Assembly: GCA_902624105.1 (NCBI GenBank)
Contig: CACNWH010000005.1
Coordinates: forward strand, 1-60,469
DNA length: 60,469 bases
Source: an uncultured Prochlorococcus sp.
GTDB lineage: Bacteria; Cyanobacteriota; Cyanobacteriia; PCC-6307; Cyanobiaceae
Direction of reading: 5' to 3'
The notes beneath the pieces were generated by a model that saw only the letters and a program-made list of their open reading frames with translations, ran no database searches and had not been told where the DNA came from. Positions 1 to 60,469 of the stretch are shown here, in pieces. The position numbers were made by a program, and so were the translations under genes. How positions within the stretch are numbered: the first letter of the stretch is position 1; each line of letters starts with the position of its first letter.

Positions 1-509
1 AAAGGGTGGAAAGAAATGAAAACTAAAATTTAAATAGTAAAAAAGTCTAAAAACATCCAACAAAACTTAAAAAAAATGAAGTTTATTAGTTTTTATAAAA
101 ATCACTTTACGAATAGAATCTAATTTTGAATAGGCTTTTGTGAAATAACAAATTTAGAAAATTAGATTTATTGAATTTCTATTCAAATGGTATGGTAGTT
201 TCAAAAGATCATATCACTCTGAATTATTTGAAGTTTAGTTATCAAATAATCTCATTAAAAGATCTAGAAGAGTAACATAAACAATTGAGTGAAGATAAAT
301 CTCTAAAGAGTTAACTCTAAGTTTAGGCCAAGTCATAGATTGATTTTAAATAGTAATAATCAATTTAATAATCCCTTATATAGTTGGAATTTCTATAGGG
401 GTTACTTCTCTCTAATAATTATTGGTTTATGTTCAGGCAAACAAATTCAGATTTTTTTCGAATTACATGTCAAGCTTAGATTTATAATTATGCTAGTTAA
501 AATAAGAAA
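1..509. other. AT-rich spacer without a convincing gene
   Basis: I see no supported gene here. A 66-codon TTG-started frame at 340-540 has no ribosome binding site, unusual composition and a 31-base overlap with the better 510-731 gene, so I do not call it. Confidence 0.4.
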
Positions 510-731
510 ATGGATTCAAACAAAAATCGACCCATACTAAATATCGATAATGCCGAATATTATATTGATTCTCTACCAGATGAAGGTAAGGGATTAGTTA
601 ATGGACTTAGAACCGCAGATGCTCAATTAAAAATGTACGAGGATACTTTAAAAATGATTAATATTGGGAAAATTAAAATGTTAGAGGATTTAAAAAAGAT
701 TGTTGAAAATATTGAACCTTTAAAAAAATGA
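510..731 (+). CDS. Small DUF6447-like protein
   Basis: This is a 73-residue soluble protein. The N-terminal pattern (L-N-I-D-x-A-E-Y-x-I-D-S-L) followed by a long amphipathic helix resembles the small DUF6447 family common in marine cyanobacteria and their phages. The function is unknown. The ATG is the first in frame. It lies on the same strand as the methyltransferase gene that follows 44 bp later. The family assignment is by pattern recognition only. Confidence 0.6.
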   Translation: MDSNKNRPILNIDNAEYYIDSLPDEGKGLVNGLRTADAQLKMYEDTLKMINIGKIKMLEDLKKIVENIEPLKK

Positions 732-775
732 TTAATAATTGATATAAATTTAGAGTTATATTGACTTTATTTTTA

Positions 776-1396
776 TTGGACTATAGACTTTTTTTTCCAG
801 CGACTCAAAGAAATAAAATTTTTATTGGAGATGTTTTATCAAAAATTCCTCTTAAAAAAGGTTTTGTTTTAGAAATTGGTAGCGGAAGTGGTCAACATGG
901 AGTTGAATTCCAAAAAAGATTTCCAGACATAATATGGCAAACAAGCGATCCTAAATTGGAATATAGAAAAAGTATTATTTCATGGATTGAACATGAAAAT
1001 TTAAATACAAAAATGCCTGAACCTCTAGAAATTGATGTTACAAAAAGTCCTTGGCCAATCCCCTTTAAATTAGTTGATAACTTACAAGCGATTATCTCTA
1101 TAAATATGATACACATAGCACATTGGGAATGTACGAAATCATTATTTAAAGAGTCTAGTAAATTACTAAATTATGGAAAATTTATTATTTTATATGGACC
1201 TTTTAAAATTGAAGATAAACATGTTAGTAAAAGTAATGAAGCATTTGATAAGTCTTTAAAAATACAAAATCATGATTGGGGTGTTAGAAACTTGGAGGAA
1301 GTAAATAAAGAAGCAATAATTAATGGTTTCCGACAAAAAGAACTTATAGAAATGCCAACTAATAATCTTATTTTAATCTATGAAAAGGTATCTTAA
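776..1396 (+). CDS. DUF938 family SAM-dependent methyltransferase
   Basis: This is a class I methyltransferase-like protein of the DUF938 family; the substrate is unknown. The N-terminal signature RLFFPATQRNK and the glycine-rich SAM loop LEIGSGSGQHGVEF are clear, followed by an acidic strand end (TSDPKLE). The reading frame is open from a TTG at 761. I prefer the TTG at 776, which gives the usual family start M-D-Y-R-L-F-F-P. Neither start has a clear Shine-Dalgarno sequence. Length of about 206 residues is typical of the family. Confidence 0.8.
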   Translation: MDYRLFFPATQRNKIFIGDVLSKIPLKKGFVLEIGSGSGQHGVEFQKRFPDIIWQTSDPKLEYRKSIISWIEHENLNTKMPEPLEIDVTKSPWPIPFKLVDNLQAIISINMIHIAHWECTKSLFKESSKLLNYGKFIILYGPFKIEDKHVSKSNEAFDKSLKIQNHDWGVRNLEEVNKEAIINGFRQKELIEMPTNNLILIYEKVS

Positions 1397-2046
1397 AAAG
1401 TTAAAAAGGAAATATTTTCATTAGGTGTTTCTAAAAAATTTATGGAATTTAATTTAAACAAATATTGATTCAAATATTATTTAATTATAGAATATTATTT
1501 TTTGTTCCCTAAACCAAATAGAATTAAGGAAATAATATTACTTAAAAGCTAAGAAGTTGAAGATCAATTTTTTGAATATATGTTTATTAATACAGACTTA
1601 ATTGTCAGAATTTATGGTGATAAATCACTTTTAAGAAAGAAGAAGATTTCTATAGAAATTCAAGAGGTAAGATAAATCTTGAAAAGAGTATGATCTCAAG
1701 GCTAGATCGAAACGAAACTATCTAGGTGAAAATGATTTTTAAAATAGGATTTTTAATAATTCGTTTCTAAATAATAAAAATACAAATTAAAAAAGCGATA
1801 TTAAGTAATAGATTTAGTGTCTTAGAAGAAAATCTCATTAATAAAAAAGGTTTTTTACTCACGTGTGTAGGAGTGCGGCGTTAACCTTGAAACCGCTAGG
1901 TAATGCCCTCGCAAAAAGGATATTTCCTTAGTTTATTTATATCTATAAAAAATATTTAAAACAAGTAAAAATTTATTATCTTACCTTATATCTTCTGTGC
2001 ACTTTTTTGCATTTAAATTTAGAATGGCTTCTTTAGTAAATTAATA
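1397..2046. other. 650-bp AT-rich spacer
   Basis: There is no convincing protein gene. A 31-codon frame starting near 1579 is too weak to call. The only striking content is the G+C-richer stretch at 1858-1945, listed separately. Confidence 0.4.
1858..1945 (+). ncRNA. Candidate non-coding RNA or repeat element (G+C-richer patch)
   Basis: A compact stretch around 1861-1913, including GGAGTGCGGCGTTAACC and ACCGCTAGGTAATGCCCTCG, is far richer in G+C than the surrounding spacer and carries no reading frame. It is followed by a weak hairpin (AAGGA, loop TATT, TCCTT, near 1916-1933) and a T-rich stretch. This could be a small RNA or one copy of a dispersed repeat. A 48-bp repeat has been described near genomic islands of high-light Prochlorococcus, but I cannot tell whether this is a copy. 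The strand is uncertain. Confidence 0.3.
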
Positions 2047-2148
2047 ATGAATTTTCATTTGTTAATTGATATTGGTTTAATTATTACTGCACTTTCTTTT
2101 GTCCTTATACTAAGAGCAAGAGGTAATGCCGCAAAAAAATTAAAATAA
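2047..2148 (+). CDS. 33-residue single-span membrane microprotein
   Basis: ATG to TAA encodes 33 residues: one hydrophobic span (residues ~6-24, ending V-L-I-L) followed by a basic tail (RARGNAAKKLK). The N-out/basic-tail pattern fits a small membrane protein. Function is unknown. There is no clear Shine-Dalgarno sequence. It lies 66 bp before the SRAP gene. Confidence 0.45.
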   Translation: MNFHLLIDIGLIITALSFVLILRARGNAAKKLK

Positions 2149-2214
2149 GAATAAATCAAAAATTTATTAATGAGAAAGCAATTTACTTTTATATTCGCAT
2201 TGGTTTTATAAATA

Positions 2215-2853
2215 ATGTGTGGAAGATTTGAATTGAAAACTAAATATGATTCCTTACCAAAAATCTTAAAAGAGGAAATTCCACCTGGATTTACTAGTAA
2301 ATATGAGACTCAAAATCTTATTAAGCCTACTGATCCAGTTTTAGTTATAAAAAATGAAGGTAAAATGAAAACAACATTTATGTATTGGGGCTTTATATCT
2401 CCATGGGCAAAGGATCCTTTTAACAAATCAACTCCAAGACCATTCAATGCTCGTTTAGAGACAGTGGGAGAAAAAAAATTATTTCAGTCTAGTTGGAGGT
2501 ATAAAAGATGTTTGATACCTGCTACTGGTTTTTTTGAAAAAGGATTTCGAATAAGAAAGAAAAATTATGGAACTTTTTGGCTAGGCGGAATTTGGTCGAG
2601 ATGGTTTTCTGCTGATGGGGCAGAGTTAGAAAGTTTTTGTGTCTTAACAACAGATCCAAATAGATTAATAAGACCTCTTCACCACAGAATGCCTTGTGTT
2701 ATTCCAAATGGATTTGAAGAACTATGGACGAAAAATTTCCAAAATGCTGATGAACTTAACCGATTACTTCATATTATAAAATGGTGGTCTCCAGAAGATT
2801 GGATAGTGGAAAAAATAAATAATTCTTCTGTCTGTCAAATGAGCTTATTTTAA
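2215..2853 (+). CDS. yedK: SRAP-domain protein (HMCES/YedK family)
   Basis: This is a SOS-response-associated peptidase-family protein. Family members form a thiazolidine DNA-protein crosslink with abasic sites in single-stranded DNA through Cys2 after removal of Met1. The sequence begins M-C-G-R-F, giving the catalytic Cys2. It also has the conserved FNARLETV segment and the RCLIPATGFFE segment with the active-site glutamate, and HHRMPCV near residue 160. At 212 residues it has normal full length. It is next to clpS on the same strand, with no evidence for a shared operon beyond spacing (39 bp). Confidence 0.9.
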   Translation: MCGRFELKTKYDSLPKILKEEIPPGFTSKYETQNLIKPTDPVLVIKNEGKMKTTFMYWGFISPWAKDPFNKSTPRPFNARLETVGEKKLFQSSWRYKRCLIPATGFFEKGFRIRKKNYGTFWLGGIWSRWFSADGAELESFCVLTTDPNRLIRPLHHRMPCVIPNGFEELWTKNFQNADELNRLLHIIKWWSPEDWIVEKINNSSVCQMSLF

Positions 2854-2892
2854 ATAGTAATAATATAAATTTTAAATACAAAAAAATTAAAT

Positions 2893-3198
2893 ATGGAAAT
2901 TTTCAATACAGTTTCTAATCTAGATAGTACAGTTTTGGATCAAAATACTGCAAAAAGAAAATATCCAGAGGCTAGGGTAATCGTACTTGATGATGATTTC
3001 AATACTTTTGAACATGTAGCAAATTGTCTTGAGACTATCATCCCAGAAATGAGTAGAGAAAGATCTTGGAATCTTGCTGTTAAAGTAGATAGTGAAGGTT
3101 CGGCAGAAGTATGGAGAGGCCCCCTTGAACAGGCAGAGCTGTATCATCAGCAACTTCTAAGCAAAGGATTAACAATGGCACCAATTGAAGAAGTATAA
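2893..3198 (+). CDS. clpS: ClpS-type Clp protease adaptor
   Basis: This is an adaptor that delivers N-degron substrates to ClpC/ClpP in the cytoplasm. Residues 25-50 carry the ClpS core VIVLDDDFNTFEHVANCL, corresponding to the classic N-D-D-x-x-T motif, here D-D-D-F-N-T. The C-terminal half has the QAELYHQQLLSKGLTMAP helix typical of ClpS. The 101-residue length is normal. The Asn-to-Asp change in the loop suggests it may be a ClpS2-like paralogue with altered specificity; that is inference. Confidence 0.88.
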   Translation: MEIFNTVSNLDSTVLDQNTAKRKYPEARVIVLDDDFNTFEHVANCLETIIPEMSRERSWNLAVKVDSEGSAEVWRGPLEQAELYHQQLLSKGLTMAPIEEV

Positions 3199-3331
3199 AT
3201 TTTCTTGATTTACATAGTAAATATAAAGAGCTTTCAGAAAATCTTAAAATTTACTCAACTTTTAAATATCTATACAGTTAAATAGTAGACAAATTTCTGA
3301 TATTTGCTTTTATTTAATAAAAGGTATTTTC

Positions 3332-3460
3332 ATGCGAATTTCATTGTTTGCAAAATTAATTTTCTTTCTAGCTCTATATTGCATTTCTGATCTTTCAATT
3401 AAAAATAATATCTTAAGAAAAGTTATTAGAAAAGCTAACAGAGCTAAACAAATTTATTGA
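3332..3460 (+). CDS. 42-residue membrane microprotein, copy 1 of a tandem pair
   Basis: The protein starts M-R-I-S-L-F-A-K-L-I-F, has one hydrophobic N-terminal segment and ends R-A-K-Q-I-Y. The gene at 3652-3780 encodes a same-length relative with the same start (M-R-I-x-x-x-A-K-L-I-F) and end (K-A-K-x-I-Y). Conservation of both ends across diverged DNA indicates real coding genes. No function is recognised. Confidence 0.6.
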   Translation: MRISLFAKLIFFLALYCISDLSIKNNILRKVIRKANRAKQIY

Positions 3461-3651
3461 TAAAAAATTAATTATTTGCTTGTGTTTGTTCCAAATTAAT
3501 ATTTTTGTTTAAATCTTATAAATGTCTGTTTAATTCTGATATCGAAATAGATTAATACAATTGTCCAAGAAAGAATTTTAATTATTAAAAAAGAATGAGG
3601 AGATTTAAATAATTCTAAGTATTTATAATGTATCTATAAAAATCTTTTAAT

Positions 3652-3780
3652 ATGCGAATCCCTTTTTTGGCAAAATTAATTTTTATTGTAGCTCTTTTTT
3701 CTCTTTCTTATTTTTCAAAAAAGTATTCTCAGAAAAAAAATATAGTTCGCAAATCTAAAAAAGCTAAACCAATTTATTAA
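3652..3780 (+). CDS. 42-residue membrane microprotein, copy 2 of a tandem pair
   Basis: This is a paralogue of 3332-3460, with the same 42-residue length, hydrophobic N-terminal segment (residues ~5-20) and basic C-terminal half ending K-A-K-P-I-Y. The middle of the protein has diverged while both termini match. It may be an exported or membrane-anchored peptide. Function unknown. Confidence 0.6.
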   Translation: MRIPFLAKLIFIVALFSLSYFSKKYSQKKNIVRKSKKAKPIY

Positions 3781-3896
3781 AGATAATTATTAAAAAATTT
3801 TATAGTAACTAGTACTTATTTTTAATTAAATTCTTTACATAAATAATTTAATTAAAAGAATCATGATATAAATCAATCTAACGAAAAAATTTTCTA

Positions 3897-4052
3897 ATGA
3901 ATAAGCATTTAATTTCTTCAAATAATAAAGATGATATTGATCATATAGATTCTTACTTTGAATGTATTAGCGAATGTTGCATTATTAATGGACATAAAGA
4001 ATGTATTACTCGATGTGTTGAAATCTATCTTAAGGGTGGGAATGGTGAATAA
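3897..4052 (+). CDS. 51-residue cysteine-rich small protein
   Basis: The frame encodes 51 residues, with cysteines in the pattern C-x3-C-C-x7-C-x3-C inside YFECISECCIINGHKECITR. The spacing of paired cysteines suggests a metal site or disulphide-stapled helical hairpin. There is no signal peptide. Similar cysteine-paired small proteins are common in Prochlorococcus, but I do not recognise a named family. Confidence 0.55.
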   Translation: MNKHLISSNNKDDIDHIDSYFECISECCIINGHKECITRCVEIYLKGGNGE

Positions 4053-4109
4053 AACATATTCTCCCTGAAGATAAACTATAATCTAAATATATGAATTATT
4101 ATTTATTTT

Positions 4110-4592
4110 TTATATTAATAAACTAATAATAATTGGAATTAATAATGCACAAAACATAATCCATATCCAGATAGCTAGATTTATTTTATGTATTTTTTTT
4201 CCTATTTTTAGTGTTTTGTTTTTTTGATATTTTGAATAAAAATAAATTGGATTAATAGATAACCTTATCTTTTCGGCAATAGCATATTTTTTAATGAGAA
4301 AATCTAATTCTTTTTGTATTTGTGGATCTTTTAATTTCTTATCTATTTTTTGGTTATGTTCAATTACCTCATTAAAGTGATCAGTTTGAAATTTAGGAAA
4401 ATCTCTATTATCTAATGTTTTTTGTCTCAAAGTAATCCATTCTTTTGATGTCATATCTTTTGGTATTTGGGAATCTTTATTATATTTTCTCAAAAATGCA
4501 ATTATTGCTGTATTTGTTGAAGGATCAGGTTTACGAATTAAATCAGGTCTTTTCTTTTGGATAATATATAAGTCTTTCTTGGAATATTTCAT
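4110..4592 (-). CDS. Hypothetical protein with C-terminal membrane anchor
   Basis: This is a 160-residue protein with a charged, helical soluble part (residues 1-130) and one C-terminal transmembrane segment (about 137-160, IWIWIMFCALLIPIIISLLI), so it is tail-anchored. I recognise no family. The ATG lies directly behind a hairpin and T-run (4593-4618), an unusual arrangement described separately. Confidence 0.6.
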   Translation of the reverse strand: MKYSKKDLYIIQKKRPDLIRKPDPSTNTAIIAFLRKYNKDSQIPKDMTSKEWITLRQKTLDNRDFPKFQTDHFNEVIEHNQKIDKKLKDPQIQKELDFLIKKYAIAEKIRLSINPIYFYSKYQKNKTLKIGKKIHKINLAIWIWIMFCALLIPIIISLLI

Positions 4593-4618
4593 AAAAAAGA
4601 GGGAAGTTTCCCCTCTAA
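4593..4618 (-). terminator. Terminator-like hairpin immediately upstream of an ATG
   Basis: On the minus strand the order is AGAGGG, loop GAAACTT, CCCTCT, then a run of T and the ATG of the 160-residue gene. Stem plus T-run is a textbook intrinsic terminator, yet no bases are left for a separate promoter and ribosome binding site. It may end an upstream leader RNA or attenuate the gene. Confidence 0.55.
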
Positions 4619-4636
4619 TTTAGATCAGCTGTCAAC
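4611..4636. repeat. 26-bp intergenic repeat, copy 1
   Basis: CCCTCTAATTTAGATCAGCT followed by GTCAAC. It matches 6939-6964 at 25 of 26 positions. Read on the minus strand it starts GTTGACAGCTGATCTAAATT. Weaker relatives occur near 5748, 8344 and 8586. Confidence 0.6.
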
Positions 4637-4867
4637 CAATACTAATCTAAATCATCCAGAGCAAAAAAATTCTGCTGCCAAAATATTTTTTAAATAGATG
4701 CTTGTTCAAGTGCATATAAATATAAGCTTGAAGAGATGATTATTAAAACAATTTTAGAGGATTTATTAATCTTCAAATTTGATGATATTGATAAGGCTGA
4801 ATTCACTTTAATTTTAAATTTTTTCAACAATAACATTATTTAAAACTTTACTATTAAGTTTTAAAAA

Positions 4868-5023
4868 TTATATTTTTAACAAAAAGGTTATTTCTTGATT
4901 ATTAATTGGTGAACATTCTGTTGGATAACTAATAACTTTTCTTGATATAACTGCAGTAATTATCGCTATTAAACCTAAAAAAAATAGATATTTTGATCTT
5001 GAATTAGCTAAAAAATTTTTCAT
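4868..5023 (-). CDS. 51-residue membrane microprotein
   Basis: ATG to TAA, 51 residues: a short basic start (M-K-N-F-L-A-N-S-R-S-K-Y), one transmembrane segment (residues ~12-27) and a polar tail with one cysteine. A 27-codon hydrophobic frame (5025-5108, same strand) ends one base upstream and may be a coupled partner, but it is too short to call on its own. A 35-codon plus-strand frame at 4736-4843 is also weak. Function unknown. Confidence 0.45.
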   Translation of the reverse strand: MKNFLANSRSKYLFFLGLIAIITAVISRKVISYPTECSPINNQEITFLLKI

Positions 5024-5263
5024 TTTAAAGTTTTACTGATTGAATAAGTCTTTGAAAAATAGCCAAAAAGACTACGATTAATAATAGCCCTATATTATGG
5101 TTTTTCATTAATGGTTTTTTATTATCTTTTTAAATTTTAATTCTTGTTCAATTATTTCGAGACTTAATTGCTTTAATTAATCTTTTAAATTCTTTTATAT
5201 TTTTATTTATTTTTTAGGCGCGATCTTTAATGTTGTATGTGCAAAACCTATAGTAATAACAAA

Positions 5264-5452
5264 CTAGGGACTGCATATGTTATTGCTATGCCATAAATAA
5301 TTATTTATCAGTAATTTTATTAGTAAGTATTTGATTTTCCTTTTATTTTTTGGAGTTGGTTTGTAAACAGCTCTATTACAAACAGCAACTGCTAGCGAAT
5401 CTTTTGTCGCTTTAACCAGCAAAGCAAGATTTTTCTTCTTTTTGTTAATCAA
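5264..5452 (-). CDS. Doubtful 62-residue basic protein
   Basis: The frame starts at TTG and encodes a basic protein. A central segment (ATKDSLAVAVCNRAVYKP) looks protein-like, whereas the C-terminal part looks like read-through. It may be a frameshifted remnant. No family is recognised. Confidence 0.3.
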   Translation of the reverse strand: MINKKKKNLALLVKATKDSLAVAVCNRAVYKPTPKNKRKIKYLLIKLLINNYLWHSNNICSP

Positions 5453-5491
5453 ATGGGCTTTGTTTTTTAAACATTTACTCTACCTTTGTGA

Positions 5492-5690
5492 TTACCTTTT
5501 TGAAGGAACTAAATTAATCGATATATTTTCAAATTTCTTTTTTAGAGAATTTAAATTATTTAATAGATTTTTTTCTTCATCATTAAAATATTATTTTTTT
5601 AGCTGATTCTTGCGAAATTAAAATTAAATTGACTGCAATTAAAGTAATGTTTGCTCTAGGAGTTTTTACACAATTTTTAAGAATATATGC
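5492..5690 (-). pseudogene. Frameshifted small gene remnant
   Basis: On the minus strand one frame reads through TPRANITLIAVNLILISQES and stops at TAATGA. A shifted frame continues NDEEKNLLNNLNSLKKKFEN and ends with TAA at 5492-5494. A single-base shift in the T-run at the junction would join them into one protein of ~65 residues. This is my reading from translation only; no homologue is known. Confidence 0.3.
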
Positions 5691-5813
5691 TTCTTTATGA
5701 GGAGACAAAAAAAACAGGGGATTTAATTATTAAGATGAGATTAGTTGTTAACCATAATCACTTAAAGAGGTACAGATAATAAAGGCTTTGTTTAAAAATA
5801 TTTATTTGAAATA

Positions 5814-5849
5814 AAAAAGCCAGCCTGTATCCCTACTAGCTGGCTTTTT
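5814..5849. terminator. Bidirectional intrinsic terminator after the hli operon
   Basis: AAAAAGCCAGC and GCTGGCTTTTT form a perfect 11-base inverted repeat around a 14-base loop. On the minus strand it closes the hli operon (stop at 5870). The symmetrical A and T runs allow termination in both directions. Confidence 0.85.
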
Positions 5850-5869
5850 ACGATATTAGTTGAAAAAAT

Positions 5870-5980
5870 TTAGATAAGTGTGTTCATCGTTGAAGTCATA
5901 CTTAAAATTACTGCAACAAAGAAAATATAAGGAATTGCCCTTAGAGGGACATATCGCTGATTATTAGAGATGAAATCCAT
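5870..5980 (-). CDS. 36-residue membrane microprotein in the hli operon
   Basis: The ATG begins directly after the hli stop codon, so the two are almost certainly cotranscribed and translationally coupled. The product is a single-span protein (residues ~13-29, around PYIFFVAVILSM). It lacks the chlorophyll-binding E-x-x-N-G-R motif of Hli proteins. It may be a small partner of the Hli protein. A strong terminator follows. Confidence 0.6.
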   Translation of the reverse strand: MDFISNNQRYVPLRAIPYIFFVAVILSMTSTMNTLI

Positions 5981-6115
5981 TTATACAAAACCAGGAATAA
6001 TCTGACCTGTTGTTAGATAAGCACCAACAAGAGCGATAAAGCCCATCATCGCAAATCTTCCGTTGAGCTTTTCAGCTACAATCTTTTCCTTTTCAATTGT
6101 TTTTGATTCTTTCAT
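5981..6115 (-). CDS. hli: High-light-inducible protein (one-helix LHC-like)
   Basis: This is a 44-residue Hli protein, a thylakoid-membrane single-helix relative of light-harvesting proteins that binds chlorophyll and carotenoid and protects during light or other stress. The diagnostic motif AEKLNGRFAMMGF carries the E-x-x-N-G-R-x-A-M-x-G chlorophyll-binding pattern. It is followed by the rest of the helix and a short tail ending I-P-G-F-V. The helix contains G-A-Y-L-T-T-G-Q, typical of the short Prochlorococcus and cyanophage forms. It heads a two-gene unit closed by the 5814-5849 terminator. Confidence 0.92.
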   Translation of the reverse strand: MKESKTIEKEKIVAEKLNGRFAMMGFIALVGAYLTTGQIIPGFV

Positions 6116-6364
6116 TTAATCGTTTTTTTGTTTAGCTAAGACGCTTTCTAATGCAATCTTGAAACCACTTTAACGACAAGGAGAGATCAGCGTGAGTATA
6201 ATTACTTATCCTGATATATCTATAAGTTAAACTTATCTATTCACAAGTCTATATTAGTTAAAATATATTTTAAAAATAGGTTGTGATTAATAGTTATGCT
6301 TTGCAACTTCAGGATTGGATTATTTTATAATGAAGAGAATAATAAATTAATATTAAATTTAATT

Positions 6365-6616
6365 TTAAAAATTCCTCTTATATAAATTAGTTTTTTTCCA
6401 ACCTTCTTTGAGCATATCTTTATATTCTTTATAACCATCTTCAATGGTTTCAATCTTGCTTCCTTTCCAAACTGGTTTTGTTGAAGTTCTAAAAATATAA
6501 CCAAAATCTATTTCCATATAGTCATTTTCTTTATATGCGATATTTTCATATTTACGAAATCTTTTTAATCGATTTCTTTGTTTATTCATTAGGAATAATT
6601 CTTCAGTTAATTTCAT
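6365..6616 (-). CDS. DUF1651-like small protein
   Basis: This is an 83-residue soluble protein. The pattern W-K-G-S-K (after T-K-P-V) and a C-terminal M-L-K-E-G-W-K-K-T resemble DUF1651, a family almost confined to marine picocyanobacteria and of unknown function. The start overlaps the stop of the upstream 39-residue gene (ATGA), so translational coupling is likely. Confidence 0.55.
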   Translation of the reverse strand: MKLTEELFLMNKQRNRLKRFRKYENIAYKENDYMEIDFGYIFRTSTKPVWKGSKIETIEDGYKEYKDMLKEGWKKTNLYKRNF

Positions 6617-6732
6617 TTCTTATTCTTTACTAACCATGGAAAAAGATTAGCTAATACTGTCTTTAAGTTTTTAAGATAATAAAATAATGAGATCAAACTC
6701 AAAATTATTATTAAAGTAATTATTAATTTCAT
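6613..6732 (-). CDS. 39-residue membrane microprotein coupled to the DUF1651-like gene
   Basis: ATG to TGA encodes 39 residues: one strongly hydrophobic helix (residues 3-19, ITLIIILSLISLFYYL region) and a basic tail ending K-N-K-K. Its TGA overlaps the ATG of the next gene by four bases. Function unknown. Confidence 0.5.
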   Translation of the reverse strand: MKLIITLIIILSLISLFYYLKNLKTVLANLFPWLVKNKK

Positions 6733-6776
6733 CTGTTGTTAACTTCTTGTTAGGTAAATAATTGTTGTCATAGTTT

Positions 6777-6902
6777 TTATTTCAAAGATACCGAAGTTAC
6801 TAAGAGTTGAATTATTTTATTTATTTGTTGAAACCAACTTGGAAAGTCATCTGAAATAAAATGCAGGCTTAATCCAAATAATAAAACTAATGGTAAGCCC
6901 AT
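6777..6902 (-). CDS. 41-residue membrane microprotein
   Basis: The frame encodes a hydrophobic start (MGLPLVLLFGLSLHF) followed by a polar amphipathic part (DDFPSWFQQINKII). The open frame extends a little upstream without a normal start codon, so the true N-terminus is uncertain. Function unknown. Confidence 0.4.
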   Translation of the reverse strand: MGLPLVLLFGLSLHFISDDFPSWFQQINKIIQLLVTSVSLK

Positions 6903-6938
6903 AACTAGAAATAATCCACTTAAATAGAAAGTTTTTAT

Positions 6939-6964
6939 CCCTCTAATTTAGATCAGCTATCAAC
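6939..6964. repeat. 26-bp intergenic repeat, copy 2
   Basis: CCCTCTAATTTAGATCAGCT followed by ATCAAC, one mismatch from the copy at 4611-4636. Here it lies ~37 bp upstream of the 41-residue minus-strand gene, so a promoter or leader role is possible. Confidence 0.6.
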
Positions 6965-7105
6965 GATTACTTTTTATAAGGACTTTATCCTTTCTAATTA
7001 AAATCAATTATTTTGCTCTTTAAATCGTAAAGGTTAGTTCTTTCCTCTCCTTTTGTAATTATGAATCTTCATATCTCTTTAGCTTCATATATTTAAAATT
7101 CTTCT

Positions 7106-7260
7106 TTATTTTAATAGCGATGGTTCTTTACCCAATAAACCAATAATCTTTCTATTATCAATAAAAAATATTTATTGCTTGATCCTCACTAGCATTATTT
7201 TCAGTAAGTCCTCTAACTTCTGATCTATTGAAATTAATAAGCCAATTTCCTCTCGTTCTA
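7106..7260 (-). pseudogene. Frameshifted small gene remnant
   Basis: The minus strand reads TRGNWLINFNRSEVRGLTEN and on to D-Q-A-I-N-I-F-Y-stop. A one-base shift in the TTTTTT run continues F-I-D-N-R-K-I-I-G-L-L-G-K-E-P-S-L-L-K-stop at 7106-7108. The two halves join into one plausible small protein, so this looks like a decayed gene, or less likely a slippage site. No start codon is clear. Confidence 0.35.
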
Positions 7261-7263
7261 TTA

Positions 7264-7551
7264 TTAACGCTCAAAGTATCTACAAAGAAAATCAAAGTGT
7301 TCATATTTCATGCTAATAGTTTTGAATTTATCAGTTTCAATTGTTCCATTATTTTTTAATTCAACTTTTAAAGTTGGATGTTTTATCTTGTAAGCAGGGT
7401 TTAATCCCACTCGTTTTGCTCGCTTGTGCATATCTTTTTTTACTTCAGGATTACAGCCACAAAATAAAATAGAAGGTCTAATAATCTTACCAGCCGAAAC
7501 TTTTTCGATTTTTTCTTTTATCTCTTCTGCAATTCTCTCAATAATTGTCAT
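7264..7551 (-). CDS. Hypothetical protein downstream of ligase-like gene
   Basis: This is a 95-residue soluble protein with the short motif L-F-C-G-C-N-P and a basic middle. It starts one base inside the stop codon of the ligase-like gene (TAATG), so the pair is cotranscribed and coupled. I recognise no family. Confidence 0.55.
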   Translation of the reverse strand: MTIIERIAEEIKEKIEKVSAGKIIRPSILFCGCNPEVKKDMHKRAKRVGLNPAYKIKHPTLKVELKNNGTIETDKFKTISMKYEHFDFLCRYFER

Positions 7552-8306
7552 TATTTTTTTATAGCCATCTGCCAGAAAGGATAATTCTTACTTGATTTTT
7601 CTCGCAATAATTGTAATTTTCTAGAATTTATTTTGACGACTATTCCATCAGTTGGATAGTTAGTAAATAGTTTTTTATCAGCCCATTGCTTCCTAAACAT
7701 TTCGACTTGAGATGTAAAGTTGAGACTTTTATATTCTGTAATAGTAAAGCCTAATTTTTTTAAATAAATTAGAGATTCATGTTGATTTAATCTTCCATTA
7801 ATTATCTGAAAAGAACAAAAACTTAGATGATCGCTTTTAGAATCAGTAGCTGTCATGTAAGCTGCTGCCTGACGTTGTGAAAAAGTTGGTATTTCATATT
7901 CTGAAGCAGCAAAGAGTTCTCCCCTAACTTGGAATAAACCTTTAATTGCAATTTGTTTTGGTACATCAGAAATCTTTTTTATTTTATTTGTTATGTCTCT
8001 ACCCTTTCGACTTATAGCCTTAACTAATGCACCATCAATGTATTGAATAGCGATTGCGCAACCATCAATTTTGGGTTCAATAATTAATCTTGTATTTGGA
8101 AGTAATCCTTCAATAAATTCTTCAATGCGATCTTTAGGAAGTGAAGGTAATTGTAAGAATGATTTTTTAGTAAAGTAGTTAGCTCTCGGCTTGACTCTAT
8201 ATAAATTTGCCTCTAATTTATCAAATTGAGCATTACTGATTAATGGAGCCCCCATCCTATAATTATATTCATACCATTCAATTCGTTCTTCTAAGTAAGT
8301 ACTCAT
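7551..8306 (-). CDS. Stand-alone NAD+-dependent DNA ligase adenylation domain
   Basis: This is a 251-residue protein matching the N-terminal part of LigA. A short Ia-like start (ERIEWYEYNYRMGAPLIS, the NAD/NMN-binding subdomain pattern) is followed by the nucleotidyltransferase domain. The active-site lysine motif K-I-D-G is in LIIEPKIDGCAIAI (~residue 98), and further motifs are V-R-G-E-L-F and P-T-D-G-I-V-V-K-I. Bacterial LigA is ~670 residues with OB, zinc, HhH and BRCT domains, all absent here. It could be a minimal RNA/DNA-end adenylating enzyme or a ligase of phage origin. A good Shine-Dalgarno sequence (AAAGGAAA) precedes the ATG. Confidence 0.82.
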   Translation of the reverse strand: MSTYLEERIEWYEYNYRMGAPLISNAQFDKLEANLYRVKPRANYFTKKSFLQLPSLPKDRIEEFIEGLLPNTRLIIEPKIDGCAIAIQYIDGALVKAISRKGRDITNKIKKISDVPKQIAIKGLFQVRGELFAASEYEIPTFSQRQAAAYMTATDSKSDHLSFCSFQIINGRLNQHESLIYLKKLGFTITEYKSLNFTSQVEMFRKQWADKKLFTNYPTDGIVVKINSRKLQLLREKSSKNYPFWQMAIKK

Positions 8307-8387
8307 AATATTTTATTTCCTTTTGATCTGCTTATTCTTATTATTTTAGATTAACTATCAATAACTATTTATAAGAAATGCAAATAG

Positions 8388-8590
8388 TTATAATTTTATT
8401 TGATTTTCTTTTTCCCAAATTCTAGCAATTTCTCTTAGTAAAGTTTTTACTTCTATATCTGAAGCTCCAGAGTCTTCTTGGAAATTAGTACAAATTTATT
8501 TAATCTCCTCATAGGCCTGCTCAAGTAGTGTTGTTTTTTGATCTGGATTTGTCCTCTTAATAAGGGATGAATATCCTCCTGTAATAGATC
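8388..8590 (-). pseudogene. Small gene remnant with an internal stop
   Basis: One continuous minus-strand frame reads SSLIKRTNPDQKTTLLEQAY then E-E-I-K-stop (TAA), and continues in the same frame through CTNFQEDSGASDIEVKTLLR to a second TAA at 8388-8390. No start codon follows the AGGAGG at ~8572. It looks like a decayed ~65-residue gene. Confidence 0.35.
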
Positions 8591-8635
8591 AGTTTTCAAA
8601 CAGTATCACTACATCTTCAACAACTATGTAGTTAA

Positions 8636-8782
8636 TCATCTTGAAGTTTTCGTATATAAATTCTTAGTATTGCCCTTATCTGCTGTAAACATTGCTGCTA
8701 ATATTACTCCAACTAAAAAAGCAAAAACCATTGTAATTCCTACTACTTCAGACATACCACTAGGTAGGTAGTTAAAAAACAT
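8636..8782 (-). CDS. 48-residue membrane microprotein
   Basis: ATG to TGA encodes 48 residues: a polar start (MFFNYLPSGMSEVV), one transmembrane helix (about residues 12-34) and a basic tail. It is probably a small inner- or thylakoid-membrane protein. No family is recognised, but length and composition fit a real gene. Confidence 0.5.
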   Translation of the reverse strand: MFFNYLPSGMSEVVGITMVFAFLVGVILAAMFTADKGNTKNLYTKTSR

Positions 8783-9133
8783 AATTTAATCAATAGGATT
8801 GAGTTCTTATTTCAAACGTAGCAATAAGTTAAAACTCAAACATTAATATCGTCTTCATTAATAGTATTTCCTGATAATCATTCCGATTCTCCTTTTCTTA
8901 CCTTATGTATTTTTAGATCAGCTAATGAAGAATAGATTAAGACATTACCTTGTATGTATCTAATATTTGACTCTCTATTCACTAAAATTTTGGAAATAAG
9001 AGGAGAAAATAAGTTGTTTTATGAGTTCTATTTTGTTATTTCATCCCCACATATAAAAAATCTTAATCCAGAGATAAATTAAACTCTTTCAGAAGTTTCT
9101 TTTTAGATTAATTATTACATAATTATTTTTTAT
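8783..9133. other. 350-bp spacer with no visible gene
   Basis: I see no coding frame, structured RNA or strong hairpin here. A further loose match to the intergenic repeat (TTTTAGATCAGCT) lies near 8910-8922. Confidence 0.4.
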
Positions 9134-9454
9134 ATGGCTTTTTATCACGTGCATGGTTTGATTCCTAATGAGATCTCTCAGTCTGAGGGCTATAAAGCAT
9201 TTGAACAATATATTTCTTCTGGTGCACCCAAGGATAATTTTGATGGATTTGAACTGGTAGGTAGATTTCATGCCCCTGAAACGGGAGAGGTTTTTGTTAT
9301 TCTCAAGGCCGATAATCATTTAGCAATATCAGAACACTTCGGTATCTGGAGAGAGAAATTCGGTGTCGAATGGAAGATTACAGCAGTTTTAAATGATGAT
9401 GAAGTTATCCAAAGAAATAAGCAGGTTGCTGATGCAGAAGCAGCAATGAGCTGA
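9134..9454 (+). CDS. DUF3303 family protein
   Basis: This is a 106-residue protein of the DUF3303 type found in marine picocyanobacteria. It starts MAFYHVHGLIPNEISQSEGY and has a compact alpha/beta (ferredoxin-like) pattern with F-E-L-V-G-R-F-H-A-P-E-T-G-E-V-F-V-I. The function is unknown. A clear intrinsic terminator follows at 9484-9505, just before the DUF3764-like gene. Confidence 0.75.
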   Translation: MAFYHVHGLIPNEISQSEGYKAFEQYISSGAPKDNFDGFELVGRFHAPETGEVFVILKADNHLAISEHFGIWREKFGVEWKITAVLNDDEVIQRNKQVADAEAAMS

Positions 9455-9483
9455 TTTGGTTGATTGACAGTTGATCTAGAATT

Positions 9484-9505
9484 AGGAGCAAATAGCTCCT
9501 TTTTT
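9484..9505 (+). terminator. Intrinsic terminator abutting the next ATG
   Basis: AGGAGC, loop AAATA, GCTCCT, then six T, and the ATG of the next gene at 9506. It closes the DUF3303 gene, but it also occupies the whole leader of the downstream gene, and its 5' arm contains an AGGAG that could be a sequestered ribosome binding site. Confidence 0.8.
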
Positions 9506-9799
9506 ATGTCTTGTTCTGTTACCTCAGTTTTCACTTTTAAAATTGAAAGTTCCTTCGATGAATGGGTCGCAATATTTGATAGTGAAGAGGCTGAAAAAAG
9601 ACATGCTGAATATGATATCAAGCCACTTTACAGAGGAGTAAGTAAGGAAGATTCTCAAAAAGTTATAGTTATTCATCAGGCTCCCGAAGGTAATGTACAG
9701 AAGTTTGTTGAAGCAAATGGTGACTGGATGGCAACTCATAGGGTCGACCTCTCAACGATGAATGAAACTTCCTGGACTTCCTCATTAAATGAAGGATAA
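9506..9799 (+). CDS. DUF3764-like family protein
   Basis: This is a ~97-residue protein. The sequence SVFTFKIESSFDEWVAIFDS followed by K-P-L-Y-R-G and V-I-V-I-H-Q-A-P resembles DUF3764, small ferredoxin-like-fold proteins of unknown role. The frame is open back to a TTG at 9464, but that extension would translate the terminator, so I take the ATG at 9506. It neighbours the DUF3303 gene, and both have similar alpha/beta patterns. Confidence 0.7.
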   Translation: MSCSVTSVFTFKIESSFDEWVAIFDSEEAEKRHAEYDIKPLYRGVSKEDSQKVIVIHQAPEGNVQKFVEANGDWMATHRVDLSTMNETSWTSSLNEG

Positions 9800-9887
9800 G
9801 TGTTGTGATTAATCAGCTGTAAACTTTTTTATTAGAAATTTTGATTGATTGAATAATACAAAAATACTTCTTGCAGACCTTTATTTT

Positions 9888-10048
9888 ATTTGGCAATATA
9901 GGTAACCGACTCTATAAATTTTGGAGCATCAAAAAGATGTATCCATTAATGGCCAGATAGAACTGAAGGATTTGAGATCTGGGATTTTTTAAAATAATTT
10001 TCTTTCGGTTCAGCTGTTAAAAAATTCTTACACACATATTTTTAGACA
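9888..10048 (+). promoter_or_regulatory. Conserved leader of the SIMPL gene, copy 1
   Basis: This stretch is matched by the reverse complement of 21497-21665, upstream of the second SIMPL gene. Shared blocks include TTGGCAATAT, TAACCGACTC, ATTAATGGCCA (one difference) and TTTCGGTTCAGCTGTTAAA. Conservation of a non-coding leader between paralogues suggests promoter, operator or leader-RNA function. Confidence 0.5.
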
Positions 10049-10831
10049 ATGAAAATCATTAAAAATCTCAGGTCGCTTCCTGGCGATTCTCTGAAAGTTA
10101 TTCGCCGTACCCCGCCACTTGTCTTCGCAATGGCAGTTTTATCTCTTGGAGGATTTATAGGTGCTTCCACTGTCCTTGTGAGAGGGTTCAGGATGGTTGA
10201 AAATACGATAACTGTTACGGGTGCAAGTACTGAAAGTTTTGAAAGTGATATGGCAAAATGGTCTGTCCAGGTTAGGGCTTCAGGGAAGACACAGATTGAT
10301 TCATTCAACAAACATAAACAGTCCATGAAAACCACAATGGACTTTTTGAAAGCAAATGGAATTGTGGATGATTTTAAGCAGGAAGTTTACATTGGACCTG
10401 CGAGTATAAATGAACGTACAACAAAGAATCCAAAAACAAATGAAATCATAAGAACTGAATGGATCACCTACCAGAATATTGAGATTCAAAGCAATGATGT
10501 CTATAGGATTCAGGAGACCCATAGCAAGATAACGGAGCTTTTAGGTAAAGGGGTAAGAGTTAGTCCGAGCTCACCACAATTTACTTATTCGCGACTTGCA
10601 GATAAGAGAGTTGATATGCTCGCAAAAGCTGCGAAGGATGCTCGAGTAAGAGCCGAAGCTATTGCTTTTCAGGCAGGATCTGAAGTAGGTGGTGTTAAGA
10701 AAGTTAACACCGGGGTTTTCCAGATCACAGTTCCAAACTCAACTAGAGTTAGCAGCTGGGGTTCTTACGATACCACAACTATAAAGAAAGATATAACAGC
10801 TGTTATGGGAGTAACTTTTGCAGTTAAGTGA
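10049..10831 (+). CDS. SIMPL-domain membrane-anchored protein, copy 1
   Basis: This is a 260-residue protein. A basic N-terminus (through R-R-T-P-P-L) precedes one transmembrane helix (~25-45), then a periplasmic SIMPL (DUF541) domain beginning ITVTGASTESFESDMAKWSV. SIMPL proteins are envelope proteins often linked to stress tolerance; their activity is not settled. The C-terminal half has the usual K-A-A-K-D-A-R-x-R-A-E-A-I-A helix. The gene converges on a 31/63-residue gene pair. A second copy, about 89% identical in protein (29 differences by my count), lies inverted at 20714-21496. Confidence 0.88.
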   Translation: MKIIKNLRSLPGDSLKVIRRTPPLVFAMAVLSLGGFIGASTVLVRGFRMVENTITVTGASTESFESDMAKWSVQVRASGKTQIDSFNKHKQSMKTTMDFLKANGIVDDFKQEVYIGPASINERTTKNPKTNEIIRTEWITYQNIEIQSNDVYRIQETHSKITELLGKGVRVSPSSPQFTYSRLADKRVDMLAKAAKDARVRAEAIAFQAGSEVGGVKKVNTGVFQITVPNSTRVSSWGSYDTTTIKKDITAVMGVTFAVK

Positions 10832-10835
10832 TGTG

Positions 10836-10931
10836 CTAGAAAGTCTTCTTTTTGCCCTTAAGAATCATTAATAAAGGCAAACCAATAAGCATAAGACTTC
10901 CATCAATTAACAAAAAAGTATTGAGATTCAT
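10836..10931 (-). CDS. 31-residue membrane microprotein, copy 1
   Basis: ATG to TAG encodes one hydrophobic helix and a basic tail (K-G-K-K-K-T-F). It starts inside the stop of the 63-residue gene (ATGA overlap). The copy at 20613-20708 has the same length, the same overlap and nearly the same protein despite many third-position changes, which supports real coding. Function unknown. Confidence 0.7.
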   Translation of the reverse strand: MNLNTFLLIDGSLMLIGLPLLMILKGKKKTF

Positions 10932-11119
10932 TTATACATTCCTCCTGGGTTATCCCAATTTAGGGGTATCCCTTTTTTTACGTCGTCTTTTTTCATATCA
11001 TCCATCTCTTTTCTAATTTTATTATAGAGAGCTAACTCTTCAGGATTATTAGAACCAAGACCATATCCCATTGTCGCAGCAAGATAAATCCTATGAATTC
11101 TGTATGAACTTAAAGCCAT
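10928..11119 (-). CDS. 63-residue conserved small protein, copy 1
   Basis: This protein has the motif YRIHRIYLAATMGYGLGS near the N-terminus and a charged amphipathic tail with D-D-V-K-K-G-I-P-L. It is closely related to 20425-20616. The N-terminal segment could be a short membrane-associated helix. It is coupled to the 31-residue microprotein by a four-base overlap. Family and function are unknown to me. Confidence 0.7.
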   Translation of the reverse strand: MALSSYRIHRIYLAATMGYGLGSNNPEELALYNKIRKEMDDMKKDDVKKGIPLNWDNPGGMYK

Positions 11120-11564
11120 TTGGAAATGATAATAATTAGGATTTAAAAACGAAAAAGAAAAGCAATTTTAGGTTAATAGATCTTTACCTCTACAAGAAAG
11201 TTATTTGAAGATAATCAAATCTGGACACCAATTGAAATAAATAAAAGAGGTGAAGAAATACCCTTATAGGGTAATGTCCAAAAGTTTAAATATTAAGATG
11301 ACTTTCTAAATTCTTTAAAAGCTTTTAGCAGTCAATTTCTGGCTATGCCCTCTTTATATATTGAACTGACTGTATATGACCACTCAATGTCTGCTCTTGA
11401 TTGTATTTATGCATTTAGGAATAAAAAATCGGGAACAAATCGAGAATAAATCTGGAACAAAAAAGTTATTATTTTTTTCATAGAATTTTTCCATGTTGAA
11501 GAAATATTTTCTCAAACTAGACAAATATGCTCTTTACGAGAAAATTAAAAAAAAATAAACTTTT
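11120..11564. other. 445-bp spacer
   Basis: I see no gene. A short run of GGAACAAA-like units (around 11428-11460) lies ~105 bp before the prepilin gene and could be a regulatory region. Nothing further can be supported. Confidence 0.35.
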
Positions 11565-12341
11565 ATGAGTATTAAAAGATTTTTTAAGAAATATTTTTTT
11601 GTAAAAATAAAAGAGGAAGGATTCTCTTTTATTGAAATTATTTTAGTCATAATGGTTATTTCAATAATTACAAAAATTTCTTTTCCATTTTTTAATTTAA
11701 GTAAGAATAAGGTGAAACAAAAAGAAGCAACTTTAATAATTAATTCACTAATTAAAGCCGCAAAAGCTAATTATGCTATTAATGCTTATTTGCCTGAAGA
11801 TATTAAAGATATAAGCAAATTTGTATCTATAAAGCAATGTAAAAATAATGAAAACGATTTGAATAAAAATTCAATGTGCTATGCAAATAATAGTGATAAT
11901 AATTTTTACTCATCTTCTGGAGAATTTAAAATTGAATTTAGAAATTCAAATTCTTCCAAATTTCATAAAACATTTCAAGCCAGAGCGATCCCAATTGGTG
12001 ATATTTTTAAGAACCAAGGCAGTAGCGTGGTTGGTTGCTTTAATCCTTTAAGCGGAATCTCTTTCATAAAAGAATATTCTGTATTCAATACAGGAGCTCA
12101 ACCTTTTAATTCTTGTCTTACTGCCGAAGAAGAAAGACTCGCTGAAGAAGCAAGACTAGCCGAAGAAGAAAGACTCGCTGAAGACGCAAGACTAGCCGAA
12201 GAAGAAAGACTCGCTGAGGAAGCAAGACTCGCTGAGGAAGCAAGACTAGCCGAGGAAGAAAGACTCGCTGAAGAAGTAAAACCAAAGTGTTTACGTTGGA
12301 GCACAAGGCCTCCATTTTATTGTATGGTTTCTCAAAAATAA
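11565..12341 (+). CDS. Type IV prepilin-like protein with a charged repeat tail
   Basis: This is a 258-residue protein. A basic leader (residues 1-19) precedes the prepilin peptidase site G-F-S-F-I-E, with Glu at +5, followed by the hydrophobic helix IILVIMVISIITKIS. It is therefore a class III signal protein destined for a type IV pilus or competence pseudopilus. The globular part has paired cysteines. Residues ~187-237 are a run of R-L-A-E-E/D repeats, likely one long charged helix, followed by a cysteine-containing C-terminus. The repeat tail is not typical of pilins. It converges on a beta-barrel protein gene 10 bp away. Confidence 0.8.
   Translation: MSIKRFFKKYFFVKIKEEGFSFIEIILVIMVISIITKISFPFFNLSKNKVKQKEATLIINSLIKAAKANYAINAYLPEDIKDISKFVSIKQCKNNENDLNKNSMCYANNSDNNFYSSSGEFKIEFRNSNSSKFHKTFQARAIPIGDIFKNQGSSVVGCFNPLSGISFIKEYSVFNTGAQPFNSCLTAEEERLAEEARLAEEERLAEDARLAEEERLAEEARLAEEARLAEEERLAEEVKPKCLRWSTRPPFYCMVSQK
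12122..12273 (+). repeat. Tandem in-frame repeat in the prepilin gene
   Basis: About eight units of 18 bp (GAAGAAGCAAGACTCGCT-like) encode E-E-A/E-R-L-A. Units differ mainly at synonymous or Ala/Glu positions, and adjacent identical units suggest slippage expansion. The repeat also opens long antisense frames that I regard as artefacts. Confidence 0.85.
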
Positions 12342-12351
12342 TACAAATCAA

Positions 12352-13284
12352 TCAAAAATATTTTCTTAATCCGATTTGTATACCCTCTGAATCAAAACCT
12401 TTTTTTGCTTCATATGTATAAGGAGTACCGATTCCATCACTTGTGATGTGCGAATTTGCATTTCTTATAAAGCCCTCTAAAAATACAATAGTTGATTCAG
12501 ATGCATTAATACCCATACCAGCTTTCAATTGATTTGCAAATACTTGTCGACAATAGGCTGGAATAAAAGGAGCTGAATCTTGGCTACTATTTACTAAACC
12601 AATTCCAATACCAATAAATGGAGTTAATTTTTTATTCTTCAAGAAATCAAAATAAGTGTTTAAAAAATAAAAATCTTTATGTAATTTACCTCTATTAGGA
12701 TCAAAGTTAATAATGCTTCCATCAAAGTATGTGAGATATTGATCCAATCTCCCATTCTCTCTAGCATAAGAAATTTCTATTCTAAATCTACCAAGGTTTC
12801 TACCTAAACCAAATTCAATAGAACTACCATTATTTGTATAACGATCATCCCATATGGCTTTATTTGTTGAAACATCAAACACATCATAATTCTTAAGATC
12901 TGAATAGCCACCAGAAAGATTTATATAAAATTTATTTTTAGCTTTATCTTTATTTGATATTTCTCTTGAGAAATTTTTATTTTGTATTCCTTGCTTTTTA
13001 AAAGTTGTAGATAAACTTACTTGATCTTTATAGGTAGTTTCATTTTTATTTTGAGAAGACTTATTTTTTTGATAATTAAAGTTTTTTAATTCATAAGCTT
13101 TTTGCTTATATGATAATTTTAATTCTGATTCTTTAATATCTTTTTTTGAAAAATTGTAACCTGATACAGATAATATGCAAAATAAAAATAAGTAATAAAT
13201 TGACATATTTTTTCTATAAAATTTATTTAAATTCATATATGAGTGATATTTCACTACTGAATTAGAACAACACTTTTTGAGCAA
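12352..13284 (-). CDS. Predicted outer-membrane beta-barrel protein
   Basis: The frame is 310 codons. The first in-frame ATG is unlikely to be the start; the ATG giving M-S-I-Y-Y-L-F-L-F-C (codon 27) gives a good signal peptide. A charged linker (~residues 45-120) is followed by alternating hydrophobic strands (FYINLSGGYSDL, SSIEFGLGRNLGRFRIEISY, LTPFIGIGIGL) and a C-terminal aromatic (G-L-R-K-Y-F), the usual mark of a barrel inserted by Bam. It could be an OmpW/OprF-like small barrel; the ligand is unknown. Confidence 0.65.
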   Translation of the reverse strand: MLKKCCSNSVVKYHSYMNLNKFYRKNMSIYYLFLFCILSVSGYNFSKKDIKESELKLSYKQKAYELKNFNYQKNKSSQNKNETTYKDQVSLSTTFKKQGIQNKNFSREISNKDKAKNKFYINLSGGYSDLKNYDVFDVSTNKAIWDDRYTNNGSSIEFGLGRNLGRFRIEISYARENGRLDQYLTYFDGSIINFDPNRGKLHKDFYFLNTYFDFLKNKKLTPFIGIGIGLVNSSQDSAPFIPAYCRQVFANQLKAGMGINASESTIVFLEGFIRNANSHITSDGIGTPYTYEAKKGFDSEGIQIGLRKYF

Positions 13285-13410
13285 GTCAATTTAACTTTAT
13301 ATAAAAAATATTTTTAGTAATTATTAACTATTAGAACTAAATTAGAAATTTTAAGGTAAGCAGTCTAACTAACGATTAGATTTTAAAATTTGTGGAGAAT
13401 CTATGAGAAA

Positions 13411-13527
13411 TTAAAAAATATTAGCAAAAACGATATTAATTCTTCTGAAATTTATGATGTAAACAAATCTTGCTTGAACTGATAGGATTAATCCAAATAA
13501 AAGAGTTAAAATTAATAAGCGTTTCAT
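13411..13527 (-). CDS. Short secreted peptide or gene remnant
   Basis: The frame has 38 codons with a clean signal peptide (MKRLLILTLLFGLILSVQA) and then only ~19 residues. It may be a truncated secreted protein. It lies downstream of, and on the same strand as, the 124-residue secreted protein. Confidence 0.35.
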   Translation of the reverse strand: MKRLLILTLLFGLILSVQARFVYIINFRRINIVFANIF

Positions 13528-13551
13528 TTCGCTATTCTCCCACTATTGTCG

Positions 13552-13926
13552 CTATCTTACCCAACCATCTTTAGTACATTTTCCATATCCAAAATCTATT
13601 GAACTATATCGAAGTGATGAAGGCTTAGGGTTAGCTTTATTTACAGCTTGTATATGTTCCTCTGAACAGTAGTAACTTTCTCCAACTTTGATAATATCTT
13701 TATTAATTATTTTTGCTTTTGTACTTGTCTTCATAAAACACCACTTACCAGATTCACCTCCATAAATATCACATTTAGGTTCATAAGCATTAGTGAAATA
13801 ATAAAAAGTTTTATCAGCATCAATTATCCCTGATAGAGAGAAAGGAGGTTTTTCAGTTGTATAAATCGTATATTTTTCAGCAAATACAGGACTGACAAAT
13901 AACAACAATAAAAAAAAATGTTTCAT
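13552..13926 (-). CDS. Small secreted cysteine-containing protein
   Basis: I take the ATG at 13926 (M-K-H-F-F-L-L-L-L-F) as the start; the frame also opens at a GTG three codons earlier. A signal peptide ends near V-F-A. The mature part is ~105 residues with four cysteines (C-D-I-Y-G, W-C-F, Y-C-S, K-C-T), probably disulphide-bonded. The function is unknown. The start overlaps the stop of an upstream fragment (TAATG). Confidence 0.6.
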   Translation of the reverse strand: MKHFFLLLLFVSPVFAEKYTIYTTEKPPFSLSGIIDADKTFYYFTNAYEPKCDIYGGESGKWCFMKTSTKAKIINKDIIKVGESYYCSEEHIQAVNKANPKPSSLRYSSIDFGYGKCTKDGWVR

Positions 13927-14040
13927 TAATACCACTTTTTATTAGTTGGCAGCCAATCATCCCTTAAATAATAGTTCCAATCAGATTTCGCTTCATCGAA
14001 AGTTAGCAAAAGTTCCTTTTTTAGTAAAGGAGGTTCACTT
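13926..14040 (-). pseudogene. 3' remnant of a small gene
   Basis: The frame encodes ELLLTFDEAKSDWNYYLRDD and ends W-Y-stop at 13926-13928, overlapping the next ATG. There is no plausible start codon upstream. It looks like the tail of a gene that lost its 5' end near the element boundary. Confidence 0.3.
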
Positions 14041-14074
14041 TCTCTAGAAATTAGTATTCAAGAGTATTAAGCAT

Positions 14075-14100
14075 AAAAAAAAGAGACTTTATGAAGTCTC
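14075..14100 (-). terminator. Strong terminator, originally of tRNA-Thr
   Basis: The minus strand reads GAGACTT, loop CATA, AAGTCTC, then eight T. The only minus-strand RNA feature upstream is the displaced tRNA-Thr 3' piece at 14139-14183. This is most simply the native terminator of tRNA-Thr, cut off from its gene by the 31-kb insertion. Confidence 0.75.
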
Positions 14101-14138
14101 CTGATTCCTTTTGGCGGTTCACTTTCTCAAAAGTCAAG

Positions 14139-14183
14139 TGCCCTCGTCGGGACTTGAACCCGAGACCTCACCCTTACCAAGGG
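14139..14183 (-). repeat. Distal attachment site: tRNA-Thr 3' duplicate
   Basis: 45 bp identical to 45432-45476, the anticodon-loop-to-3'-end part of tRNA-Thr(GGU). It breaks off at the anticodon stem, so no tRNA is made. It marks the far end of the integrative element. Confidence 0.93.
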
Positions 14184-14250
14184 AAGAATCTACTTTATTA
14201 AAGCAAGTTTTTGCAGTAGTTTAAAGAGCAAGATATCTTATATATTACTT

Positions 14251-14272
14251 AATTAGTGCAAAAATTAGTGCA
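14251..14272 (+). other. Paired 9-bp sites, left end of large element
   Basis: Two copies of ATTAGTGCA, 12 bp apart start to start, lie 67 bp inside the left 45-bp repeat. A nearly identical pair lies at 45315-45336 in the same orientation. They are candidate arm-type recombinase or excisionase binding sites, or an operator shared by the two flanking genes. Confidence 0.75.
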
Positions 14273-14296
14273 TAATAAGGTTAATTAGTTTGATAT

Positions 14297-14638
14297 ATGC
14301 ATAAAAGAGCAACCAAACAAGAAACTGACTTAAGAGTTGCACATGCTGCTGGATTAGTTGCTGAAGGACAAGCCTACTCATCTATTACTTCCCTTGTTTC
14401 CGAAAAATATGGAATCTCAAGAAGAAGAGCAAGGCAGATCACTTCTAATGCTTATCTTTTGCTGAAAGATGATATTGAGGAGGGGGACTTAAATCGTCCT
14501 GAAATGACAGCAAAATTAGTATGCACTCTAGAAACTGCAATGTTTAGAGCAATGCAAGAAAAACAATATTCAGCAGTTGCAAGTAATGCAAAAGTTCTTA
14601 TGAAATTAGTTGGATTAGAAGCAAAAGTAAAAAGTTAG
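14297..14638 (+). CDS. Terminase-small-subunit-like DNA-binding protein
   Basis: This is a 113-residue, mostly helical protein. An HTH-like part (SSITSLVSEKYGISRRRARQ) is followed by a C-terminal helix pair (L-E-T-A-M-F-R-A-M-Q-E-K-Q-Y-S-A-V) ending K-L-V-G-L-E-A-K. This layout resembles phage small terminase or similar packaging-recognition proteins. If right, it could direct packaging of the element by a helper phage, as in phage satellites. It could equally be a regulator. It starts 25 bp after the paired 9-bp sites and ends 4 bp before the tRNA-Pro fragment. Confidence 0.5.
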   Translation: MHKRATKQETDLRVAHAAGLVAEGQAYSSITSLVSEKYGISRRRARQITSNAYLLLKDDIEEGDLNRPEMTAKLVCTLETAMFRAMQEKQYSAVASNAKVLMKLVGLEAKVKS

Positions 14639-14642
14639 AGCG

Positions 14643-14689
14643 GGTGCTTTGGGAGCACTAGGTCGCAGGTTCGAATCCTGTCGCCCCGA
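14643..14689 (+). repeat. tRNA-Pro(UGG) 3' half, left end of nested element
   Basis: Anticodon stem and loop (GTGCTTTGGGAGCAC, anticodon TGG), T-arm (GGTTCGAATCC) and 3' acceptor to GCCCCGA are present, but there is no 5' half or D-arm. The first 37 bp (14643-14679) recur exactly at 17057-17093. This is an attachment-site remnant, not a working tRNA. Confidence 0.88.
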
Positions 14690-14740
14690 TCAGTCATAGC
14701 AATGGAAGTCAGATATTGCATAAAAATGACCGCAGCGAAA

Positions 14741-14761
14741 GCGGTCAAATAGCGGTCAAAT
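14741..14761 (+). other. Paired 10-bp sites, left end of nested element
   Basis: GCGGTCAAAT, one base, GCGGTCAAAT. An inverted GACCGC at 14728-14733 adds dyad symmetry. The same pair with the same 11-bp spacing occurs at 16949-16969. Confidence 0.78.
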
Positions 14762-14862
14762 TACTAAAATAAATAATTCAATACTAAATCTAGACATAAA
14801 GAATGAATTCATCTAGTTGAAGCTAGCTATATTTGTGATAAGTGATCAAAGGAGAAAACTAT

Positions 14863-16926
14863 TTGGCAGAAGTTATTTTAGAAAATTTAAAATCGTCCGA
14901 TCAAGAAAATCAGCAATTAGTGTCTCTAGGAGAACAAATTAGAGACTCTCTAAATATTGAATGCAATAATTCTTCTGGCTGGATAAGAATTTACCTCGGT
15001 TTTAAAACTCAATATAGTAGAAGATCAGATAATGATATTGTTATTTTTGGAGACTTGAATGGAAAATATAAAGAAAGTTCAGAAAATTTTCTAATTGGCA
15101 CTTTTGCCTCAGTTATCGAATGTAAGGGGCATGTCACATCTTTTGGTGATGATAAGGATATTTCTATTACAGGTAATAATGTTGAGGTTAGATATCGAGA
15201 TAGAAGAACAGGCGGTTATTACTGGTCGAGCGCCTCTGATCAGGTCGCAGATTGTGCCAGAGGTATTAAAAAAGAAATTGGAATTAGGATTCAAATAAAT
15301 ACTTACATAAATGATTTCTTATGGCTTTATAACTTAAATGATGAATTTAATAATAATGAAAATATTTTCGGTTCAAAATTCTTACCGAAAAAATTTTTTA
15401 AGAAAATCATATTAGATGCAAAAAATTGCAAGATTGGTACAGAAAAATGTGTTACTAACCATCCTCTTGGGATAATTTATAGGGCAACTAAAAATAAATT
15501 CACCACAAATCTAGGAAATAAATTACTTTTTTATGCAAGGTCATTATCTCCCTCATATTTAAAAAATGATCTTGGTGGTTTAACGAGAAGTCATGTAGAG
15601 AGAATTACTAAAAGTAAAGTTGATAAGAGCCAATACTATTCTCAGATCGGAAATAGAATGATCATTTTTGATGGAGGCCCTGGTACAGGTAAAACAGCAT
15701 CTCTTTTATATTGCTCAAAAAAATTATGTGATGAGGGAAATAAAATTTTACTCCTAACATACAACCACGTTCTCAGATGCGATTTAAAACGATTATTAGA
15801 GTATGCAGAGATGGGAATTATGGAAAATAACGGTGTCCACCCACAAAGCTCAACTAAATTTTTTACTGACATTTTTAGAGAAATATCTCTTGTTAATCCG
15901 GGTGAATTTGGGGAGAATTTCTTAAATAAAGATCCTAAAACCAATATGTCTCCCTATGATGAAGCATTAGAAAAACTATTTAATTTAGTAAAAAAGAAAT
16001 CAACCAACGAAAATAAAAAGATCCTTGATAAGATCTCTCATCTTATTAATTATGACTACATAATGATTGATGAATCGCAAGACTGGTTCAGTCTAGAGAG
16101 AGATATAATTATCAGTCTTTGGACTTCAAAAAAAATTATTATTGCTCAAAGTCCTGAACAATTAACAAGAGGCTCTATAGACTTTACAGATTGGACAAAA
16201 TATCTTCCAAAAAGAGAAGATTTTAATAAGTTACCAAGAAGAAAATCTTTAAGACAAAGAAAGGTACTTGTAAACTTTAATAAGGTTTTTATGAGTGATT
16301 TGCAATATCAATCTGCATCTCTTGAAGAAGAACCTGACATGGGAGGAGGAAAAATAATCTTATGTGAAGGAATATACACTTCGAAAATGCATGATTTCAT
16401 TTCAGAAATTCATGCAAAAGGTTCAGAAAAGAAATATGACTTTTCTTTTGCCTGTCATGCAAAATTGGGGAATAACACAAATGGATTTTATAAGTCTAAA
16501 GATTTTCATAAAGAAGGCATTCCACTTTGGGATGCTTGTAAAACAGATGTTAGACAATTAGCACCTATTGGAAATGATTTACATCGAATGATGTTTTATG
16601 AATCTTGTCGAGGGATAGAATCATGGACATTTGTCTGCTTAGAATATGACAGGTGGTTGGAGGAAATAGTTACACCAAGATCTTATGACGATTACAGAAA
16701 TTCTACAAAGCAGTTAAAGTTGAATATTTTTGATGCGGCTGATATAGACGATGAAGAGACAACCGTTAGGAAATTAATTGCGCGTTGGGCATTGATACCA
16801 CTAACAAGAGCAGTTTCCACTACAGTAATTCAAATAACTTCAAGAGAGAGTAAGTACGGGAAACTTATATTTTCTGCACTTGAAAAAATTCCTGAAGAGA
16901 ATTATCAAGTATTAAGTTCCTCATGA
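14863..16926 (+). CDS. Nuclease (NERD/PD-D/ExK-like)-SF1 helicase fusion
   Basis: This is a ~687-residue candidate anti-phage effector. The N-terminal part has a restriction-like core (D58-I-V, then E86-C-K88). It is followed by a UvrD-like SF1 helicase with Walker A GGPGTGKT (271-278), Walker B Y-I-M-I-D-E-S-Q-D-W, and late motifs E-S-C-R-G-I-E-S-W and L-T-R-A. Nuclease-helicase fusions are frequent in defence systems such as Nhi and Gabija-type pairs; I do not claim membership of either. The frame opens at GTG 14842, but AAAGGAG eight bases before TTG 14863 favours the latter. It is the sole cargo of the nested tRNA-Pro element. Confidence 0.78.
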   Translation: MAEVILENLKSSDQENQQLVSLGEQIRDSLNIECNNSSGWIRIYLGFKTQYSRRSDNDIVIFGDLNGKYKESSENFLIGTFASVIECKGHVTSFGDDKDISITGNNVEVRYRDRRTGGYYWSSASDQVADCARGIKKEIGIRIQINTYINDFLWLYNLNDEFNNNENIFGSKFLPKKFFKKIILDAKNCKIGTEKCVTNHPLGIIYRATKNKFTTNLGNKLLFYARSLSPSYLKNDLGGLTRSHVERITKSKVDKSQYYSQIGNRMIIFDGGPGTGKTASLLYCSKKLCDEGNKILLLTYNHVLRCDLKRLLEYAEMGIMENNGVHPQSSTKFFTDIFREISLVNPGEFGENFLNKDPKTNMSPYDEALEKLFNLVKKKSTNENKKILDKISHLINYDYIMIDESQDWFSLERDIIISLWTSKKIIIAQSPEQLTRGSIDFTDWTKYLPKREDFNKLPRRKSLRQRKVLVNFNKVFMSDLQYQSASLEEEPDMGGGKIILCEGIYTSKMHDFISEIHAKGSEKKYDFSFACHAKLGNNTNGFYKSKDFHKEGIPLWDACKTDVRQLAPIGNDLHRMMFYESCRGIESWTFVCLEYDRWLEEIVTPRSYDDYRNSTKQLKLNIFDAADIDDEETTVRKLIARWALIPLTRAVSTTVIQITSRESKYGKLIFSALEKIPEENYQVLSSS

Positions 16927-16948
16927 ATTTAATACTTAATATAAAATT

Positions 16949-16969
16949 GCGGTCAAATTGCGGTCAAAT
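16949..16969 (+). other. Paired 10-bp sites, right end of nested element
   Basis: GCGGTCAAAT, one base, GCGGTCAAAT, lying 20 bp after the nuclease-helicase stop and 87 bp before the right tRNA-Pro core. Orientation is the same as the left pair. Confidence 0.78.
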
Positions 16970-17056
16970 ATTGCTTTATTTGATAAGACAAAACGTGCAG
17001 TACCTAGCAAGAAATAAGTTATAGCTTAAAAACCTAGTGATGCTAATGGGGCGTGC

Positions 17057-17093
17057 GGTGCTTTGGGAGCACTAGGTCGCAGGTTCGAATCCT
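17057..17093 (+). repeat. tRNA-Pro(UGG) fragment, right end of nested element
   Basis: 37 bp identical to 14643-14679. It is preceded by GGGGCGTG (17048-17055), which resembles a tRNA-Pro 5' acceptor, and followed by CAATGAC instead of the 3' acceptor. The D-arm is missing, so it is a decayed tRNA or att scar, not a functional tRNA. Confidence 0.85.
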
Positions 17094-17533
17094 CAATGAC
17101 TATTATTGAAGATAGTCATTATCCCGGGTTCTATATCTTCTAATAAAAAACGTGCCTTATTTTTTTTTAACCATAAATTGATTTTTGCGTCATCAAATTT
17201 ATTGAAAATAACTTTATTCTCAACATCTTGATCTGGGAAGGAGTTATAGTCATAACCGATATAATATTCCCCTAATTGCCCTCTTACATATTCTCCATCT
17301 ATCTCATCCATGTAGTCATCTTCATCATCTTCTACTTGAATGTCCCCTATTTCGCCAAGGCGGCGAGGTGTTCCTAAAGAGAGAGAAAAAGTGTCCTTAT
17401 CAATTTTACGTAGCAATAAACAAATATCATCGGTGTAACCTGGGTAAATAGCATCTTCCCAATAGTAAACTTCTTCGCAATTCCCGATTTTCATTTTTTC
17501 TCCGAAAGTAATCCAAGATTTCAGATAAGTCAT
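17093..17533 (-). CDS. Acidic hypothetical protein ending at the att scar
   Basis: This is a 146-residue soluble protein with a very acidic middle (Q-V-E-D-D-E-D-D-Y-M-D-E-I-D-G-E-Y). The stop codon TGA uses the last base of the 37-bp tRNA-Pro repeat, so the C-terminus may have been cut and re-ended by insertion of the nested unit. I recognise no family. It lies 40 bp downstream of the 327-residue gene on the same strand. Confidence 0.6.
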   Translation of the reverse strand: MTYLKSWITFGEKMKIGNCEEVYYWEDAIYPGYTDDICLLLRKIDKDTFSLSLGTPRRLGEIGDIQVEDDEDDYMDEIDGEYVRGQLGEYYIGYDYNSFPDQDVENKVIFNKFDDAKINLWLKKNKARFLLEDIEPGIMTIFNNSH

Positions 17534-17573
17534 TTTGTAATCGTTTTTAGTTCAAAGGGATGGAGAGTGATAT

Positions 17574-18557
17574 TTAAATTAAAAGTTCTAGTGTTCCTTT
17601 TTTGAAGTCATCTACTGATGCAATTAAACAACCTGTGGTAGCAACTCCTTCAAACATCCAATTTGCTGCTTCTTTATGCAAAGGTGCTTGAGGTTCTTCA
17701 GATAGTACAGAACAACAGTACCAAGGGTTTAATTCCCAGAGACTATCTCTACTCCACATAATAGAAAAGAGTGAATATACTTCTTGATGATTTGCTCTCT
17801 GAGTTGATTCAGTAAATGAGCACACATAAAAATATATTTTTTTTGTGGAGTATTTTTTGTTCACATAAGTTGCGACTTTAATAGTATCTGAAGGTAAGGA
17901 ACTCTCTAGATTATTAAAGTTAGTTGATTCATAAAAATCTTCTTTTGGTGTTTCTCTCTCACCCAAAATACCGAATGCCATACCAAAAGCCTGCACCTCG
18001 TCATACCCAGATATTTTTATTTGATAAGTTTCTTTTTTTCCTAAATTTAATAACTGTTCCTTTTTACGTTGAAATTCTTCTTCACTTATTATAACTTGAT
18101 CTTTTTTTACATTAAGACCTGGATCCACCTTATTAAGACCTGAATCCACCTCATTAAGACCTGGATAAATTCCACTCCGCTCAGCCGAATCAGGTGTAGG
18201 AACAATACACAAGGCAAGACCACTTATTTTGCCTTCTTTTATAGAAGCATAAGCGACTCCAAGTAGATTAGATTTATCGCCCTGAGCCATGATAAGGCAA
18301 TCAGTATGTCCATAGGCTGGGCAGACGCCTAATTCTGCATAAACAGCGCTCTTAGTTTTTTTTATTACTTCAAGTTTTGGTCTGATATATTCAATGAACT
18401 CATCTTTTGAGTTCATATCGGTTAGGACTTTTTGTGAGGAGTATGAGAAGTCTTCTGCCAAAAACGATTCAAATTCAGATGAATCAAGAGTGTGCATCAT
18501 CCTCGCATAGATACTTAATGCTTCCTTTTCTGTTATTTGAGAAGTTTCTTTTCCCAT
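17574..18557 (-). CDS. Hypothetical protein with SnoaL/NTF2-like start and repeat linker
   Basis: This is a 327-residue soluble protein. Residues ~10-120 (ALSIYARMMHTLDSSEFESF and on) resemble a small NTF2/SnoaL-like domain. A linker at ~130-150 has three G-L-N-x-V-D units encoded by 21-bp tandem repeats (18111-18167). The C-terminal half has many cysteines and tryptophans but matches nothing I know. It is probably cotranscribed with the following acidic protein gene. Its role in the element is unknown. Confidence 0.6.
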   Translation of the reverse strand: MGKETSQITEKEALSIYARMMHTLDSSEFESFLAEDFSYSSQKVLTDMNSKDEFIEYIRPKLEVIKKTKSAVYAELGVCPAYGHTDCLIMAQGDKSNLLGVAYASIKEGKISGLALCIVPTPDSAERSGIYPGLNEVDSGLNKVDPGLNVKKDQVIISEEEFQRKKEQLLNLGKKETYQIKISGYDEVQAFGMAFGILGERETPKEDFYESTNFNNLESSLPSDTIKVATYVNKKYSTKKIYFYVCSFTESTQRANHQEVYSLFSIMWSRDSLWELNPWYCCSVLSEEPQAPLHKEAANWMFEGVATTGCLIASVDDFKKGTLELLI

Positions 18558-18710
18558 TAATCAAAAAATAAAATATTAAAAACTAGAGGTCCTATCCTCT
18601 GCCATTTAGATTGACTTTAATTCAAAATTAGAAAATTAGGTCAATAAACATTCAAATTAAATTAATTAAAAGTTGTTTGATGTATTTTAAAGATATCCCC
18701 TAAAAATATT

Positions 18711-19631
18711 GTGGCTGAATTACCAAAGTTCCATGAATTTATGAGACCTCTTTTGGAAGTACTTATTGAGAATGGAGAGATGCACAGGCATGATGCTGTT
18801 GCTGCAACGATAAAGAAAGTTGGATTAACAGAAGAACAGAAGTCTATATGTCATGAGACTAATGGAAAATTTATAGCTCAAGAAAGAGTTGGTTGGGCAT
18901 CTTCTTATTTAAGTCAAGCTGGATGTTTGGAGAGACCTAAAAGAGGATATATGGCACCTGGTAAAAACGCTAAAGCATTTTTAGACCTTAATAGACCAAT
19001 AAAAGTAGCTGATGTTAAATCAACCAATGAGTGGAAAGCTTTAAGAGCTGCCAAAATACAAGCTGGAAATAATGAAATTGATTCTTCTAATGAACTTGAA
19101 GATGAAACCCCACAGGACCTTATAAATAAAGGCGTGAAGATTTTGCAGTCTCAATTAATTGATGAAATACTTATACAAATAAAAACAATAAGCCCAGCTT
19201 CCTTCGAAAGCTTAATTTTGCAAGTCCTTGCGAAAATGGGATATGGAGGCGGGGATGCAAAAAGGATTCAAGGTGTTCCTAGAGGACCAGATGGAGGAAT
19301 TGATGGGATTATTGACGAAGATAAGCTTGGGTTAGATCAAATATATATTCAAGCAAAAAGATATAGCGAAAATTCTGTAGGAAGACCAACTGTTCAAAGC
19401 TTTATTGGAGCAATGACTGGTGGTGGTTGTAGAAAGGGAGTTTTTGTAACAAGTAGTACTTTCACTTCAGAAGCAAAAAAATTTGCAGAAGGCTTAAATG
19501 ATGTTCGTTTAGTATTGATAGATGGTTTTGATTTGGCGAAATTAATGATTGAGCATTCTGTGGGAGTTCAAGTTAAGGAAACGATTAGAGTTGCAAAGAT
19601 TGATCAGGACTTCTTCAATGGTGATGAATAA
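18711..19631 (+). CDS. mrr: Mrr-type restriction endonuclease
   Basis: This is a 306-residue protein matching Mrr architecture and length. The N-terminal winged-helix Mrr_N domain (residues 1-95) includes AQERVGWASSYLSQAGCLER. The catalytic Mrr_cat PD-(D/E)xK domain spans ~155-300, with E166, D198 in G-P-D-G-G-I-D-G, and Q214-A-K216. Mrr enzymes cleave DNA carrying certain methylated bases (type IV restriction). The start is GTG with no clear Shine-Dalgarno. Its presence next to a BREX operon that methylates host DNA implies that its specificity avoids the BREX mark, or that it is silent. Confidence 0.88.
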   Translation: MAELPKFHEFMRPLLEVLIENGEMHRHDAVAATIKKVGLTEEQKSICHETNGKFIAQERVGWASSYLSQAGCLERPKRGYMAPGKNAKAFLDLNRPIKVADVKSTNEWKALRAAKIQAGNNEIDSSNELEDETPQDLINKGVKILQSQLIDEILIQIKTISPASFESLILQVLAKMGYGGGDAKRIQGVPRGPDGGIDGIIDEDKLGLDQIYIQAKRYSENSVGRPTVQSFIGAMTGGGCRKGVFVTSSTFTSEAKKFAEGLNDVRLVLIDGFDLAKLMIEHSVGVQVKETIRVAKIDQDFFNGDE

Positions 19632-19661
19632 AAATTTGATCGATTCTTTATCTATTAAAAA

Positions 19662-19844
19662 TTACATTAAATCATTCAAAATATAATTCCAATCAACAAC
19701 CCCACCCTGTTTTTTTGTCTCTTCATCTTGTCTTCTAAGTTCTTTTCTATACTTTTGCCTTATAGGAGGATAGTTTTTATCCAAACTTTCCTCTGGGTAT
19801 CTTAAATAGTCCAAAATATTTCTTTTAGTCCATAAGTTTTTCAT
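19662..19844 (-). CDS. 60-residue hypothetical protein
   Basis: This is a basic, soluble small protein (ILDYLRYPEESLDKNYPPIR, ending D-W-N-Y-I-L-N-D-L-M). It starts 9 bp after the secreted-protein gene stops, so it is probably cotranscribed with it. No family is recognised. Confidence 0.5.
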   Translation of the reverse strand: MKNLWTKRNILDYLRYPEESLDKNYPPIRQKYRKELRRQDEETKKQGGVVDWNYILNDLM

Positions 19845-19853
19845 ACTTTAATC

Positions 19854-20360
19854 CTAATTACCTTTTTTCATTTGCTCAAACATACTTAAATATTGTAGAG
19901 GAAAAACGCTTGCTAAATTTTCAATTCTTTCATCATCTAATTCAACTCCTTCAGGTAACTTCTTTATCAACTTTGGGATGGCTAATTTTGTTATGTCTTT
20001 GCAAAAATTTATTCTATAAACGGCCTCTTTTTCTATAGTCTTCTTTATCGTTCCATCTTTCTCAAAAATAGAATTTATATCTAGATTATTTCCCTTCATA
20101 AGAGCTATTAAAACTTCATCTGCAATCCTTAAAGCTTCTTTTGATTCTTTACCCTTTTCAATTCCAAATACCCAGGTGCAAGCTCCCACTCCAAAAGCTC
20201 TTGCAATACATTCATCATTACCTATCTCATCACAAGGTAACTTGAATGACTCTTCAATTTTCTTAAGATCATATCCTTTTTCTCCTTCTGGAAAACCAGC
20301 AAAAGTTTTAATTGGAGAAATTAAACTTATTAATAGTGATAGAAGAAATAATTTTTTCAT
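19854..20360 (-). CDS. Secreted/periplasmic hypothetical protein
   Basis: This is a 168-residue protein with a signal peptide (MKKLFLLSLLISLISPIKTFA). The mature part is helical with four cysteines (L-P-C-D-E, D-E-C-I-A, A-C-T-W, F-C-K-D), which suggests disulphides. There is no known family. It is the first gene of a probable two-gene minus-strand unit. Confidence 0.6.
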   Translation of the reverse strand: MKKLFLLSLLISLISPIKTFAGFPEGEKGYDLKKIEESFKLPCDEIGNDECIARAFGVGACTWVFGIEKGKESKEALRIADEVLIALMKGNNLDINSIFEKDGTIKKTIEKEAVYRINFCKDITKLAIPKLIKKLPEGVELDDERIENLASVFPLQYLSMFEQMKKGN

Positions 20361-20424
20361 TTTGGTAGAAGATTTAAAAATAACTTTTTTCCTGATTTAA
20401 CATTTAGTTGTTTATGATCTCAGT

Positions 20425-20616
20425 ATGACTTTAATTTCTTACAGAATGCATAGGATTTATCTAGCAGCGACAATGGGATATGGTCTTGGTTCTGATGATC
20501 CTGAGGAAGTTGCATACTACAAGAAATTAAAGAAAGAAATGGAAGATATGAAGAAAGATCCAGTAAAAAAAGGTATCCCTCTATCTTTTGAAATTAATGA
20601 AGGTAAGGATAAATGA
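20425..20616 (+). CDS. 63-residue conserved small protein, copy 2
   Basis: This is a paralogue of 10928-11119, sharing H-R-I-Y-L-A-A-T-M-G-Y-G-L-G-S and the K-K-G-I-P-L tail. It is coupled to the following 31-residue gene by an ATGA overlap, as in copy 1. It converges on the second SIMPL gene, so gene order is an inverted copy of 10.0-11.1 kb. Confidence 0.7.
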   Translation: MTLISYRMHRIYLAATMGYGLGSDDPEEVAYYKKLKKEMEDMKKDPVKKGIPLSFEINEGKDK

Positions 20617-20708
20617 CTTTGAACACTTTTTTGTTATTTGATGGGAGCCTAATGCTTATTGGATTACCTCTATTGATGATCCTCAAAGGCAAAAAGAAGA
20701 CTCCCTAA
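20613..20708 (+). CDS. 31-residue membrane microprotein, copy 2
   Basis: ATG to TAA encodes one hydrophobic helix and a basic end (K-G-K-K-K-T-P). It differs from copy 1 at three residues by my reading, although many codons differ, so purifying selection on the peptide is likely. It ends 5 bp before the convergent SIMPL stop. Confidence 0.7.
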   Translation: MTLNTFLLFDGSLMLIGLPLLMILKGKKKTP

Positions 20709-20713
20709 TTCAA

Positions 20714-21496
20714 TTATTTAACAGCGAAAGTTACTCCCATTACAGCAGTAATATCTTTCTTAATTGTTGAAGTATCATAAGATCCCCAACTGCTTACTCT
20801 AGTGGAATTTGGAACTGTGATCTGAAAAACACCAGTATTTACTTTCTTCAAACCTCCTACTTCAGATCCTGCCTGAAGAGCAATAGCTTCAGCTCTGATA
20901 CGTGCATCTTTTGCAGCCTTGGCGAGCATGTCTACTCTCTTATCAGCAAGCTTTGAATATGTAAATTCTGGAGAACTTGGTCTTACTAAAACACCTTCTC
21001 CAAGAAGTTGAGTTATCTTGCTATGGGTCTTTTGAATGCGATAAACGTCATTGCTTTGGATTTCAATACTCTGATAGGTAATCCATTCCGTTCTTATAAT
21101 TTCATTTGTCTTCGGATGCTTGGTTTCATATTCCTTGATGCTTGCTGGTCCAAGATAAACTTCTTGTTTAATGCCATCTTCAATTCCATTGGCTTTAAGG
21201 AAATTCATAGTCTTTTTCATTGACTCTTTGTGCTTGTTAAAAGAGTCAATTTGAGTTTTACCAGTAGCCCTGACCTGAACGGACCATTTGGCAATATCAC
21301 TTTCAAAACTTTCCGTACTTGCACCCGTAACAGTGATGGAATTTTCAACCATCCGAAAACCTCTTACGAGAACTGTTGATGCTCCGATAAAACCACCAAG
21401 TGATAATACAGCCATCGCAAAAACAAGAGGTGGAGTACGACGAATAACTCTCAGAGAATCTCCAGGTAGAGACCTGATATTTTTTAAAATTTTCAT
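20714..21496 (-). CDS. SIMPL-domain membrane-anchored protein, copy 2
   Basis: This 260-residue paralogue of 10049-10831 has the same layout: basic N-terminus, transmembrane helix at 25-45, periplasmic SIMPL domain. The open frame extends 17 codons further (to 21547), but the aligned start M-K-I-L-K-N-I-R-S-L-P-G-D-S and the conserved non-coding leader fix the start at 21496. It lies inside the integrative element, whereas copy 1 lies outside, so the element has captured or shared a host module. Confidence 0.87.
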   Translation of the reverse strand: MKILKNIRSLPGDSLRVIRRTPPLVFAMAVLSLGGFIGASTVLVRGFRMVENSITVTGASTESFESDIAKWSVQVRATGKTQIDSFNKHKESMKKTMNFLKANGIEDGIKQEVYLGPASIKEYETKHPKTNEIIRTEWITYQSIEIQSNDVYRIQKTHSKITQLLGEGVLVRPSSPEFTYSKLADKRVDMLAKAAKDARIRAEAIALQAGSEVGGLKKVNTGVFQITVPNSTRVSSWGSYDTSTIKKDITAVMGVTFAVK

Positions 21497-21665
21497 TTTA
21501 TTTTGGTACGTGGGTAGGAACTTTTTAACAGCTGAACCGAAAGACAAATATTAGAAAATCCCTGACTTATAATCTTTCAGCTCTTTTTGGCCATTAAGGG
21601 AAACATCTATTTTTGATGTGCCAATTTTGGAGTCGGTTACTAATATTGCCAAAACAAATTCTTCT
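21497..21665 (-). promoter_or_regulatory. Conserved leader of the SIMPL gene, copy 2
   Basis: This is the reverse-complement counterpart of 9888-10048 and shares TTTCGGTTCAGCTGTTAAA, TAACCGACTC and TTGGCAATAT. Conservation extends about 170 bp upstream of the start and then stops. Confidence 0.5.
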
Positions 21666-21722
21666 TTGCAAGAAGTAAATTTGTATTATTAACTCTTTGA
21701 TTTTTATTAGCGTAATTAAAAA

Positions 21723-24059
21723 TTAATCTATATTATTTTTTATACTTTTAAAAAATTCTATAAGCTTTTTGAATCCTGAGCTATACATATTTTTACCCCT
21801 TTCATCTAGCTCCTTATTTTCGGGGACCGATAACCAATGATCCTTAAGTTCATTTAAATCCTCATTCCTTACTAATTCATCAACTGATGAATAGTTAGGT
21901 TTCATCTTTAATAATTCATTTGTTATTTTATAAACCGCACTCGTATATTTGCCAATACTATTTTCACTTAGTTCTGTTTCTTTTCTCATCCATTCAGAAA
22001 ATGGTGCATCATACATAAAAGTTTTTGCGAAACTCAATCTATTCCAAATTTTTATATCGATATTTGCATAAAAGTCACTCAAATTAATTGAACTAAAAAC
22101 TTCTTCATTAATAAATTTAAAAATTCTTTCAGTAGGAACTTTGCCTTGTGCAATTTCTTGAAATTCTGCAATTATTCTTTCATCACTCATTCCTAAAGCT
22201 GATAAAACAGTAACAATTTGCTTGAATGCATTTTCTTGAAGAGAACTTTTATCTTCTTCATCTAGTACAACAGGCAAAATTATATATCCAAAATTCTTAT
22301 TTTTTGATAATCTCATCGCTCTCCCTGCTGCTTGAACAATATCAACTTTGCTATGTTTAGGATCAGCAAAAAGAACAGCATCTACTTCTGGAATATCAAC
22401 TCCTTCGGTTAAACATCTTGCATTTGTAATTAAGCTTGGTTCTTCATATGTGAATCTATTTATTACTTCTGACCTTATGCCAGTGCTAAATTTCCCCGAG
22501 ATATGAAAAGAATGCAAATAACCATATTTTTCGCCTAATTTATTAACTTCTTCATTTAATTTGCAAAAATCTTTTGCCCTTTTGATATTCCTATGAAAAG
22601 AAATAATATGCTTTATATTTTTTTCTTTTATTATCTTTCTTAAGGTTATTAATGCTGCAAATGTTGAAGCATCTGCCTCGAAAGAAAATAATCTATTATC
22701 CGAAGATACTATTTCATTATTATCTATGAGTTCTTGTATCTGTTTTTTAGAAATTAGGGCTGAATAGATTCGATAATCAGAAAGTATAGGGGGATTTTGT
22801 TCTAGGGCGGATTTAAATGAAAATTGATCAACAACTTTCCCATAAATTTCTTCATCATCCATAGAAACAATATTCTCAGAATCGCCTTTAAAAACTCTTT
22901 CTGTCGCTGTCATAAATAATCTTTTTTTTACTGAAATATTTGAATCATAAAGAAGTTGAGCAAAAGGTTTATTTTTATTCCCAACTGTTTTATGTGCTTC
23001 ATCAAAAATACCAATATCAAAAATAATATTTGAATTTTCTACTGACTCAATTAATTTTTTACCACTTTGATAAGTAGTAATGACAATTTTAATTTTTTGG
23101 GAATTTTTTTGAAGAAAATCAGAAATTAATTCTTTATCAGTGTTTACTTCAATTCCTAAATCAAATTTATTTATTGCAGGATCATCTAAATTTTTTACAT
23201 CATCATCACTACAAACAGCTATCCAATCAATTTCTATACCTTCACACATAAATTCTCTGGCCCAAGTTTTTAAAGTTTGCTTTACGAGCTGAAGACTTGG
23301 AACAACTATTAGAGCATTATTCCCTTTCATGTTTCTAAAGAACCAATATCCAGTTAAACTTTTTCCTGAGCCACAGGGATGAATTAATTTACCTCTTGAT
23401 TTATTTTTAAAATAAGAATTACAGTTCTCAAGAGCTATTTTTTGATGTTCTCTAGGTTCGTATTTCTTAAGGTTTACTTTCTGATTATCTAAAATTGAAT
23501 GAAAATTTTTAAATTCTTCATTGTCTAATTGTGAAAAATCGGAATAAGTTATAAAGCCTAATTTTTCTTTATGAACAGTAGAAATTTTTTTACTTACTTC
23601 TAAAGCAGATGAACTTATTATCCTGTGTCTGATTTTTTGGTAAGTTACATCTCTTTCAGTAATACTAAAAAAAGTACTTACTTCGTCATAAGAAATATTC
23701 TTATGGACATCATCATGATACTTGCATTGAATTGCCCAAATATTACCTTCATTTGATTCTGCTATAAAATCAACGCCAATTTCAGGCCTTTGTAAATCTA
23801 ATGAATCAAAAACTTTATGAGGGACATTAGAGTGATGCCATAAATTAGTTAATTTGCTAGAAAAAATTGGATTATTTATGAAATATAGGGAAGTTAATAA
23901 TTCAAATACATCACCCTTCTTTTTATTGTTTACAGGATCAGATCCAAGTTTACTAATCTGAGCCGAAAATTCATCCCAATTATGAGATGAAAGCACCAAT
24001 TCTTTTGTTTCATGCTTTTTAAAAATATCAATATCTTGTACTGATCTTGCAGAAAGCAT
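21723..24059 (-). CDS. Restriction-nuclease-DEAH helicase fusion
   Basis: This is a 778-residue protein. The N-terminal Mrr-like nuclease domain has E53, D97 (I-G-V-D-F) and Q111-C-K113. A SF2 helicase follows with Walker A H-P-C-G-S-G-K-S (~227-234), Walker B D-E-A-H (353-356), and motifs V/VI T-E-G-V-D-I-P-E-V-D-A-V and Q-A-A-G-R-A-M-R-L. A helical C-terminal domain follows. This resembles the nuclease-motor half of single-chain type I-like (type ISP) enzymes but has no methyltransferase. It could be a stand-alone defence gene or use the neighbouring PglX mark. It lies downstream of brxL, separated by the GIY-YIG remnant. Confidence 0.8.
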   Translation of the reverse strand: MLSARSVQDIDIFKKHETKELVLSSHNWDEFSAQISKLGSDPVNNKKKGDVFELLTSLYFINNPIFSSKLTNLWHHSNVPHKVFDSLDLQRPEIGVDFIAESNEGNIWAIQCKYHDDVHKNISYDEVSTFFSITERDVTYQKIRHRIISSSALEVSKKISTVHKEKLGFITYSDFSQLDNEEFKNFHSILDNQKVNLKKYEPREHQKIALENCNSYFKNKSRGKLIHPCGSGKSLTGYWFFRNMKGNNALIVVPSLQLVKQTLKTWAREFMCEGIEIDWIAVCSDDDVKNLDDPAINKFDLGIEVNTDKELISDFLQKNSQKIKIVITTYQSGKKLIESVENSNIIFDIGIFDEAHKTVGNKNKPFAQLLYDSNISVKKRLFMTATERVFKGDSENIVSMDDEEIYGKVVDQFSFKSALEQNPPILSDYRIYSALISKKQIQELIDNNEIVSSDNRLFSFEADASTFAALITLRKIIKEKNIKHIISFHRNIKRAKDFCKLNEEVNKLGEKYGYLHSFHISGKFSTGIRSEVINRFTYEEPSLITNARCLTEGVDIPEVDAVLFADPKHSKVDIVQAAGRAMRLSKNKNFGYIILPVVLDEEDKSSLQENAFKQIVTVLSALGMSDERIIAEFQEIAQGKVPTERIFKFINEEVFSSINLSDFYANIDIKIWNRLSFAKTFMYDAPFSEWMRKETELSENSIGKYTSAVYKITNELLKMKPNYSSVDELVRNEDLNELKDHWLSVPENKELDERGKNMYSSGFKKLIEFFKSIKNNID

Positions 24060-24142
24060 TTCTTCAAAACTTTTTAATTAATATACATAGAAACAAATAT
24101 AAAAACAAAATATAAGCTACTAGAAATTTTGAATTTATTTAT

Positions 24143-24340
24143 TCAAAAATGATAAGGCCTATGGTCATTAACCTTAAATCTTATTTGTGATTCACCAATC
24201 GATGTATATTTATTTGCTAATTCGGGATCAAATTTCAATAAAGCATTTTTTGTAATTTGTCTCTTTTTTTTTCTTTTCCAAGAACATATATCCTTTATTA
24301 CATGGTTTTCACTAATTAAAACTTTTATTTTTTTGAATTT
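24143..24340 (-). pseudogene. Second copy of the GIY-YIG gene 3' end
   Basis: The minus-strand frame encodes ~65 residues ending in a TGA at 24143-24145. It aligns with the C-terminus of the GIY-YIG protein (37629-38669): I-K-D-I-C-S-W-K-R-K-K-K, Q-I-T-K-N-A, Q-I-R-F-x-V-N-D-x-R-P-Y-x-F. The DNA has diverged (for example L-K-F-D for L-K-Y-D), so it is not a fresh duplication. With the intact gene it brackets the BREX operon as a direct repeat. Confidence 0.85.
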
Positions 24341-24347
24341 TAGTTGT

Positions 24348-26456
24348 CTATGTACGAATAAAAGTTATTTCTGAGCCCTTAGTTAGTCTTGCTTCTTGTA
24401 AATTAGTTTCTGCATTTAAAACTGAGCTTTCGAAATATTGAAAAATATCAAGGCCACGATCCAGACTAATTTTCCACCCATGATCAGTAGTTATGCTGCG
24501 AGCATGGAAATTATTACTGGCATCAAACTCAAATGTAAAAGGTGTAGCAGTTTGGGAGAATGAATCCTTAATTTGATTAAGATTATCCATTTGCTTTTCA
24601 AATTTTTCTTTATTTTCGTTTTCGGCACTTGTAATTAAATGGATTTTTACTTCATCACCATCTGGAGTTAATTCATTAACTATGCGAAGAAATTCAACCA
24701 AATTACGCATCTGATAGAAAGCACGAATATAAGGATCTCTTATAATTATTTCTTTACTACCTAATATATATTCTCCAAAAATTTTTTTATAACTCCAGTT
24801 TTTACTATTTTCCGGGATGACAATATGACACTCTTTTGGAGTTTTTGATATTTGAGATAAATCGAGATTTTCAAATTGATTTTTGGCATCCCCTTTGGAA
24901 TTAGTTTTTTCATCAGTTTCTAGAGTTTTTTCAGGAAACTCGGATTCTTCAGAGCTTTGTTTGAATTTTGAAAATTGTGGGTATTGTATTTCTTCGGGAG
25001 TACGCACTTGTTTTGAAACTTCACTATTTAGTGGTTTATATATGAATTCATTTGAGTTGAAGGTTGAATCAATTCGAAGAATTTGATCTCTTACGCGTTT
25101 GCGACATTCCATTGAAAATTCGAGTAATTCTTCTATCTCTTCCTTTGTCGCTTTTTGATCAGGATGAATAATTTTCATTAAACCAGAAAAGGTTTTCTCA
25201 AAACCAGTTTGGTCCCTTGTAGAAACTTCTGATATAATTTCAAATTCTTTTTTATAAAGTGATGTATAGTCTTCAGTTCTAAGATGCTTTAAAACCTCGG
25301 CGATATAGTCAACAACGAAGCCATAACTTGAAGTAAATAGGTCATGACGAACAGGTTGAACTTCCCATCCTGGGCTAAAAGCATGAATACGATCTAAAAA
25401 AGCAGAATCTATATATTTATCAGGTAATGGTTCATAAAAATGCGAATGTTTAAGCATATAGGCAACAGACTTTTGTGTATTACCCATAAAGACCATAGAT
25501 GCTTCAGCAGATAATTGTTCAATACCTCTTGAGAAAGTTCTATTCGCCATATAATTTTTCATTATGTCAACAAGTGCTTTATCGACCTTCTTATCTTTAC
25601 CTGCAAATTCATCAAAGCAAATGCAGTCCCAATAGCCTACTAATCCTATTTTCCCATTGGAGTTACTTACAAATAGCTTAGGACTAGTTACTTCTGAACC
25701 TGAAATTAACATCCCGTGAGGGGAGAACTCTGCATAAACGTGAGATTTGCCAGTCCCTTTTGGGCCAAGTTCTATAAAGTTATAATTGCGCTCACAAAAA
25801 GGTATTAATCTTATCAGAGAAAGTAGCTTAGCTCTACGCGTAAATTGCTCAGGATTAAAACCAATGCTTTGCATTAATACATCAATCCATTCATCGGTAT
25901 TAAAATTAGATCTTGCTACTAAAAATTCATCGTAGTTAACGTTAGCAACTTGTATTGGTTTAAGACTTGCTATTTGCCAAGGACTTGCTTTCGGTTCTAT
26001 TGGTAAATCATATTCAACATCTGATATGGCCCAAATCCCACCGACAAGAAGCTTTGGAAATCTTTTAACATAAGAATCATCTATTGGAACTTTCTTGATT
26101 CCGAGGTTAGTAAATTCTGCTTGATGGAAACCCTCCTTGTCGTTAAATGAGACTATTAATTTATCAATTACCTTGTGATTACCGCGGTCTTTTATAGTGG
26201 ATTTGATTAACTCGGATTGGTTCCTATGTACATAATGTTTTGACAATATACGTCTAACTGTTTCTAATCCTTCTTGAATTTGTTGTGGATCGTCTGTTGC
26301 GCAATGTTGTCCTAGTAAGTATTCAAGTACGTAAGTTGGTACTACAGCATTCTGTTTGAGTTCAGCAGTAAGATCCTTTCTTACAACTAAACCAGGAAAA
26401 TATTCTAAGATCTTATTATTCAGAACCTTTTGTGAAGAAGAAATACTTGTAGTCAT
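24348..26456 (-). CDS. brxL: BrxL-family BREX AAA+ protein with MIT_C-like C-terminus
   Basis: This 702-residue protein is the last gene of the BREX operon. The N-terminal two thirds is the BrxL ATPase: Walker A GPKGTGKS (231-238), Walker B C-I-C-F-D-E-F-A-G (~278-286), with the surrounding G-S-E-V-T-S-P-K-L-F-V. BrxL is needed for phage exclusion but not methylation in studied type 1 systems. After a charged linker (~495-560), residues ~560-700 resemble the C-terminal phospholipase D-like domain of MITD1 (T-T-D-H-G-W-K-I, R-G-L-D-I-F-Q). I see no Lon protease Ser-Lys dyad motif. Start is ATG, 6 bp after the pglZ stop. Confidence 0.9.
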   Translation of the reverse strand: MTTSISSSQKVLNNKILEYFPGLVVRKDLTAELKQNAVVPTYVLEYLLGQHCATDDPQQIQEGLETVRRILSKHYVHRNQSELIKSTIKDRGNHKVIDKLIVSFNDKEGFHQAEFTNLGIKKVPIDDSYVKRFPKLLVGGIWAISDVEYDLPIEPKASPWQIASLKPIQVANVNYDEFLVARSNFNTDEWIDVLMQSIGFNPEQFTRRAKLLSLIRLIPFCERNYNFIELGPKGTGKSHVYAEFSPHGMLISGSEVTSPKLFVSNSNGKIGLVGYWDCICFDEFAGKDKKVDKALVDIMKNYMANRTFSRGIEQLSAEASMVFMGNTQKSVAYMLKHSHFYEPLPDKYIDSAFLDRIHAFSPGWEVQPVRHDLFTSSYGFVVDYIAEVLKHLRTEDYTSLYKKEFEIISEVSTRDQTGFEKTFSGLMKIIHPDQKATKEEIEELLEFSMECRKRVRDQILRIDSTFNSNEFIYKPLNSEVSKQVRTPEEIQYPQFSKFKQSSEESEFPEKTLETDEKTNSKGDAKNQFENLDLSQISKTPKECHIVIPENSKNWSYKKIFGEYILGSKEIIIRDPYIRAFYQMRNLVEFLRIVNELTPDGDEVKIHLITSAENENKEKFEKQMDNLNQIKDSFSQTATPFTFEFDASNNFHARSITTDHGWKISLDRGLDIFQYFESSVLNAETNLQEARLTKGSEITFIRT

Positions 26457-26462
26457 TTTTTA

Positions 26463-29006
26463 TTAGAAGTCCTCGAAGTCATTGCCAAATGGTTGAAGTA
26501 ATTTTATTTCCCTTGTTTGATAGGGAACTGGTGTTTGTATACCTTCTTTCAGTTGTTCAAATTTTAATTCCAATATCTCGTTATTGTAACCTCCTGCAGT
26601 ATTTGTTAAATTGATTTCAATTTCTTTTTCTCTTTCTCGAGGTTCTATTGCCTCTGACTCTAAAGATACAATTTTTGGAACAGAGAGATGAGCATTATCT
26701 TTTTTTGCTATTACACTTATTTTAAGCTTCAGAGGCAAGCGACTTTCTTTCTTACAGGGTTCATCCTGAAATAGAAAAAACTTTATGCGAGGAGTAGTTA
26801 TTTTAACCGGGACTCTTAACAATTCTGCTTTTACTTGTTGTATTTCTACTTTAACAATCTTTTTTAATCTAATTACTGGAATGACAATTTCTTGAAGGGA
26901 AGTCCCTCCATGAACAAAGCGATTCCCAGAACCTGATTTTGGAAATCGATTAAGTCCGAGAGGGAAAGCTGCATCCCATTCTCCCTCTAAGCCCAGTTGA
27001 TTTGCAGAGAAAATCTTTACTCCTGACTCGGCCTTTATATTATTTCCCATAGCAAATCTTCTCTTCTTAATACTCATATCATCGGCTGCAGGGAAGTTAG
27101 AACGATCGTTTTCGTAGACAGGTTCTTGTTGAAAAAGGAATCCATGATCTGCTGTTATGATCACTTGGCTACCTTTTAAGCTACTTATCTTTTTTAGTAT
27201 CTTCTGAAGATCTTCGAAAGAATCCTCTACTGCTTCGCAAGTATCAGCCTCACTCTCAAGCTTATCGCTAATACGATCAATGCGATTGTGATAAACAACT
27301 ATAAGATCATTATCTAAAATAATCTGTGCAGCTTCTTTGGTTGTGGAGAGGTTGAGAAATTCTTCAGATTGAATCGCTTTTGATCGACCCTTGTGGTATT
27401 CCTTAAAAAATTTATCACGATTTTCAGTACCTGAAACGCTCTTACCATCTACTATCGCGGGTGCATTTGGATCTGAAATATTAATATTAATTTTATTCCC
27501 GGGCAGAAGAGAGGCCATCCCTAGTTGTGTGTATGAAGGTAATACACCAAGTAATGCATTTATCTTTGCGTCCCAACTCTTACTTGATTGGCTGTTTAAT
27601 CGGTCAACAAAATCATGGGCCGCTTCGTAGCGAAGAGCATCAGATATTACAACAAATAATCGCTTAAGTTTGGAAGAACTTAAAGGGGTATGAATGTAGG
27701 TTTTATGAAAAGATTTTTGTGAATGTAAATTAACTGAACTCCAGTGGCTTAGATCTTTGACATGATCACTCCACTGATTTGTAAGTGGACGCAATGCGTT
27801 ATTTAAATATTGATTCTCAACCCATTCTTTCAAGGGCTTCATTAATCCTGGCTGGCCATAGCTTCGAGTGTGAAAGACACAACATCGATATGTTCTATCT
27901 ATTCGCCACCAATTATTACAGTACTGTTGAAGACCATTTTCAAAACTTTGTACTTTTAAATCATTTTCAATTATGAGATTACGGAGTTCAACAGCCAATC
28001 TTATAGCATCATATGCGTGACTATGCTTCTTATACCAAAAGGAATTTTTTCTTAGATTTATTCTTTCAAGGAGTTCAGAACTATCGTTTAAATTACTAAA
28101 TTGTTGAATTAATTTTCTAATACAGAATAGTTCTATTAGTTCATAGCAATCGTCTTCTAGAGGATTAAATTCATCTTTTTGATCTAAAAGATTATGTTCA
28201 ATCTTTAGTAATTCCGAAAGGAATTTACTCCATTTTATAAATGAGTTATCATTTTGCCTGCTATCCTTCCAATCACTTAAAAAAACTTGAGCATGACTTT
28301 CAAGGTGTCCATTACTACCTAAGCAACTAACAGTATTGAATAATTGCACTGCAAAATCACTTAAACATGGATCATTATTTTGATATCCAAACTTATTACT
28401 TACGGCCTCCCAGAAAAATTCTTTGAGTCCAAAAGCACCAAATAACTCATCAATTTGATCAGATGAATTCGAATCAGTTGGATCATAGATACTTAAGGCA
28501 TGTAGCAATAAATGATCAATCGATGGTGACTGATTTGTAATTACAGCTAGCATTTTTAATCGGACAGCTTTTTCATCATCATTTGGGTGAAAAAGTTCTT
28601 TAAGTTTTTTACAGCGACTTGGTGCTCTAAAGAAGGATTTATGTTTCTGCGCTAGTTCTTTGAACTCAAGAGGAAGTCCAGCCATTTGAATATCTAAGGA
28701 TGCACGATCAGCTTTAAATTCATAGCCAGCAAGTAAAACATCAAGTAACCAATTATTTTCATCCGTTGGTTTGGAGGATCTAAAGTAGAGAAGATATTTT
28801 TGGTCTGAGGATGCTCGGCTGATTTTAACTTTTACAGAAAATTCGTTCCTATCAATAGAATATTTTGTGATATTTGATTCTTTGTAACTATCAAATTCTT
28901 CAGTCCATTCACTTTCCGAGTCATACCAAAAAACTATCCTATGATTATTAAAAGCGTTATTGATACTTTCGTGAATTCGTTTAATTGAGTTAGGCGTTTG
29001 AGTCAT
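26463..29006 (-). CDS. pglZ: BREX alkaline-phosphatase-superfamily protein PglZ
   Basis: This 847-residue protein is the hallmark BREX component. The alkaline-phosphatase-superfamily core is visible: metal-site strand LFVVISDALRYEAA (~residue 450) and I-I-T-A-D-H-G-F-L-F (~615). The N-terminal ~400 residues are helical and the C-terminal ~200 are beta-rich, as in type 1 PglZ. It lies between the GP88-like gene (17 bp gap) and brxL (6 bp gap) in one operon. It probably acts with PglX in the methylation and exclusion complex. Confidence 0.93.
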   Translation of the reverse strand: MTQTPNSIKRIHESINNAFNNHRIVFWYDSESEWTEEFDSYKESNITKYSIDRNEFSVKVKISRASSDQKYLLYFRSSKPTDENNWLLDVLLAGYEFKADRASLDIQMAGLPLEFKELAQKHKSFFRAPSRCKKLKELFHPNDDEKAVRLKMLAVITNQSPSIDHLLLHALSIYDPTDSNSSDQIDELFGAFGLKEFFWEAVSNKFGYQNNDPCLSDFAVQLFNTVSCLGSNGHLESHAQVFLSDWKDSRQNDNSFIKWSKFLSELLKIEHNLLDQKDEFNPLEDDCYELIELFCIRKLIQQFSNLNDSSELLERINLRKNSFWYKKHSHAYDAIRLAVELRNLIIENDLKVQSFENGLQQYCNNWWRIDRTYRCCVFHTRSYGQPGLMKPLKEWVENQYLNNALRPLTNQWSDHVKDLSHWSSVNLHSQKSFHKTYIHTPLSSSKLKRLFVVISDALRYEAAHDFVDRLNSQSSKSWDAKINALLGVLPSYTQLGMASLLPGNKININISDPNAPAIVDGKSVSGTENRDKFFKEYHKGRSKAIQSEEFLNLSTTKEAAQIILDNDLIVVYHNRIDRISDKLESEADTCEAVEDSFEDLQKILKKISSLKGSQVIITADHGFLFQQEPVYENDRSNFPAADDMSIKKRRFAMGNNIKAESGVKIFSANQLGLEGEWDAAFPLGLNRFPKSGSGNRFVHGGTSLQEIVIPVIRLKKIVKVEIQQVKAELLRVPVKITTPRIKFFLFQDEPCKKESRLPLKLKISVIAKKDNAHLSVPKIVSLESEAIEPREREKEIEINLTNTAGGYNNEILELKFEQLKEGIQTPVPYQTREIKLLQPFGNDFEDF

Positions 29007-29023
29007 AGTTATAGATTTGTTCT

Positions 29024-29800
29024 TTAAGCTTTAAGGCCATTTTTTTGTGCCAAAGAAAAGGATTTGATGCCCTGCAGTCTTAGAAGTCGCGGAATATTAT
29101 TAGCCACAATACCTATTTTATTTGTTGGGAGCAGGGCGGCCATGAGATCAGATTTCTCCTGATCTTCGTAACCTGCAGCGGTGAGCGCTTGCAGGTTTGG
29201 GAATATATCATCATGACGATCTAGGCTTGTATCAATAAGCTCATCTTCCTTGCCACCCATTGAAAAAATTACGATAAAGTTTTTCGGTATTTTGCCTTCT
29301 TTGTTTGCTTTTTTAAAATCAGATACCTGCTTAGAATAAGTGTAAAATAAAATGTTTGGATTGTTATCAGCAATCTCAAGCCAATCTAAAAGATATCGGT
29401 AAGAGAAAAAGTCGCCAGCGTCATGAATTCTGACAGCTTTTCCTCCTGAAGTGACCCACCAGTCAAAGTCCTGTCTAGTTTCCCAGTCAAAAGAATGTGC
29501 CTCGCCTGTTGGTCTAAATTTTTTCGCGTTGAGTTCATTTTGGAGTTTTTGCTTCCAGGCAAATGGGTCACTTATATATTCTTCCAAGTTTTTTGTATGC
29601 GCGTTGACGACAGGTCTAAACGTATATCGCCCAGTCCTCGCGTAACACAATGCTGCACAAATCCCAGCATTGGGACAGGTTTTTATACGACCGAACTTGT
29701 CACTTTTGGCCACCAATGCGGGAATTGTCCATACAAAAATACCCAAACCTGCAAGCTCGGAGTTTCCTTTTCGGAGTAGTTCCCGTTTTTGTGTGCTCAT
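29024..29800 (-). CDS. Phage GP88-like protein inserted in the BREX operon
   Basis: This 258-residue protein resembles the phage gene-product-88 family. It has an N-terminal cysteine cluster C42-P-N-A-G-I-C48-A-A-L-C52-Y with an aromatic-rich start, and the mid-protein signature V-R-I-H-D-A-G-D-F-F-S, then W-L-E-I-A and I-L-F-Y-T-Y-S-K. The family's activity is unknown to me; the three cysteines could hold a metal or iron-sulphur cluster. It is not a standard BREX gene. The spacing (10 bp from pglX, 17 bp to pglZ) shows it is an integral operon member. Confidence 0.8.
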   Translation of the reverse strand: MSTQKRELLRKGNSELAGLGIFVWTIPALVAKSDKFGRIKTCPNAGICAALCYARTGRYTFRPVVNAHTKNLEEYISDPFAWKQKLQNELNAKKFRPTGEAHSFDWETRQDFDWWVTSGGKAVRIHDAGDFFSYRYLLDWLEIADNNPNILFYTYSKQVSDFKKANKEGKIPKNFIVIFSMGGKEDELIDTSLDRHDDIFPNLQALTAAGYEDQEKSDLMAALLPTNKIGIVANNIPRLLRLQGIKSFSLAQKNGLKA

Positions 29801-29810
29801 GTAATCATAG

Positions 29811-32800
29811 TCAAGCCTGAAATTTTGCCAGCACTTTTTGGAGTTTGGAATAATTGACCTTTACACCATCATTAAGATTTAGTTTGATGCGTTGTTGGGC
29901 AAGTGGTAACAATGCTTCTTTTTCCCAATCTTGACATTCTTTGATTACCTTATTGATCCTATCTGCCTCTTTACGAGCTGCTATTTGCTCACGCTTTGAT
30001 AAAGAGTCTTTGACTTGATTAAGATCTAATGAAGTTAATCTTGCTTCAAGTTTCTGAAGATAAGGTCGGAAGTAATCATTGAGCACTTGCAGTAAGGTCT
30101 CTGGCGTATAACGATGTAGGTAGATTAGACAGGCAAAACCAGCTTTGGGACTTTGCACCATCCAATAGATAGGGCGTTTTTTATAAGTTTGGATATGATC
30201 TTTATAAAAATCATTTAGGAAGTATTTACGAATATCCTTACCTATTGAAGTCTCTATAAAGCGTAAATTCTCTTCAAAATTATCATCTCCGAATGTGATT
30301 CTTAAAAACTTTTTAAATCTTGCGGTTATATCGTCTTTGAACCAATCTAAATTAAAAATAGGGATTATATTATCATCATCTGGTTTAAATAATGGATTAG
30401 GAAATCTCTTTAAAAAATCTTCTAAATTCTCTCCTTGATTGGCAATGATTAAACCAGGTTCCTCTAATGAATAGCGACCAAACATACAACCAACGGAATA
30501 AGAAATAAATTCTTTTAATGTATCAGATTTTAATTTATCTTCTTGAAATTCTTGAATAATTTTTTCTCGATACCTATTTCTTGGATTTGAGATCAAAGAA
30601 ATTTCGTTAATTGAGATATTTGGTGATAGCTCATCTTGAAGTCCATATGCTTCAATAAATACTTTATTATTAGATTCTTCTAACTCAAGCATTTCATCAG
30701 TATTTAATTGCCAAATTTTTCTAAGACTATCATAGGTTTCAGTTAATTTTTGAGAATCTTTTTTTATTTTTAAAAGTGGCAAATCACAAAAATCCCAAGA
30801 TGTTTCATAAGAATCCCAATCAGACTTTGAAATTTTAATAAGTCTTTCAATAGTGCTATTTTCAAATTTAGATATATCTCTTTTAAAAGGTAAATTTAAT
30901 ATATTACCTAATTTAAAATCTAGATTTGGAGCAAGAATTTTTAAAATTGCTGTTGAAACTTTTGAATTAAGTTGTCCCAAAATAGGGAGAAGTTGTTCAG
31001 GATTTTTAGAAAACCCCATTGGACCTTTAGCGTCAAATTTAAATCCACAAGATACACTTCGAACTGCAAAACCACCCGAGATACCAGACCATGTGAACCC
31101 TTTTTTAAAGGCAAATTCACCATTATAGTTATGAGATCTAATTCTTCCAGTATCAGCGTCTTTAAAATTTTTTAACAATTCTCCATTTTTATGCCAATTT
31201 ACAATGTATTCAAAATTTCCGTACCAGCGTCTAAACGATCCACCCTTTAAGTATGGGAACCAGGTGTGTGTTCCATTTGATGTATCTTCAATATTTTTGT
31301 AGTTAAATCCAATTTTTTCAAAATTGACTTCATGCCAATATCTCATAAAAAGATCATTATTACCAGTTATTAATCCCTCTCTGGTATCAATAAATTTAGT
31401 TAAGTTTGGATATGTTTGAAAATTATTATAGAGTTTATCGCTCACCCAATATGCAATAGGATAACCTGGTATTTTTAGAAAATCATTAGAAGATATTTTA
31501 TAAAACCACTCACAATTTTTATTTTTAATTGCCTCTTTAGTCATGTCAGATTTTTCATTTTCTGACATTCCATCCACAAGACGTAAGAATTCACCTTTAT
31601 GTTCAATATTATGAGAATTTTGGAAAACAAATGCAGTTGTTGAAACTATCTCGCCCCCTATAGAGTCAAACCCTCTTGTACCAATATGTGCCATTGTTAA
31701 GAACTTAAAATTTGACAATAGTTTTGAACGAAGTTTTTCATATCTAGCAATAAACATCCATACTTGCATATTAATCATGGAAAAATAACCAGATTTAAGA
31801 GTTAAATTTGCTGAACGCTCTAAAAACATTGCAAACAAATTTAATTTGCTAAGAGGGTAAACTTTCTTTGCAAATTCAGATAAATTGCTGTTAAATCCAT
31901 TATTTCCCATATAAGGAGGGTTAGTAATTACGATATGATATTTTTTTTGAAGAAAATCTGACTGATTAATTAACTTTAAAACCAAATTATGAGTTGTATT
32001 TAAGAAAAGATTGCTTGATATATTTTTTTTAATAAGTATTTCAAGAATCTCATGTGGATTTTTTAAAACTGGTTCTATAAGAGAACCAAAATTTTCACAT
32101 TCTTCAAATTGTCTAAGAGCAGTTTGGAAAGTACTTGTAAATAAATCTATTCCTACTTCATCAACGTACTGCTTAATTTGATTATTGTTAAATTTAATAT
32201 TTTCTAATGCACAGATTCTTGGTTCTACAGGCTTACTAAAAAAGTTTCTTTGTTTTTCTCGTGCTTTTATTATCAATGAAAAGTAAGATAAATCTGCTGC
32301 TCTTTTATCAATTTCTATGCCATATAAATTATTCTTAAGAATTAGTTCAGGAATAATATCCTCTTGGTAACCTTCTTCTTCATATATTGAAAATAAGAGA
32401 TCAAAGCAATATATGAGAATATGACCTGAACCACAAGCAGGATCACAAATCTGAATTTCTTCTGGTGTATTTATCTTTAAAAAATCAGTTTCTGGTATTT
32501 CTGGTGGAACGAAATGTTCCATTTTTTTTATTAAATTTGATTTAGGATTATTTAACATCCAAAGACGTCCAAGAGAATTTTCTACTAAATATTTGACAAT
32601 CCATTTCGGTGTGAATAATTGAGTAAAAGCAGGAATATCTTCTGATACAACCTTTTTATTTTTTTTATTTAGAGCGTTTCTAATTTCTTCTTTTTTTTCA
32701 GAAATATAAAACTGATATAACCATCCAATTATTTCTACGTCTTCGCAGTCTTCATCTAATATCTCTTTGCGAAAGTTTCCAGCAATGGAGTTCTCCGTCA

Positions 32801-33344
32801 ATAAATCATCTGGAAGTAAGAGTTCAGTTGCATCGTCAAGGGCTTCGAATAAATCTGGTAATAGGTGGTGATAGGAGCGGCAAGCCGCAAGAACTAATTC
32901 TCTATAAACCTCCGCTTGAGGATCGCCTCCTTGCGAGGAGGTTGGAATCTGATTATCTAGAATCTGGTTAAGCCGCTGCTCGTCGATGAACTTCTTTAAC
33001 TCGGCGGGTAAACTTCCTGAACGCATCAGCTTTAACAGTTCAGGTTGGTTTTCGCCTTGTTCAGCAGGCATCAAAACTTTGCATGCAAAAGGATGCCAGC
33101 CTTTTGCATCGAGATAACGTAAAGCGCATAGGCGATTGAACCACGTGTATGCGACCTTCTCAATTAATTGATCTCTATTTTTATCTTGTTGTTCGCGTAG
33201 ATTTTCTATTTGCTTTGCATAGGTAGTTAGCGTATCTGGGGTTTTGGTATTGATCAATAAATCTAGTTTTCGGCTCACTCCTTCCATAAGCTGCCTTCGC
33301 ATGGCTGGAGCAAAGATTTTAAGAACACTAGTATTTACAGCCAT
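29811..33344 (-). CDS. pglX: BREX adenine methyltransferase PglX
   Basis: This is an 1177-residue N6-adenine methyltransferase that marks host DNA at the BREX motif. Visible features are the N-terminal conserved region, SAM motif I C-D-P-A-C-G-S-G-H (300-308), the catalytic motif N-P-P-Y (475-478) and a long C-terminal specificity region. Length matches type 1 PglX. Base composition is mosaic: 31 of 60 bases are G or C at 32881-32940 (N-terminal part) but 11 of 60 at 31921-31980 (catalytic to specificity part). This suggests recombination or amelioration. It starts 46 bp after the brxC stop. Confidence 0.95.
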   Translation of the reverse strand: MAVNTSVLKIFAPAMRRQLMEGVSRKLDLLINTKTPDTLTTYAKQIENLREQQDKNRDQLIEKVAYTWFNRLCALRYLDAKGWHPFACKVLMPAEQGENQPELLKLMRSGSLPAELKKFIDEQRLNQILDNQIPTSSQGGDPQAEVYRELVLAACRSYHHLLPDLFEALDDATELLLPDDLLTENSIAGNFRKEILDEDCEDVEIIGWLYQFYISEKKEEIRNALNKKNKKVVSEDIPAFTQLFTPKWIVKYLVENSLGRLWMLNNPKSNLIKKMEHFVPPEIPETDFLKINTPEEIQICDPACGSGHILIYCFDLLFSIYEEEGYQEDIIPELILKNNLYGIEIDKRAADLSYFSLIIKAREKQRNFFSKPVEPRICALENIKFNNNQIKQYVDEVGIDLFTSTFQTALRQFEECENFGSLIEPVLKNPHEILEILIKKNISSNLFLNTTHNLVLKLINQSDFLQKKYHIVITNPPYMGNNGFNSNLSEFAKKVYPLSKLNLFAMFLERSANLTLKSGYFSMINMQVWMFIARYEKLRSKLLSNFKFLTMAHIGTRGFDSIGGEIVSTTAFVFQNSHNIEHKGEFLRLVDGMSENEKSDMTKEAIKNKNCEWFYKISSNDFLKIPGYPIAYWVSDKLYNNFQTYPNLTKFIDTREGLITGNNDLFMRYWHEVNFEKIGFNYKNIEDTSNGTHTWFPYLKGGSFRRWYGNFEYIVNWHKNGELLKNFKDADTGRIRSHNYNGEFAFKKGFTWSGISGGFAVRSVSCGFKFDAKGPMGFSKNPEQLLPILGQLNSKVSTAILKILAPNLDFKLGNILNLPFKRDISKFENSTIERLIKISKSDWDSYETSWDFCDLPLLKIKKDSQKLTETYDSLRKIWQLNTDEMLELEESNNKVFIEAYGLQDELSPNISINEISLISNPRNRYREKIIQEFQEDKLKSDTLKEFISYSVGCMFGRYSLEEPGLIIANQGENLEDFLKRFPNPLFKPDDDNIIPIFNLDWFKDDITARFKKFLRITFGDDNFEENLRFIETSIGKDIRKYFLNDFYKDHIQTYKKRPIYWMVQSPKAGFACLIYLHRYTPETLLQVLNDYFRPYLQKLEARLTSLDLNQVKDSLSKREQIAARKEADRINKVIKECQDWEKEALLPLAQQRIKLNLNDGVKVNYSKLQKVLAKFQA

Positions 33345-33390
33345 GATTATCCAAGAACGCCAGTTGATATCAATCTAATTATTTGCATCT

Positions 33391-36300
33391 TCAAAGACTA
33401 ATACTGTTCCCTTTGTCTAGTTCTTTTTTTGCAGCTACTCTCAGTGCATTAATCCATTCATCTAAGTCCACAAGATCTTTGATTCGACTTAACTTGCAAG
33501 TAGTCTTGATCATAGATGAAGGTACTACATCACCTTCACTGGAATCTTTAGGGTTTAATAGCTTATCAATCATTGCAAGCTGCAATGGTTTTCCCTTCTC
33601 TTTATAACGATTTATAAGTACCAATAAAGTACTAGGTTTAGTCGCAGATTGAAGTTCGGACCTTGCTAATTCAGTTGCTTTCAGCACCTCTTTCTGTTGA
33701 TCTGTATCAAGGGAAAGAAAGCTCTCGTCTGACTTTAGTTGGCTTTCCTGCTCATCGATTTTTTTTTCTGCTGATTCCTTTGCTTCTTTAAGATCTTGTT
33801 CTAATATCTTTTCAAGTTCTTTCATCGCGGATTTAGCTTTAACAATTTGATTTTCCAAGTATGGCGTAGAACTTTCTAAAAGATCATTAATAGGCTGAAT
33901 GTATTCACTTGAGGAGTCGCTGAATTCATCTATGAAACTATTTGAGAAAGCTTTCACCTCATCAAAAATTGTTTTTTGGTGACCCTTAAGAAATTTTTTG
34001 ACTGGAGTGAGTATACTTTTCTCCGCTTCCAACCACTTATCTTTAAAGTCATTGAGATTATTAAGTAAGTAACTATTATTTTTTTGACTAAGCACCTTTG
34101 CTTCTTCTGCCCATGACTTCACTACTGTTAGAAACTCGTAAGTACTAGCCTGGTCCAAAATCTCTGAAAGTTGCTCATGTTCTTTTGCCATTGCATTACA
34201 GAATGATTTGCAAGTACTTCGAGCATCCGTTCCACTGCTTTCATTCGGAAATAAATCTTGGTGAAATCTTTTAAGAGCATTGATCTTGCTAAAGTCATAA
34301 GTCTCTATCTTTCTGATTTCTATCCGTGTTAAACGACTCTTGTTACTGAGAGCGTCTACTATGTTGTCATCGTTCAGTAGTTCTTTTTCACGTAACTCAA
34401 TTTTGCCAAGTTTGTAAAGACGAGCAATGAATGTAAGTGTAGCCCAAGGATTCCAGCCATATGGCCTATTATCAAAATAACGAACAAGTCCGTCAGCAGT
34501 AATTAAATCGGCTCCTTTCTGCTGCCGATCTATTTCAACAAACACTTCAGTTTCAGCTTCTGAAAGTTTAATTGAAGAACCGGTTAGGAGATCGTCTTGT
34601 TCATTCACTATTTTGGAAATTCTTACTTCGTTATATATACCTTTTATCATTGAGAGTTTTGGATAGGCCGTTCTGATAAGTTCTTGATAAGCCTTGTTTA
34701 ATTTTGATTTTGGCTCACTTTGACCTGCTGGTAATTTATTTCCGTTTATCACAAGCTTGGCCTTCTTTAATTGCTCTTCAGCAATCAGTTGAATATCTTT
34801 TCTTCTAGTTGAGTTTTGACTTGATCTTGATCTAAGTATTGATTCAAGCAACTCGTCTTCACTACCACTATGCTTTTTAATATATTGATCAGTTTTTAAG
34901 AAACTACGAATCTGATCGTGAATTCGGTCATGATCTGGAAGAATCACCATTAGCTCAGAACCACCCATATTTCTTCCTAATAGAGTTTCTTCACTTTCGT
35001 AATTTTGGTTTTCTGGAGTTATTATATTTACTGCAATAGACTGCTCACGGCTCATTAATAAATCATCAATCTTATGAGCTATCTTATAGTCATAATTATT
35101 AGCTTCATAACTAGCTTTTCCATTACACCTTAGGACGTCTTTAAATATAACTTCATGCATTAGTTTTATTACCTCAGAGTCACCAATATCTTGCCTTTTA
35201 ATTTCTTGTTCCACATCTTGTTCTTTGTCAGTGAGAAACTCATAAACTTCCCCGTTACGTTGTAAGTAACTTTGACTTTCTAAGTTAATGAGAGCATCCT
35301 TAACAGTCTGTTCATGGCCTTGAATATCGAAGTTGGGTTTGTTGATTAGTAGGATGGAGATGTTCCTTGAAGTACTCTTGAATTGAGTTACCCACTTGAG
35401 TAAGAAAAGTACTTTCAAGATTCGTAATTCTGTCTCACTTACTTGTTTTTGAGCACTAGCCATTGTTCGTTTTTTATCTGCCCTAATAACTTCACTTAAT
35501 CCGTCGTAGAGCTGATCAAAGCTTGCAAGGTTGCCTAATGGAAGTTTCTTAATTGTCTTAGCAACTTCCTGAAAAACTGAAAGCATCGGACGTTCTCCAA
35601 CAGCCATGTCTGGGCCTTCAAAAATATAGTGAGAGGCAAGGGTCTGCATTGATTCCTGAAAAAGAGCTAATTGATAAGGATGGAATGGGTATAGTCCACA
35701 AAAACTTTGACAGTCCTGCCAACCTTTGAGTTGAAGTGAGTCTGAGCTGAAGCGAAAAAGGGTTTTAAAATTTTCTATTTCGCGCTCATAAATATCAATC
35801 AGTTGAGGTGGTTCATCTGGATTTTTAGCTAGAAGGCGATGCTGGATAACCTCTTCCACATCAGCGCTTGCTAGTGAGAGTTTTGTTGTAAAGCGACCCT
35901 GTATTTTACTAATGCTGTCCGCCTGCTTGAACTTAACTGTACCAAGCAAACTTTCTAGATCTGCTTGGGAGGTTATAAAAACTGAAGCTCTCCCATTGGT
36001 CGCAGTAGCTAAGCTTTCCACAATAGTTTGCAGATTTAAAAGTCGACTTATCTTCTGACCAATAAATTGGCCTGCTTCATCTACGAAGAAATTTAATCGA
36101 AAATCTTTTTCTTGTTCCTCAAGGTATTTACTTACTCGTTCAGTAAATACTTCAATTGAAAGTCGGTAGCTATCTTTGGCATCATTAATTACTCTGATAG
36201 CGTCCACTTTTTCTCCACCAAAGTGCTCGGCGTAAGCCTTAGCAAATTTTTGCTTATTAGCTGTTAAGACTGCATCTCGGTCATCGACCCAATTTGTTTT

Positions 36301-36861
36301 ATTTATTCTTGAGTAGGTTTGCTTAAATCCGTCGAATTCACCTTGCGCGTCCATATCGTATTCGAACTTAGCTAAAAAGCCTGAACGTCCGTAATATCCT
36401 TGTAATTCATTTAATACCTTCATGAATACTTCAAGTACTGCTGCTTCTTCCGCACCTCCTCTAACGTCGTACTTTTGAGCAATATTAAATAATAAACTTC
36501 GCGAAGGGATTGAAGTCGCTTTTTTGAGATCAGCACGTAAGATTTCATCCTTTACTTTTGGTAAGAAAAATTCCGCTGGCCGCTTACCATCAACTTTTTT
36601 GTAACTATCGAGTATAAGCGAGAGCATTTTTAGTAAGTGAGACTTTCCAGAGCCAAAGAAACCGGAAATCCAAATACCATTTGCAGTAGGATTATTCAGA
36701 TACGCTTCACAAAAAGTATTTAACCCCTTACTTACTTCACTAGTCACAACATATTCGCCGAGTTCTATTTCTAGATGTCTCTCATCATCAGCTTTAATTA
36801 CTCCATCAATTGGACGATCAATATCTTTTTCAAAAAGCTCTTGTATAGTTAAAAAAGTCAT
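33391..36861 (-). CDS. brxC: BREX P-loop ATPase BrxC
   Basis: This 1156-residue protein is the large BREX ATPase (PglY relative). The N-terminal ATPase has Walker A GFFGSGKS (67-74) after the conserved start (L-F-E-K-D-I-D-R-P-I-D-G-V-I-K-A) and a sensor/Walker B region D-E-A-G-Q-F-I. The central part is mixed alpha/beta, and the C-terminal ~250 residues are strongly coiled-coil. Length is typical of type 1 BrxC. The ATG overlaps the brxB stop by four bases, so the two are coupled. Confidence 0.95.
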   Translation of the reverse strand: MTFLTIQELFEKDIDRPIDGVIKADDERHLEIELGEYVVTSEVSKGLNTFCEAYLNNPTANGIWISGFFGSGKSHLLKMLSLILDSYKKVDGKRPAEFFLPKVKDEILRADLKKATSIPSRSLLFNIAQKYDVRGGAEEAAVLEVFMKVLNELQGYYGRSGFLAKFEYDMDAQGEFDGFKQTYSRINKTNWVDDRDAVLTANKQKFAKAYAEHFGGEKVDAIRVINDAKDSYRLSIEVFTERVSKYLEEQEKDFRLNFFVDEAGQFIGQKISRLLNLQTIVESLATATNGRASVFITSQADLESLLGTVKFKQADSISKIQGRFTTKLSLASADVEEVIQHRLLAKNPDEPPQLIDIYEREIENFKTLFRFSSDSLQLKGWQDCQSFCGLYPFHPYQLALFQESMQTLASHYIFEGPDMAVGERPMLSVFQEVAKTIKKLPLGNLASFDQLYDGLSEVIRADKKRTMASAQKQVSETELRILKVLFLLKWVTQFKSTSRNISILLINKPNFDIQGHEQTVKDALINLESQSYLQRNGEVYEFLTDKEQDVEQEIKRQDIGDSEVIKLMHEVIFKDVLRCNGKASYEANNYDYKIAHKIDDLLMSREQSIAVNIITPENQNYESEETLLGRNMGGSELMVILPDHDRIHDQIRSFLKTDQYIKKHSGSEDELLESILRSRSSQNSTRRKDIQLIAEEQLKKAKLVINGNKLPAGQSEPKSKLNKAYQELIRTAYPKLSMIKGIYNEVRISKIVNEQDDLLTGSSIKLSEAETEVFVEIDRQQKGADLITADGLVRYFDNRPYGWNPWATLTFIARLYKLGKIELREKELLNDDNIVDALSNKSRLTRIEIRKIETYDFSKINALKRFHQDLFPNESSGTDARSTCKSFCNAMAKEHEQLSEILDQASTYEFLTVVKSWAEEAKVLSQKNNSYLLNNLNDFKDKWLEAEKSILTPVKKFLKGHQKTIFDEVKAFSNSFIDEFSDSSSEYIQPINDLLESSTPYLENQIVKAKSAMKELEKILEQDLKEAKESAEKKIDEQESQLKSDESFLSLDTDQQKEVLKATELARSELQSATKPSTLLVLINRYKEKGKPLQLAMIDKLLNPKDSSEGDVVPSSMIKTTCKLSRIKDLVDLDEWINALRVAAKKELDKGNSISL

Positions 36862-37472
36862 GAGATTAAAGTCCTGAAGGAATCAAGATTTATAGCTCTG
36901 TAATGAGCTGTCTCAATTTCGCAAGTCGATTTTTTCCCAAATAATCTTAGGAAAGATCCTTCATCAGATTCTTGATTATATTCACCAGGAAAGAAAATAA
37001 CGAATGGATGTCTTACCATAGCTGGTTGCAATGCTTCAAGAATAGAATGAGTTCTTAAAAAAGGATATATTCGTCCTAATCCTGTAATTAAACTTACCTG
37101 GTTTTCTTCTCCAATTTCTTGAATTAGCTTAGGCACAAGTGCATCATTTGGATCGGCAATGTTTCGGAGGTCATCAAGAAGATCACTTTTGCTCCACGTA
37201 ATTTCATCTTTAATTACGTCTTCCAGATAACCCTTTTGTTCTAATATTTGAATTACTAATTCAAACAAGTCAATATGTTTAACTCGTACTCCTTTCTTCT
37301 CTAAAACTTTTTTAATTCCTCTAACTATTCGAAGAATATCATCTTCATCACAAGGGTTATAGGTCTGAATAAATAAAGGTAATTCTTTTGCAATTCCACT
37401 CATTTCAAGAAAATCCTGTTGTGAAAGTATATTGTGTAAACGTTTATCTAGATCTTTAGTAGTTTTATTCAT
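36858..37472 (-). CDS. brxB: BREX protein BrxB (DUF1788)
   Basis: This 204-residue protein is the first gene of the BREX operon proper. It shows the DUF1788 pattern: an early L-P-L-F-I-Q-T-Y-N-P segment, E-D-D-I-L-R, the V-S-L-I-T-G-L-G-R-I-Y-P-F strand-turn, and P-F-V-I-F-F-P-G-E-Y near the end. BrxB is needed for BREX function but its activity is unknown. Type 1 operons normally place brxA before it. Here the upstream gene is a GIY-YIG protein 156 bp away and no brxA is seen. Confidence 0.92.
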   Translation of the reverse strand: MNKTTKDLDKRLHNILSQQDFLEMSGIAKELPLFIQTYNPCDEDDILRIVRGIKKVLEKKGVRVKHIDLFELVIQILEQKGYLEDVIKDEITWSKSDLLDDLRNIADPNDALVPKLIQEIGEENQVSLITGLGRIYPFLRTHSILEALQPAMVRHPFVIFFPGEYNQESDEGSFLRLFGKKSTCEIETAHYRAINLDSFRTLIS

Positions 37473-37628
37473 TATCTTAAACTTTATTTATTGTTAATCA
37501 AAATAATAATAATTTTAAATTAAAAAAATAGTATAAATATGTGCTTATAGAAATCAAACTAAAAAGCAATTTTATAATTCATAAAAATAACTATCAAATT
37601 TTTAACTTAAGCGTAAAAAAATATTTTA

Positions 37629-38669
37629 TTAAAAATAATAAGGCCTATAGTCGTTCACTATAAATCTAATTTGAGGTTCTCCTAAAGATATATATTTACT
37701 AGCTAAAGACGAATCATATTTTAATACAGCATTTTTTGTGATTTGTTTCTTTTTTTTTCTTTTCCAAGAACATATATCTTTTATTCCTTGTCTTTCTCCA
37801 ACTAAAACTTTTAATTTATTTTCAAGTAACTTTTTCTTGAATTCACATGGTTGAAGTTCAACATGAGCATCAAGCCATCTGGAATGCAATTTTATTAAAT
37901 CTTTATTTCTATTTATTGAATCAAATGAATAGTTATTTGTAAATTTTTGTCCTTCAATTAGTTCTTCTAATTTTTTAAATTCTTCACTTTTTTTATTTTT
38001 TAAATCTTTTTTAATATTAAAGCTTGAGTTGATAATATCTACTGATAATTTTTTAAATATATCTGGATGATCTTTTTCAAAATTGACCTTATCAAATTTT
38101 TCTTGTGGTTTTATTTTTTCATAAAAACAAATTCCCTCTACATCTTTGAAAAAATTTCTATCAAAAGATCGAAGTTTTAACTTTGCTAAATCTTTCACAT
38201 TTTTTATTTTTATGATTTCTTTTTTTGTTTCTAGTAACTCATTATGGATATCTTTTGCTTCAGCTGATGGTTTTAATTCTTCACCATTATCTTCAATTAA
38301 TGCATATTGGTTTATTAATAAATTATCCTTTATTTGGCCTTCTAAATCTTCATTGATTTTTTTAGTTAATTCTACATAAGGATGTATTCCATCTTCTCCA
38401 TAATTGAACCATTCTCCATGGATTCTATACTTTGCCAATCTTTGATGAACAAGAGATTCTAAAGTTGAAACTTGAGCATAGGTTTTAACTTCTGCTTCAA
38501 CAATTATTTCTCTTGGATTACCGGTTTGATGTTCTTTCCTTCTTTCAAAAGATGATCTTCCACAATCATTACCTTTTACAAGTCCAATCTTTACATAAGG
38601 GCCACAGGGATAACCAAATAAATCCCTTTCTGTCATGAAATAAATAAAACCAATATTTTTTTTGTCCAA
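37629..38669 (-). CDS. GIY-YIG/T5orf172-type nuclease-like protein
   Basis: This 346-residue protein has an N-terminal GIY-YIG superfamily domain of the T5orf172/Mug113 kind: I-G-F-I-Y-F-M-T, Y-V-K-I-G-L-V-K-G, R-K-E-H-Q-T-G-N-P, and the late E-W-F-N-Y. The C-terminal ~230 residues are charged and helical and end in a conserved basic module (K-D-I-C-S-W-K-R-K-K-K-K). That module is present a second time at 24143-24340, so the 3' end of this gene was duplicated or used as an insertion point for the BREX block. It may be a nuclease partner of BREX or an old homing-type gene. Confidence 0.8.
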   Translation of the reverse strand: MDKKNIGFIYFMTERDLFGYPCGPYVKIGLVKGNDCGRSSFERRKEHQTGNPREIIVEAEVKTYAQVSTLESLVHQRLAKYRIHGEWFNYGEDGIHPYVELTKKINEDLEGQIKDNLLINQYALIEDNGEELKPSAEAKDIHNELLETKKEIIKIKNVKDLAKLKLRSFDRNFFKDVEGICFYEKIKPQEKFDKVNFEKDHPDIFKKLSVDIINSSFNIKKDLKNKKSEEFKKLEELIEGQKFTNNYSFDSINRNKDLIKLHSRWLDAHVELQPCEFKKKLLENKLKVLVGERQGIKDICSWKRKKKKQITKNAVLKYDSSLASKYISLGEPQIRFIVNDYRPYYF

Positions 38670-38781
38670 CTTCCTTTTTTTCGGATATTAGTATTAATTT
38701 AATTTATATTTTAATTTGAAACTTAATAAGGTTAATAATTTATTAAAAAAATAAAACACCAATCCGCATGTATAAAAACCT

Positions 38782-39867
38782 TTACCAAGATTTTTTGGAA
38801 CCATATAAATGGATAGGGCGCCCATTCTCTATTTTTTGATCTTGTCTAATTATTATTTCTTCTGAAAATAAGTGTCTTAATATTCTCAGGGTATGTTGCT
38901 CACTAAATCCAATATTTTTTGAAATATCTTTTATATCTAGATAATCGTTTTTCTCTTTTAATAATTCTAAGATTTTAGAACGGCATAAATTTTCTTCTTT
39001 TGGTGATAACTGATTTTTACCAGAGGAGTGATAATACCATTTAAAAGTTTCTTGATCCCCTTGAATATTCAGCAAATAATCTTCATCACAATTTCTCCCC
39101 TTTAAGCAAGTAAAAAGGAAGTGATCTTCAAAATCAGGCTTAATAGATTTATGAATACTCCAAATATCACTTGCTGCAGCATAGATTGATTGATTACCCA
39201 TGACATCATGTTTATTTATATTTATTCTTTCGGCATGCTCTGGTTTTTTTAAGTGCGAAGAAAATATTATGGGAATATTTTTTTCGCATGCTAAATCATT
39301 TAGTTTATAAAGAGGTAATGCAAATTCAGCATCCTTATATGAATATTTACCCCCGGTAAGAAGAGTTGTAATGGAATCTAAAAAAACTATGTCATAATAA
39401 TTTCCTATTAATTCACTTAACTTTTGGATATTTAATTTATCAAATCCTCCATCTTTAAATAAAAAATCAACATTATCAGAGACCCCAATTATTTTTATCT
39501 TATTGGCACAATTACTTCTTGATTCATCAGCTTGAATAAATAGAACCTTTCCCTTATTTGAAGAAAAAGTATTTAAGAATTTACTACCTTCTCCTATCGC
39601 AGATGCCATTGCATACATTAAAGATGTTATGCCGCTAGAGGATTCACCCGCAAGTAGTATTAGATTTTTCCTTTCAATAATTTTGTCAATTATCCAACCT
39701 ACTTTTCTAGAAGTAATTTTTAAATCTTTTGCGGAGATAGGTTTTTGTACATTGTTGGATGGTGTCTTCCCATAATTCAATTTCTGATGCATCAATTTTT
39801 CATGATTCTGATTTTGTAGCTTTTGTTTTTTTTCAATGTCAACGTAGCCGAAGTCTTCTAATGTCAT
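38782..39867 (-). CDS. RecA/RepA-like ATPase with altered Walker A
   Basis: This 361-residue protein resembles RepA/AAA_25 replicative ATPases of plasmids and integrative elements. It has L-I-L-L-A-G-E-S-S-S-G-I-T-S, K-V-L-F-I-Q-A-D-E-S, D-I-V-F-L-D-S-I-T-T-L (Walker B) and I-I-F-S-S-H-L-K-K. The Walker A is G74-ESSSGI-T81: Ile80 replaces the invariant lysine, so ATP hydrolysis is doubtful. A winged-helix domain lies at ~295-350 (DIKDISKNIGFSEQ). It overlaps the excisionase-like gene by four bases; together they look like the element's replication/excision module. Confidence 0.75.
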   Translation of the reverse strand: MTLEDFGYVDIEKKQKLQNQNHEKLMHQKLNYGKTPSNNVQKPISAKDLKITSRKVGWIIDKIIERKNLILLAGESSSGITSLMYAMASAIGEGSKFLNTFSSNKGKVLFIQADESRSNCANKIKIIGVSDNVDFLFKDGGFDKLNIQKLSELIGNYYDIVFLDSITTLLTGGKYSYKDAEFALPLYKLNDLACEKNIPIIFSSHLKKPEHAERININKHDVMGNQSIYAAASDIWSIHKSIKPDFEDHFLFTCLKGRNCDEDYLLNIQGDQETFKWYYHSSGKNQLSPKEENLCRSKILELLKEKNDYLDIKDISKNIGFSEQHTLRILRHLFSEEIIIRQDQKIENGRPIHLYGSKKSW

Positions 39868-40121
39868 TTTTTAACCTCCTTTTTTAATTCATTTATTATT
39901 TGTTCACCTTGTCTAATTAGACGACCTCGGTAATGGAACTCTTTAAGGATTTCAGAAACATTCCAAAGGATGCTGGAATTGATATTTGCTCCCAAGATGT
40001 AATGTTTTTCTTCGATTAAAAAACCATTTTTTATATCACGATTTTTCTTCAAGAATTGAGAGCTAACCCCTAAGTAAGCAGTAGCTTCTCTCGTTGGTAA
40101 CCAACGCGAATAATTTTCCAT
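39864..40121 (-). CDS. Excisionase-like winged-helix protein
   Basis: This 85-residue protein begins SRWLPTREATAYLGVSSQFL, the helix-turn-helix entry of Xis/MerR-like DNA-binding proteins, and continues with a wing (H-Y-I-L-G) and a C-terminal helix. It probably controls recombination direction for the integrase at 43954-45303, or regulates the operon. Its stop overlaps the start of the ATPase gene (ATGA). Confidence 0.65.
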   Translation of the reverse strand: MENYSRWLPTREATAYLGVSSQFLKKNRDIKNGFLIEEKHYILGANINSSILWNVSEILKEFHYRGRLIRQGEQIINELKKEVKK

Positions 40122-40149
40122 TTGAAAATTCCTCCTAATTTTTAAGTTT

Positions 40150-40365
40150 TTATTTCTTAGCTTTCTTTTCTTTCGCTACTTTAAGCTCACTAATAGCAGC
40201 CTTAACACTCGAAGGTAACTTTTCCGCCTGAGGATTAAATTTGCTGGCTTTTGGTGCGGTACCATTTGCTCTATTCCTCATTACAAATTCAGCACTAGGA
40301 ATCAAAGAATCTTCACGCTTTCCTTTGGGTACTCGAAATCTACGATTATTAATTTTGACTGGCAT
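40150..40365 (-). CDS. 71-residue basic protein, first gene of replication module
   Basis: This is a very basic protein (~20 Lys/Arg) that starts MPVKINNRRFRVPKGKRED and ends K-E-K-K-A-K-K. It is likely a DNA- or RNA-binding accessory. A strong Shine-Dalgarno (TGGAGG) lies at normal distance upstream, so translation is efficient. It heads the 71/85/361-residue operon. Confidence 0.6.
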   Translation of the reverse strand: MPVKINNRRFRVPKGKREDSLIPSAEFVMRNRANGTAPKASKFNPQAEKLPSSVKAAISELKVAKEKKAKK

Positions 40366-40516
40366 AGCTTCGCCTCCAGAGAGTTAGAATATGCGACTTG
40401 TAAATCCTTAAAACTTACATTCAGGTGAGCCTAAATCCAATATTCAGGGGCGTGCCTTAGTGTTGTTACTTTAATTATATAGATGTATTTAAATAAGTCT
40501 ATAAATATTTATTTCC

Positions 40517-41602
40517 CTAATTCATAAAATTAAGAGCTTGATTTTGAGTACTAAAAATCTCCAAAGGAACTAAATATTCATTATTATCAATATCTTCAAA
40601 AATACCAAAAATATAATATCTTCCTAACCAACCTATTGATCCTCCAGAATGATATCCAATCTTAATTAAATAAGATTCTTTACATCTCGATAATTGATTT
40701 GCTATTTGATTGCATTTAAATACATCTAATTTTGAAAGAACTTGATAATGGTGTTTAAATGGATTGTGATCTTCTTCACCTTTTAAATTATCTTTTTGAT
40801 ATATTATATTTCCTACTATTACAAGATCATTTTTTCTCTTTTTCTTTTTTAAAAAACCATTTTCTGAATTCCACTTAAAACATTCATCTAAATTAGTAGC
40901 TATAGAGTAAACACTATTTTTAGATGTTTTTGATTTTATTTTATAACTTAAAGGAATAGTTTTCCCGATATATTTTCCGGGACTATATTCAAATTTTCTT
41001 TTATTTTTAATCCTAAATTTTTCTGTAAATAAATCTAATTTTGGTTTCTCAAAATATCCGAATGTAGGAAAACATGTAGGCGGAACGATTCCTTTATTTG
41101 TTACCCAACCCACAAGATTTTTATTATCAAATGTTTCTTGATTAACTCCATTAATAGTTACGATAGTCCATTTGCCATTTTCCATTCTGTCAAACCAGAT
41201 TAAACCCTGAGATATCATGAATCCTCTCCATCCAACAGAATCGCAATCTATTTCACTTCTAATAATTTCATTAACCCATTCTTTAGGGAATATTTCATCA
41301 AAACTTTTATTTTTTATAAATTCTCTTCTTGGACCATTTACAAGTTCATCGATTAGGACATGCTGATAAATTCCGCGAATATCTTTTTGGGCTATTAACG
41401 CTTGAATTTTTCGTCCAAAATCATGAGCTTCCTGTCTATCGTAGTAATCATGATATTGTTTCTTTTTTATTAATGAACAGTCCTTTCTAATAGGTATTTG
41501 AATACCTGATCTAGCTGTAAGCGGTACCGTAAAAATTATTAATAAAGCAAGTATTAATTGCTGAAAAGAATTGTTTGATCGGAAACTATCTTTCTGAACC
41601 AT
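40517..41602 (-). CDS. Secreted or membrane-anchored hypothetical protein
   Basis: This 361-residue protein has an N-terminal hydrophobic segment (FQQLILALLIIFTVPLTA) acting as a signal or anchor, and then a large soluble part with several cysteines and many aromatic residues (S-V-G-W-R-G-F-M-I-S, G-R-Y-Y-I-F-G-I-F). No family is recognised. It overlaps the preceding membrane protein gene by 17 bp, so the two form a coupled pair of unknown function. Confidence 0.6.
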   Translation of the reverse strand: MVQKDSFRSNNSFQQLILALLIIFTVPLTARSGIQIPIRKDCSLIKKKQYHDYYDRQEAHDFGRKIQALIAQKDIRGIYQHVLIDELVNGPRREFIKNKSFDEIFPKEWVNEIIRSEIDCDSVGWRGFMISQGLIWFDRMENGKWTIVTINGVNQETFDNKNLVGWVTNKGIVPPTCFPTFGYFEKPKLDLFTEKFRIKNKRKFEYSPGKYIGKTIPLSYKIKSKTSKNSVYSIATNLDECFKWNSENGFLKKKKRKNDLVIVGNIIYQKDNLKGEEDHNPFKHHYQVLSKLDVFKCNQIANQLSRCKESYLIKIGYHSGGSIGWLGRYYIFGIFEDIDNNEYLVPLEIFSTQNQALNFMN

Positions 41603-42047
41603 TTACCCAACCATATGATCTACACTTACCAGGATTATTGATATCATAACTATCGCACCAATAGCTATTTAAAGCAAATATGACATTGCTTTTGATTCTT
41701 CTAGCCCCTCCTGCAACAGGCAAATAATGTATACCTTTTTTTGCATTTAATTTTTCTGAACAAAAGAAATCCGGACCGCACATTCCGTATGCTATTCCCT
41801 CTTCATTAACATAAAGTACAGCTGCTGTGCCACTATTTCTCCAATAGGGTATCCCTGGTAATCCAATCTCTTTTGCTTTTTGATGGTGCCGTGCAACTTT
41901 TGTTTTATTAGATTCAAAGACATATTTCCATTCAATTTTTGGGAGATTTATTAAAAGAACCCAAAAAATAATAGGTCCATATAAAGCTCCTACCCAAGCC
42001 CATATTCCATACCTCTTGGTATTTTTTATTTTTACATTTTTAGGCAT
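41586..42047 (-). CDS. Small single-span membrane protein
   Basis: This 153-residue protein has one N-terminal transmembrane helix (~16-35, WVGALYGPIIFWVLLI) and a soluble C-terminal domain with five cysteines and the motif G-M-C-G-P-D-F-F-C-S. The prepilin-like phrase A-L-N-S-Y-W-C-D-S is also present. Family unknown. It overlaps and probably acts with the 361-residue secreted protein. Confidence 0.55.
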   Translation of the reverse strand: MPKNVKIKNTKRYGIWAWVGALYGPIIFWVLLINLPKIEWKYVFESNKTKVARHHQKAKEIGLPGIPYWRNSGTAAVLYVNEEGIAYGMCGPDFFCSEKLNAKKGIHYLPVAGGARRIKSNVIFALNSYWCDSYDINNPGKCRSYGWVNGSER

Positions 42048-42268
42048 GTCTATATCTAACTTTTTCGTTTGAATAAATTTTGAATAACATAATATCTTTT
42101 GCTTTAGGATATTTCTTCCAATTTTATAGTGCTTGTCAACTTGAAATTTCTCTCAGATAAAATCAATTATTATTTTAATTTTGTTTCCATTTCTAGTAAA
42201 AAATACACAAAATGATTACTTAGGATTATTTTGAATTTCATGTTGATAATTTAAACTTTGTAAATTTA

Positions 42269-43420
42269 ATGAAAAATTTTGATCTAGACTTCAAACCTAA
42301 AGATTATTACGAAAAAAATATCAATAAAGAAGATTTAATGACTCCTAAAGATATTGAAGAGTTTCAAGAAAATGGTGTAGTAATTGCAGGTATTGATTTT
42401 GGTGACGGTCCCTATAACCCCACTATTGCGCATCTAATCACTTGTTATTTTGAAGGAAAATATCATTACAAATTAGTGGTTGATGAGGAGGAATATGTTT
42501 ATAAGATGAAGCATCATGAAAGTCTAGAGACTTTATCTTTTAAACAGGTAATAGAAAATATTGATTCGGCAATATTAACTCATCGAGGTGGGACAGAATA
42601 TGAAGAATTACCTTTAGGCGTAATGGAATCTCAACTGGTAAAAAATTTTAGTTCTGATTTAGGAAAAGAAGAAGTCCTTAATTCTTTTGATATTGGCTCA
42701 AACTTTTATCCATTGGAAGAATACTACAAAGCCAAGAAAGAAACTTGGTTTAGGAATCTTGTAAATGATGACAAAGAAGTCATAAATAAAAAATTTGATA
42801 ATGCTAAAAGATTGTTATTTGATGAGTTCATAGAAAATCAAATAAGTAATTTTGAAAAAGAACAATCATGGGCTAAACCAGGCATGTATAAAAAGCTTAA
42901 TGAATCAAAAAGTGAGGAAAATATTATTTTGAAAAAAATCTCAAATGGGGAATCAAAAAATTGTGAGTTTAAAGAGTCTTTAAGTTTAGACATCCGCCAA
43001 AGCCAAAGTAATAAATCCTATCAACCTAAAAAAGAATCATATATAGAATTAGCAGTGCTTAAAACTATTGCTGGATTTCTAAATACTGATGGAGGAGAAC
43101 TATTTATTGGTGTTAGTGATGACTCAAAAGTCTTGGGTATAGAAAATGAGTTAATTAAACTCCACAAGTCTTCAAAGGATAAATTTCAACTCCATTTAAA
43201 AACATTAATTAAAGAAAATATTGGTTTAGGTTCAAGTAATTTCATTAATTTAGAATTAATAACTATAAATGATAAAGAAATAATTCATGTGTCATGCAAG
43301 AAGTCAGATGAACCAGTTTATATAAAGGATAAAGATTTTTATATTAGAACAGGACCTGCAACAGATAAGTTAGAAGGTCGTGAATTAGTAAATTATACAA
43401 CTAGTAGATTTAAGAATTAA
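42269..43420 (+). CDS. AlbA_2 (Schlafen-like) domain protein with a novel N-terminus
   Basis: This is a 383-residue protein. Residues ~235-380 form an AlbA_2/Schlafen-type domain: C-E-F-K-E-S, A-G-F-L-N-T-D-G-G-E-L-F-I-G-V-S-D-D, and a C-terminal Y-I-R-T-G-P-A-T. Such domains bind nucleic acid; some are nucleases or regulators in conflict systems. The N-terminal ~225 residues (G-I-D-F-G-D-G-P-Y-N-P-T, then an acidic middle) match nothing I know. It is the only plus-strand gene in this part of the element, with its own promoter region. Confidence 0.75.
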   Translation: MKNFDLDFKPKDYYEKNINKEDLMTPKDIEEFQENGVVIAGIDFGDGPYNPTIAHLITCYFEGKYHYKLVVDEEEYVYKMKHHESLETLSFKQVIENIDSAILTHRGGTEYEELPLGVMESQLVKNFSSDLGKEEVLNSFDIGSNFYPLEEYYKAKKETWFRNLVNDDKEVINKKFDNAKRLLFDEFIENQISNFEKEQSWAKPGMYKKLNESKSEENIILKKISNGESKNCEFKESLSLDIRQSQSNKSYQPKKESYIELAVLKTIAGFLNTDGGELFIGVSDDSKVLGIENELIKLHKSSKDKFQLHLKTLIKENIGLGSSNFINLELITINDKEIIHVSCKKSDEPVYIKDKDFYIRTGPATDKLEGRELVNYTTSRFKN

Positions 43421-43497
43421 GTTTTAACTTTATTTAATTATTAAAAACATTTATATTAATAATTTTTCTTAGTGTCTTTGATTGAATTTTGGATTAG

Positions 43498-43662
43498 TTA
43501 TTTTAAATTGTTTTTAAAAACTACTAACCATTTTAAAAATTCTTTCCAATCTTCAGCCTTACAAAAAGCTATGTGAATTCTGTGTCTTTGATCTACTGAA
43601 TAACACTTATGGTTCATTATCTTTGCCAAAGTTCTTGAATGGTATGGTGTTCCATCATTCAT
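43498..43662 (-). CDS. 54-residue small basic protein downstream of integrase
   Basis: ATG to TAA encodes 54 residues (YHSRTLAKIMNHKCYSVDQR, ending with a W-K-E-F-L-K-W-L helix). Its start overlaps the end of the zinc-ribbon gene by eight bases (ATGAATGA), indicating translational coupling in an integrase-zinc ribbon-small protein operon. It could be a small regulator. Confidence 0.55.
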   Translation of the reverse strand: MNDGTPYHSRTLAKIMNHKCYSVDQRHRIHIAFCKAEDWKEFLKWLVVFKNNLK

Positions 43663-43951
43663 TTTCTTTCCTCCATTCTTCCATTTCTTTTACATAATCT
43701 CTCATTTTTGGAGTATCTTTCCAAAACTTACTATCGCACTCTCTACAACCAAACTTGCATTGAACAGGAGTTGGGTCTGGTATGCAGCCAATTATGAATA
43801 GCGATTCATCGTAAAAATCTTCTTCGGTTGGATATCCCAGAATTGCTTTACCAATTTTTCTTGAATTACAAGAGGGACAACGATAAGGTTTTCTGTCTAT
43901 CAGATACCAATTTGTATCGCCATAATTATCAATCTTTTTTGCGTATGCCAT
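43655..43951 (-). CDS. Zinc-ribbon protein coupled to the integrase
   Basis: This 98-residue protein has a C-P-S-C knuckle (residues ~25-28) and a C-R-E-C knuckle (~70-73), making a probable zinc ribbon, with two further cysteines. It begins just 2 bp after the integrase stop and overlaps the next small gene. It may bind DNA or protein as a recombination accessory. Confidence 0.65.
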   Translation of the reverse strand: MAYAKKIDNYGDTNWYLIDRKPYRCPSCNSRKIGKAILGYPTEEDFYDESLFIIGCIPDPTPVQCKFGCRECDSKFWKDTPKMRDYVKEMEEWRKENE

Positions 43952-43953
43952 AA

Positions 43954-45303
43954 CTAAACCTCAATCCTATTTTTTAAATGTCTTTCAAATGCTTTTTCTA
44001 AACAAAGTTCTGTTGTGTAAGAACCATAAAAAGAATTATGCGTTTCTACAGAATGACCCATGGCAGCAGCAGCATCTTTTACTGATATTGGGATAGTGGA
44101 ACCCTTATGACATTGATACGCATATCTATGTCTCAGACTATAAGGAGTTATATCAGGATTAGCTTTAATGATTTCTATCCATACTTTATTCCTCTCGATT
44201 AACTGCCTTAGTGCTTGTCCCACATCACCATATCTATTTTTATCTTTTACCATTTTTATTTGATTTATGACTGGTATAGGCAATGTAATTTTTTCTGATT
44301 CAAAAAGCTTAATAAGTTTTTTGCCAAGATTCTTTTTCTCAATAAGATCCATAGGAAAAACTCTTCTATCCTCTTTTTTAGCTTTTGTATTGATATTATT
44401 TTTGATGTTGCCTACATATAATTTTCCATCAACAACTCTAAGAACCGCAAGTTCAGATAGTCTCAGGCCAAAAATTGAAATCAAACCTACGGCCAGAAAT
44501 AATGAAGAATCTCTTGATTCAAGATCATCTAATAATCTGAGTAAATCATTTTCTTCAATATATGGAGTTAATTTATCTTGTTTGGTTCTATTAGATTTTC
44601 CAATTAGTTCTTTTCTATAGTCTTCGCTTGGTGGTTGCCACCTTTTTTCGTTCTGTGAATGTCTTTCAATTCCATATCTTAAAATTTCACACCAAGCATT
44701 TATGTATCTTTTCTTTTGGTTAGGTTCTATTTCAGTAAGGTATTTATCTGATAATTTCTTTATTAGTTCAACTCCTGTATTAGGTGCGGGAGTATTGTTC
44801 ATTACTTCTAAGAACCTACTAATCCTTCTAGCCCAATCTTTTTCAGTTTTACTGGTAAGACCTTGTTTTGTTTGCATGAATTGATCAACCTTGGATACTA
44901 CATTTAAATATGCTTTTAAATCCTTTTCATAGTTTGCATCCTTTTTATTTATGGGCCTTATCAATAAGAAATCATTCCAACTTTTATTTGGTTGTTTCCT
45001 TGATTCTCCAATGAATTGAGCCTTCCATCTTCTAGTGGCCTCTTTAAGAGTTAGATTTTTTTCAACTATTAATGGTTTTATAAATTCGATAGCTTTAAGA
45101 ATTTCTATCCCTGAGGTTTTCTTCCATTCTATTGGTAAGGTTTGAGAAGTTCTTTTATTGGCAGAACCTAATCCTTCGTTATAAACATACAAAAGTTTGG
45201 TTCTGCCACTATTTTCGCCATTCACCCTAAATCCACGACCAAAATTAGTGCAGATATTTTTTCTTAACTCTTTTTCCCAAGAAGTGCAGTTAACACTTGT
45301 CAT
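43954..45303 (-). CDS. int: Tyrosine recombinase (integrase)
   Basis: This 449-residue phage-type integrase has a C-terminal catalytic domain with the first Arg in G-L-R-L-S-E-L (~residue 280), H-x-x-R box L-R-H-R-Y-A (~391), G-H-S near 420 and the nucleophile tyrosine in F-Y-G-S-Y (~427). An N-terminal SAM-like arm-binding region lies at ~145-230. It sits beside the tRNA-Thr target and its ATG is 11 bp from the paired 9-bp sites, so it may repress itself. It most likely catalyses movement of the 31-kb element, and possibly of the nested one. Confidence 0.93.
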   Translation of the reverse strand: MTSVNCTSWEKELRKNICTNFGRGFRVNGENSGRTKLLYVYNEGLGSANKRTSQTLPIEWKKTSGIEILKAIEFIKPLIVEKNLTLKEATRRWKAQFIGESRKQPNKSWNDFLLIRPINKKDANYEKDLKAYLNVVSKVDQFMQTKQGLTSKTEKDWARRISRFLEVMNNTPAPNTGVELIKKLSDKYLTEIEPNQKKRYINAWCEILRYGIERHSQNEKRWQPPSEDYRKELIGKSNRTKQDKLTPYIEENDLLRLLDDLESRDSSLFLAVGLISIFGLRLSELAVLRVVDGKLYVGNIKNNINTKAKKEDRRVFPMDLIEKKNLGKKLIKLFESEKITLPIPVINQIKMVKDKNRYGDVGQALRQLIERNKVWIEIIKANPDITPYSLRHRYAYQCHKGSTIPISVKDAAAAMGHSVETHNSFYGSYTTELCLEKAFERHLKNRIEV

Positions 45304-45314
45304 TATAAAAATAT

Positions 45315-45336
45315 AATTAGTGCAAATATTAGTGCA
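45315..45336 (+). other. Paired 9-bp sites, right end of large element
   Basis: ATTAGTGCA twice, 12 bp apart, 95 bp inside the right 45-bp repeat and overlapping the presumed integrase promoter. It matches 14251-14272 at 21 of 22 positions and in the same orientation. Confidence 0.75.
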
Positions 45337-45431
45337 GAATAGCTATATTTTCGATATATCTAGACATATCCACTTATTTTATAATTCTACCTAATTATTT
45401 ATGATTCACTGTGCTGCAGTCAATCTGGGTA

Positions 45432-45476
45432 TGCCCTCGTCGGGACTTGAACCCGAGACCTCACCCTTACCAAGGG
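45432..45476 (-). repeat. Proximal attachment site within tRNA-Thr
   Basis: 45 bp identical to 14139-14183. Identity ends at the anticodon stem, which places the crossover between the anticodon loop and the 3' end of the tRNA. Confidence 0.93.
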
Positions 45477-45503
45477 TGTGCTCTACCGCTGAGCTACAAG
45501 GGC
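45432..45503 (-). tRNA. trnT-GGU: tRNA-Thr (anticodon GGU)
   Basis: 72 bases fold as a normal cloverleaf: acceptor GCCCTTG with CGAGGGC, anticodon loop CTTGGTAAG with GGT, T-arm GGTTCAAGTCC, discriminator A, CCA not encoded. Its 3' 45 bases are the integration target of the element to the left, so the present 3' half came with the element. Confidence 0.95.
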
Positions 45504-45513
45504 ATTATTAAAG

Positions 45514-45595
45514 TGGGCCGGGTTGGATTTGAACCAACGTAGGCAGAGCCAGCGGATTTACAGTCCGCCCCCTTTAACCACTCGGGCACCGACCC
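45514..45595 (-). tRNA. trnY-GUA: tRNA-Tyr (anticodon GUA)
   Basis: 82 bases with a long variable arm. Acceptor GGGTCGG pairs with CCGGCCC, anticodon loop is CTGTAAA with GTA, and the T-arm is GGTTCAAATCC. It lies 10 bp upstream of tRNA-Thr on the same strand, so the two are likely cotranscribed. Confidence 0.95.
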
Positions 45596-45694
45596 CTACA
45601 TTAAAAATTTATCAGTTAATGGTCACTTTGTGTAGAAATATTTTGGTTTTTTTTATTGATCAAGATACGATTTGAATAGAAGAGAATTTATTTA

Positions 45695-46129
45695 ATGAAT
45701 ATTTTATTGATAAATGGTCCAAATCTTAATCTACTGGGCACTAGAGAACCTGAAATTTATGGAAATCAAACACTAGATCAAATAGAAAACGAATTAATTC
45801 ATATAGCGAAACAGAATGGGTTTAAGTTAGAGTGTTACCAAAGTAATCATGAAGGTAAAATTGTAGATAAAATTCAGGCTTCCATAGGAAATATAAATGG
45901 CATTTTAATAAATGCAGGAGCCTTAACTCATACTTCAGTATCACTTAGGGATGCATTAGTAGGTTCAAATATTCCTTTCATAGAGCTTCATATCTCAAAT
46001 ATTTTTAATAGAGAAGACTTTCGAAAAGAATCATTTCTTACTGATAAAGCAATTGGAATAATTAGTGGTTTTGGACTCGATAGTTATTTTCTTTCTTTAG
46101 ATGCAATAATAAATTTTTTAAAAAAATAG
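45695..46129 (+). CDS. aroQ: 3-dehydroquinate dehydratase, type II
   Basis: This is a 144-residue shikimate-pathway enzyme that converts 3-dehydroquinate to 3-dehydroshikimate in the cytoplasm. The start [20 protein letters not shown] carries the family motif with the catalytic Tyr following in I-Y-G. The Q-S-N-H-E-G segment, [11 protein letters not shown] and E-L-H-I-S-N complete the active site. Length is typical. It starts the core plus-strand gene run. Confidence 0.96.
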
Positions 46130-46138
46130 TTTTTTTGA

Positions 46139-46744
46139 ATGAGAGAAATTAAAAGACCTACCTTTCATATAAAACATTTGACGAAGTTGTCTTCAGAGCA
46201 ATGGATTCAATTAGCTTTGTCAAATCCAATAGAAATATTAATAGATCATGCTCATTGCGAAAGAAAAGCAGCCGGAGTTGCTATTCAGTTAATGTTTAGA
46301 TATCCTTCAGAACCAAATTTAGCTGAAGTTTTAAGTCCCATAGCAAGAGAAGAATTAGAGCATTTTGAAAAAATATTATATTTTCTAAAAGCTAAAGGTA
46401 TAGAATTGAAAGCTTTACAGCCGCCTCCATATGGATCTCAACTCGCAAAGAATATAAGAAAAGATGAACCATTAAGAATGCTTGATAGTTTTTTAGTGGC
46501 TGGAATTATTGAAGCAAGAAGTCATGAACGTTTAAGTATTCTTGCTTTAAATGCAAAAGATAATTCCTCAAGAGAGCTTTATAATTCTCTTTTAGAGAGT
46601 GAGGCAAGGCATTTTGGAATCTATTGGAAATTAGCGCAAAGTAAATTTGATAAAGATAAAACAATTAAAAGGCTGAACGAATTGGTAAAGAAAGAGGAGG
46701 AAATTCTCTCCAATACTTTTATGAAGCCTCGTATTCATAGTTAA
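46139..46744 (+). CDS. miaE: tRNA-(ms2io6A)-hydroxylase
   Basis: This 201-residue di-iron hydroxylase acts on the hypermodified A37 of certain tRNAs. Ferritin-like helices carry the metal ligands: L-I-D-H-A-H-C-E-R-K-A, R-E-E-L-E-H-F, and later E-A-R-S-H-E-R and E-S-E-A-R-H-F. It starts 9 bp after aroQ and is followed 8 bp later by cobI, so the three are probably one operon. Confidence 0.94.
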   Translation: MREIKRPTFHIKHLTKLSSEQWIQLALSNPIEILIDHAHCERKAAGVAIQLMFRYPSEPNLAEVLSPIAREELEHFEKILYFLKAKGIELKALQPPPYGSQLAKNIRKDEPLRMLDSFLVAGIIEARSHERLSILALNAKDNSSRELYNSLLESEARHFGIYWKLAQSKFDKDKTIKRLNELVKKEEEILSNTFMKPRIHS

Positions 46745-46752
46745 TTAAAAAT

Positions 46753-47511
46753 ATGTTAAAAATATTTATATTTATAAAGCAATTAATTTTTCCTAAAAGG
46801 GCATTAGGTTCTCTGACAATAATTGCTGTAGGCCCAGGAGATTCTTCACTTTTAACTATTGAAGCTACTAAAGCCCTCAAAAAATCTAAAGTAATATTTT
46901 ATCCAACCTCTGGAGAAGGTAAAGATAGTTATTCTGCTCAAATAGTAAATAAATTTATAAAAAATAAGAAGCAAATACCTTTAATATTTCCCATGGGTCA
47001 AAAGGATTATGATTCTGAATTCATTTGGGGAAATGGTGCGAAAACAATTGTTGATTATATTAATAAAAATCTACCAGTTGCATTGCTTTGTCTAGGTGAT
47101 ACTTCCATATATGCAAGTTCTTTTTATTTAAAAAAAGAAATTAAAAAGAATTATCCTCAAATTAAAATAACAACATTACCAGGAATCTCCTCTTTATCTT
47201 TAGCAGCGGCATTAGGAGATTTTCAACTAGTTAAAAAAGGAGAAAATTTGAATATAATTGAATGTCCTGATGATAAAAATCAATTTCTTAATTTATTTAC
47301 TAAACAGACCAAAACAGTCTTAGCAATTATGAAAGTTGGGAAAAGATGGGAATGGGTTAAAAATGTTTTAGAGGAAAAAAAGATATTAAGAAAAGCTATA
47401 TTAGCTGTAAATCTAGGTATGGAAAATCAGTATATTGGAGATGCCTCGGAATACTATGCAAGAGAATTGCCCTATTTTTCCTTAATTTTGCTGAGAATAG
47501 GTCCTGAATAA
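46753..47511 (+). CDS. cobI: Precorrin-2 C20-methyltransferase
   Basis: This 252-residue SAM-dependent methyltransferase of cobalamin synthesis belongs to the tetrapyrrole methylase family. It has L-T-I-I-A-V-G-P-G-D-S-S-L-L-T near the start, A-L-L-C-L-G-D-T-S-I-Y-A-S in the middle, and T-T-L-P-G-I-S-S-L. The G-D-T/S motif and the length fit CobI/CbiL. It matches the presence of a CbiQ-type transporter gene 1.5 kb downstream. Confidence 0.92.
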   Translation: MLKIFIFIKQLIFPKRALGSLTIIAVGPGDSSLLTIEATKALKKSKVIFYPTSGEGKDSYSAQIVNKFIKNKKQIPLIFPMGQKDYDSEFIWGNGAKTIVDYINKNLPVALLCLGDTSIYASSFYLKKEIKKNYPQIKITTLPGISSLSLAAALGDFQLVKKGENLNIIECPDDKNQFLNLFTKQTKTVLAIMKVGKRWEWVKNVLEEKKILRKAILAVNLGMENQYIGDASEYYARELPYFSLILLRIGPE

Positions 47512-47609
47512 AGAATTTCTCTATTAATTTAATTGATTCATTTCAAACTTGAAGTTAAAAAATATATAAAAATGTATAGTTATATAAGAAACTTAATTAA
47601 AAGGGTATT

Positions 47610-48983
47610 TTGAACCTTCCCTCAATAGCTGTTATAGGAAGACCTAATGTGGGTAAATCTACTTTAGTTAATCGATTTTGCCAAACTAATAATGCAATCG
47701 TTTATGACATACCTGGAGTTACGAGAGATAGAACTTATCAAAATGCTGAATGGTGTGGGAAAGAATTTATTGTTGTTGATACTGGTGGATTAGTCTTCGA
47801 AGATGATTCAGAGTTTCTACCAGAAATACGAACTCAAACGTTTTTAGCATTAGAAGAGGCCTCCTTAGCAATATTTATAGTAGATGGTATGCAAGGTGTT
47901 ACAGATGGCGATCTTTCTATAGCTAGGTGGCTAAGAAGTTCAAAATGTAAAGTAATAATTGCTGTAAACAAATGCGAATCAACAATACTTGGATCATCTC
48001 TTGCATCGGATTTTTGGAAACTTGGTCTAGGTGAACCATTCCCAGTTTCAGCAATTCATGGAACAGGCACAGGTGATCTATTAGATTTAGTAATTGCAGA
48101 ACTTCCTGAAAAAGATAAAACAGATCAAGAAGAACAATATTGCATGTCAATTATAGGTAGACCAAATGTAGGTAAATCAAGTTTGCTTAATTCAATTTGC
48201 GGCAATAAGAGAGCAATTGTAAGTGATATTAGTGGTACAACCACTGATTCCATAGATACCTACATAAAAAAAGATGATAAATTCTGGAAAATAATTGATA
48301 CCGCTGGAATAAGAAGAAAAAAAAATGTAAAGTACGGTACAGAATTTTTTGGAATTAATAGGTCTTTTAAATCAATTGATAGAAGTGATATATGCCTTTT
48401 AGTTTTAGACGCGGAAGATGGTGTTACAGAGCAAGATCAGAAATTAGCTGGACGTATTGAAGAACAAGGTAGGTCATGTTTAATTGTAATTAATAAATGG
48501 GATTTAATTGAGAAAAATAGTTCAACAATATATTCAGCCGAAAAGAAATTTAGATCAAAGTTATACTTTTTGAGTTGGTCTAAGATGATTTTCATTTCAG
48601 CATTAACGGGTAAAAGAGTGAATAATATTTTTGATAATGCTAAATCTGCAATTGATCAGCACCGTAGAAGAGTAACTACATCCGTAGTAAATGAGGTTAT
48701 TAAAGAGGCAATAACGTGGAGGAGTCCACCTACAAAAAGAAGTGGTAAACAAGGAAGAATATATTATGGAACTCAAGTAAAAAATCAACCGCCAACTTTT
48801 TCACTTTTTGTAAATGATCCTAAATTATTTGGAAGTACTTATAGAAGATATATAGAAAAACAATTTAGAGTGAATTTAGGATTTGAGGGAACTCCTTTAA
48901 TTTTCTTATGGAGAGGTAAACAAAAGAGATCATTAGAAAGAGATATATCTAGAAATAACATTAACTTAATACAAAATGATTAA
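47610..48983 (+). CDS. der: Ribosome-associated GTPase Der
   Basis: This 457-residue double-GTPase acts in 50S subunit assembly. It has two G domains with P-loops G-R-P-N-V-G-K-S-T (N-terminal) and G-R-P-N-V-G-K-S-S (~residue 185), N-K-x-D/E and S-A motifs in each, and the C-terminal KH-like domain. The start is TTG, preceded by AAGGG, and gives the usual [10 protein letters not shown]. Its stop overlaps the next start by one base. Confidence 0.96.
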
Positions 48984-49897
48984 TGAATATACTCACAAGG
49001 TTTCCACTTGGGCAATACGTAGATGGAAATAAAAGCTGGTTAAGAATTATCGATAGTAGATTAAAGTTTATTATTCTATTAATATTTTTAATAACTCCAA
49101 TATGGGCTGGTCCTTTGTGGAGGATTAGTTTGGTTTTATTTCTAATATTTATAACTTTTATTAGCTTTCTTCCAATAAGGGTTTGGTGGAGATCTGTTTC
49201 ATTTTTAATGTGTTTATCTTTATTAATTGGATTACTGTCTATATTCGCAACTTCTAATTTATCTCCTCTTGAAATACCTTTCAGGGATCCAAATGAGTTA
49301 GGGTTATTATTATCAAACAATATAAGTTGGAATATTGTTGAAATTCCTATCTTTAAAGTAGGTTTTTTAAATATTGGTCCATACAATATTTCACGAAAAG
49401 CATTTGAGTTAGGAATAAAAACATCAACATTAATTTTTACTGTTGTTCATAGTGTCAATTTAGTTCTACTTACAACTCTAAAAGAAGAAATTGTATGGGC
49501 ACTTAGTTGGTTTATGTATCCATTAAGGAAATTTAATATTCCAGTTGATAGATTGTTATTTCAGTTGTTACTCTCAATGCGATTTATTCCTTTAGTTCAG
49601 GAAGAATTACAAAATATACTTAAGTCAGTTTCCGTAAGATCTTTAAATTATCGAAATCTGGGTTTTAAAAAAACATTTAATGTTTTGTTTAGTTTGATAG
49701 AAAGAATTTTTTTGAATATTTTTTTAAGAATTGATCAAGGTTCTGAGTCACTTTTATCTAAAGGTTTTTTGCAAATCAATATCCAAAGGTTTAAACCCGT
49801 AGAGAAGCCTAAAATATCATCCTTTATAATTAATGCAATATCTATATTTTTCATATGCCTGGCAATTTTCCTCAGAAAACAGTATGGTGCATTATGA
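48983..49897 (+). CDS. cbiQ: Energy-coupling factor/CbiQ-type transporter transmembrane protein
   Basis: This 304-residue polytopic membrane protein (EcfT/CbiQ family) has a start typical of cyanobacterial members (RFPLGQYVDGNKSWLRIIDS, then R-L-K-F-I-I-L). It has about six transmembrane segments and a coupling-helix region with A-R-type motifs replaced by V-R-S-L-N-Y-R. It probably links ATPase subunits to a vitamin- or metal-binding S component. It is coupled to der. Confidence 0.9.
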   Translation: MNILTRFPLGQYVDGNKSWLRIIDSRLKFIILLIFLITPIWAGPLWRISLVLFLIFITFISFLPIRVWWRSVSFLMCLSLLIGLLSIFATSNLSPLEIPFRDPNELGLLLSNNISWNIVEIPIFKVGFLNIGPYNISRKAFELGIKTSTLIFTVVHSVNLVLLTTLKEEIVWALSWFMYPLRKFNIPVDRLLFQLLLSMRFIPLVQEELQNILKSVSVRSLNYRNLGFKKTFNVLFSLIERIFLNIFLRIDQGSESLLSKGFLQINIQRFKPVEKPKISSFIINAISIFFICLAIFLRKQYGAL

Positions 49898-49914
49898 ATA
49901 ATATTTGATTTAAA

Positions 49915-50181
49915 TTGAGCTCAGAGCGTTATCTAAATCATCCAACATTTGGAATGTTATACCAAGTATCTCCCGCTAATGATGGGAAGGATATTTATGC
50001 AACTTTGTATGCACAAAAAATGTTTTTTTTAGTTTCTATAAAGCCAAGAGAAATCTTATTTGAAGTAATACCCTATCTAGATGCAAGAAATCAGGCTGAA
50101 ATAAATTTGCAAAAAGTTAGAAGAGAATCATCTAGTGATTATGCAAAATGGCAAAATTTGTTTAAGCAAACTTTTTTGTGA
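49915..50181 (+). CDS. pipX: PipX coactivator of NtcA
   Basis: This 88-residue cyanobacterial regulator binds PII and the nitrogen regulator NtcA. The Tudor-like N-terminal domain reads E-R-Y-L-N-H-P-T-F-G-M-L-Y and is followed by two C-terminal helices. The start is TTG. It is next to the yggS-type gene, the conserved pipX-pipY arrangement in cyanobacteria. Confidence 0.92.
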   Translation: MSSERYLNHPTFGMLYQVSPANDGKDIYATLYAQKMFFLVSIKPREILFEVIPYLDARNQAEINLQKVRRESSSDYAKWQNLFKQTFL

Positions 50182-50193
50182 ATGATTTAAAAA

Positions 50194-50820
50194 TTGGATT
50201 ATCTTCAGATCAAAAAAATATTACCTAAAGGTGTAAATTTACTTGCAGTAAGCAAGGGATTTCATTCAAGTGATATTGAATATTTTCAATCATTAGGACA
50301 ATTAGATTTTGGTGAGAGTAAGGTTCAAGAAGCTATCCGAAAGCCAGTTTTTCGGGGTAATAATAATCTTAAGTGGCATTTTATAGGGAGAATACAAAGT
50401 AATAAAATCCGTAAAATAGTTGAGAATTTTGATTATATTCATTCAGTTGATTCATATAAGAATTTATTGAAAATTTCTGAAGTCGCAATTGAATTACAAA
50501 AAATGCCAAATGTTTTTATACAAATAAAGTTAGCGCTTGATCCAGCAAAAGCTGGTTTAAACTATTCAGAATTAATTGAAAATTGGTATCAGATAAAACA
50601 AATAAAGGGAATCCATATAATTGGATTAATGACCATAAATCCAAAGGGGCTTAGTGCAAAGAAAAATTTTGAGTTATTTAATAAATGTAGATTAATTGCT
50701 GATAAATTAAATTTACCTCATTGTTCAATGGGAATGTCCAATGATTGGCAGGAAGCTGTCAAAGCTGGAGCAACATGGATAAGGATAGGTTCACTAATTT
50801 TTGGCAAAAGATATAGTTAG
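50194..50820 (+). CDS. pipY: PLP homeostasis protein (PipY/YggS family)
   Basis: This 208-residue pyridoxal-phosphate-binding protein of the YggS/PLPBP family has the PLP lysine in L-L-A-V-S-K-G-F and F-G-E-S-K-V-Q-E, W-H-F-I-G-R-I-Q-S-N-K and M-S-N-D-W/M-G-M-S segments. The start is TTG. It is 12 bp behind pipX, an order known in cyanobacteria where the partner is called PipY. Confidence 0.93.
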   Translation: MDYLQIKKILPKGVNLLAVSKGFHSSDIEYFQSLGQLDFGESKVQEAIRKPVFRGNNNLKWHFIGRIQSNKIRKIVENFDYIHSVDSYKNLLKISEVAIELQKMPNVFIQIKLALDPAKAGLNYSELIENWYQIKQIKGIHIIGLMTINPKGLSAKKNFELFNKCRLIADKLNLPHCSMGMSNDWQEAVKAGATWIRIGSLIFGKRYS

Positions 50821-50960
50821 TAATTAATAATAATAAGTCAAAATCTTAATAATAAGCTTGCAGTTATTAACAACTAACGTTATCTAGGTATAAGTGGTTT
50901 TCATAGTTTTATGAATTAATTGCTTGGTTTTCTCAATTTACATTACGGGGTTTTGAAAAG

Positions 50961-51533
50961 GTGTCACTTATTTCTCGATTAAAGGCTGTTGTCGCTGGAG
51001 ATGATTACATTGATGATGATTTTGATGAAATTGATTATGAATCGGAACATGACTTAAATTCTATGAATGAGTATAGAGGTAACACTAAAATGTCTAATAC
51101 ATTTTCAGGCTCTAATCCTTTTGATTTTATGAATAATAAATCATCAAAAGTTATTGGAATGCCAGGTATCTCAAATTCATCTTCAGAAGTGAATCTACTA
51201 GAGCCAAAAAGTTTTGATGAAATGCCCCAAGTAATACAAGCTTTGAGAGAGAGAAAAACAATAATTTTAAATTTGACAATGATGGATCCTGATCAAGCTC
51301 AAAGAGCTGTTGATTTTGTTGCAGGTGGAACATATGCAATTGATGGCCATCAAGAAAGAATAGGTGAAAGTATATTTTTGTTCACTCCGAGCTGCGTAAA
51401 TGTTACAAGTTCTTTCCCTGTTGAAGCTTCTCCATCAAATATTACTAATGAAGATATTTCAACTTTTGGACTAAATTCTAATTCTGCTCCTCAGCCAGCG
51501 TGGGGCGATTCAAAATTATCTGCCTATTCTTAA
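50961..51533 (+). CDS. sepF: Cell-division protein SepF (Cdv2)
   Basis: This 190-residue protein joins FtsZ to the membrane at the division site. The N-terminal membrane-targeting helix ([15 protein letters not shown]) precedes an acidic linker and the conserved SepF core ([26 protein letters not shown]). The start is GTG. It is followed 3 bp later by proC, a common cyanobacterial pairing. Confidence 0.95.
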
Positions 51534-51536
51534 GTC

Positions 51537-52349
51537 GTGACTCTCAAGGTTGGTGTAATAGGTTTTGGGAATATTGCTAAAGCTATTATTACTCCTTTAT
51601 TAGATCAAGAAATATTAAGACCTGAAGAAATAGTTTGTTTAGTAAACTCTAAGAAGAGTTTTGAAAATTTAAAAAAAAACTATAAATATAAAATAAATAT
51701 TTATCATTCAAATTCTTCTGAATCAGATTTAGTTTGGCATTGTCCAATAAAAATCCTAGCTGTTAAACCACAGCAATTAAAAAATATAAAAGAAGTAAAT
51801 TTTAATGAAAATAATAAATATATTCTGATCTCTATATTAGCGGGTGTTTCATTGAAAACTTTAGAGTCTATTTTCCCAAAACATAATTGTATTAGAGCAG
51901 TAACAAATATACCTATAACTATTGGACAAGGTCTTACTGGAATCGCTTGGAATAATGATATTGATGATAAAAATAAAAATTTTATAAAAAATATCTTCGA
52001 AAATTCAGGCAAAGTTTATGAATTTTCTGAAGATTATCTTGATATATTTTTAGCTCTAACTTCATCTGCACCAGCAATAATAGCTTTGATTATTGATGCC
52101 TTAGGAGATGGTGGATTAAGCGGTGGATTAACAAAGAAATTATCAGAAGAATTGGTTTTAGATATGATCTTTGGAACTGTTTTAATGATGAAAGATTTAA
52201 AGGTTTCTCCTCACGAATTGAAGAATATGGTAACTTCTCCAGCAGGCACAACAATTGCTGCATTAAGAATTCTTGAAGAAAAAGGTTTTAGGTCAACTTT
52301 GATAGAATCAATAATCGGTGCAATGAATAAGAGTAAAGAATTTAGATAA
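51537..52349 (+). CDS. proC: Pyrroline-5-carboxylate reductase
   Basis: This 270-residue enzyme performs the last step of proline synthesis. It has the NAD(P) fold V-G-V-I-G-F-G-N-I-A-K-A, the A-V-K-P-Q-Q segment, the C-terminal signature L-S-G-G-L-T-K-K-L-S and the helix V-T-S-P-A-G-T-T-I-A-A-L. The start is GTG. It is coupled to sepF. Confidence 0.95.
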   Translation: MTLKVGVIGFGNIAKAIITPLLDQEILRPEEIVCLVNSKKSFENLKKNYKYKINIYHSNSSESDLVWHCPIKILAVKPQQLKNIKEVNFNENNKYILISILAGVSLKTLESIFPKHNCIRAVTNIPITIGQGLTGIAWNNDIDDKNKNFIKNIFENSGKVYEFSEDYLDIFLALTSSAPAIIALIIDALGDGGLSGGLTKKLSEELVLDMIFGTVLMMKDLKVSPHELKNMVTSPAGTTIAALRILEEKGFRSTLIESIIGAMNKSKEFR

Positions 52350-52353
52350 AGAT

Positions 52354-53511
52354 TTATTGTTCTTTAAGTTGTGAATAAACATTTTCAAGATGGTTTATAT
52401 TTTTTTCAATAGTATATCTTTCAATAACTCTTTTTCTAGCTTTAATACCCAAAATTTTTGTAAAATCTGGATGATTTTCTAATATTGGAATCAATGTTTT
52501 TAATTGAGTTGTTACATCGTCAGTAGAAATTACTATCCCTGCTCCACTATCTAAAACTTCACCATCAGCACCTGCATCGGTAGCGACGCAAGCAGTACCA
52601 GAAGACATTGCTTCTAGTAGAGATAATGATAATCCCTCAACTAAGCTAGGCAAAAAAAATACCTCTGCAAGTTGCATAATTGCTACTCTTATTTCAAGAT
52701 TAGATTCTTCTCCCCACCAAATTAAATCCTTTTTTTCTAAATCTGAAAAATTATGCTCTAAAGATGGTTTCATGGGTCCATCTCCCACTATTAAAAGCAA
52801 ACAATTTTTGCTTTTTGTTTGGCGCCATGCTTTTAAAAGTGCTTCGATGTTTTTTTCGTTAGCAATTCTTCCCATGTAAAGAAAAATTCTTTTGTCCCCG
52901 ATTTTCTCCTTAATTAAATTATGGTATTTATTGGTATTATCTGAGGGTCTCCAAATATTCTGATCAACTCCATTTGGAATAATTATTTGTTTCTCAGTGC
53001 TAACTCCAAGTTTTTCTAGGACCTCTTTTTGATCTTGAGAAAAAACTATTACTCTATTAAATTTAGCGAGAGTAGGAGCATACAATTGATAAGTTAATTG
53101 TTGGGCACTCGCAGTAAGATTTCTTATTTTTGAATCAAATGCTGGATGAAATGTTGCAACTAAAGGAACATTCATTTGTTGACAAATATCAGGTAATCTA
53201 AAATCTAATGGTGATAATGTAAGGCTGGCATGTACTATATCAGGTTTTAGTTTTTCCAAAGAATCTTTTAATTCTTTTTCTGCTCTCGGAGAAGGTATTG
53301 TATAGAATTGAGATTTTATTAAATAAGGAAGACTTACCTCAGGATCATTATCTAGAAAAAGTGATTCAGATTTATTATTAGGTAAATGATTATCAAAATG
53401 AATAAAACTTACGTTATGACCTCTTTTTTTTAAATGTTCAGTTATTAAATTTCCATAACTTACGTTTCCACAGAATGGAGATTTTTTTCCTAGCCAAGCT
53501 ATTTTGACCAC
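52354..53511 (-). CDS. Glycosyltransferase family 4 protein
   Basis: This 385-residue GT-B fold enzyme has an N-terminal acceptor domain starting K-I-A-W-L-G-K-K-S-P-F-C-G-N-V and a donor domain with I-P-N-G-V-D, L-Y-M-G-R-I-A-N-E-K and E-x7-E (P-S-L-V-E-G-L-S-L-S-L-L-E-A). The N-terminal pattern resembles cyanobacterial glycolipid glycosyltransferases such as DgdA, but I cannot settle the acceptor. It converges with proC and is on the same strand as recO. Confidence 0.85.
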   Translation of the reverse strand: MVKIAWLGKKSPFCGNVSYGNLITEHLKKRGHNVSFIHFDNHLPNNKSESLFLDNDPEVSLPYLIKSQFYTIPSPRAEKELKDSLEKLKPDIVHASLTLSPLDFRLPDICQQMNVPLVATFHPAFDSKIRNLTASAQQLTYQLYAPTLAKFNRVIVFSQDQKEVLEKLGVSTEKQIIIPNGVDQNIWRPSDNTNKYHNLIKEKIGDKRIFLYMGRIANEKNIEALLKAWRQTKSKNCLLLIVGDGPMKPSLEHNFSDLEKKDLIWWGEESNLEIRVAIMQLAEVFFLPSLVEGLSLSLLEAMSSGTACVATDAGADGEVLDSGAGIVISTDDVTTQLKTLIPILENHPDFTKILGIKARKRVIERYTIEKNINHLENVYSQLKEQ

Positions 53512-53581
53512 AAATATATTTTTAGTTATTTACTAAATATACAGTTTGAGAGAAAATCAAGTAATTATATTAAATAAATAT

Positions 53582-54361
53582 TTATTTATAAAATTCTCCC
53601 AAGATTTTTAATGATGACATTTCTTTCCCTAATTGAGCGGGAATCCAAAGGCAAAATATTTTTAGTATTTTTCCCCATACTTCTTTGGGACCCAATAACT
53701 CTCCATTTGCTTTTATAGGTAAATCTGGAAAAAGAAGTCTTTGCATTAATGCAACTTCGGATGCATTGAGATTTATTAAACTTCTTGTATCTTCGATAAT
53801 TGAAAATCCTTCACTAGGAATAAAAAAACATGTCCAATCCCAATTGCCAATTGGAGGCTGTATTGGCTTACCTGTTTCGCAGCAATAGTATAATGGTAAG
53901 CTTACTCCACCAATTGCTAAAAGATGCGTAAGTGATTGAATACTCATAGCCAGTATTTTAAGATCACATTCGTATGAGGCTTTGTATTCATACAAACGAT
54001 CTAAATGAGCAATAACTGTAGAAAGATAATTATGTTGTGTGTCTTCATTTCCCACTAACATAAAAGTTAATTCTGTAATGGCTTGAGCAGCTGCTAGGCA
54101 TTCAATACTTCTTCCCAATCCGCTATAACTTTTTATAACTTTTAATTGACGTACTGTTTTCAGACTTCTTTTACCAAATATTTGAACTTCCAAAAGTGTT
54201 AAAGGAGTTGCTGAGGCTAAACTACTTTTAGGTTTTCTCGCTCCTGGGACAGCAAATCGGCTTAATCCTTGTTCTTCAGATAATACAGTTATCAAACGAT
54301 CATTTTCACCTAGAGGTGTAGCTTTAATGCATAAACCTTTTAATCTTTTTTCATTTGACAT
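53582..54361 (-). CDS. recO: DNA repair protein RecO
   Basis: This 259-residue RecF-pathway mediator has the OB-fold start G-L-C-I-K-A-T-P-L-G-E-N-D-R-L-I-T-V-L and R-F-A-V-P-G-A-R-K-P-K-S, followed by the helical part. The C-terminal zinc-type cysteines are reduced here (Y-Y-C-C region only). It starts 3 bp after deoC ends, so the two are cotranscribed. Confidence 0.92.
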   Translation of the reverse strand: MSNEKRLKGLCIKATPLGENDRLITVLSEEQGLSRFAVPGARKPKSSLASATPLTLLEVQIFGKRSLKTVRQLKVIKSYSGLGRSIECLAAAQAITELTFMLVGNEDTQHNYLSTVIAHLDRLYEYKASYECDLKILAMSIQSLTHLLAIGGVSLPLYYCCETGKPIQPPIGNWDWTCFFIPSEGFSIIEDTRSLINLNASEVALMQRLLFPDLPIKANGELLGPKEVWGKILKIFCLWIPAQLGKEMSSLKILGEFYK

Positions 54362-54364
54362 TTA

Positions 54365-55024
54365 TTAATTTTTTAATTCTTGGAAAATATCATGGTAGTA
54401 AGATGTTCCAATACAATCAGCTCCTGCTTCTAAAGTATCTTTTACATTTGCGATTGTTTTTATCCCTCCCACAACTTTAATAAAATTATTTTTACCTAAC
54501 AAATTCATAATTTCTTTGATCTCATTAACTCCTAAATATTGACCAAAACCATCTCCAAATTGAAAATTCTCTATTCCTAGTTCGAGAGAAATATTTATTG
54601 CTTTAGTGAAGATTTCTTGACTTAACTGCCTTTTATTAAAAATCAAAGTTATCGGCAAATCTAATTTTGATACATTCTCAATATCTCGTGCGAATTCTTC
54701 ATCTTTATTATTTGATAAGGTGAAGAATTTTGGTGTATATTCTATACCTTCTGATCCAGCATCCTTTGCATAATAAATTAATTCTTTCACAAAATTATTT
54801 GGTAAATCACCAAATGGGTAAGAGATTAATGTATTGATTTTTATATTAGATGATGGAAAATTATCTTTTATATGACATAGAAAATTTAATGAGGTTGATA
54901 TATTTTTAATATTATATTTTTTAATCAAATTTATATTATTTTCAAAAGATTTTTTTGTTAAGTAAGGATTTAAAAGAATTGAGTGAATCTTTTCATTAAA
55001 TTCATAATCTTTATTTGAGCTCAT
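54365..55024 (-). CDS. deoC: Deoxyribose-phosphate aldolase
   Basis: This 219-residue class I aldolase splits 2-deoxyribose-5-phosphate. The Schiff-base lysine is in I-K-V-V-G-G-I-K-T, and the phosphate-binding end has A-G-A-D-C-I-G-T-S. The N-terminal part is more diverged than usual. It lies 4 bp after hpf and 3 bp before recO in a minus-strand operon. Confidence 0.88.
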   Translation of the reverse strand: MSSNKDYEFNEKIHSILLNPYLTKKSFENNINLIKKYNIKNISTSLNFLCHIKDNFPSSNIKINTLISYPFGDLPNNFVKELIYYAKDAGSEGIEYTPKFFTLSNNKDEEFARDIENVSKLDLPITLIFNKRQLSQEIFTKAINISLELGIENFQFGDGFGQYLGVNEIKEIMNLLGKNNFIKVVGGIKTIANVKDTLEAGADCIGTSYYHDIFQELKN

Positions 55025-55028
55025 TTAA

Positions 55029-55613
55029 TTATTTTGATTGAATTAGTCCATACCCTCCATGATTTCTTTTATATATAACTTGAAGTTCATTATTTTTTTT
55101 ATTTCGGAAAAAATAAAAATCATGATCAATAAAATCAAGTTGTCTTCTAGCTTCAGATATTGATATTGGTTCCATTTCAAAATATTTATTTTTAATAGAT
55201 GGTTCTGGTAATTTTCCTTTTAACCCTTTTTTTAAAAAATCAGTAGTTTCTGCAGCGATATTTGCATTATCATCTAAATTAGAATTTTTGAATTGAATTG
55301 TTTCTTTTTGATTACTATTAATTGTTCTTTCCTTGTATTTCCTAAGCTTTCTGCAAAGTTTATTAGAAACCAAATCTATACTTGAATACAAGTTATCTGA
55401 TTTTTCTTCTGCCCTTATTATTATTCCATTAGCAAATATAGTTACTTCTGCACTTTGAAAAGATACTCTAGGATTTTTTTCTATAGATAGATGTATATCT
55501 GCTTCTTTGACGATATCTTTATAGTGATGGGTAGCTTTAGTAATCTTAGACTCAGTGTATTCTTTAAGTGCGCCAGTAAGTTCAATGTTTTTTCCATGAA
55601 TTAAGATTTTCAT
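55029..55613 (-). CDS. hpf: Long-form ribosome hibernation factor (LrtA/HPF)
   Basis: This 194-residue protein drives 100S dimer formation or ribosome protection in the dark and in stationary phase. The N-terminal S30AE domain (L-I-H-G-K-N-I-E-L-T-G-A-L) and the C-terminal dimerisation domain (SISEARRQLDFIDHDFYFFR) mark the long form. In cyanobacteria the gene is the light-repressed lrtA. It heads the hpf-deoC-recO unit and is divergent from lipB. Confidence 0.94.
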   Translation of the reverse strand: MKILIHGKNIELTGALKEYTESKITKATHHYKDIVKEADIHLSIEKNPRVSFQSAEVTIFANGIIIRAEEKSDNLYSSIDLVSNKLCRKLRKYKERTINSNQKETIQFKNSNLDDNANIAAETTDFLKKGLKGKLPEPSIKNKYFEMEPISISEARRQLDFIDHDFYFFRNKKNNELQVIYKRNHGGYGLIQSK

Positions 55614-55660
55614 AATAAAATTTTAAATTTTGCTATCTCTCCTTTTTAATTTACATAAAT

Positions 55661-56308
55661 ATGCTTCATAGGACATCTATACTGCAAGAACCTAATAAAA
55701 TTTTATATTTTGAAAAGGTTCTTAAATTACAAGAAACATATCAACAAGCACTAATTACTGGTGCATCTAAAAAACAATTGGTATGGATTGGAGAACATAA
55801 TCTTTGTTATACCATTGGAAGAGGTGGAGACAAGAAAAATCTATTACCTTCATTAAACAAAAATACTGATATATTCAAAATTAATAGAGGTGGAGAAGTA
55901 ACTTGTCATATGCCAGGCCAATTGGTAGTTTATATGGTCTTAGATCTTAAGAACTATAAAAAGGATTTAAATTGGTATCTAAGAAAAATAGAAGAAATTA
56001 TTATAAAAATTCTCCATCACTTTAATATCGATAGTTCAAGAAAAAATGGTTTCACTGGAGTTTGGTGTGGTAACAAAAAAATTGCTTCAATAGGTATTGG
56101 ATGTAAAAGATGGATCACTATTCATGGATTTTCTTTGAATGTAAATTGTAATTTAAATCATTTTGAAAGTATTATTCCCTGCGGAATTAAAGGCTGTTTA
56201 ATGACAAAAATTAGTGATTTTAATCCTCATATAAGGATTATTGATGTTAAGGATATTGTTAAAAATATAATTAAGGAGGAATTTAATTTTAAATTTGTAT
56301 CAGAATAA
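55661..56308 (+). CDS. lipB: Octanoyltransferase LipB
   Basis: This 215-residue enzyme moves octanoate from acyl carrier protein to lipoyl domains. The signature [16 protein letters not shown] and the catalytic Cys region I-I-P-C-G-I are present, with K-I-A-S-I-G-I-G supplying the lysine. It supports lipoylation of the E2 subunit encoded at the end of the window. Confidence 0.95.
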
Positions 56309-56341
56309 GATGAATAAATTAACTAATTTGCTTAAAAAGAT

Positions 56342-58288
56342 ATGAAAAAATTAGCTTATTTAACTTCCCCGAAGTTGTCTTCTAAAGAAGTAAAAAGATT
56401 ACAAGAGAGGGATTTTATGCAAAAATTAAATCATCTTGATCAAATATGGAAATGTTTAAAAAATAGATATGGAAAAATATTAGCTGTTAAAGATTTAAGG
56501 GGCAAAAATAAGGAGGAATTTTCTTATTCAGAATTAGACGAAGTGATAACAAGAGCTTCTAATGCTTTCTTTAATATTGGATTAAGGAAAGGAGACGTAG
56601 TAACTATTATTTCAGAAAATTCGCCAAGGTGGTTAATTGCTGACCAAGCAATTATGAGATTATCTGCTATTGACGCGGTAAGAGGAATTAATTCTCCATC
56701 TGTTGAATTGGATTATATTATTAAGCATTCAAAATCTGTAGGTTTGATCATTCAATCAAATTCAATATGGGAAAAATTAGAGAATAAAAAAGAACTATTG
56801 AAGGATTTAAAATTTATTATTAACCTTGAGGATTTTTCAGATAATGGAATTTTATCTTGGGATGAATTTTTAAAATTAGGAAATAAAACAAGCTCAGTTA
56901 GTTATAAAGCAGAAGTTGATAAATGTAGTATTAATGATGTTGCGACAATACTTTATACTTCAGGAACAACTGGTAAGCCCAAAGGGGTACCTTTAACTCA
57001 TTCAAATTTATTACATCAAGTAATAAATTTAGCTTGCATTGCCGATCCAAAACCAGGATCTTATGTCTTAAGTGTTTTGCCTATTTGGCATTCTTATGAA
57101 AGGAGTGCCGAATATTTTTTTCTATCTTGTGGCTGTTCTCAATTTTATACTTTACCGAAATATTTGAAAGATGATATTAAACTAATAAAGCCAATGATAA
57201 TGGCAACTGTCCCTAGACTTTGGGAAGCTATATATGATGGCTTCTTTCTCGCCTTAAAAAAGATGCCTAATAATAAACAAAAGTTAATTAAGCGATTAAT
57301 AATAAATAGCTCTCAATTTAAAAAAAACTTACGTAAATTTAGGAACCTACTAGTGTTTGATTCCAGCATTATTGAGAAAATTAAAGCCTTGTTTTTTATT
57401 GTTTCTTGTTTCCCTGTTCATAAATTTTCTTCAATATTTCTTTGGCCAAATCTCAAAAAGCAATTATGCGGAGACAATTTGAAATTTCCAATTAATGGAG
57501 GAGGTGCATTACCTGAGCATGTTGATTTGTTTTTTGAGGCATTAGGTATTGATGTTTTAGTTGGTTACGGATTAACTGAAACAAGCCCAGTTTTAACTTG
57601 TAGGAGAACTTGGTGTAATGTTAGGGGCAGTTCCGGGCAACCATTGCCATCAACGGAAATTAAAATAGTTGGAGAAAATAATTCAATTTTAAGATTTAAA
57701 GAAACTGGCAAAATATTTGCTAGAGGTCCACAAGTTATGGGGGGTTATCTTAATGATGCCTCTTCTTCTATGAAGGTTTTATCAATTGATGGATGGTTTG
57801 ATACTGGTGATCTTGGATTCTTAATACCAAATGGCTCATTAATAATTACTGGTAGATCAAAAGACACTATTGTTCTTTCGAGTGGTGAGAATATAGAGCC
57901 AAATCCTCTAGAGGCAAAAATTTTAAGTTCTGAATTTATTTCTCAAGTACAACTAGTTGGTCAGGATAAGAAAAATTTATCCGCTCTTGTTGTTCCTAAT
58001 ATTGATTTAATTGAATCTAAATTTTCTGAGGATAATTTAACAAAAATAAATCAAAGTAAAGAGATCAGAAATTTTTATAAATCTTTAATAAATAAATTAC
58101 TCAAAAATAGAATAGGAGCTAGATCAGAGGAACAGATAATAGATTGTTTATTTATACCTCCATTTACTATCGAAAATTCTTTACTCACGCAAACCTTAAA
58201 ACAAAAAAGAAAAGAAATTGAAAAATTATATGAAACTCAAATAGAAGAAATGTATAAAAAACAAATTAAACGAGAAAATTTAATCTGA
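56342..58288 (+). CDS. Long-chain acyl-CoA/acyl-ACP synthetase
   Basis: This 648-residue AMP-forming enzyme of the ANL superfamily activates free fatty acids; the cyanobacterial orthologue (Aas) uses acyl carrier protein. It has the AMP-binding motif T-S-G-T-T-G-K-P-K-G (~207-216), G-Y-G-L-T-E-T-S-P (~410), W-F-D-T-G-D-L-G and the late K-D-T-I-V-L-S-S-G-E-N lysine region. It follows lipB on the same strand. Confidence 0.93.
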   Translation: MKKLAYLTSPKLSSKEVKRLQERDFMQKLNHLDQIWKCLKNRYGKILAVKDLRGKNKEEFSYSELDEVITRASNAFFNIGLRKGDVVTIISENSPRWLIADQAIMRLSAIDAVRGINSPSVELDYIIKHSKSVGLIIQSNSIWEKLENKKELLKDLKFIINLEDFSDNGILSWDEFLKLGNKTSSVSYKAEVDKCSINDVATILYTSGTTGKPKGVPLTHSNLLHQVINLACIADPKPGSYVLSVLPIWHSYERSAEYFFLSCGCSQFYTLPKYLKDDIKLIKPMIMATVPRLWEAIYDGFFLALKKMPNNKQKLIKRLIINSSQFKKNLRKFRNLLVFDSSIIEKIKALFFIVSCFPVHKFSSIFLWPNLKKQLCGDNLKFPINGGGALPEHVDLFFEALGIDVLVGYGLTETSPVLTCRRTWCNVRGSSGQPLPSTEIKIVGENNSILRFKETGKIFARGPQVMGGYLNDASSSMKVLSIDGWFDTGDLGFLIPNGSLIITGRSKDTIVLSSGENIEPNPLEAKILSSEFISQVQLVGQDKKNLSALVVPNIDLIESKFSEDNLTKINQSKEIRNFYKSLINKLLKNRIGARSEEQIIDCLFIPPFTIENSLLTQTLKQKRKEIEKLYETQIEEMYKKQIKRENLI

Positions 58289-58321
58289 TAACTATATATT
58301 AAAAACATATATTTATTTTTT

Positions 58322-58765
58322 ATGACCACTAAAGACTCTATTTCAATTAAAAGATCAATTGCAATAAAAGCCATTGTAACTCCCACATGGAAACAAGATG
58401 CAGAGAATGAAATTAGTAAAGCAATCTCCTCAATGGATCAACAATTATCTCAACTTGAACAAGAAGGTCAACAGTTAGTAAGTAATATTAGATCTCAGGC
58501 CGCTAATCCATTAGATCCAAGAGTTCAAGAGCAAGTTGGGCAAATACAACAACAAATAGCTGCGAAAAGGAATGAATTGGAAGAGCAAAAAAGGAATTTA
58601 TTACAGCAACAAAATCAAGTAAGAGATTTAAAAATGGATGATATTGTTGACCAAGGACAAATAGATAGTTTTTGCGATGTTATGGTCGGTGATAACTTGA
58701 TTAAAAAAATGCAAGTTTCAATTACAGTTAAGGATGGAATAATACAATCAATAGATAATCTTTAA
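58322..58765 (+). CDS. YlqD-family coiled-coil protein
   Basis: This 147-residue protein has a short N-terminal beta part (S-I-A-I-K-A-I-V-T-P-T-W-K), a long Gln/Glu-rich coiled coil (~40-105) and a C-terminal beta part (V-M-V-G-D-N-L). The layout matches the YlqD family, of unknown function. It is 33 bp after the synthetase gene. Confidence 0.85.
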   Translation: MTTKDSISIKRSIAIKAIVTPTWKQDAENEISKAISSMDQQLSQLEQEGQQLVSNIRSQAANPLDPRVQEQVGQIQQQIAAKRNELEEQKRNLLQQQNQVRDLKMDDIVDQGQIDSFCDVMVGDNLIKKMQVSITVKDGIIQSIDNL

Positions 58766-58794
58766 TTTTTAATTTAAAACTTCTAGATAAAAAT

Positions 58795-59022
58795 ATGATT
58801 AATTATGAATTTCTAAAGTTTTTTTATAGATTCTTTTCCATGCTTACAACCAAAATTACCTATGAACTAGCTGAGTGGATAAGAGAATGGATTAAAAGTA
58901 GAGACGAATCACCTTCAATTGAAAATTGTTTCAAATTTGTTGAATGGAAAAGTAAGATTGATGTATTAACTGAAAGTGATAAATTACAAATAGAAGCAAT
59001 ACTAATTTATGAAACTTCATAA
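58795..59022 (+). CDS. Small hypothetical protein
   Basis: This 75-codon frame may truly start at M16 (M-L-T-T-K-I-T-Y-E-L-A-E-W), giving a ~60-residue helical protein with W-I-R-E-W-I-K-S-R. A conserved-looking soluble helical protein with no known family. It precedes pdhC. Confidence 0.6.
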   Translation: MINYEFLKFFYRFFSMLTTKITYELAEWIREWIKSRDESPSIENCFKFVEWKSKIDVLTESDKLQIEAILIYETS

Positions 59023-59226
59023 TAAATAGATTTCTTAAAAGATATTAAAATTTAATTTTTTCAAATTTCATTTGTTTTATTAAATTAAATAATTTAATTA
59101 TTTATAGTTCCCATATTTACAGGTTTTCGTATAATAAGATTAAGAGTTTTTAAGGTTATTTAACTTGAAGAATAGTTGACACTTCAGTCGATAATCTCTA
59201 AGAACTATTGCTATAAAAATTATTTA

Positions 59227-60469
59227 TGTCTCACGAAATATTTATGCCAGCTCTTAGCTCAACTATGACTGAGGGGAAAATAGTTGAGTGGTTAAAAAAT
59301 CCAGGAGATAAAGTTGAAAGGGGTGAATCAGTATTGGTAGTTGAATCTGATAAAGCTGATATGGATGTTGAATCATTTCAAGATGGATATTTAGCAGCAG
59401 TTTTAATGCCCGCAGGAAGTACTGCTCCAGTTGGAGAGACCATTGGAATAATTGTAGAAAGTGAGAATGAGATAGCAAGTGTTCAAGCTGAGAACAAAAA
59501 TATTAGTGCAGCTAAAGATAAACCAGAAAAGATTGAGGTTGCTGATGAGGTAGAAATACAAAATATAAAAGAAGTTGAAAGAGTTAAGCCTTCTGCAAAA
59601 AAAGTAAAAATACAAGAGAAAAAAATAGAGGTTAATGCATCGATCTCTAATAGCTCTTCTAGGGTAGTTGCATCTCCAAAAGCAAAAAAAATTGCTTCTC
59701 AAATGGGAATTGACTTGTCAAAAGTAAATGGCTCAGGACCTCATGGAAGAATCCAGGTAGATGATGTACTAAAAGCAAAAGGTCAACCAGTCTCTGTCCC
59801 ATGGATTGGGGAAGGAAATACCTCAGCATCAAATATTAATTTAAACTCAAATGAGAGCCTCCAATCAAACAATCCTGGTATTAGCTTTGGTAACCCAGGA
59901 GAAACGATTCAATTCAATACTTTGCAAAAAGCTGTTAATAAAAATATGGAATCTAGCTTGAGCGTGCCTTGTTTTAGAGTTGGTTATTCAATAAATACAG
60001 ACAAATTAGATTCTTTTTATAAAACAGTAAAACAAAATGGTGTAACTATGACTGCAATATTAGTAAAGGCAGTTGCTAATGCACTTAAGAATCATCCTCA
60101 GGTAAATTCCAGTTATTCTGTAGATGGAATCTCATATCCTGAAGAAATAAACGTTGCAGTGGCTGTTGCGATGGAAGATGGTGGCTTAATTACTCCAGTT
60201 TTAAAGGACCCTAACAAAACAGATTTATTTGAACTATCTAGAGAGTGGAAAGATTTGGTCAAGAGATCGCGTACGAAACAATTAGAGCCTGAAGAATATT
60301 CAACAGGTACATTTACTCTTTCAAATCTTGGTATGTTTGGCGTAGATAGATTTGATGCAATACTTCCTCCAGGGACTGGAGCTATCTTGGCAATTGCCGC
60401 TTCAAAACCTACTGTTGTCGCTGGTGATAATGGATCTATCTCAATTAAAAAAGTTATGCAAGTCAATCT
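59227..60469 (+). CDS. pdhC: Pyruvate dehydrogenase E2 (dihydrolipoamide acetyltransferase), partial
   Basis: The start is complete but the frame runs off the window end after ~414 codons. The N-terminal lipoyl domain has the lipoylation lysine in E-S-D-K-A-D-M-D-V-E. A charged linker, a peripheral-subunit-binding domain (SPKAKKIASQMGIDLSKVNG) and most of the acetyltransferase catalytic domain (M-T-A-I-L-V-K-A-V-A) follow. The catalytic H-x-x-x-D-G lies beyond the window. This is the core of the pyruvate dehydrogenase complex that makes acetyl-CoA. Confidence 0.95.

Follow-up and report, generated by a model that had tools for sequence, protein, structure and literature searches.

Two 22-bp doublets near the ends of a 31-kb island of an uncultured Prochlorococcus sp. 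are best explained as cognate arm-type sites of the lambda-type tyrosine integrase that the element itself encodes, and we place the probability of this assignment at roughly 0.9. The island lies within the window, by which we mean the whole 60,469-nucleotide stretch of DNA that was analysed. A first-pass annotation of this DNA had raised arm-type sites as one possibility, and this proposal is now strongly supported, at the level of sequence, by the anatomy of the element, by the fixed spacing between sites and core in its relatives, and by lineage-specific sequences that are shared by the two ends. A further copy of the site within the integrase gene forms a fourth basis for the assignment.

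The doublets are oriented on the same strand and differ at only one of 22 positions, as had been annotated, and they sit on the inner sides of an exact 45-bp direct repeat derived from tRNA-Thr (Table 1). This repeat and the intact tRNA-Thr gene are additions to the original observation. The island is measured between the two core copies, and its integrase gene adjoins the intact tRNA-Thr gene. Short repeated sites that are distinct from the core sequence flank the att core on either side, as is typical of arm-type sites. An empty site was seen only in part, in another genome (G356): the SIMPL-domain gene located at window positions 10049-10831 has a homologue there, about 1.2 kb from tRNA-Thr, but the window flank holds other island DNA.

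Table 1. Features of the island and their positions in the window.
Feature	Coordinates	Strand	Comment
Partial att core	14139..14183	+	45-bp copy, 3' part of tRNA-Thr (GGT), at the distal element end; same core in relatives
Distal arm doublet	14251..14272	+	AATTAGTGCAAAAATTAGTGCA; two TTAGTGCA units with a 12-bp period; 69 bp from core
113-aa ORF by the distal doublet	14297..14638	+	phrog_34910 (function not established); relatives in 43/201 genomes
Tyrosine integrase (int), 449 aa	43954..45303	-	phrog_216; ATG at 45303
Third, single arm-site copy in integrase ORF	45244..45252	+	encodes Cys-Thr-Asn on the minus strand
Integrase-proximal arm doublet	45315..45336	+	AATTAGTGCAAATATTAGTGCA; 95 bp from core; 11 bp upstream of int ATG
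10-bp tandem GATATATC/GACATATC	45353..45370	+	between proximal doublet and core; candidate excisionase (RDF) site
att core within intact tRNA-Thr gene, integrase end	45432..45476	+	exact repeat of the partial core; core shared with relatives
Intact tRNA-Thr (GGT), integration target	45431..45504	-	ARAGORN

The island also carries a BREX-like defence cluster (window 21723-37472; BrxL, PglZ, PglX, BrxC and BrxB by PADLOC models), which is adjoined by a type IIG-like restriction-modification gene. Separately, a partial tRNA-like fragment (Rfam tRNA, below the gathering score) follows the distal ORF at 14626-14690 and is seen again at 17057-17093, and contigs C17 and C30 of this genome carry further copies. 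These fragments are possibly relics of other att sites.

The sequence ATTAGTGCA occurs six times in the window, compared with 0.47 expected copies, and none of 100 shuffled sequences reaches this count. Four copies form the two doublets, one resides in the integrase ORF (45244) and one is unrelated (59502). When as many as two mismatches are allowed, the doublet pattern is found at only these two places in the 1.10-Mb genome (1,103,991 bases in 49 contigs, approximately 67% complete). Random occurrence elsewhere in the genome, which the first-pass annotation had named as an observation that would count against its proposal, was therefore not seen.

The distance between doublet and core is kept in relatives of the element, with the caveat that several of the loci counted below are close relatives and thus not independent. 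At the distal end, the doublet is located exactly 69 bp from the core at 12 of 13 distinct partial tRNA-Thr cores, including those of elements with a diverged spacer. The sole exception (G313) has a different layout, with the integrase on the partial-core arm. For the other end, we scanned 44 distinct intact tRNA-Thr loci among the fetched loci, 15 of which are linked to the integrase type of the window. A doublet exactly 95 bp from the intact tRNA-Thr was found at 12 of these 15 integrase-linked loci versus none of the 29 others. The three exceptions are L006 (the same contig as in G394), G152 and G313. One 12-bp unit has been lost from the proximal doublet of L006, and G394 accordingly has an intact int with a single proximal unit. 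In G152, where the integrase is reduced to residues 1-61, one proximal unit is mutated and shifted by 1 bp. Two of the 29 other loci (L167 and L170) carry a doublet of the TTAGTGCG type placed 12 bp further out than 95 bp. Conservation across eight non-redundant distal arms is highest in the repeats, with identities of 0.81 and 0.77, compared with 0.48-0.69 for the spacer and 0.34-0.39 for the DNA beyond.

Several loci with unusual architectures were noted. At L084 (G313), which has TTAGAGCC sites, the integrase lies on the opposite arm, where its neighbour is the partial core and not the intact tRNA. Truncated integrases at L091 (G152; approximately 10230-10420) and L075 (G388; approximately 2740-3050), in which the first 61 and 40 matched residues remain, respectively, still have proximal arm doublets. 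At L198 (G421, contig C31, near 6170), a single core is flanked by a distal-type doublet and, across from it, by a decayed integrase-proximal arm, a layout that suggests tandem elements at tRNA-Thr.

Matches to the integrase were found in 244 of 400 genomes of the family. Where record titles name relatives, these are Prochlorococcus and other picocyanobacteria; no relatives were found in IMG/VR or in phage records. The fetched loci yielded 82 integrase ORFs, of which 77 have a usable anchor and fall into 44 clusters at 70% identity. A doublet was defined as two 9-mers at a spacing of 12 bp with at least 8/9 identities, located no more than 400 bp upstream of the anchor. By this definition, 34 of the 44 cluster representatives carry a doublet upstream of int, versus 2.15 or 1.93 +/- 1.15 in shuffled sequences, and perfect doublets are found in 24 clusters versus 0.2 in shuffles. 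Spacings of 9, 11 and 13 bp are seen in only six or seven of the 44 clusters. A second peak is evident at 10 bp (18 of 44 clusters versus 1.7 in shuffles), and in 10 of the 14 representatives having both repeats, the 10-bp repeat is located 24-38 bp further upstream than the doublet; its candidacy as an excisionase site is by analogy only. For 59 of the 82 integrases, a doublet with at least 8/9 identities falls in the interval that runs from 120 bp upstream of the chosen start codon to 40 bp downstream of it.

Two rival explanations can be set against these findings. First, the similarity of the two ends could reflect chance, or an inherited duplication in which both ends derive from one ancestral sequence. 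Flanking sequence is indeed common to close relatives, which are therefore not independent observations. However, the ends of the window element have only short matches in common apart from the core and doublet, the 12-bp period recurs in diverged clusters, and the shuffles and the restriction to two genomic places speak against chance, such that we regard the likelihood of this explanation as negligible. Second, short direct repeats of fixed period could look like the iterons of a replication origin in a circular element. Each arm carries only two or three units, however, whose distance from the core is fixed and which adjoin an integrase rather than a replication gene; an origin of this kind is hardly credible. 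Chance and replication iterons were thus rejected as candidates on the basis of the shuffles, the two genomic places, the fixed core spacing and the neighbouring integrase.

The sequence of the doublet varies by lineage, with TTAGTGCA, TTAGAGCA, TTAGCGCA, TTGGCGCA, TGTGCTCAA and TGGTCACTC among the examples. Searches for distant copies were made with the 61 of 77 anchored loci whose doublet has at least 8/9 identities, and recurrence was accepted at 16 or more identities of 18. The doublet of a locus's own lineage recurs far away in the fetched stretch at 25 of the 61 loci, compared with 51 of 2660 comparisons (1.9%) in a control wherein doublets of other lineages were swapped in, and 2 of 61 for the reversed pattern. 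Many of the recurring loci have a tRNA-derived direct repeat just outside both copies, and several different tRNAs are represented. A strong second copy was not found at 36 of the 61 loci, where many contigs or fetched stretches end early. The expectation, set out with the original proposal, that the doublet varies with the integrase is thus borne out by the comparison of own with swapped copies and by the site types described below: the sequence of the site goes with its cognate integrase. As a separate observation, six loci with TTAGTGCG-type sites (L209, L211, L212 and L214-L216) have an extra partial third unit by the doublet upstream of int, which reads TTAGTGCT, or TTAGTGAT in L216.

Correlating doublets with integrases, as the first-pass annotation had recommended, reveals lineage-specific sequence but cannot separate specificity for the N-terminal domain from linkage. 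Doublet similarity tracks N-terminal domain identity when catalytic-domain identity is removed (partial r 0.50), and not catalytic-domain identity given the N-terminal domain (partial r -0.07). However, windows of flanking DNA give r values of 0.30-0.52, similar to that of the doublet, and therefore linkage to the 5' end of int is sufficient to account for the signal. When only low-identity pairs are considered, there is a modest peak at the doublet (r 0.34 versus 0.09-0.18 in most windows further upstream). Given that adjacent DNA produced the same signal, we dropped this correlation as proof of specificity; the end-to-end match and the in-gene copy are stronger evidence.

Sites for an excisionase (RDF) or for an element-encoded repressor, rather than the integrase, would likewise be found in attL and attR near int. 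RDFs can bind repeated sites, and neighbouring small ORFs with no assigned function, such as that at 43655-43951 (98 aa), might encode such a protein. Nevertheless, the doublets are present on both arms, and the separate 10-bp-period repeat between the proximal doublet and the core is a better fit for an RDF. Moreover, the doublet type follows the integrase lineage across different tRNAs and element lengths, although linkage of int to its proximal arm weakens this point. We therefore consider RDF or repressor sites very unlikely, and we favour integrase arm-type sites.

The in-gene copy in the window is a single ATTAGTGCA that spans codons 18-20 of int. Among 50 integrases tested with a narrower doublet search than that used for distant copies, 15 carry an exact unit of their own doublet within the 110 coding bases that follow the anchor; with swapped doublets this was so in 13 of 2240 comparisons. 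Of the 26 loci in the clade of the window, 25 were scored (L220, with a disrupted N-terminus, was excluded). Judged by contig position, two pairs, L008/L210 and L009/L213, are apparently the same genomes in two collections, and so about 23 distinct genomes are represented. The in-gene site tracks the arm-site type for all five types in this clade, where the counts are of loci and not of independent changes. Three types equal the unit of the proximal doublet: TTAGTGCA (13 loci; Cys-Thr-Asn), TTAGTGCG (6 loci; Arg-Thr-Asn) and TTAGAGCC (1 locus; Gly-Ser-Asn). The TTAGAGTG type (3 loci; His-Ser-Asn) equals one of two proximal units as well as the distal arm (G067). The TTAGAGCG type (2 loci; Arg-Ser-Asn) equals the distal arm only (L009), its proximal doublet, TTAGAGCA, being one base different from the distal and in-gene copies. 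At all scored loci the asparagine codon is AAT, the threonine codon ACT and the serine codon TCT. The odds are about even that the replacements at residues 18 and 19 (Cys-Thr, Arg-Thr, Arg-Ser, His-Ser and Gly-Ser) have been driven by matching of this DNA site to the arm doublets, such that one DNA-binding domain and three separated DNA sites change together.

The integrase has the conserved R, K, R, H and Y set by which tyrosine recombinases are recognized. Residues R281, K301, R391, H417 and Y426, which we take to be the catalytic residues, are invariant across 52 aligned integrase sequences. The predicted structure (mean pLDDT 86.3) has a lambda-Int-like fold, and its best Foldseek match is full-length lambda integrase (E 8.5e-7), with a Z score of 14.7 over 318 residues and an rmsd of 19.7 that probably reflects domains placed differently in the model. 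The N-terminal domain is modelled as three strands and a helix, with an extra first helix. When this domain was modelled alone, no significant fold match was obtained: the HPI arm-binding domain reached only E 0.67, and comparison with the arm domain of a P4-like integrase gave a non-significant Z score of 4.1 (rmsd 3.8 over 57 residues).

The doublets could in principle serve a dual role, acting both as integrase arms and as operators of the two end genes, and thereby coupling excision to the expression of both. Several features are compatible with this proposal on the integrase side. The int ATG lies 11 bp from the proximal doublet, as first annotated, and a promoter-like site is present at 45423-45394, upstream of this doublet on the int strand, although it is a consensus match only. 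Furthermore, IntS of KplE1 represses its own arm-overlapping promoter (PMC2951348), and a similar model exists for ICEMlSymR7A (PMC11963761). Autoregulation of int through the proximal doublet is therefore plausible by position and analogy, and we give this half of the operator proposal about as much credence as its negation.

The distal half is improbable. The distal ORF does start close to the doublet, separated by 24 bp rather than the 25 bp first given, and it occupies the same place in G331, G388, G395 and G399. However, the doublet lacks this neighbour in G394 and L009, and the ORF is approximately 260 bp away in G067; the doublet keeps its 69-bp spacing to the core in these three despite the missing or displaced ORF. 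The DNA near the distal doublet yielded no promoter-like site. Furthermore, the terminase-like identity assigned to this ORF in the first-pass annotation is not supported, given that its only assignment is phrog_34910 and that it has no Pfam family, phage-record match or solved-structure match. A doublet that is the operator of a terminase-like gene thus finds no support, and a role coupling both end genes is, as a whole, unlikely.

Taking the doublets as arm-type sites, we infer the binding, recombination and autoregulation steps as follows. The N-terminal domain of Int would bind the 12-bp-spaced TTAGTGCA units on both arms, and the core-binding and catalytic domains would act on the tRNA-Thr core. 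The excised circle is predicted to carry, in order, the proximal doublet, 95 bp, the 45-bp core, 69 bp and the distal doublet. By gripping both island ends via the doublets, Int could carry out excision or integration. With the proximal doublet and the third copy placed after the putative int promoter and ahead of most of the ORF, Int bound there may well also reduce its own expression, as IntS does in KplE1.

Comparable architectures have been described. The attP of Cluster J mycobacteriophages has a 44-bp tRNA core with paired direct-repeat arm sites on each side (PMC3706429), and it resembles the island in having a tRNA core between arm-site pairs and arm-like sites at the start of int. However, the Cluster J units are of 10 bp, the sites at the int start are inverted and attP is 3' of int, whereas the island has a 12-bp period and its int starts inside the arm. 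The Cluster J authors report no systematic difference of sites with N-terminal domains (PMC3706429), in contrast to the island sites, which differ by integrase lineage. For KplE1, it has been demonstrated that an integrase gene with an arm-overlapping promoter is repressed, and the authors predict such autoregulation for most tRNA-linked integrases (PMC2951348). Its intS/attL region resembles the island in having a tRNA-associated integrase at an att end, and its promoter-arm overlap has a candidate counterpart in the island, where the position fits and the promoter is a consensus match. Repression, demonstrated for KplE1, is for the island suggested by analogy, and the island also has an arm-site copy within coding sequence. 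ICEMlSymR7A is similar in having several P/arm-type motifs and RDF binding upstream of an arm site near intS, comparable to the candidate RDF site of the island, and integrase feedback has been proposed, but its integrase is different and its attP, of 283 bp, holds five arm motifs of 10 bp each (PMC11963761). More broadly, arm-binding domains are considered a general mark of the tyrosine recombinases of mobile elements (PMC8138268).

The island is also like the tycheposons of Prochlorococcus in being tRNA-associated and carrying a tyrosine recombinase, as described second-hand (PMC10872708, PMC11389934, PMC10187409). Tycheposons are defined by a tRNA target, a tyrosine recombinase and a length of 4-200 kb (second-hand, from PMC10872708), and the window element, with 31 kb, tRNA-Thr and a tyrosine recombinase, was compared by this second-hand description only. 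An integrase family associated with tRNA-Phe and tRNA-Cys has also been described in picocyanobacteria (PMC10187409). In the literature, of which our coverage was partial, we found no account of arm-type sites in cyanobacteria or within an int coding region that matches this case. The kind of structure is known, and what is new is the fixed geometry, the in-gene copy that matches the arms and the occurrence of lineage-specific sites across the family.

Much of the variable gene content of Prochlorococcus and Synechococcus is believed to be exchanged via tRNA-linked islands. A lineage-specific arm doublet can be used to pair an integrase with the far end of its element, and it can reveal elements that have decayed or lack an integrase; G395, for example, has a distal arm, and no relative of the window integrase is among its listed matches. 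Dozens of natural site variants with cognate integrases offer a system for learning how arm-binding domains read DNA. The in-gene site represents a small case in which the evolution of a DNA site has apparently shaped protein sequence.

Follow-up and report, generated by a model that had tools for sequence, protein, structure and literature searches.

Short tRNA-Pro-bounded gene units with matched end doublets in Prochlorococcus: candidate cassettes for recombinases encoded elsewhere

Partial tRNA-Pro repeats were reportedly noted in Prochlorococcus islands by Coleman et al. (2006), an account that is not known to include an end code or an analysis of units, and tycheposons are said to have been described by Hackl et al. 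(2023, Cell). In integrons, small promoter-poor gene units form a polar cassette array at one anchor and the recombinase lies outside the unit. Tycheposons are presented as elements of 4-200 kb that carry a recombinase (PMC10872708). CIMEs derive from ICEs or IMEs, keep attL and attR without an integrase, move in cis and form tandems by accretion (PMC5704250). A T7-like cyanophage has an integrase gene as well as an attP whose sequence is the same as a segment of a host tRNA gene, and it needs the two for integration (PMC8776855).

Here we describe a 2451-bp unit within a 60,469-nt stretch of DNA (the window) from an uncultured Prochlorococcus sp. (assembly GCA_902624105.1, contig CACNWH010000005.1), together with related units across the genus. 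Shared with tycheposons are attachment at a tRNA, the Prochlorococcus host, tyrosine recombinases (YRs) and cargo genes. The window unit is inserted at a tRNA gene segment, with a 37-bp tRNA-Pro core at both ends, but it has no YR gene, its sole ORF being a helicase, and it falls below the tycheposon size range. As in an integron, the units form a polar array at one anchor and the mobilising recombinase is proposed to lie outside the unit; integron cassettes, however, use attC, whereas the site of these units is a tRNA core accompanied by arm motifs in double-stranded form, and to our knowledge no integron integrase is present here. The units are mostly shorter than 4 kb and lack a recombinase, in contrast to tycheposons as described (PMC10872708). 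The window unit resembles a CIME in retaining attL and attR and in the absence of integration genes; it also holds no conjugation gene, and its ends look phage- or tycheposon-like in origin. CIMEs are described as moving in cis (PMC5704250), whereas here there are sets of differently coded units for which action in trans is proposed. The T7-like case concerns tRNA-Leu and whole phages, and the excerpted text makes no mention of arm doublets (PMC8776855). The titles and abstract openings of the literature matches listed describe neither such mini-cassettes nor their doublets, and beside the known partial tRNA repeats and tycheposons the coded mini-cassettes may be a new form.

The source genome comprises 1.10 Mb in 49 contigs and is 67% complete; the window is contig 5, and the intact tRNA-Pro(UGG) gene lies on a separate contig (C17:3561-3634). 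The initial annotation had described a single nuclease-helicase gene between exact 37-bp tRNA-Pro repeats, with the same doublet just inside both ends and no recombinase, and all of this was borne out (Table 1). One 694-aa ORF fills the interval between the repeats. The motif GCGGTCAAAT occurs exactly four times in the window, at 14741, 14752, 16949 and 16960 (0.06 copies expected; at least four in 0 of 100 shuffles), and a 29-nt core pattern searched with up to three mismatches matches the window twice, at the two unit ends. The left repeat, but not the right, extends into the tRNA 3′ end (GTCGCCCCGATCAGT). Contig 30 of this genome carries another unit built in this way, in which Pro segments 1723 bp apart have CCCTCAAA-type repeats inside each end.

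Table 1. Features of the window unit and its surroundings (window coordinates).
Feature	Position	Strand	Basis or remark
Partial tRNA-Thr copy, putative far end of a 31-kb tRNA-Thr element	14139..14184	-	One mismatch to tRNA-Thr 45431-45476
113-aa gene, helical phage-type product; 3′ end abuts Pro core (docking site)	14297..14638	+	
Left copy of tRNA-Pro core, from anticodon stem-loop through T-arm; left end of element	14643..14679	+	Exact 37-nt repeat
Remainder of tRNA-Pro 3′ end, left copy only	14680..14695	+	Compared with tRNA-Pro on C17
Inverted arm-motif copy TGACCGC	14727..14733	-	Precedes left doublet
Left doublet GCGGTCAAATAGCGGTCAAAT, proposed arm-type sites	14741..14761	+	Motif search
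Cargo gene, 694 aa	14842..16926	+	ORF, domain and motif matches
Right doublet GCGGTCAAATTGCGGTCAAAT, proposed arm-type sites	16949..16969	+	Motif search
Right tRNA-Pro core, element right end	17057..17093	+	Exact 37-nt repeat
Tyrosine recombinase (YR) of tRNA-Thr element	43954..45303	-	PHROG integrase 1.1e-6; 29% to Pro-type YR

The partial tRNA-Thr copy and the YR gene beside the tRNA-Thr gene suggest that a 31-kb tRNA-Thr element surrounds the window unit, which would sit 0.5 kb inside it. The unit had previously been read as nested in a larger element, which is apparently a tRNA-Thr one. Within it lie the BREX type 1 genes BrxL, PglZ, PglX, BrxC and BrxB (21723-37472, minus strand), accompanied by a gene for a helicase/Mrr_cat_2 protein; a 258-aa ORF among them gave no match. 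The 2.55 kb to the right of the window unit (17106-19660), which include a type IV restriction (Mrr) gene, are absent from the corresponding place in three relatives (G541, G421 and G470). Elsewhere in the window, two SIMPL-domain genes (9987-10832 and 20713-21558) are inverted duplicates, 80% alike and about 9.9 kb apart, and tandem 18-nt coding repeats occur at 12105-12300 within ORF 11565-12341.

The left Pro core lies 12 nt past the last codon of the 113-aa gene, and this left flank is common to relatives. The gene is present in 73 of 265 genomes. At 30 of its loci, a core was found directly behind it in 15, a more decayed core (judged by eye) in 3 and none in 12, and in 5 of the 15 the core leads into an exact unit left end. 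The identity of the product as a small terminase remains a guess: it has no Pfam or NCBIfam match, and its PHROG is of unknown function. Searches with the sequence found no PDB match at E 1 and no IMG/VR relative. The helical model (pLDDT 82.7) matched no PDB entry at E≤0.001; its best viral match was an uncharacterised phage protein (6.8e-4), and a comparison with a small terminase gave Z 5.7 over residues 9-65, amid unrelated helical entries.

Across the genus, the core was found with up to three mismatches in 178 of 200 genomes, the tRNA itself being counted, and reached 17 copies in the cultured strain MIT 9302 (G288) and 19 in G395. The window doublet, allowing one mismatch, occurred in 9 of 400 genomes at the level of the family and in 16 of 266 at that of the genus; MIT 9302 holds three short units with the window's arm type. 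From the 200-genome scan, array loci were chosen from the top of the list and from doublet-bearing genomes, giving 31 loci with 141 sites and 109 consecutive units at spacings of 0.2 to 16 kb. One 208-bp unit was left out, and unit analyses were carried out on the other 108. In the omitted unit (L088 12270, minus orientation) a single doublet acts as the arm for both ends, which resembles an empty cassette. Judged with a profile built from array YRs, 103 of the 108 units contain no YR (median 1950 bp), and none of the 92 units shorter than 4 kb holds one. The initial annotation knew of no element with exactly this form; the anatomy stands, but its singularity does not, the window unit being one of a large class found as tRNA-Pro arrays in the genus.

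Thirteen arrays begin at a functional tRNA-Pro, with the copies downstream in the same orientation as the tRNA; G220 has additional copies in the opposite orientation, and ARAGORN also labels a few partial copies as tRNA-Pro. The farther a core lies from the tRNA, the more mismatches it tends to have (13 arrays with 104 copies, core search at up to five mismatches, 0 of 20,000 permutations), and this holds without the tRNA copy as well. Such decay is absent in G288 and slight in G191, and the polarity could be due in part to gene conversion close to the tRNA.

Moreover, the two ends of a unit carry matching motifs. The best ungapped left/right match averaged 17.6 within units against 9.0 for mismatched pairs (108 units, 0 of 10,000 permutations, which ignore shared ancestry), and some units recur in several genomes; in 20 units from later-fetched loci the values were 20.0 and 10.1 (0 of 10,000). 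The match exceeded the 95th percentile of mismatched pairs in 71 of the 108 units, and for 38 a unit's own right end ranked first. When it had to exceed the 99th percentile of windows taken from unit interiors, a doublet of 11-bp period was detected at the left end of 64 units, the right end of 66, both ends of 54 and either end of 76, leaving 32 with none. The doublets are concentrated at about 40, 63 and 85 nt past the core and at about 113, 124 and 152 nt ahead of it. The end motifs differ between units and include, besides that of the window, CCCTCAAAA, GCACGCAAAT, GCCGACAAAT, GTGGACAAAT and TGGGCGATC. On visual inspection, many left ends also have a hairpin and T run past the tRNA 3′ end.

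A comparison of relatives revealed empty and occupied forms of one site. In G541 and G421 a single core lies behind the 113-aa gene and is followed by other DNA, while G470 holds two other, differing intact mini-units between the flanks that it shares with these genomes. When joined at the core, the G470 flanks agree with the site of G541 in 597 of 611 positions. The initial annotation had called for a search of other genomes for the same end doublets and a precise empty site at tRNA-Pro; the doublets occur, allowing one mismatch, in the 16 genus genomes above, and this pair shows an empty site behind the 113-aa gene, although for the window copy a matched empty counterpart exists for the left junction only, as its right flank differs and relatives resume at window position 19661. 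These data bear on whether the units are instead remnants, once complete YR elements that lost their recombinase in a CIME-like accretion and are now immobile. Such decay and tandem accretion is described for elements of this kind (PMC5704250), distal cores are degenerate, and a clear left/right match is missing in 37 of the 108 units. Yet many units are compact with exact cores, those shorter than 3.5 kb (n=106) having one ORF of at least 60 aa in 47 cases and two in 28, so that in 75 the intact ends enclose one or two ORFs; moreover, two differing intact mini-units occupy a site found empty in a relative. We regard immobile remnants as a possible but rather unlikely account of the units. It overlaps with mobilisation in trans, since a remnant with intact ends could still be moved that way.

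Elements that encode a YR have ends of the same kind. A search at E 1e-10 showed relatives of one array YR in 60 of 151 genomes, and all 27 scored loci have a Pro core at a distance of 75-157 nt from the YR start (3 of 30 failed the ORF filter and were left out). In a wider set, a Pro core was found near 35 of 42 YR ORFs, 4 of the 35 being upstream of an intact tRNA-Pro. Doublets at the YR right ends included TTCCGTCAAAA (G365, G464), CCCTCAAAT (G349), GCCGTCAAAT and GCCAACAAAT (G412), GCACCCAAA (G469), GCCGACAAAT (G444), GACGGCAAAA (G045) and GTGGGAAAAA (G425, G389). The doublet threshold was passed by 17 of the 35 right ends and failed by 18, several of which have an inverted pair instead. 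When units holding a YR were excluded, 28 of 64 unit right ends came within three mismatches of a YR element at another locus, a limit at which neighbouring codes can match each other. The window's exact doublet was found 114 nt before a Pro core in Synechococcus lacustris Tous, a different genus, beside an N-terminal YR fragment that is truncated and internally duplicated, the gene running off the contig end. No Pro-type YR was found in the source genome, at its 67% completeness. Six of 14 doublet-bearing loci in genome_contigs were non-cyanobacterial (Rhodoferax, Pseudorhodobacter, Clostridia, SAR86, Chloroflexi and Caulobacteraceae); as a Pro core was found beside none of them, these were treated as unrelated.

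Direct repeats near att sites can generally serve excisionases, replication initiators or packaging proteins, and the doublets might be bound by such a protein, in the last case a helper's, rather than by the YR. We consider this improbable, as the YR gene adjoins the doublet in YR elements and the YRs of G365 and G412, which are 97% alike in the catalytic part and 62% in the N-terminal part, have differing doublets. Such pairs are few, and they hint that the doublet code follows the N-terminal part of the YR.

Copies of the core with the tRNA 3′ end were also found on twenty IMG/VR contigs, whose phage status is as assigned by that database; two contain the tRNA 5′ half and are therefore host DNA. 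A YR is encoded on 17 of the 20, in 16 cases at the core or within 175 nt of it. Three contigs were not usable for a pairing test and seven of the remaining 17 were near-duplicates; in the ten non-redundant contigs the motif before the core matches that after the same core (0 of 20,000 permutations), two of the ten being near background. Flanked on either side by a shared motif, these single cores have the look of an uninserted attP. The window's exact doublet gave no hit in the IMG/VR scan. Plain homologous recombination between the tRNA repeats, which are at least 37 bp long and mostly in one orientation, would shuffle genes and make the doublets incidental, and is very improbable given matched, unit-specific doublets at fixed distances that recur in YR elements and viral contigs, and left/right matching that, contrary to its expectation, is better than in mismatched pairs.

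Taken together, the matched doublets, the like-ended YR elements, the viral attP-like copies and the empty/occupied pair support the minimal integrative element mobilised in trans that the initial annotation had proposed. The window unit is probably a non-autonomous element of this kind, which YRs binding its doublets would move. Its ends would be the two halves of an attP, with the tRNA-Pro anticodon-to-T-arm segment as core and the GCGGTCAAAT doublets and inverted left copy as arms. A YR encoded by a relative that shares the arm motif would attach to the doublets in trans through its N-terminal domain and exchange strands in the core, excising a circle. This would insert at another copy of the core, either in the functional tRNA-Pro or at a docking core like that which follows the 113-aa gene in the tRNA-Thr element, and the window copy may itself be mobile at present. 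Repeated insertion at the tRNA would build a polar array of small cassettes, the newest adjoining the tRNA.

To a wider reading we give roughly even chances: marine picocyanobacteria may have an integron-like system without an integron, in which tRNA-Pro is the anchor, the cassettes lack a YR, an arm code selects the YR and co-evolves with its N-terminal domain, and docking cores in tRNA-Thr elements carry cassettes between cells. The movers would then be many co-circulating YRs from larger elements or phages. If true, this would account both for the coming and going of single genes at the tRNA-Pro island of this phototroph, which is abundant in the ocean, and for the pile-up of partial tRNA repeats there, and the doublet would predict which recombinase moves a cassette.

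Lastly, the cargo was examined. The 694-aa protein has an E-x-K nuclease-like stretch, a Walker A motif at residue 278 and DESQD at 410, as in SF1-type helicases. The unit had been called defence-carrying, and the protein does match Nhi, AbiO and NERD-UvrD proteins, but weakly and in part (best 5.7e-8 over residues 390-488). Among 400 Cyanobiaceae the search returned the gene itself and one weak partial match, and IMG/VR held no relative; a single-sequence AlphaFold model was discarded (pLDDT 33.5). Ten chosen cargo proteins of other units matched Photo_RC, PBP_like_2, N_methyl, PhoH, Sulfotransfer_1, FAD_binding_2/Succ_DH_flav_C, Cytochrom_B559, DUF4268 and, below threshold, TPR, one of the ten having no domain match. 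Cargo is also found under differing codes, a 95-aa stretch being 95% identical in GTGGAC-type and TTAGGGAAA-type units. A photosynthetic reaction-centre (psbA-type) gene (L090:10790-11869) is the only gene of a 2.3-kb unit whose two ends match, and a cytochrome b559-like gene is common to GCGGTCAAA-type 2.7-kb units at three loci (L154, L223 and L107).

What the first reader, a model, noticed from the sequence alone, without database searches (positions are those of the whole stretch)
29024..29800. Phage GP88-like gene built into a BREX operon
A protein with the GP88 signature and a C-x5-C-x3-C cluster sits between pglX and pglZ with 10- and 17-bp spacers. It is not one of the standard BREX genes. 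A phage-family protein in this place could modify specificity, sense phage, or protect against BREX inhibitors. This looks like a new BREX variant.
Basis: partly seen in the sequence, partly recalled or inferred. Interest (0 to 1): 0.85.

Follow-up and report, generated by a model that had tools for sequence, protein, structure and literature searches.

The report
Phage-type gene in BREX accessory slot
A gene of a family found mainly in phages sits between two core genes of a bacterial anti-phage (BREX) operon, but a near-identical BREX lacks it and a near-identical copy of it survives where BREX is gone, so it is a swappable passenger or accessory gene rather than a part of a new BREX type.

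Summary
An intact 258-aa GP88 gene (PF17338, E=1.4e-35; invariant C-x5-C-x3-C) lies at 29024-29800 (-), 10 bp after pglX and 17 bp before pglZ, in a Type I BREX operon. The reading "new BREX variant" does not hold. (1) A sister BREX in the same genus (G496; pglZ-brxL 94% identical in DNA) has nothing between pglX and pglZ. (2) A complete genome of the genus (G560) carries a 96%-identical GP88 with no PglZ, no BrxC and no BREX nearby; behind it stands what looks like the first ~18 bases of pglZ, so BREX was probably lost and GP88 kept. dN/dS is 0.14. (3) None of the 80 best GP88 relatives in GTDB genomes lies near BREX genes; the family belongs to phages and actinobacterial mobile elements. (4) In other cyanobacterial BREX operons the same gap is usually occupied, by Septu, Leo/dynamin-like, GmrSD-like or nuclease genes, and PARIS there is published for Salmonella. 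Best reading: a phage-derived accessory gene, probably a self-sufficient Fe-S (perhaps radical-SAM-like) enzyme, riding in a known BREX accessory slot on a tRNA-integrated island of a picocyanobacterium. Function is inferred, not shown.

The parts
29024..29800 (-). GP88-family gene, 258 aa, the accessory gene in the pglX-pglZ gap
   Evidence: Pfam PF17338 E=1.4e-35; GC 41.4% / GC3 37.1% against 31.7-36.7% / 19-29% for the BREX genes
29645..29677 (-). C42-x5-C48-x3-C52 cluster (CPNAGICAALC), candidate metal or Fe-S site
   Evidence: invariant in 29 aligned sequences
29402..29425 (-). HDAGDFFS motif, directly after a predicted strand (residues 121-125)
   Evidence: H126, D127, G129, D130, F131 and S133 invariant; model secondary structure
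28991..29811 (-). 821-bp block shared with the BREX-free genome G560 (95.6% DNA identity): GP88 plus short flanks, including the first bases of pglZ
29811..33344 (-). pglX, BREX-1 adenine methyltransferase
   Evidence: NF033452, 1326 bits
26463..29006 (-). pglZ, BREX-1 type A
   Evidence: TIGR02687, 607 bits
24348..26456 (-). brxL with a C-terminal phospholipase D-like (HKD-type) domain
   Evidence: PF13337, PF20442, PF16565
33391..36861 (-). brxC
   Evidence: NF033441, 928 bits
36858..37472 (-). brxB
   Evidence: PF08747
38675..38977 (-). region upstream of the T5orf172-brxB side of the operon; its homologue stands directly upstream of GP88 in G560 (85.5%)
14139..14183 (+). left copy of the exact 45-bp direct repeat of tRNA-Thr (putative attachment site)
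45432..45476 (+). right copy of the 45-bp repeat, inside tRNA-Thr(ggt) 45431-45504
43954..45303 (-). integrase-like gene beside tRNA-Thr
   Evidence: phrog_216 integrase E=1e-6

Best explanation
The GP88 gene is a phage-derived accessory gene occupying the variable pglX-pglZ slot of an ordinary Type I BREX operon, on a tRNA-Thr-integrated, probably mobile island of a picocyanobacterium (most likely Prochlorococcus). It is separable from BREX, is kept by selection, and probably acts by itself. The product is most likely an enzyme that binds metal or an Fe-S cluster through three invariant cysteines, on a barrel that resembles radical-SAM enzymes; acting on a nucleotide, nucleic acid or phage component it would add a second layer of protection, or serve the island, beside BREX. 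Shown: position, intactness, empty slot in a sister BREX, solo copy without BREX, slot turnover in related operons, phage kinship, purifying selection. Inferred: co-transcription, cluster binding, catalysis, defence role.
For: Sister BREX G496 (brxL 97%, pglZ 90% aa) with pglX and pglZ 5 bp apart and no GP88. Complete genome G560 with 96% GP88, no PglZ match, no BrxC (G496 as positive control) and no BREX gene in 36 kb; behind its GP88 stand ~18 bases like the pglZ start (16 of 18 match), so it was probably once in such an operon. dN 0.017 / dS 0.116; 10 non-synonymous codons against 19.4 expected at random, and 64% of random versions gain a stop. Slot occupied in 9 of 10 cyanobacterial BREX loci with a visible junction, by different genes, many of them known defence families: LeoA/LeoBC, PtuA/PtuB, HEC-05, HEC-06/GmrSD-like. 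Published precedent: PARIS ariAB between pglX and pglZ in Salmonella, not needed for methylation (PMC9009780, PMC11341690). Distinct GC. GP88 tree: window sister to a viral contig, in a set of 36 viral rows, 1 bacterial row and the window. Structure: pLDDT 89; the best-ranked PDB chains in the second-look alignment are radical-SAM enzymes, Z 5.0-6.2.
Against: No activity data. The Z-scores (about 6) are in a range the tool says can be mere common arrangement. The Cys spacing is not the radical-SAM CX3CX2C and no radical-SAM Pfam model is hit. Selection could have acted while GP88 was still with BREX. One solo copy and one near-identical empty slot are small numbers. G496 and the window genome are incomplete MAGs, although the relevant junctions are intact within their contigs.
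Confidence: 0.62

Rival explanations
1. GP88 is a functional component of a new BREX variant: it tunes PglX specificity, senses phage or guards against BREX inhibitors.
For: In-operon position with 10- and 17-bp spacers and same strand; all family motifs intact; purifying selection. PARIS, which sits in the same slot in Salmonella, is triggered in other hosts by the BREX inhibitor Ocr (discussed in PMC11341690).
Against: A sister BREX whose pglZ-brxL block is 94% identical has an empty slot (G496); a solo 96% copy survives without BREX (G560); no GP88-BREX linkage in the 80 best GTDB relatives or in other cyanobacterial BREX.
Confidence: 0.13
2. GP88 is a neutral or selfish passenger: a phage or mobile-element gene that landed in a tolerant intergenic gap and does nothing for defence, or serves only the island.
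For: Family is mainly viral or on actinobacterial mobile elements; sporadic in the genus, 2 of 249 genomes; no defence model matches it.
Against: dN/dS 0.14 and intact reading frame in both contexts; retained where BREX is gone; the slot otherwise often holds defence genes.
Confidence: 0.17
3. GP88 is a phage-derived counter-defence or DNA-modifying gene that protects the mobile island or its companion phages from host or rival restriction.
For: Phage family, some copies beside terminase-like or ParB-like genes; solo copy next to a Type IIG restriction-methylase.
Against: No known anti-restriction family matches; nothing shown about the substrate.
Confidence: 0.08

Closest known systems
PARIS (ariAB) embedded between pglX and pglZ in Salmonella BREX (StySA / D23580)
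   Same: Same position in a Type I BREX operon; absent from the closely related E. coli HS BREX; not needed for methylation (PMC9009780, PMC11341690).
   Different: Two genes, OLD-type ATPase plus TOPRIM nuclease; GP88 is one gene of an unrelated three-Cys family with no tested function.
BrxU / GmrSD type IV enzymes and other nucleases embedded in BREX loci
   Same: Accessory effectors riding in BREX core loci, surveyed in at least 4363 taxa (PMC12839542); HEC-05/HEC-06 GmrSD-like genes fill this very gap in L127 and L129.
   Different: GP88 matches no nuclease model; the text search of that survey found no mention of gp88 or radical SAM.
GP88 family of phages and actinobacterial mobile elements (PF17338)
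   Same: Full-length family member, 55% identical to viral contig L209.
   Different: Lies in a BREX operon and in a cyanobacterial island, not in a phage genome or conjugative element.
DUF5131 (phage Gp37/Gp68) three-Cys proteins and radical-SAM enzymes (viperin, EpeE, SuiB, TYW1)
   Same: Collinear motifs with DUF5131 (C..CYA, D-F, Y/L-TK, P-N; pairwise E=0.018, control 0.5); top structural matches are radical-SAM enzymes.
   Different: Probability of the profile match is only 2.5%; Cys spacing is CX5CX3C; no radical-SAM or DUF5131 Pfam hit.
Prokaryotic viperins (known antiviral radical-SAM enzymes; from my own knowledge)
   Same: Best structural match is a viperin-like enzyme (Z 6.2, rmsd 4.3 over 160 residues).
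   Different: 9% identity, different Cys motif; antiviral nucleotide chemistry untested.

Membership tests
GP88 (PF17338) | Pfam model over its curated cut-off | tested here: met
   123.6 bits, cut-off 24.4
GP88 (PF17338) | invariant residues of the family kept | tested here: met
   C42, C48, C52, H126, D127, G129, D130, S180, G182, G183 and others
Type I BREX (host operon) | brxB, brxC, pglX, pglZ type A and brxL adjacent in order | tested here: met
Type I BREX (host operon) | brxA present | tested here: inconclusive
   PF08849 gave no match in the genome, but the search rang in no control genome and the MAG is 67% complete
Type I BREX (host operon) | methylates a 6-bp non-palindromic site and restricts phage | not testable with these tools
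   needs long-read methylation calls and phage assays
New BREX variant with GP88 as a component | GP88 conserved in related BREX operons | tested here: not met
   absent from the sister operon in G496 (pglZ-brxL 94% identical) and from the L125-L136 operons
New BREX variant with GP88 as a component | GP88 recurs with BREX elsewhere | tested here: not met
   80 GTDB relatives without BREX genes within 10 kb; solo copy in G560
Accessory module in the pglX-pglZ slot of BREX | lies between pglX and pglZ on the operon strand without disrupting them | tested here: met
Accessory module in the pglX-pglZ slot of BREX | separable from BREX; slot empty or otherwise filled in relatives | tested here: met
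Accessory module in the pglX-pglZ slot of BREX | has anti-phage activity | not testable with these tools
Radical SAM superfamily | CX3CX2C motif | tested here: not met
   spacing is CX5CX3C
Radical SAM superfamily | match to a radical-SAM sequence model (PF04055) | tested here: not met
   only GP88 hit at E<=0.001
Radical SAM superfamily | partial or full (beta/alpha) barrel of the family | tested here: inconclusive
   best-ranked PDB chains are radical-SAM enzymes, but Z only 5.0-6.2 and Foldseek E > 0.001
Radical SAM superfamily | [4Fe-4S] cluster and SAM cleavage | not testable with these tools
   needs biochemistry
DUF5131 (Gp37/Gp68) | Pfam PF07505 match | tested here: not met
   no hit; profile comparison weak, E=0.018
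tRNA-integrated island (tycheposon-like) | tRNA-derived direct repeats with an integrase beside the tRNA | tested here: met
   45-bp exact repeat, tRNA-Thr, phrog_216 integrase

The most novel reading that the evidence does not exclude
GP88 is a stand-alone antiviral enzyme of an undescribed three-cysteine, radical-SAM-like family, taken from phages by a picocyanobacterial island and kept both inside BREX and after BREX was lost: a new class of defence gene with a possible viperin-like mode of action.
Probability: 0.15. Interest if true: 0.75.

Novelty: new member of a known kind. Interest (0 to 1): 0.4.

Why it matters
It adds a phage-type gene to the list of modules that ride in the pglX-pglZ gap of BREX, and in cyanobacteria shows that gap to be a fast-changing slot that often holds defence genes. 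The natural pair, BREX without GP88 and GP88 without BREX in one genus, makes the function of a widespread unknown phage family directly testable: any anti-phage effect can be sought with the solo gene, free of BREX.

Tried and rejected
(a) GP88 as a BREX signature: searched class, genus, GTDB genomes, plasmids, phages and viral contigs; no second linkage. (b) A literature link: no paper in the held library has both BREX and GP88, and none names PF17338. (c) PDB sequence match for GP88: none of note. Foldseek against PDB: nothing at E<=0.001. (d) Radical-SAM membership by profile: MoaA E=0.079, DapA control 0.5, DUF5131 0.018; the DUF5131 alignment is collinear but not significant by probability, so used only as a lead. 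(e) Functional partner by neighbourhood in relatives: recurrent neighbours look like conjugation genes, NlpC/P60-like proteins, terminases and ParB-like proteins, that is, mobile-element backbones, no single partner (names from reading the sequences, not from model hits). (f) Chimeric contig: not likely, since the operon is contiguous, flanked by core gene der and tRNAs, and both GP88 and the sister BREX occur in other genomes beside the same tRNA-Thr sequence.

Full report
What is there. The ORF at 29024-29800 (-) codes for 258 aa and matches Pfam GP88 PF17338 at E=1.4e-35. It lies 10 bp behind pglX and 17 bp ahead of pglZ, in a Type I BREX operon with brxB, brxC, pglX, pglZ type A and brxL. 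The cysteine cluster C42-x5-C48-x3-C52 is real and invariant in 29 aligned sequences, as are H126, D127, G129, D130, S180, G182 and G183. No PADLOC or NCBIfam model covers the protein.

Host and island. The window is a whole contig (C5) of a 1.1-Mb, 67%-complete MAG. Complete genomes of the genus are 1.6-1.7 Mb and the genome carries photosystem II chlorophyll proteins, a family that rang only in Synechococcus elongatus among the controls. I infer a picocyanobacterium, most likely Prochlorococcus; the tools name no organism. An exact 45-bp repeat of tRNA-Thr occurs at 14139-14183 and 45432-45476, with an integrase-like gene beside the tRNA (43954-45303). The BREX operon is thus cargo of a 31.3-kb tRNA-integrated island, of the sort described for picocyanobacteria as tycheposons (name from my own knowledge; papers using the term were found but not read).

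Test 1, is GP88 needed by this BREX? In the genus, 4 of 249 genomes, the window's included, have a PglZ. One, G496, has a BREX whose pglZ-brxL block is 93.9% identical in DNA to the window, on a contig that also shares the left island edge and a match to the tRNA-Thr repeat. There pglX ends at 10082 and pglZ starts at 10076, so the gap is 5 bp and nothing is between them. More distant G618 is also empty there (pglX and pglZ about 14 bp apart).

Test 2, does GP88 need BREX? One other genome of the 249, G560 (complete, single contig), has a GP88 that is 96% identical. G560 has no PglZ match, no BrxC (G496 and the window genome ring in the same search) and no BREX gene in the 36 kb around GP88. 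GP88 stands there about 420 bp from the same tRNA-Thr, alone, convergent to a Type IIG restriction-methylase gene. The shared block is 821 bp and includes short flanks. Behind the G560 gene stands ATGACTCGAACGCCTAGC, 16 of 18 bases equal to the start of the window's pglZ; in front of it stands a copy of the region that lies upstream of the operon side of the window, 38675-38977. The simplest reading, inferred, is that G560 once had pglX-GP88-pglZ and lost the BREX genes but kept GP88. The two copies differ by 18 synonymous and 10 non-synonymous codons, dN/dS 0.14. Random placement of the same substitutions gives 19.4 non-synonymous codons on average, never fewer than 10 in 1500 trials, and introduces a stop in 64% of trials.

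Test 3, is GP88 linked to BREX elsewhere? GP88 by protein search: 0 of the other 389 genomes of the class, where 16 genomes, the window's included, have PglZ type A over the cut-off. The best 80 relatives in GTDB genomes are all actinobacterial, and none has PglX, PglZ, BrxC or BrxL like the window's within 10 kb. Plasmid hits are all actinobacterial. In a tree of 105 rows the window is sister to viral contig L209 (55% identity, support 100/99) within a set of 36 viral rows, one bacterial row and the window (95/84). GP88 also differs from its neighbours in GC (41.4%, GC3 37.1%, against 31.7-36.7% and 19-29%). A phage-like origin is supported. Limit: the GTDB scan keeps only the best 80 of 139 and needs one of two conserved peptides.

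What the gap normally holds. In ten cyanobacterial BREX loci with a visible pglX-pglZ junction, nine hold one to three extra genes and one is empty. The occupants differ from locus to locus: LeoA plus LeoBC dynamin-like genes (L125), a PtuA-like gene (L126) and PtuA/PtuB of Septu (L128; also directly before pglZ in L130), GmrSD-like HEC-05 (L127) and HEC-06 (L129), DUF1016, DUF4058, Uma2, an IS66 transposase. In plasmid BREX loci the gap was empty in two (L137, L141), held only a split-off piece annotated as pglX in one (L139), and held a PDC-S02 nuclease-like gene in one (L138). In Salmonella the two-gene ATPase/DUF4435 module, PARIS, sits in the same gap, has been proposed to be acquired later than BREX, and is not needed for methylation (PMC9009780; PMC11341690). 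A 2026 survey describes accessory effectors within or next to BREX loci in at least 4363 taxa (PMC12839542) and its text does not mention GP88. GP88 therefore fills a known accessory slot.

How it may work. AlphaFold2 with 29 sequences gives pLDDT 89 and pTM 0.88. Against viral models it finds other GP88 proteins and one named Gp37/Gp68-like. Against PDB, Foldseek has nothing at E<=0.001, but the second look ranks radical-SAM enzymes first: viperin-like chains, EpeE, SuiB and TYW1 at Z 4.9-6.2, ahead of unrelated barrels at 4.5 and below. Profile comparison with DUF5131 three-Cys proteins is collinear over the Cys motif, the strand-end Asp-Phe motif, the Y/L-TK motif and the P-N motif, with pairwise E=0.018, against 0.079 for MoaA and 0.5 for a DapA control. 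These are leads, not proof: the Cys spacing is not CX3CX2C and no radical-SAM model is hit. I commit to an Fe-S or metal enzyme that acts alone, on nucleotides, nucleic acid or a phage component, as an auxiliary layer beside BREX; the substrate is open.

Verdict. GP88 is an exchangeable, phage-derived accessory gene in a known BREX slot: a new member of a known kind. The useful part is the natural experiment in one genus (BREX without GP88, GP88 without BREX), which makes the function of a widespread unknown phage family testable.

Noticed in passing
14139-45476: 31.3-kb island bounded by an exact 45-bp tRNA-Thr repeat, with an integrase-like gene beside the tRNA and a primase/helicase-like gene (38782-39867): a tycheposon-like element carrying BREX, a helicase-nuclease, Mrr and a Schlafen AlbA gene.
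   Followed up: partly
24136-24334 and 37622-37820: 199-bp direct repeats (80%) flank the BREX operon; both read as the C-terminal end of a T5orf172 protein. In G560 the homology to the helicase side ends inside this repeat, so it may be a recombination point for gain or loss of BREX.
   Followed up: partly
29811-33344 against G496 10082-13558 (L300): PglX is a mosaic: about 80-85% identical at both ends (residues 1-200 and 1001-1178) but 23-55% in the middle, as if the target-recognition part had been swapped between sister BREX systems.
   Followed up: partly
14643-14679 and 17057-17093: A second exact 37-bp tRNA-like repeat marks a nested 2.4-kb unit holding a 694-aa helicase-like gene; related sequence occurs in G560.
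   Followed up: no
9987-11132 and 20412-21558: Inverted near-duplicate (77-80%); the right arm holds a SIMPL/DUF541 gene (20714-21547) and the left arm an ORF of similar size (10049-10831).
   Followed up: no
12105-12300: 18-bp minisatellite (at least 8 copies) within ORF 11565-12341.
   Followed up: no
21723-24059: Helicase with an N-terminal Mrr-like nuclease domain, 95% identical in the BREX-free G560 but missing from the G496 contig: another separable module beside BREX.
   Followed up: partly
36858-38669: No brxA was found upstream of brxB; the place holds a T5orf172 (GIY-YIG-like) gene. The brxA search had no positive control.
   Followed up: partly
L015-L094: GP88 relatives in actinobacteria often sit in what look like conjugative elements (VirB4-like ATPase, NlpC/P60-like protein), some genomes with several copies.
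   Followed up: partly
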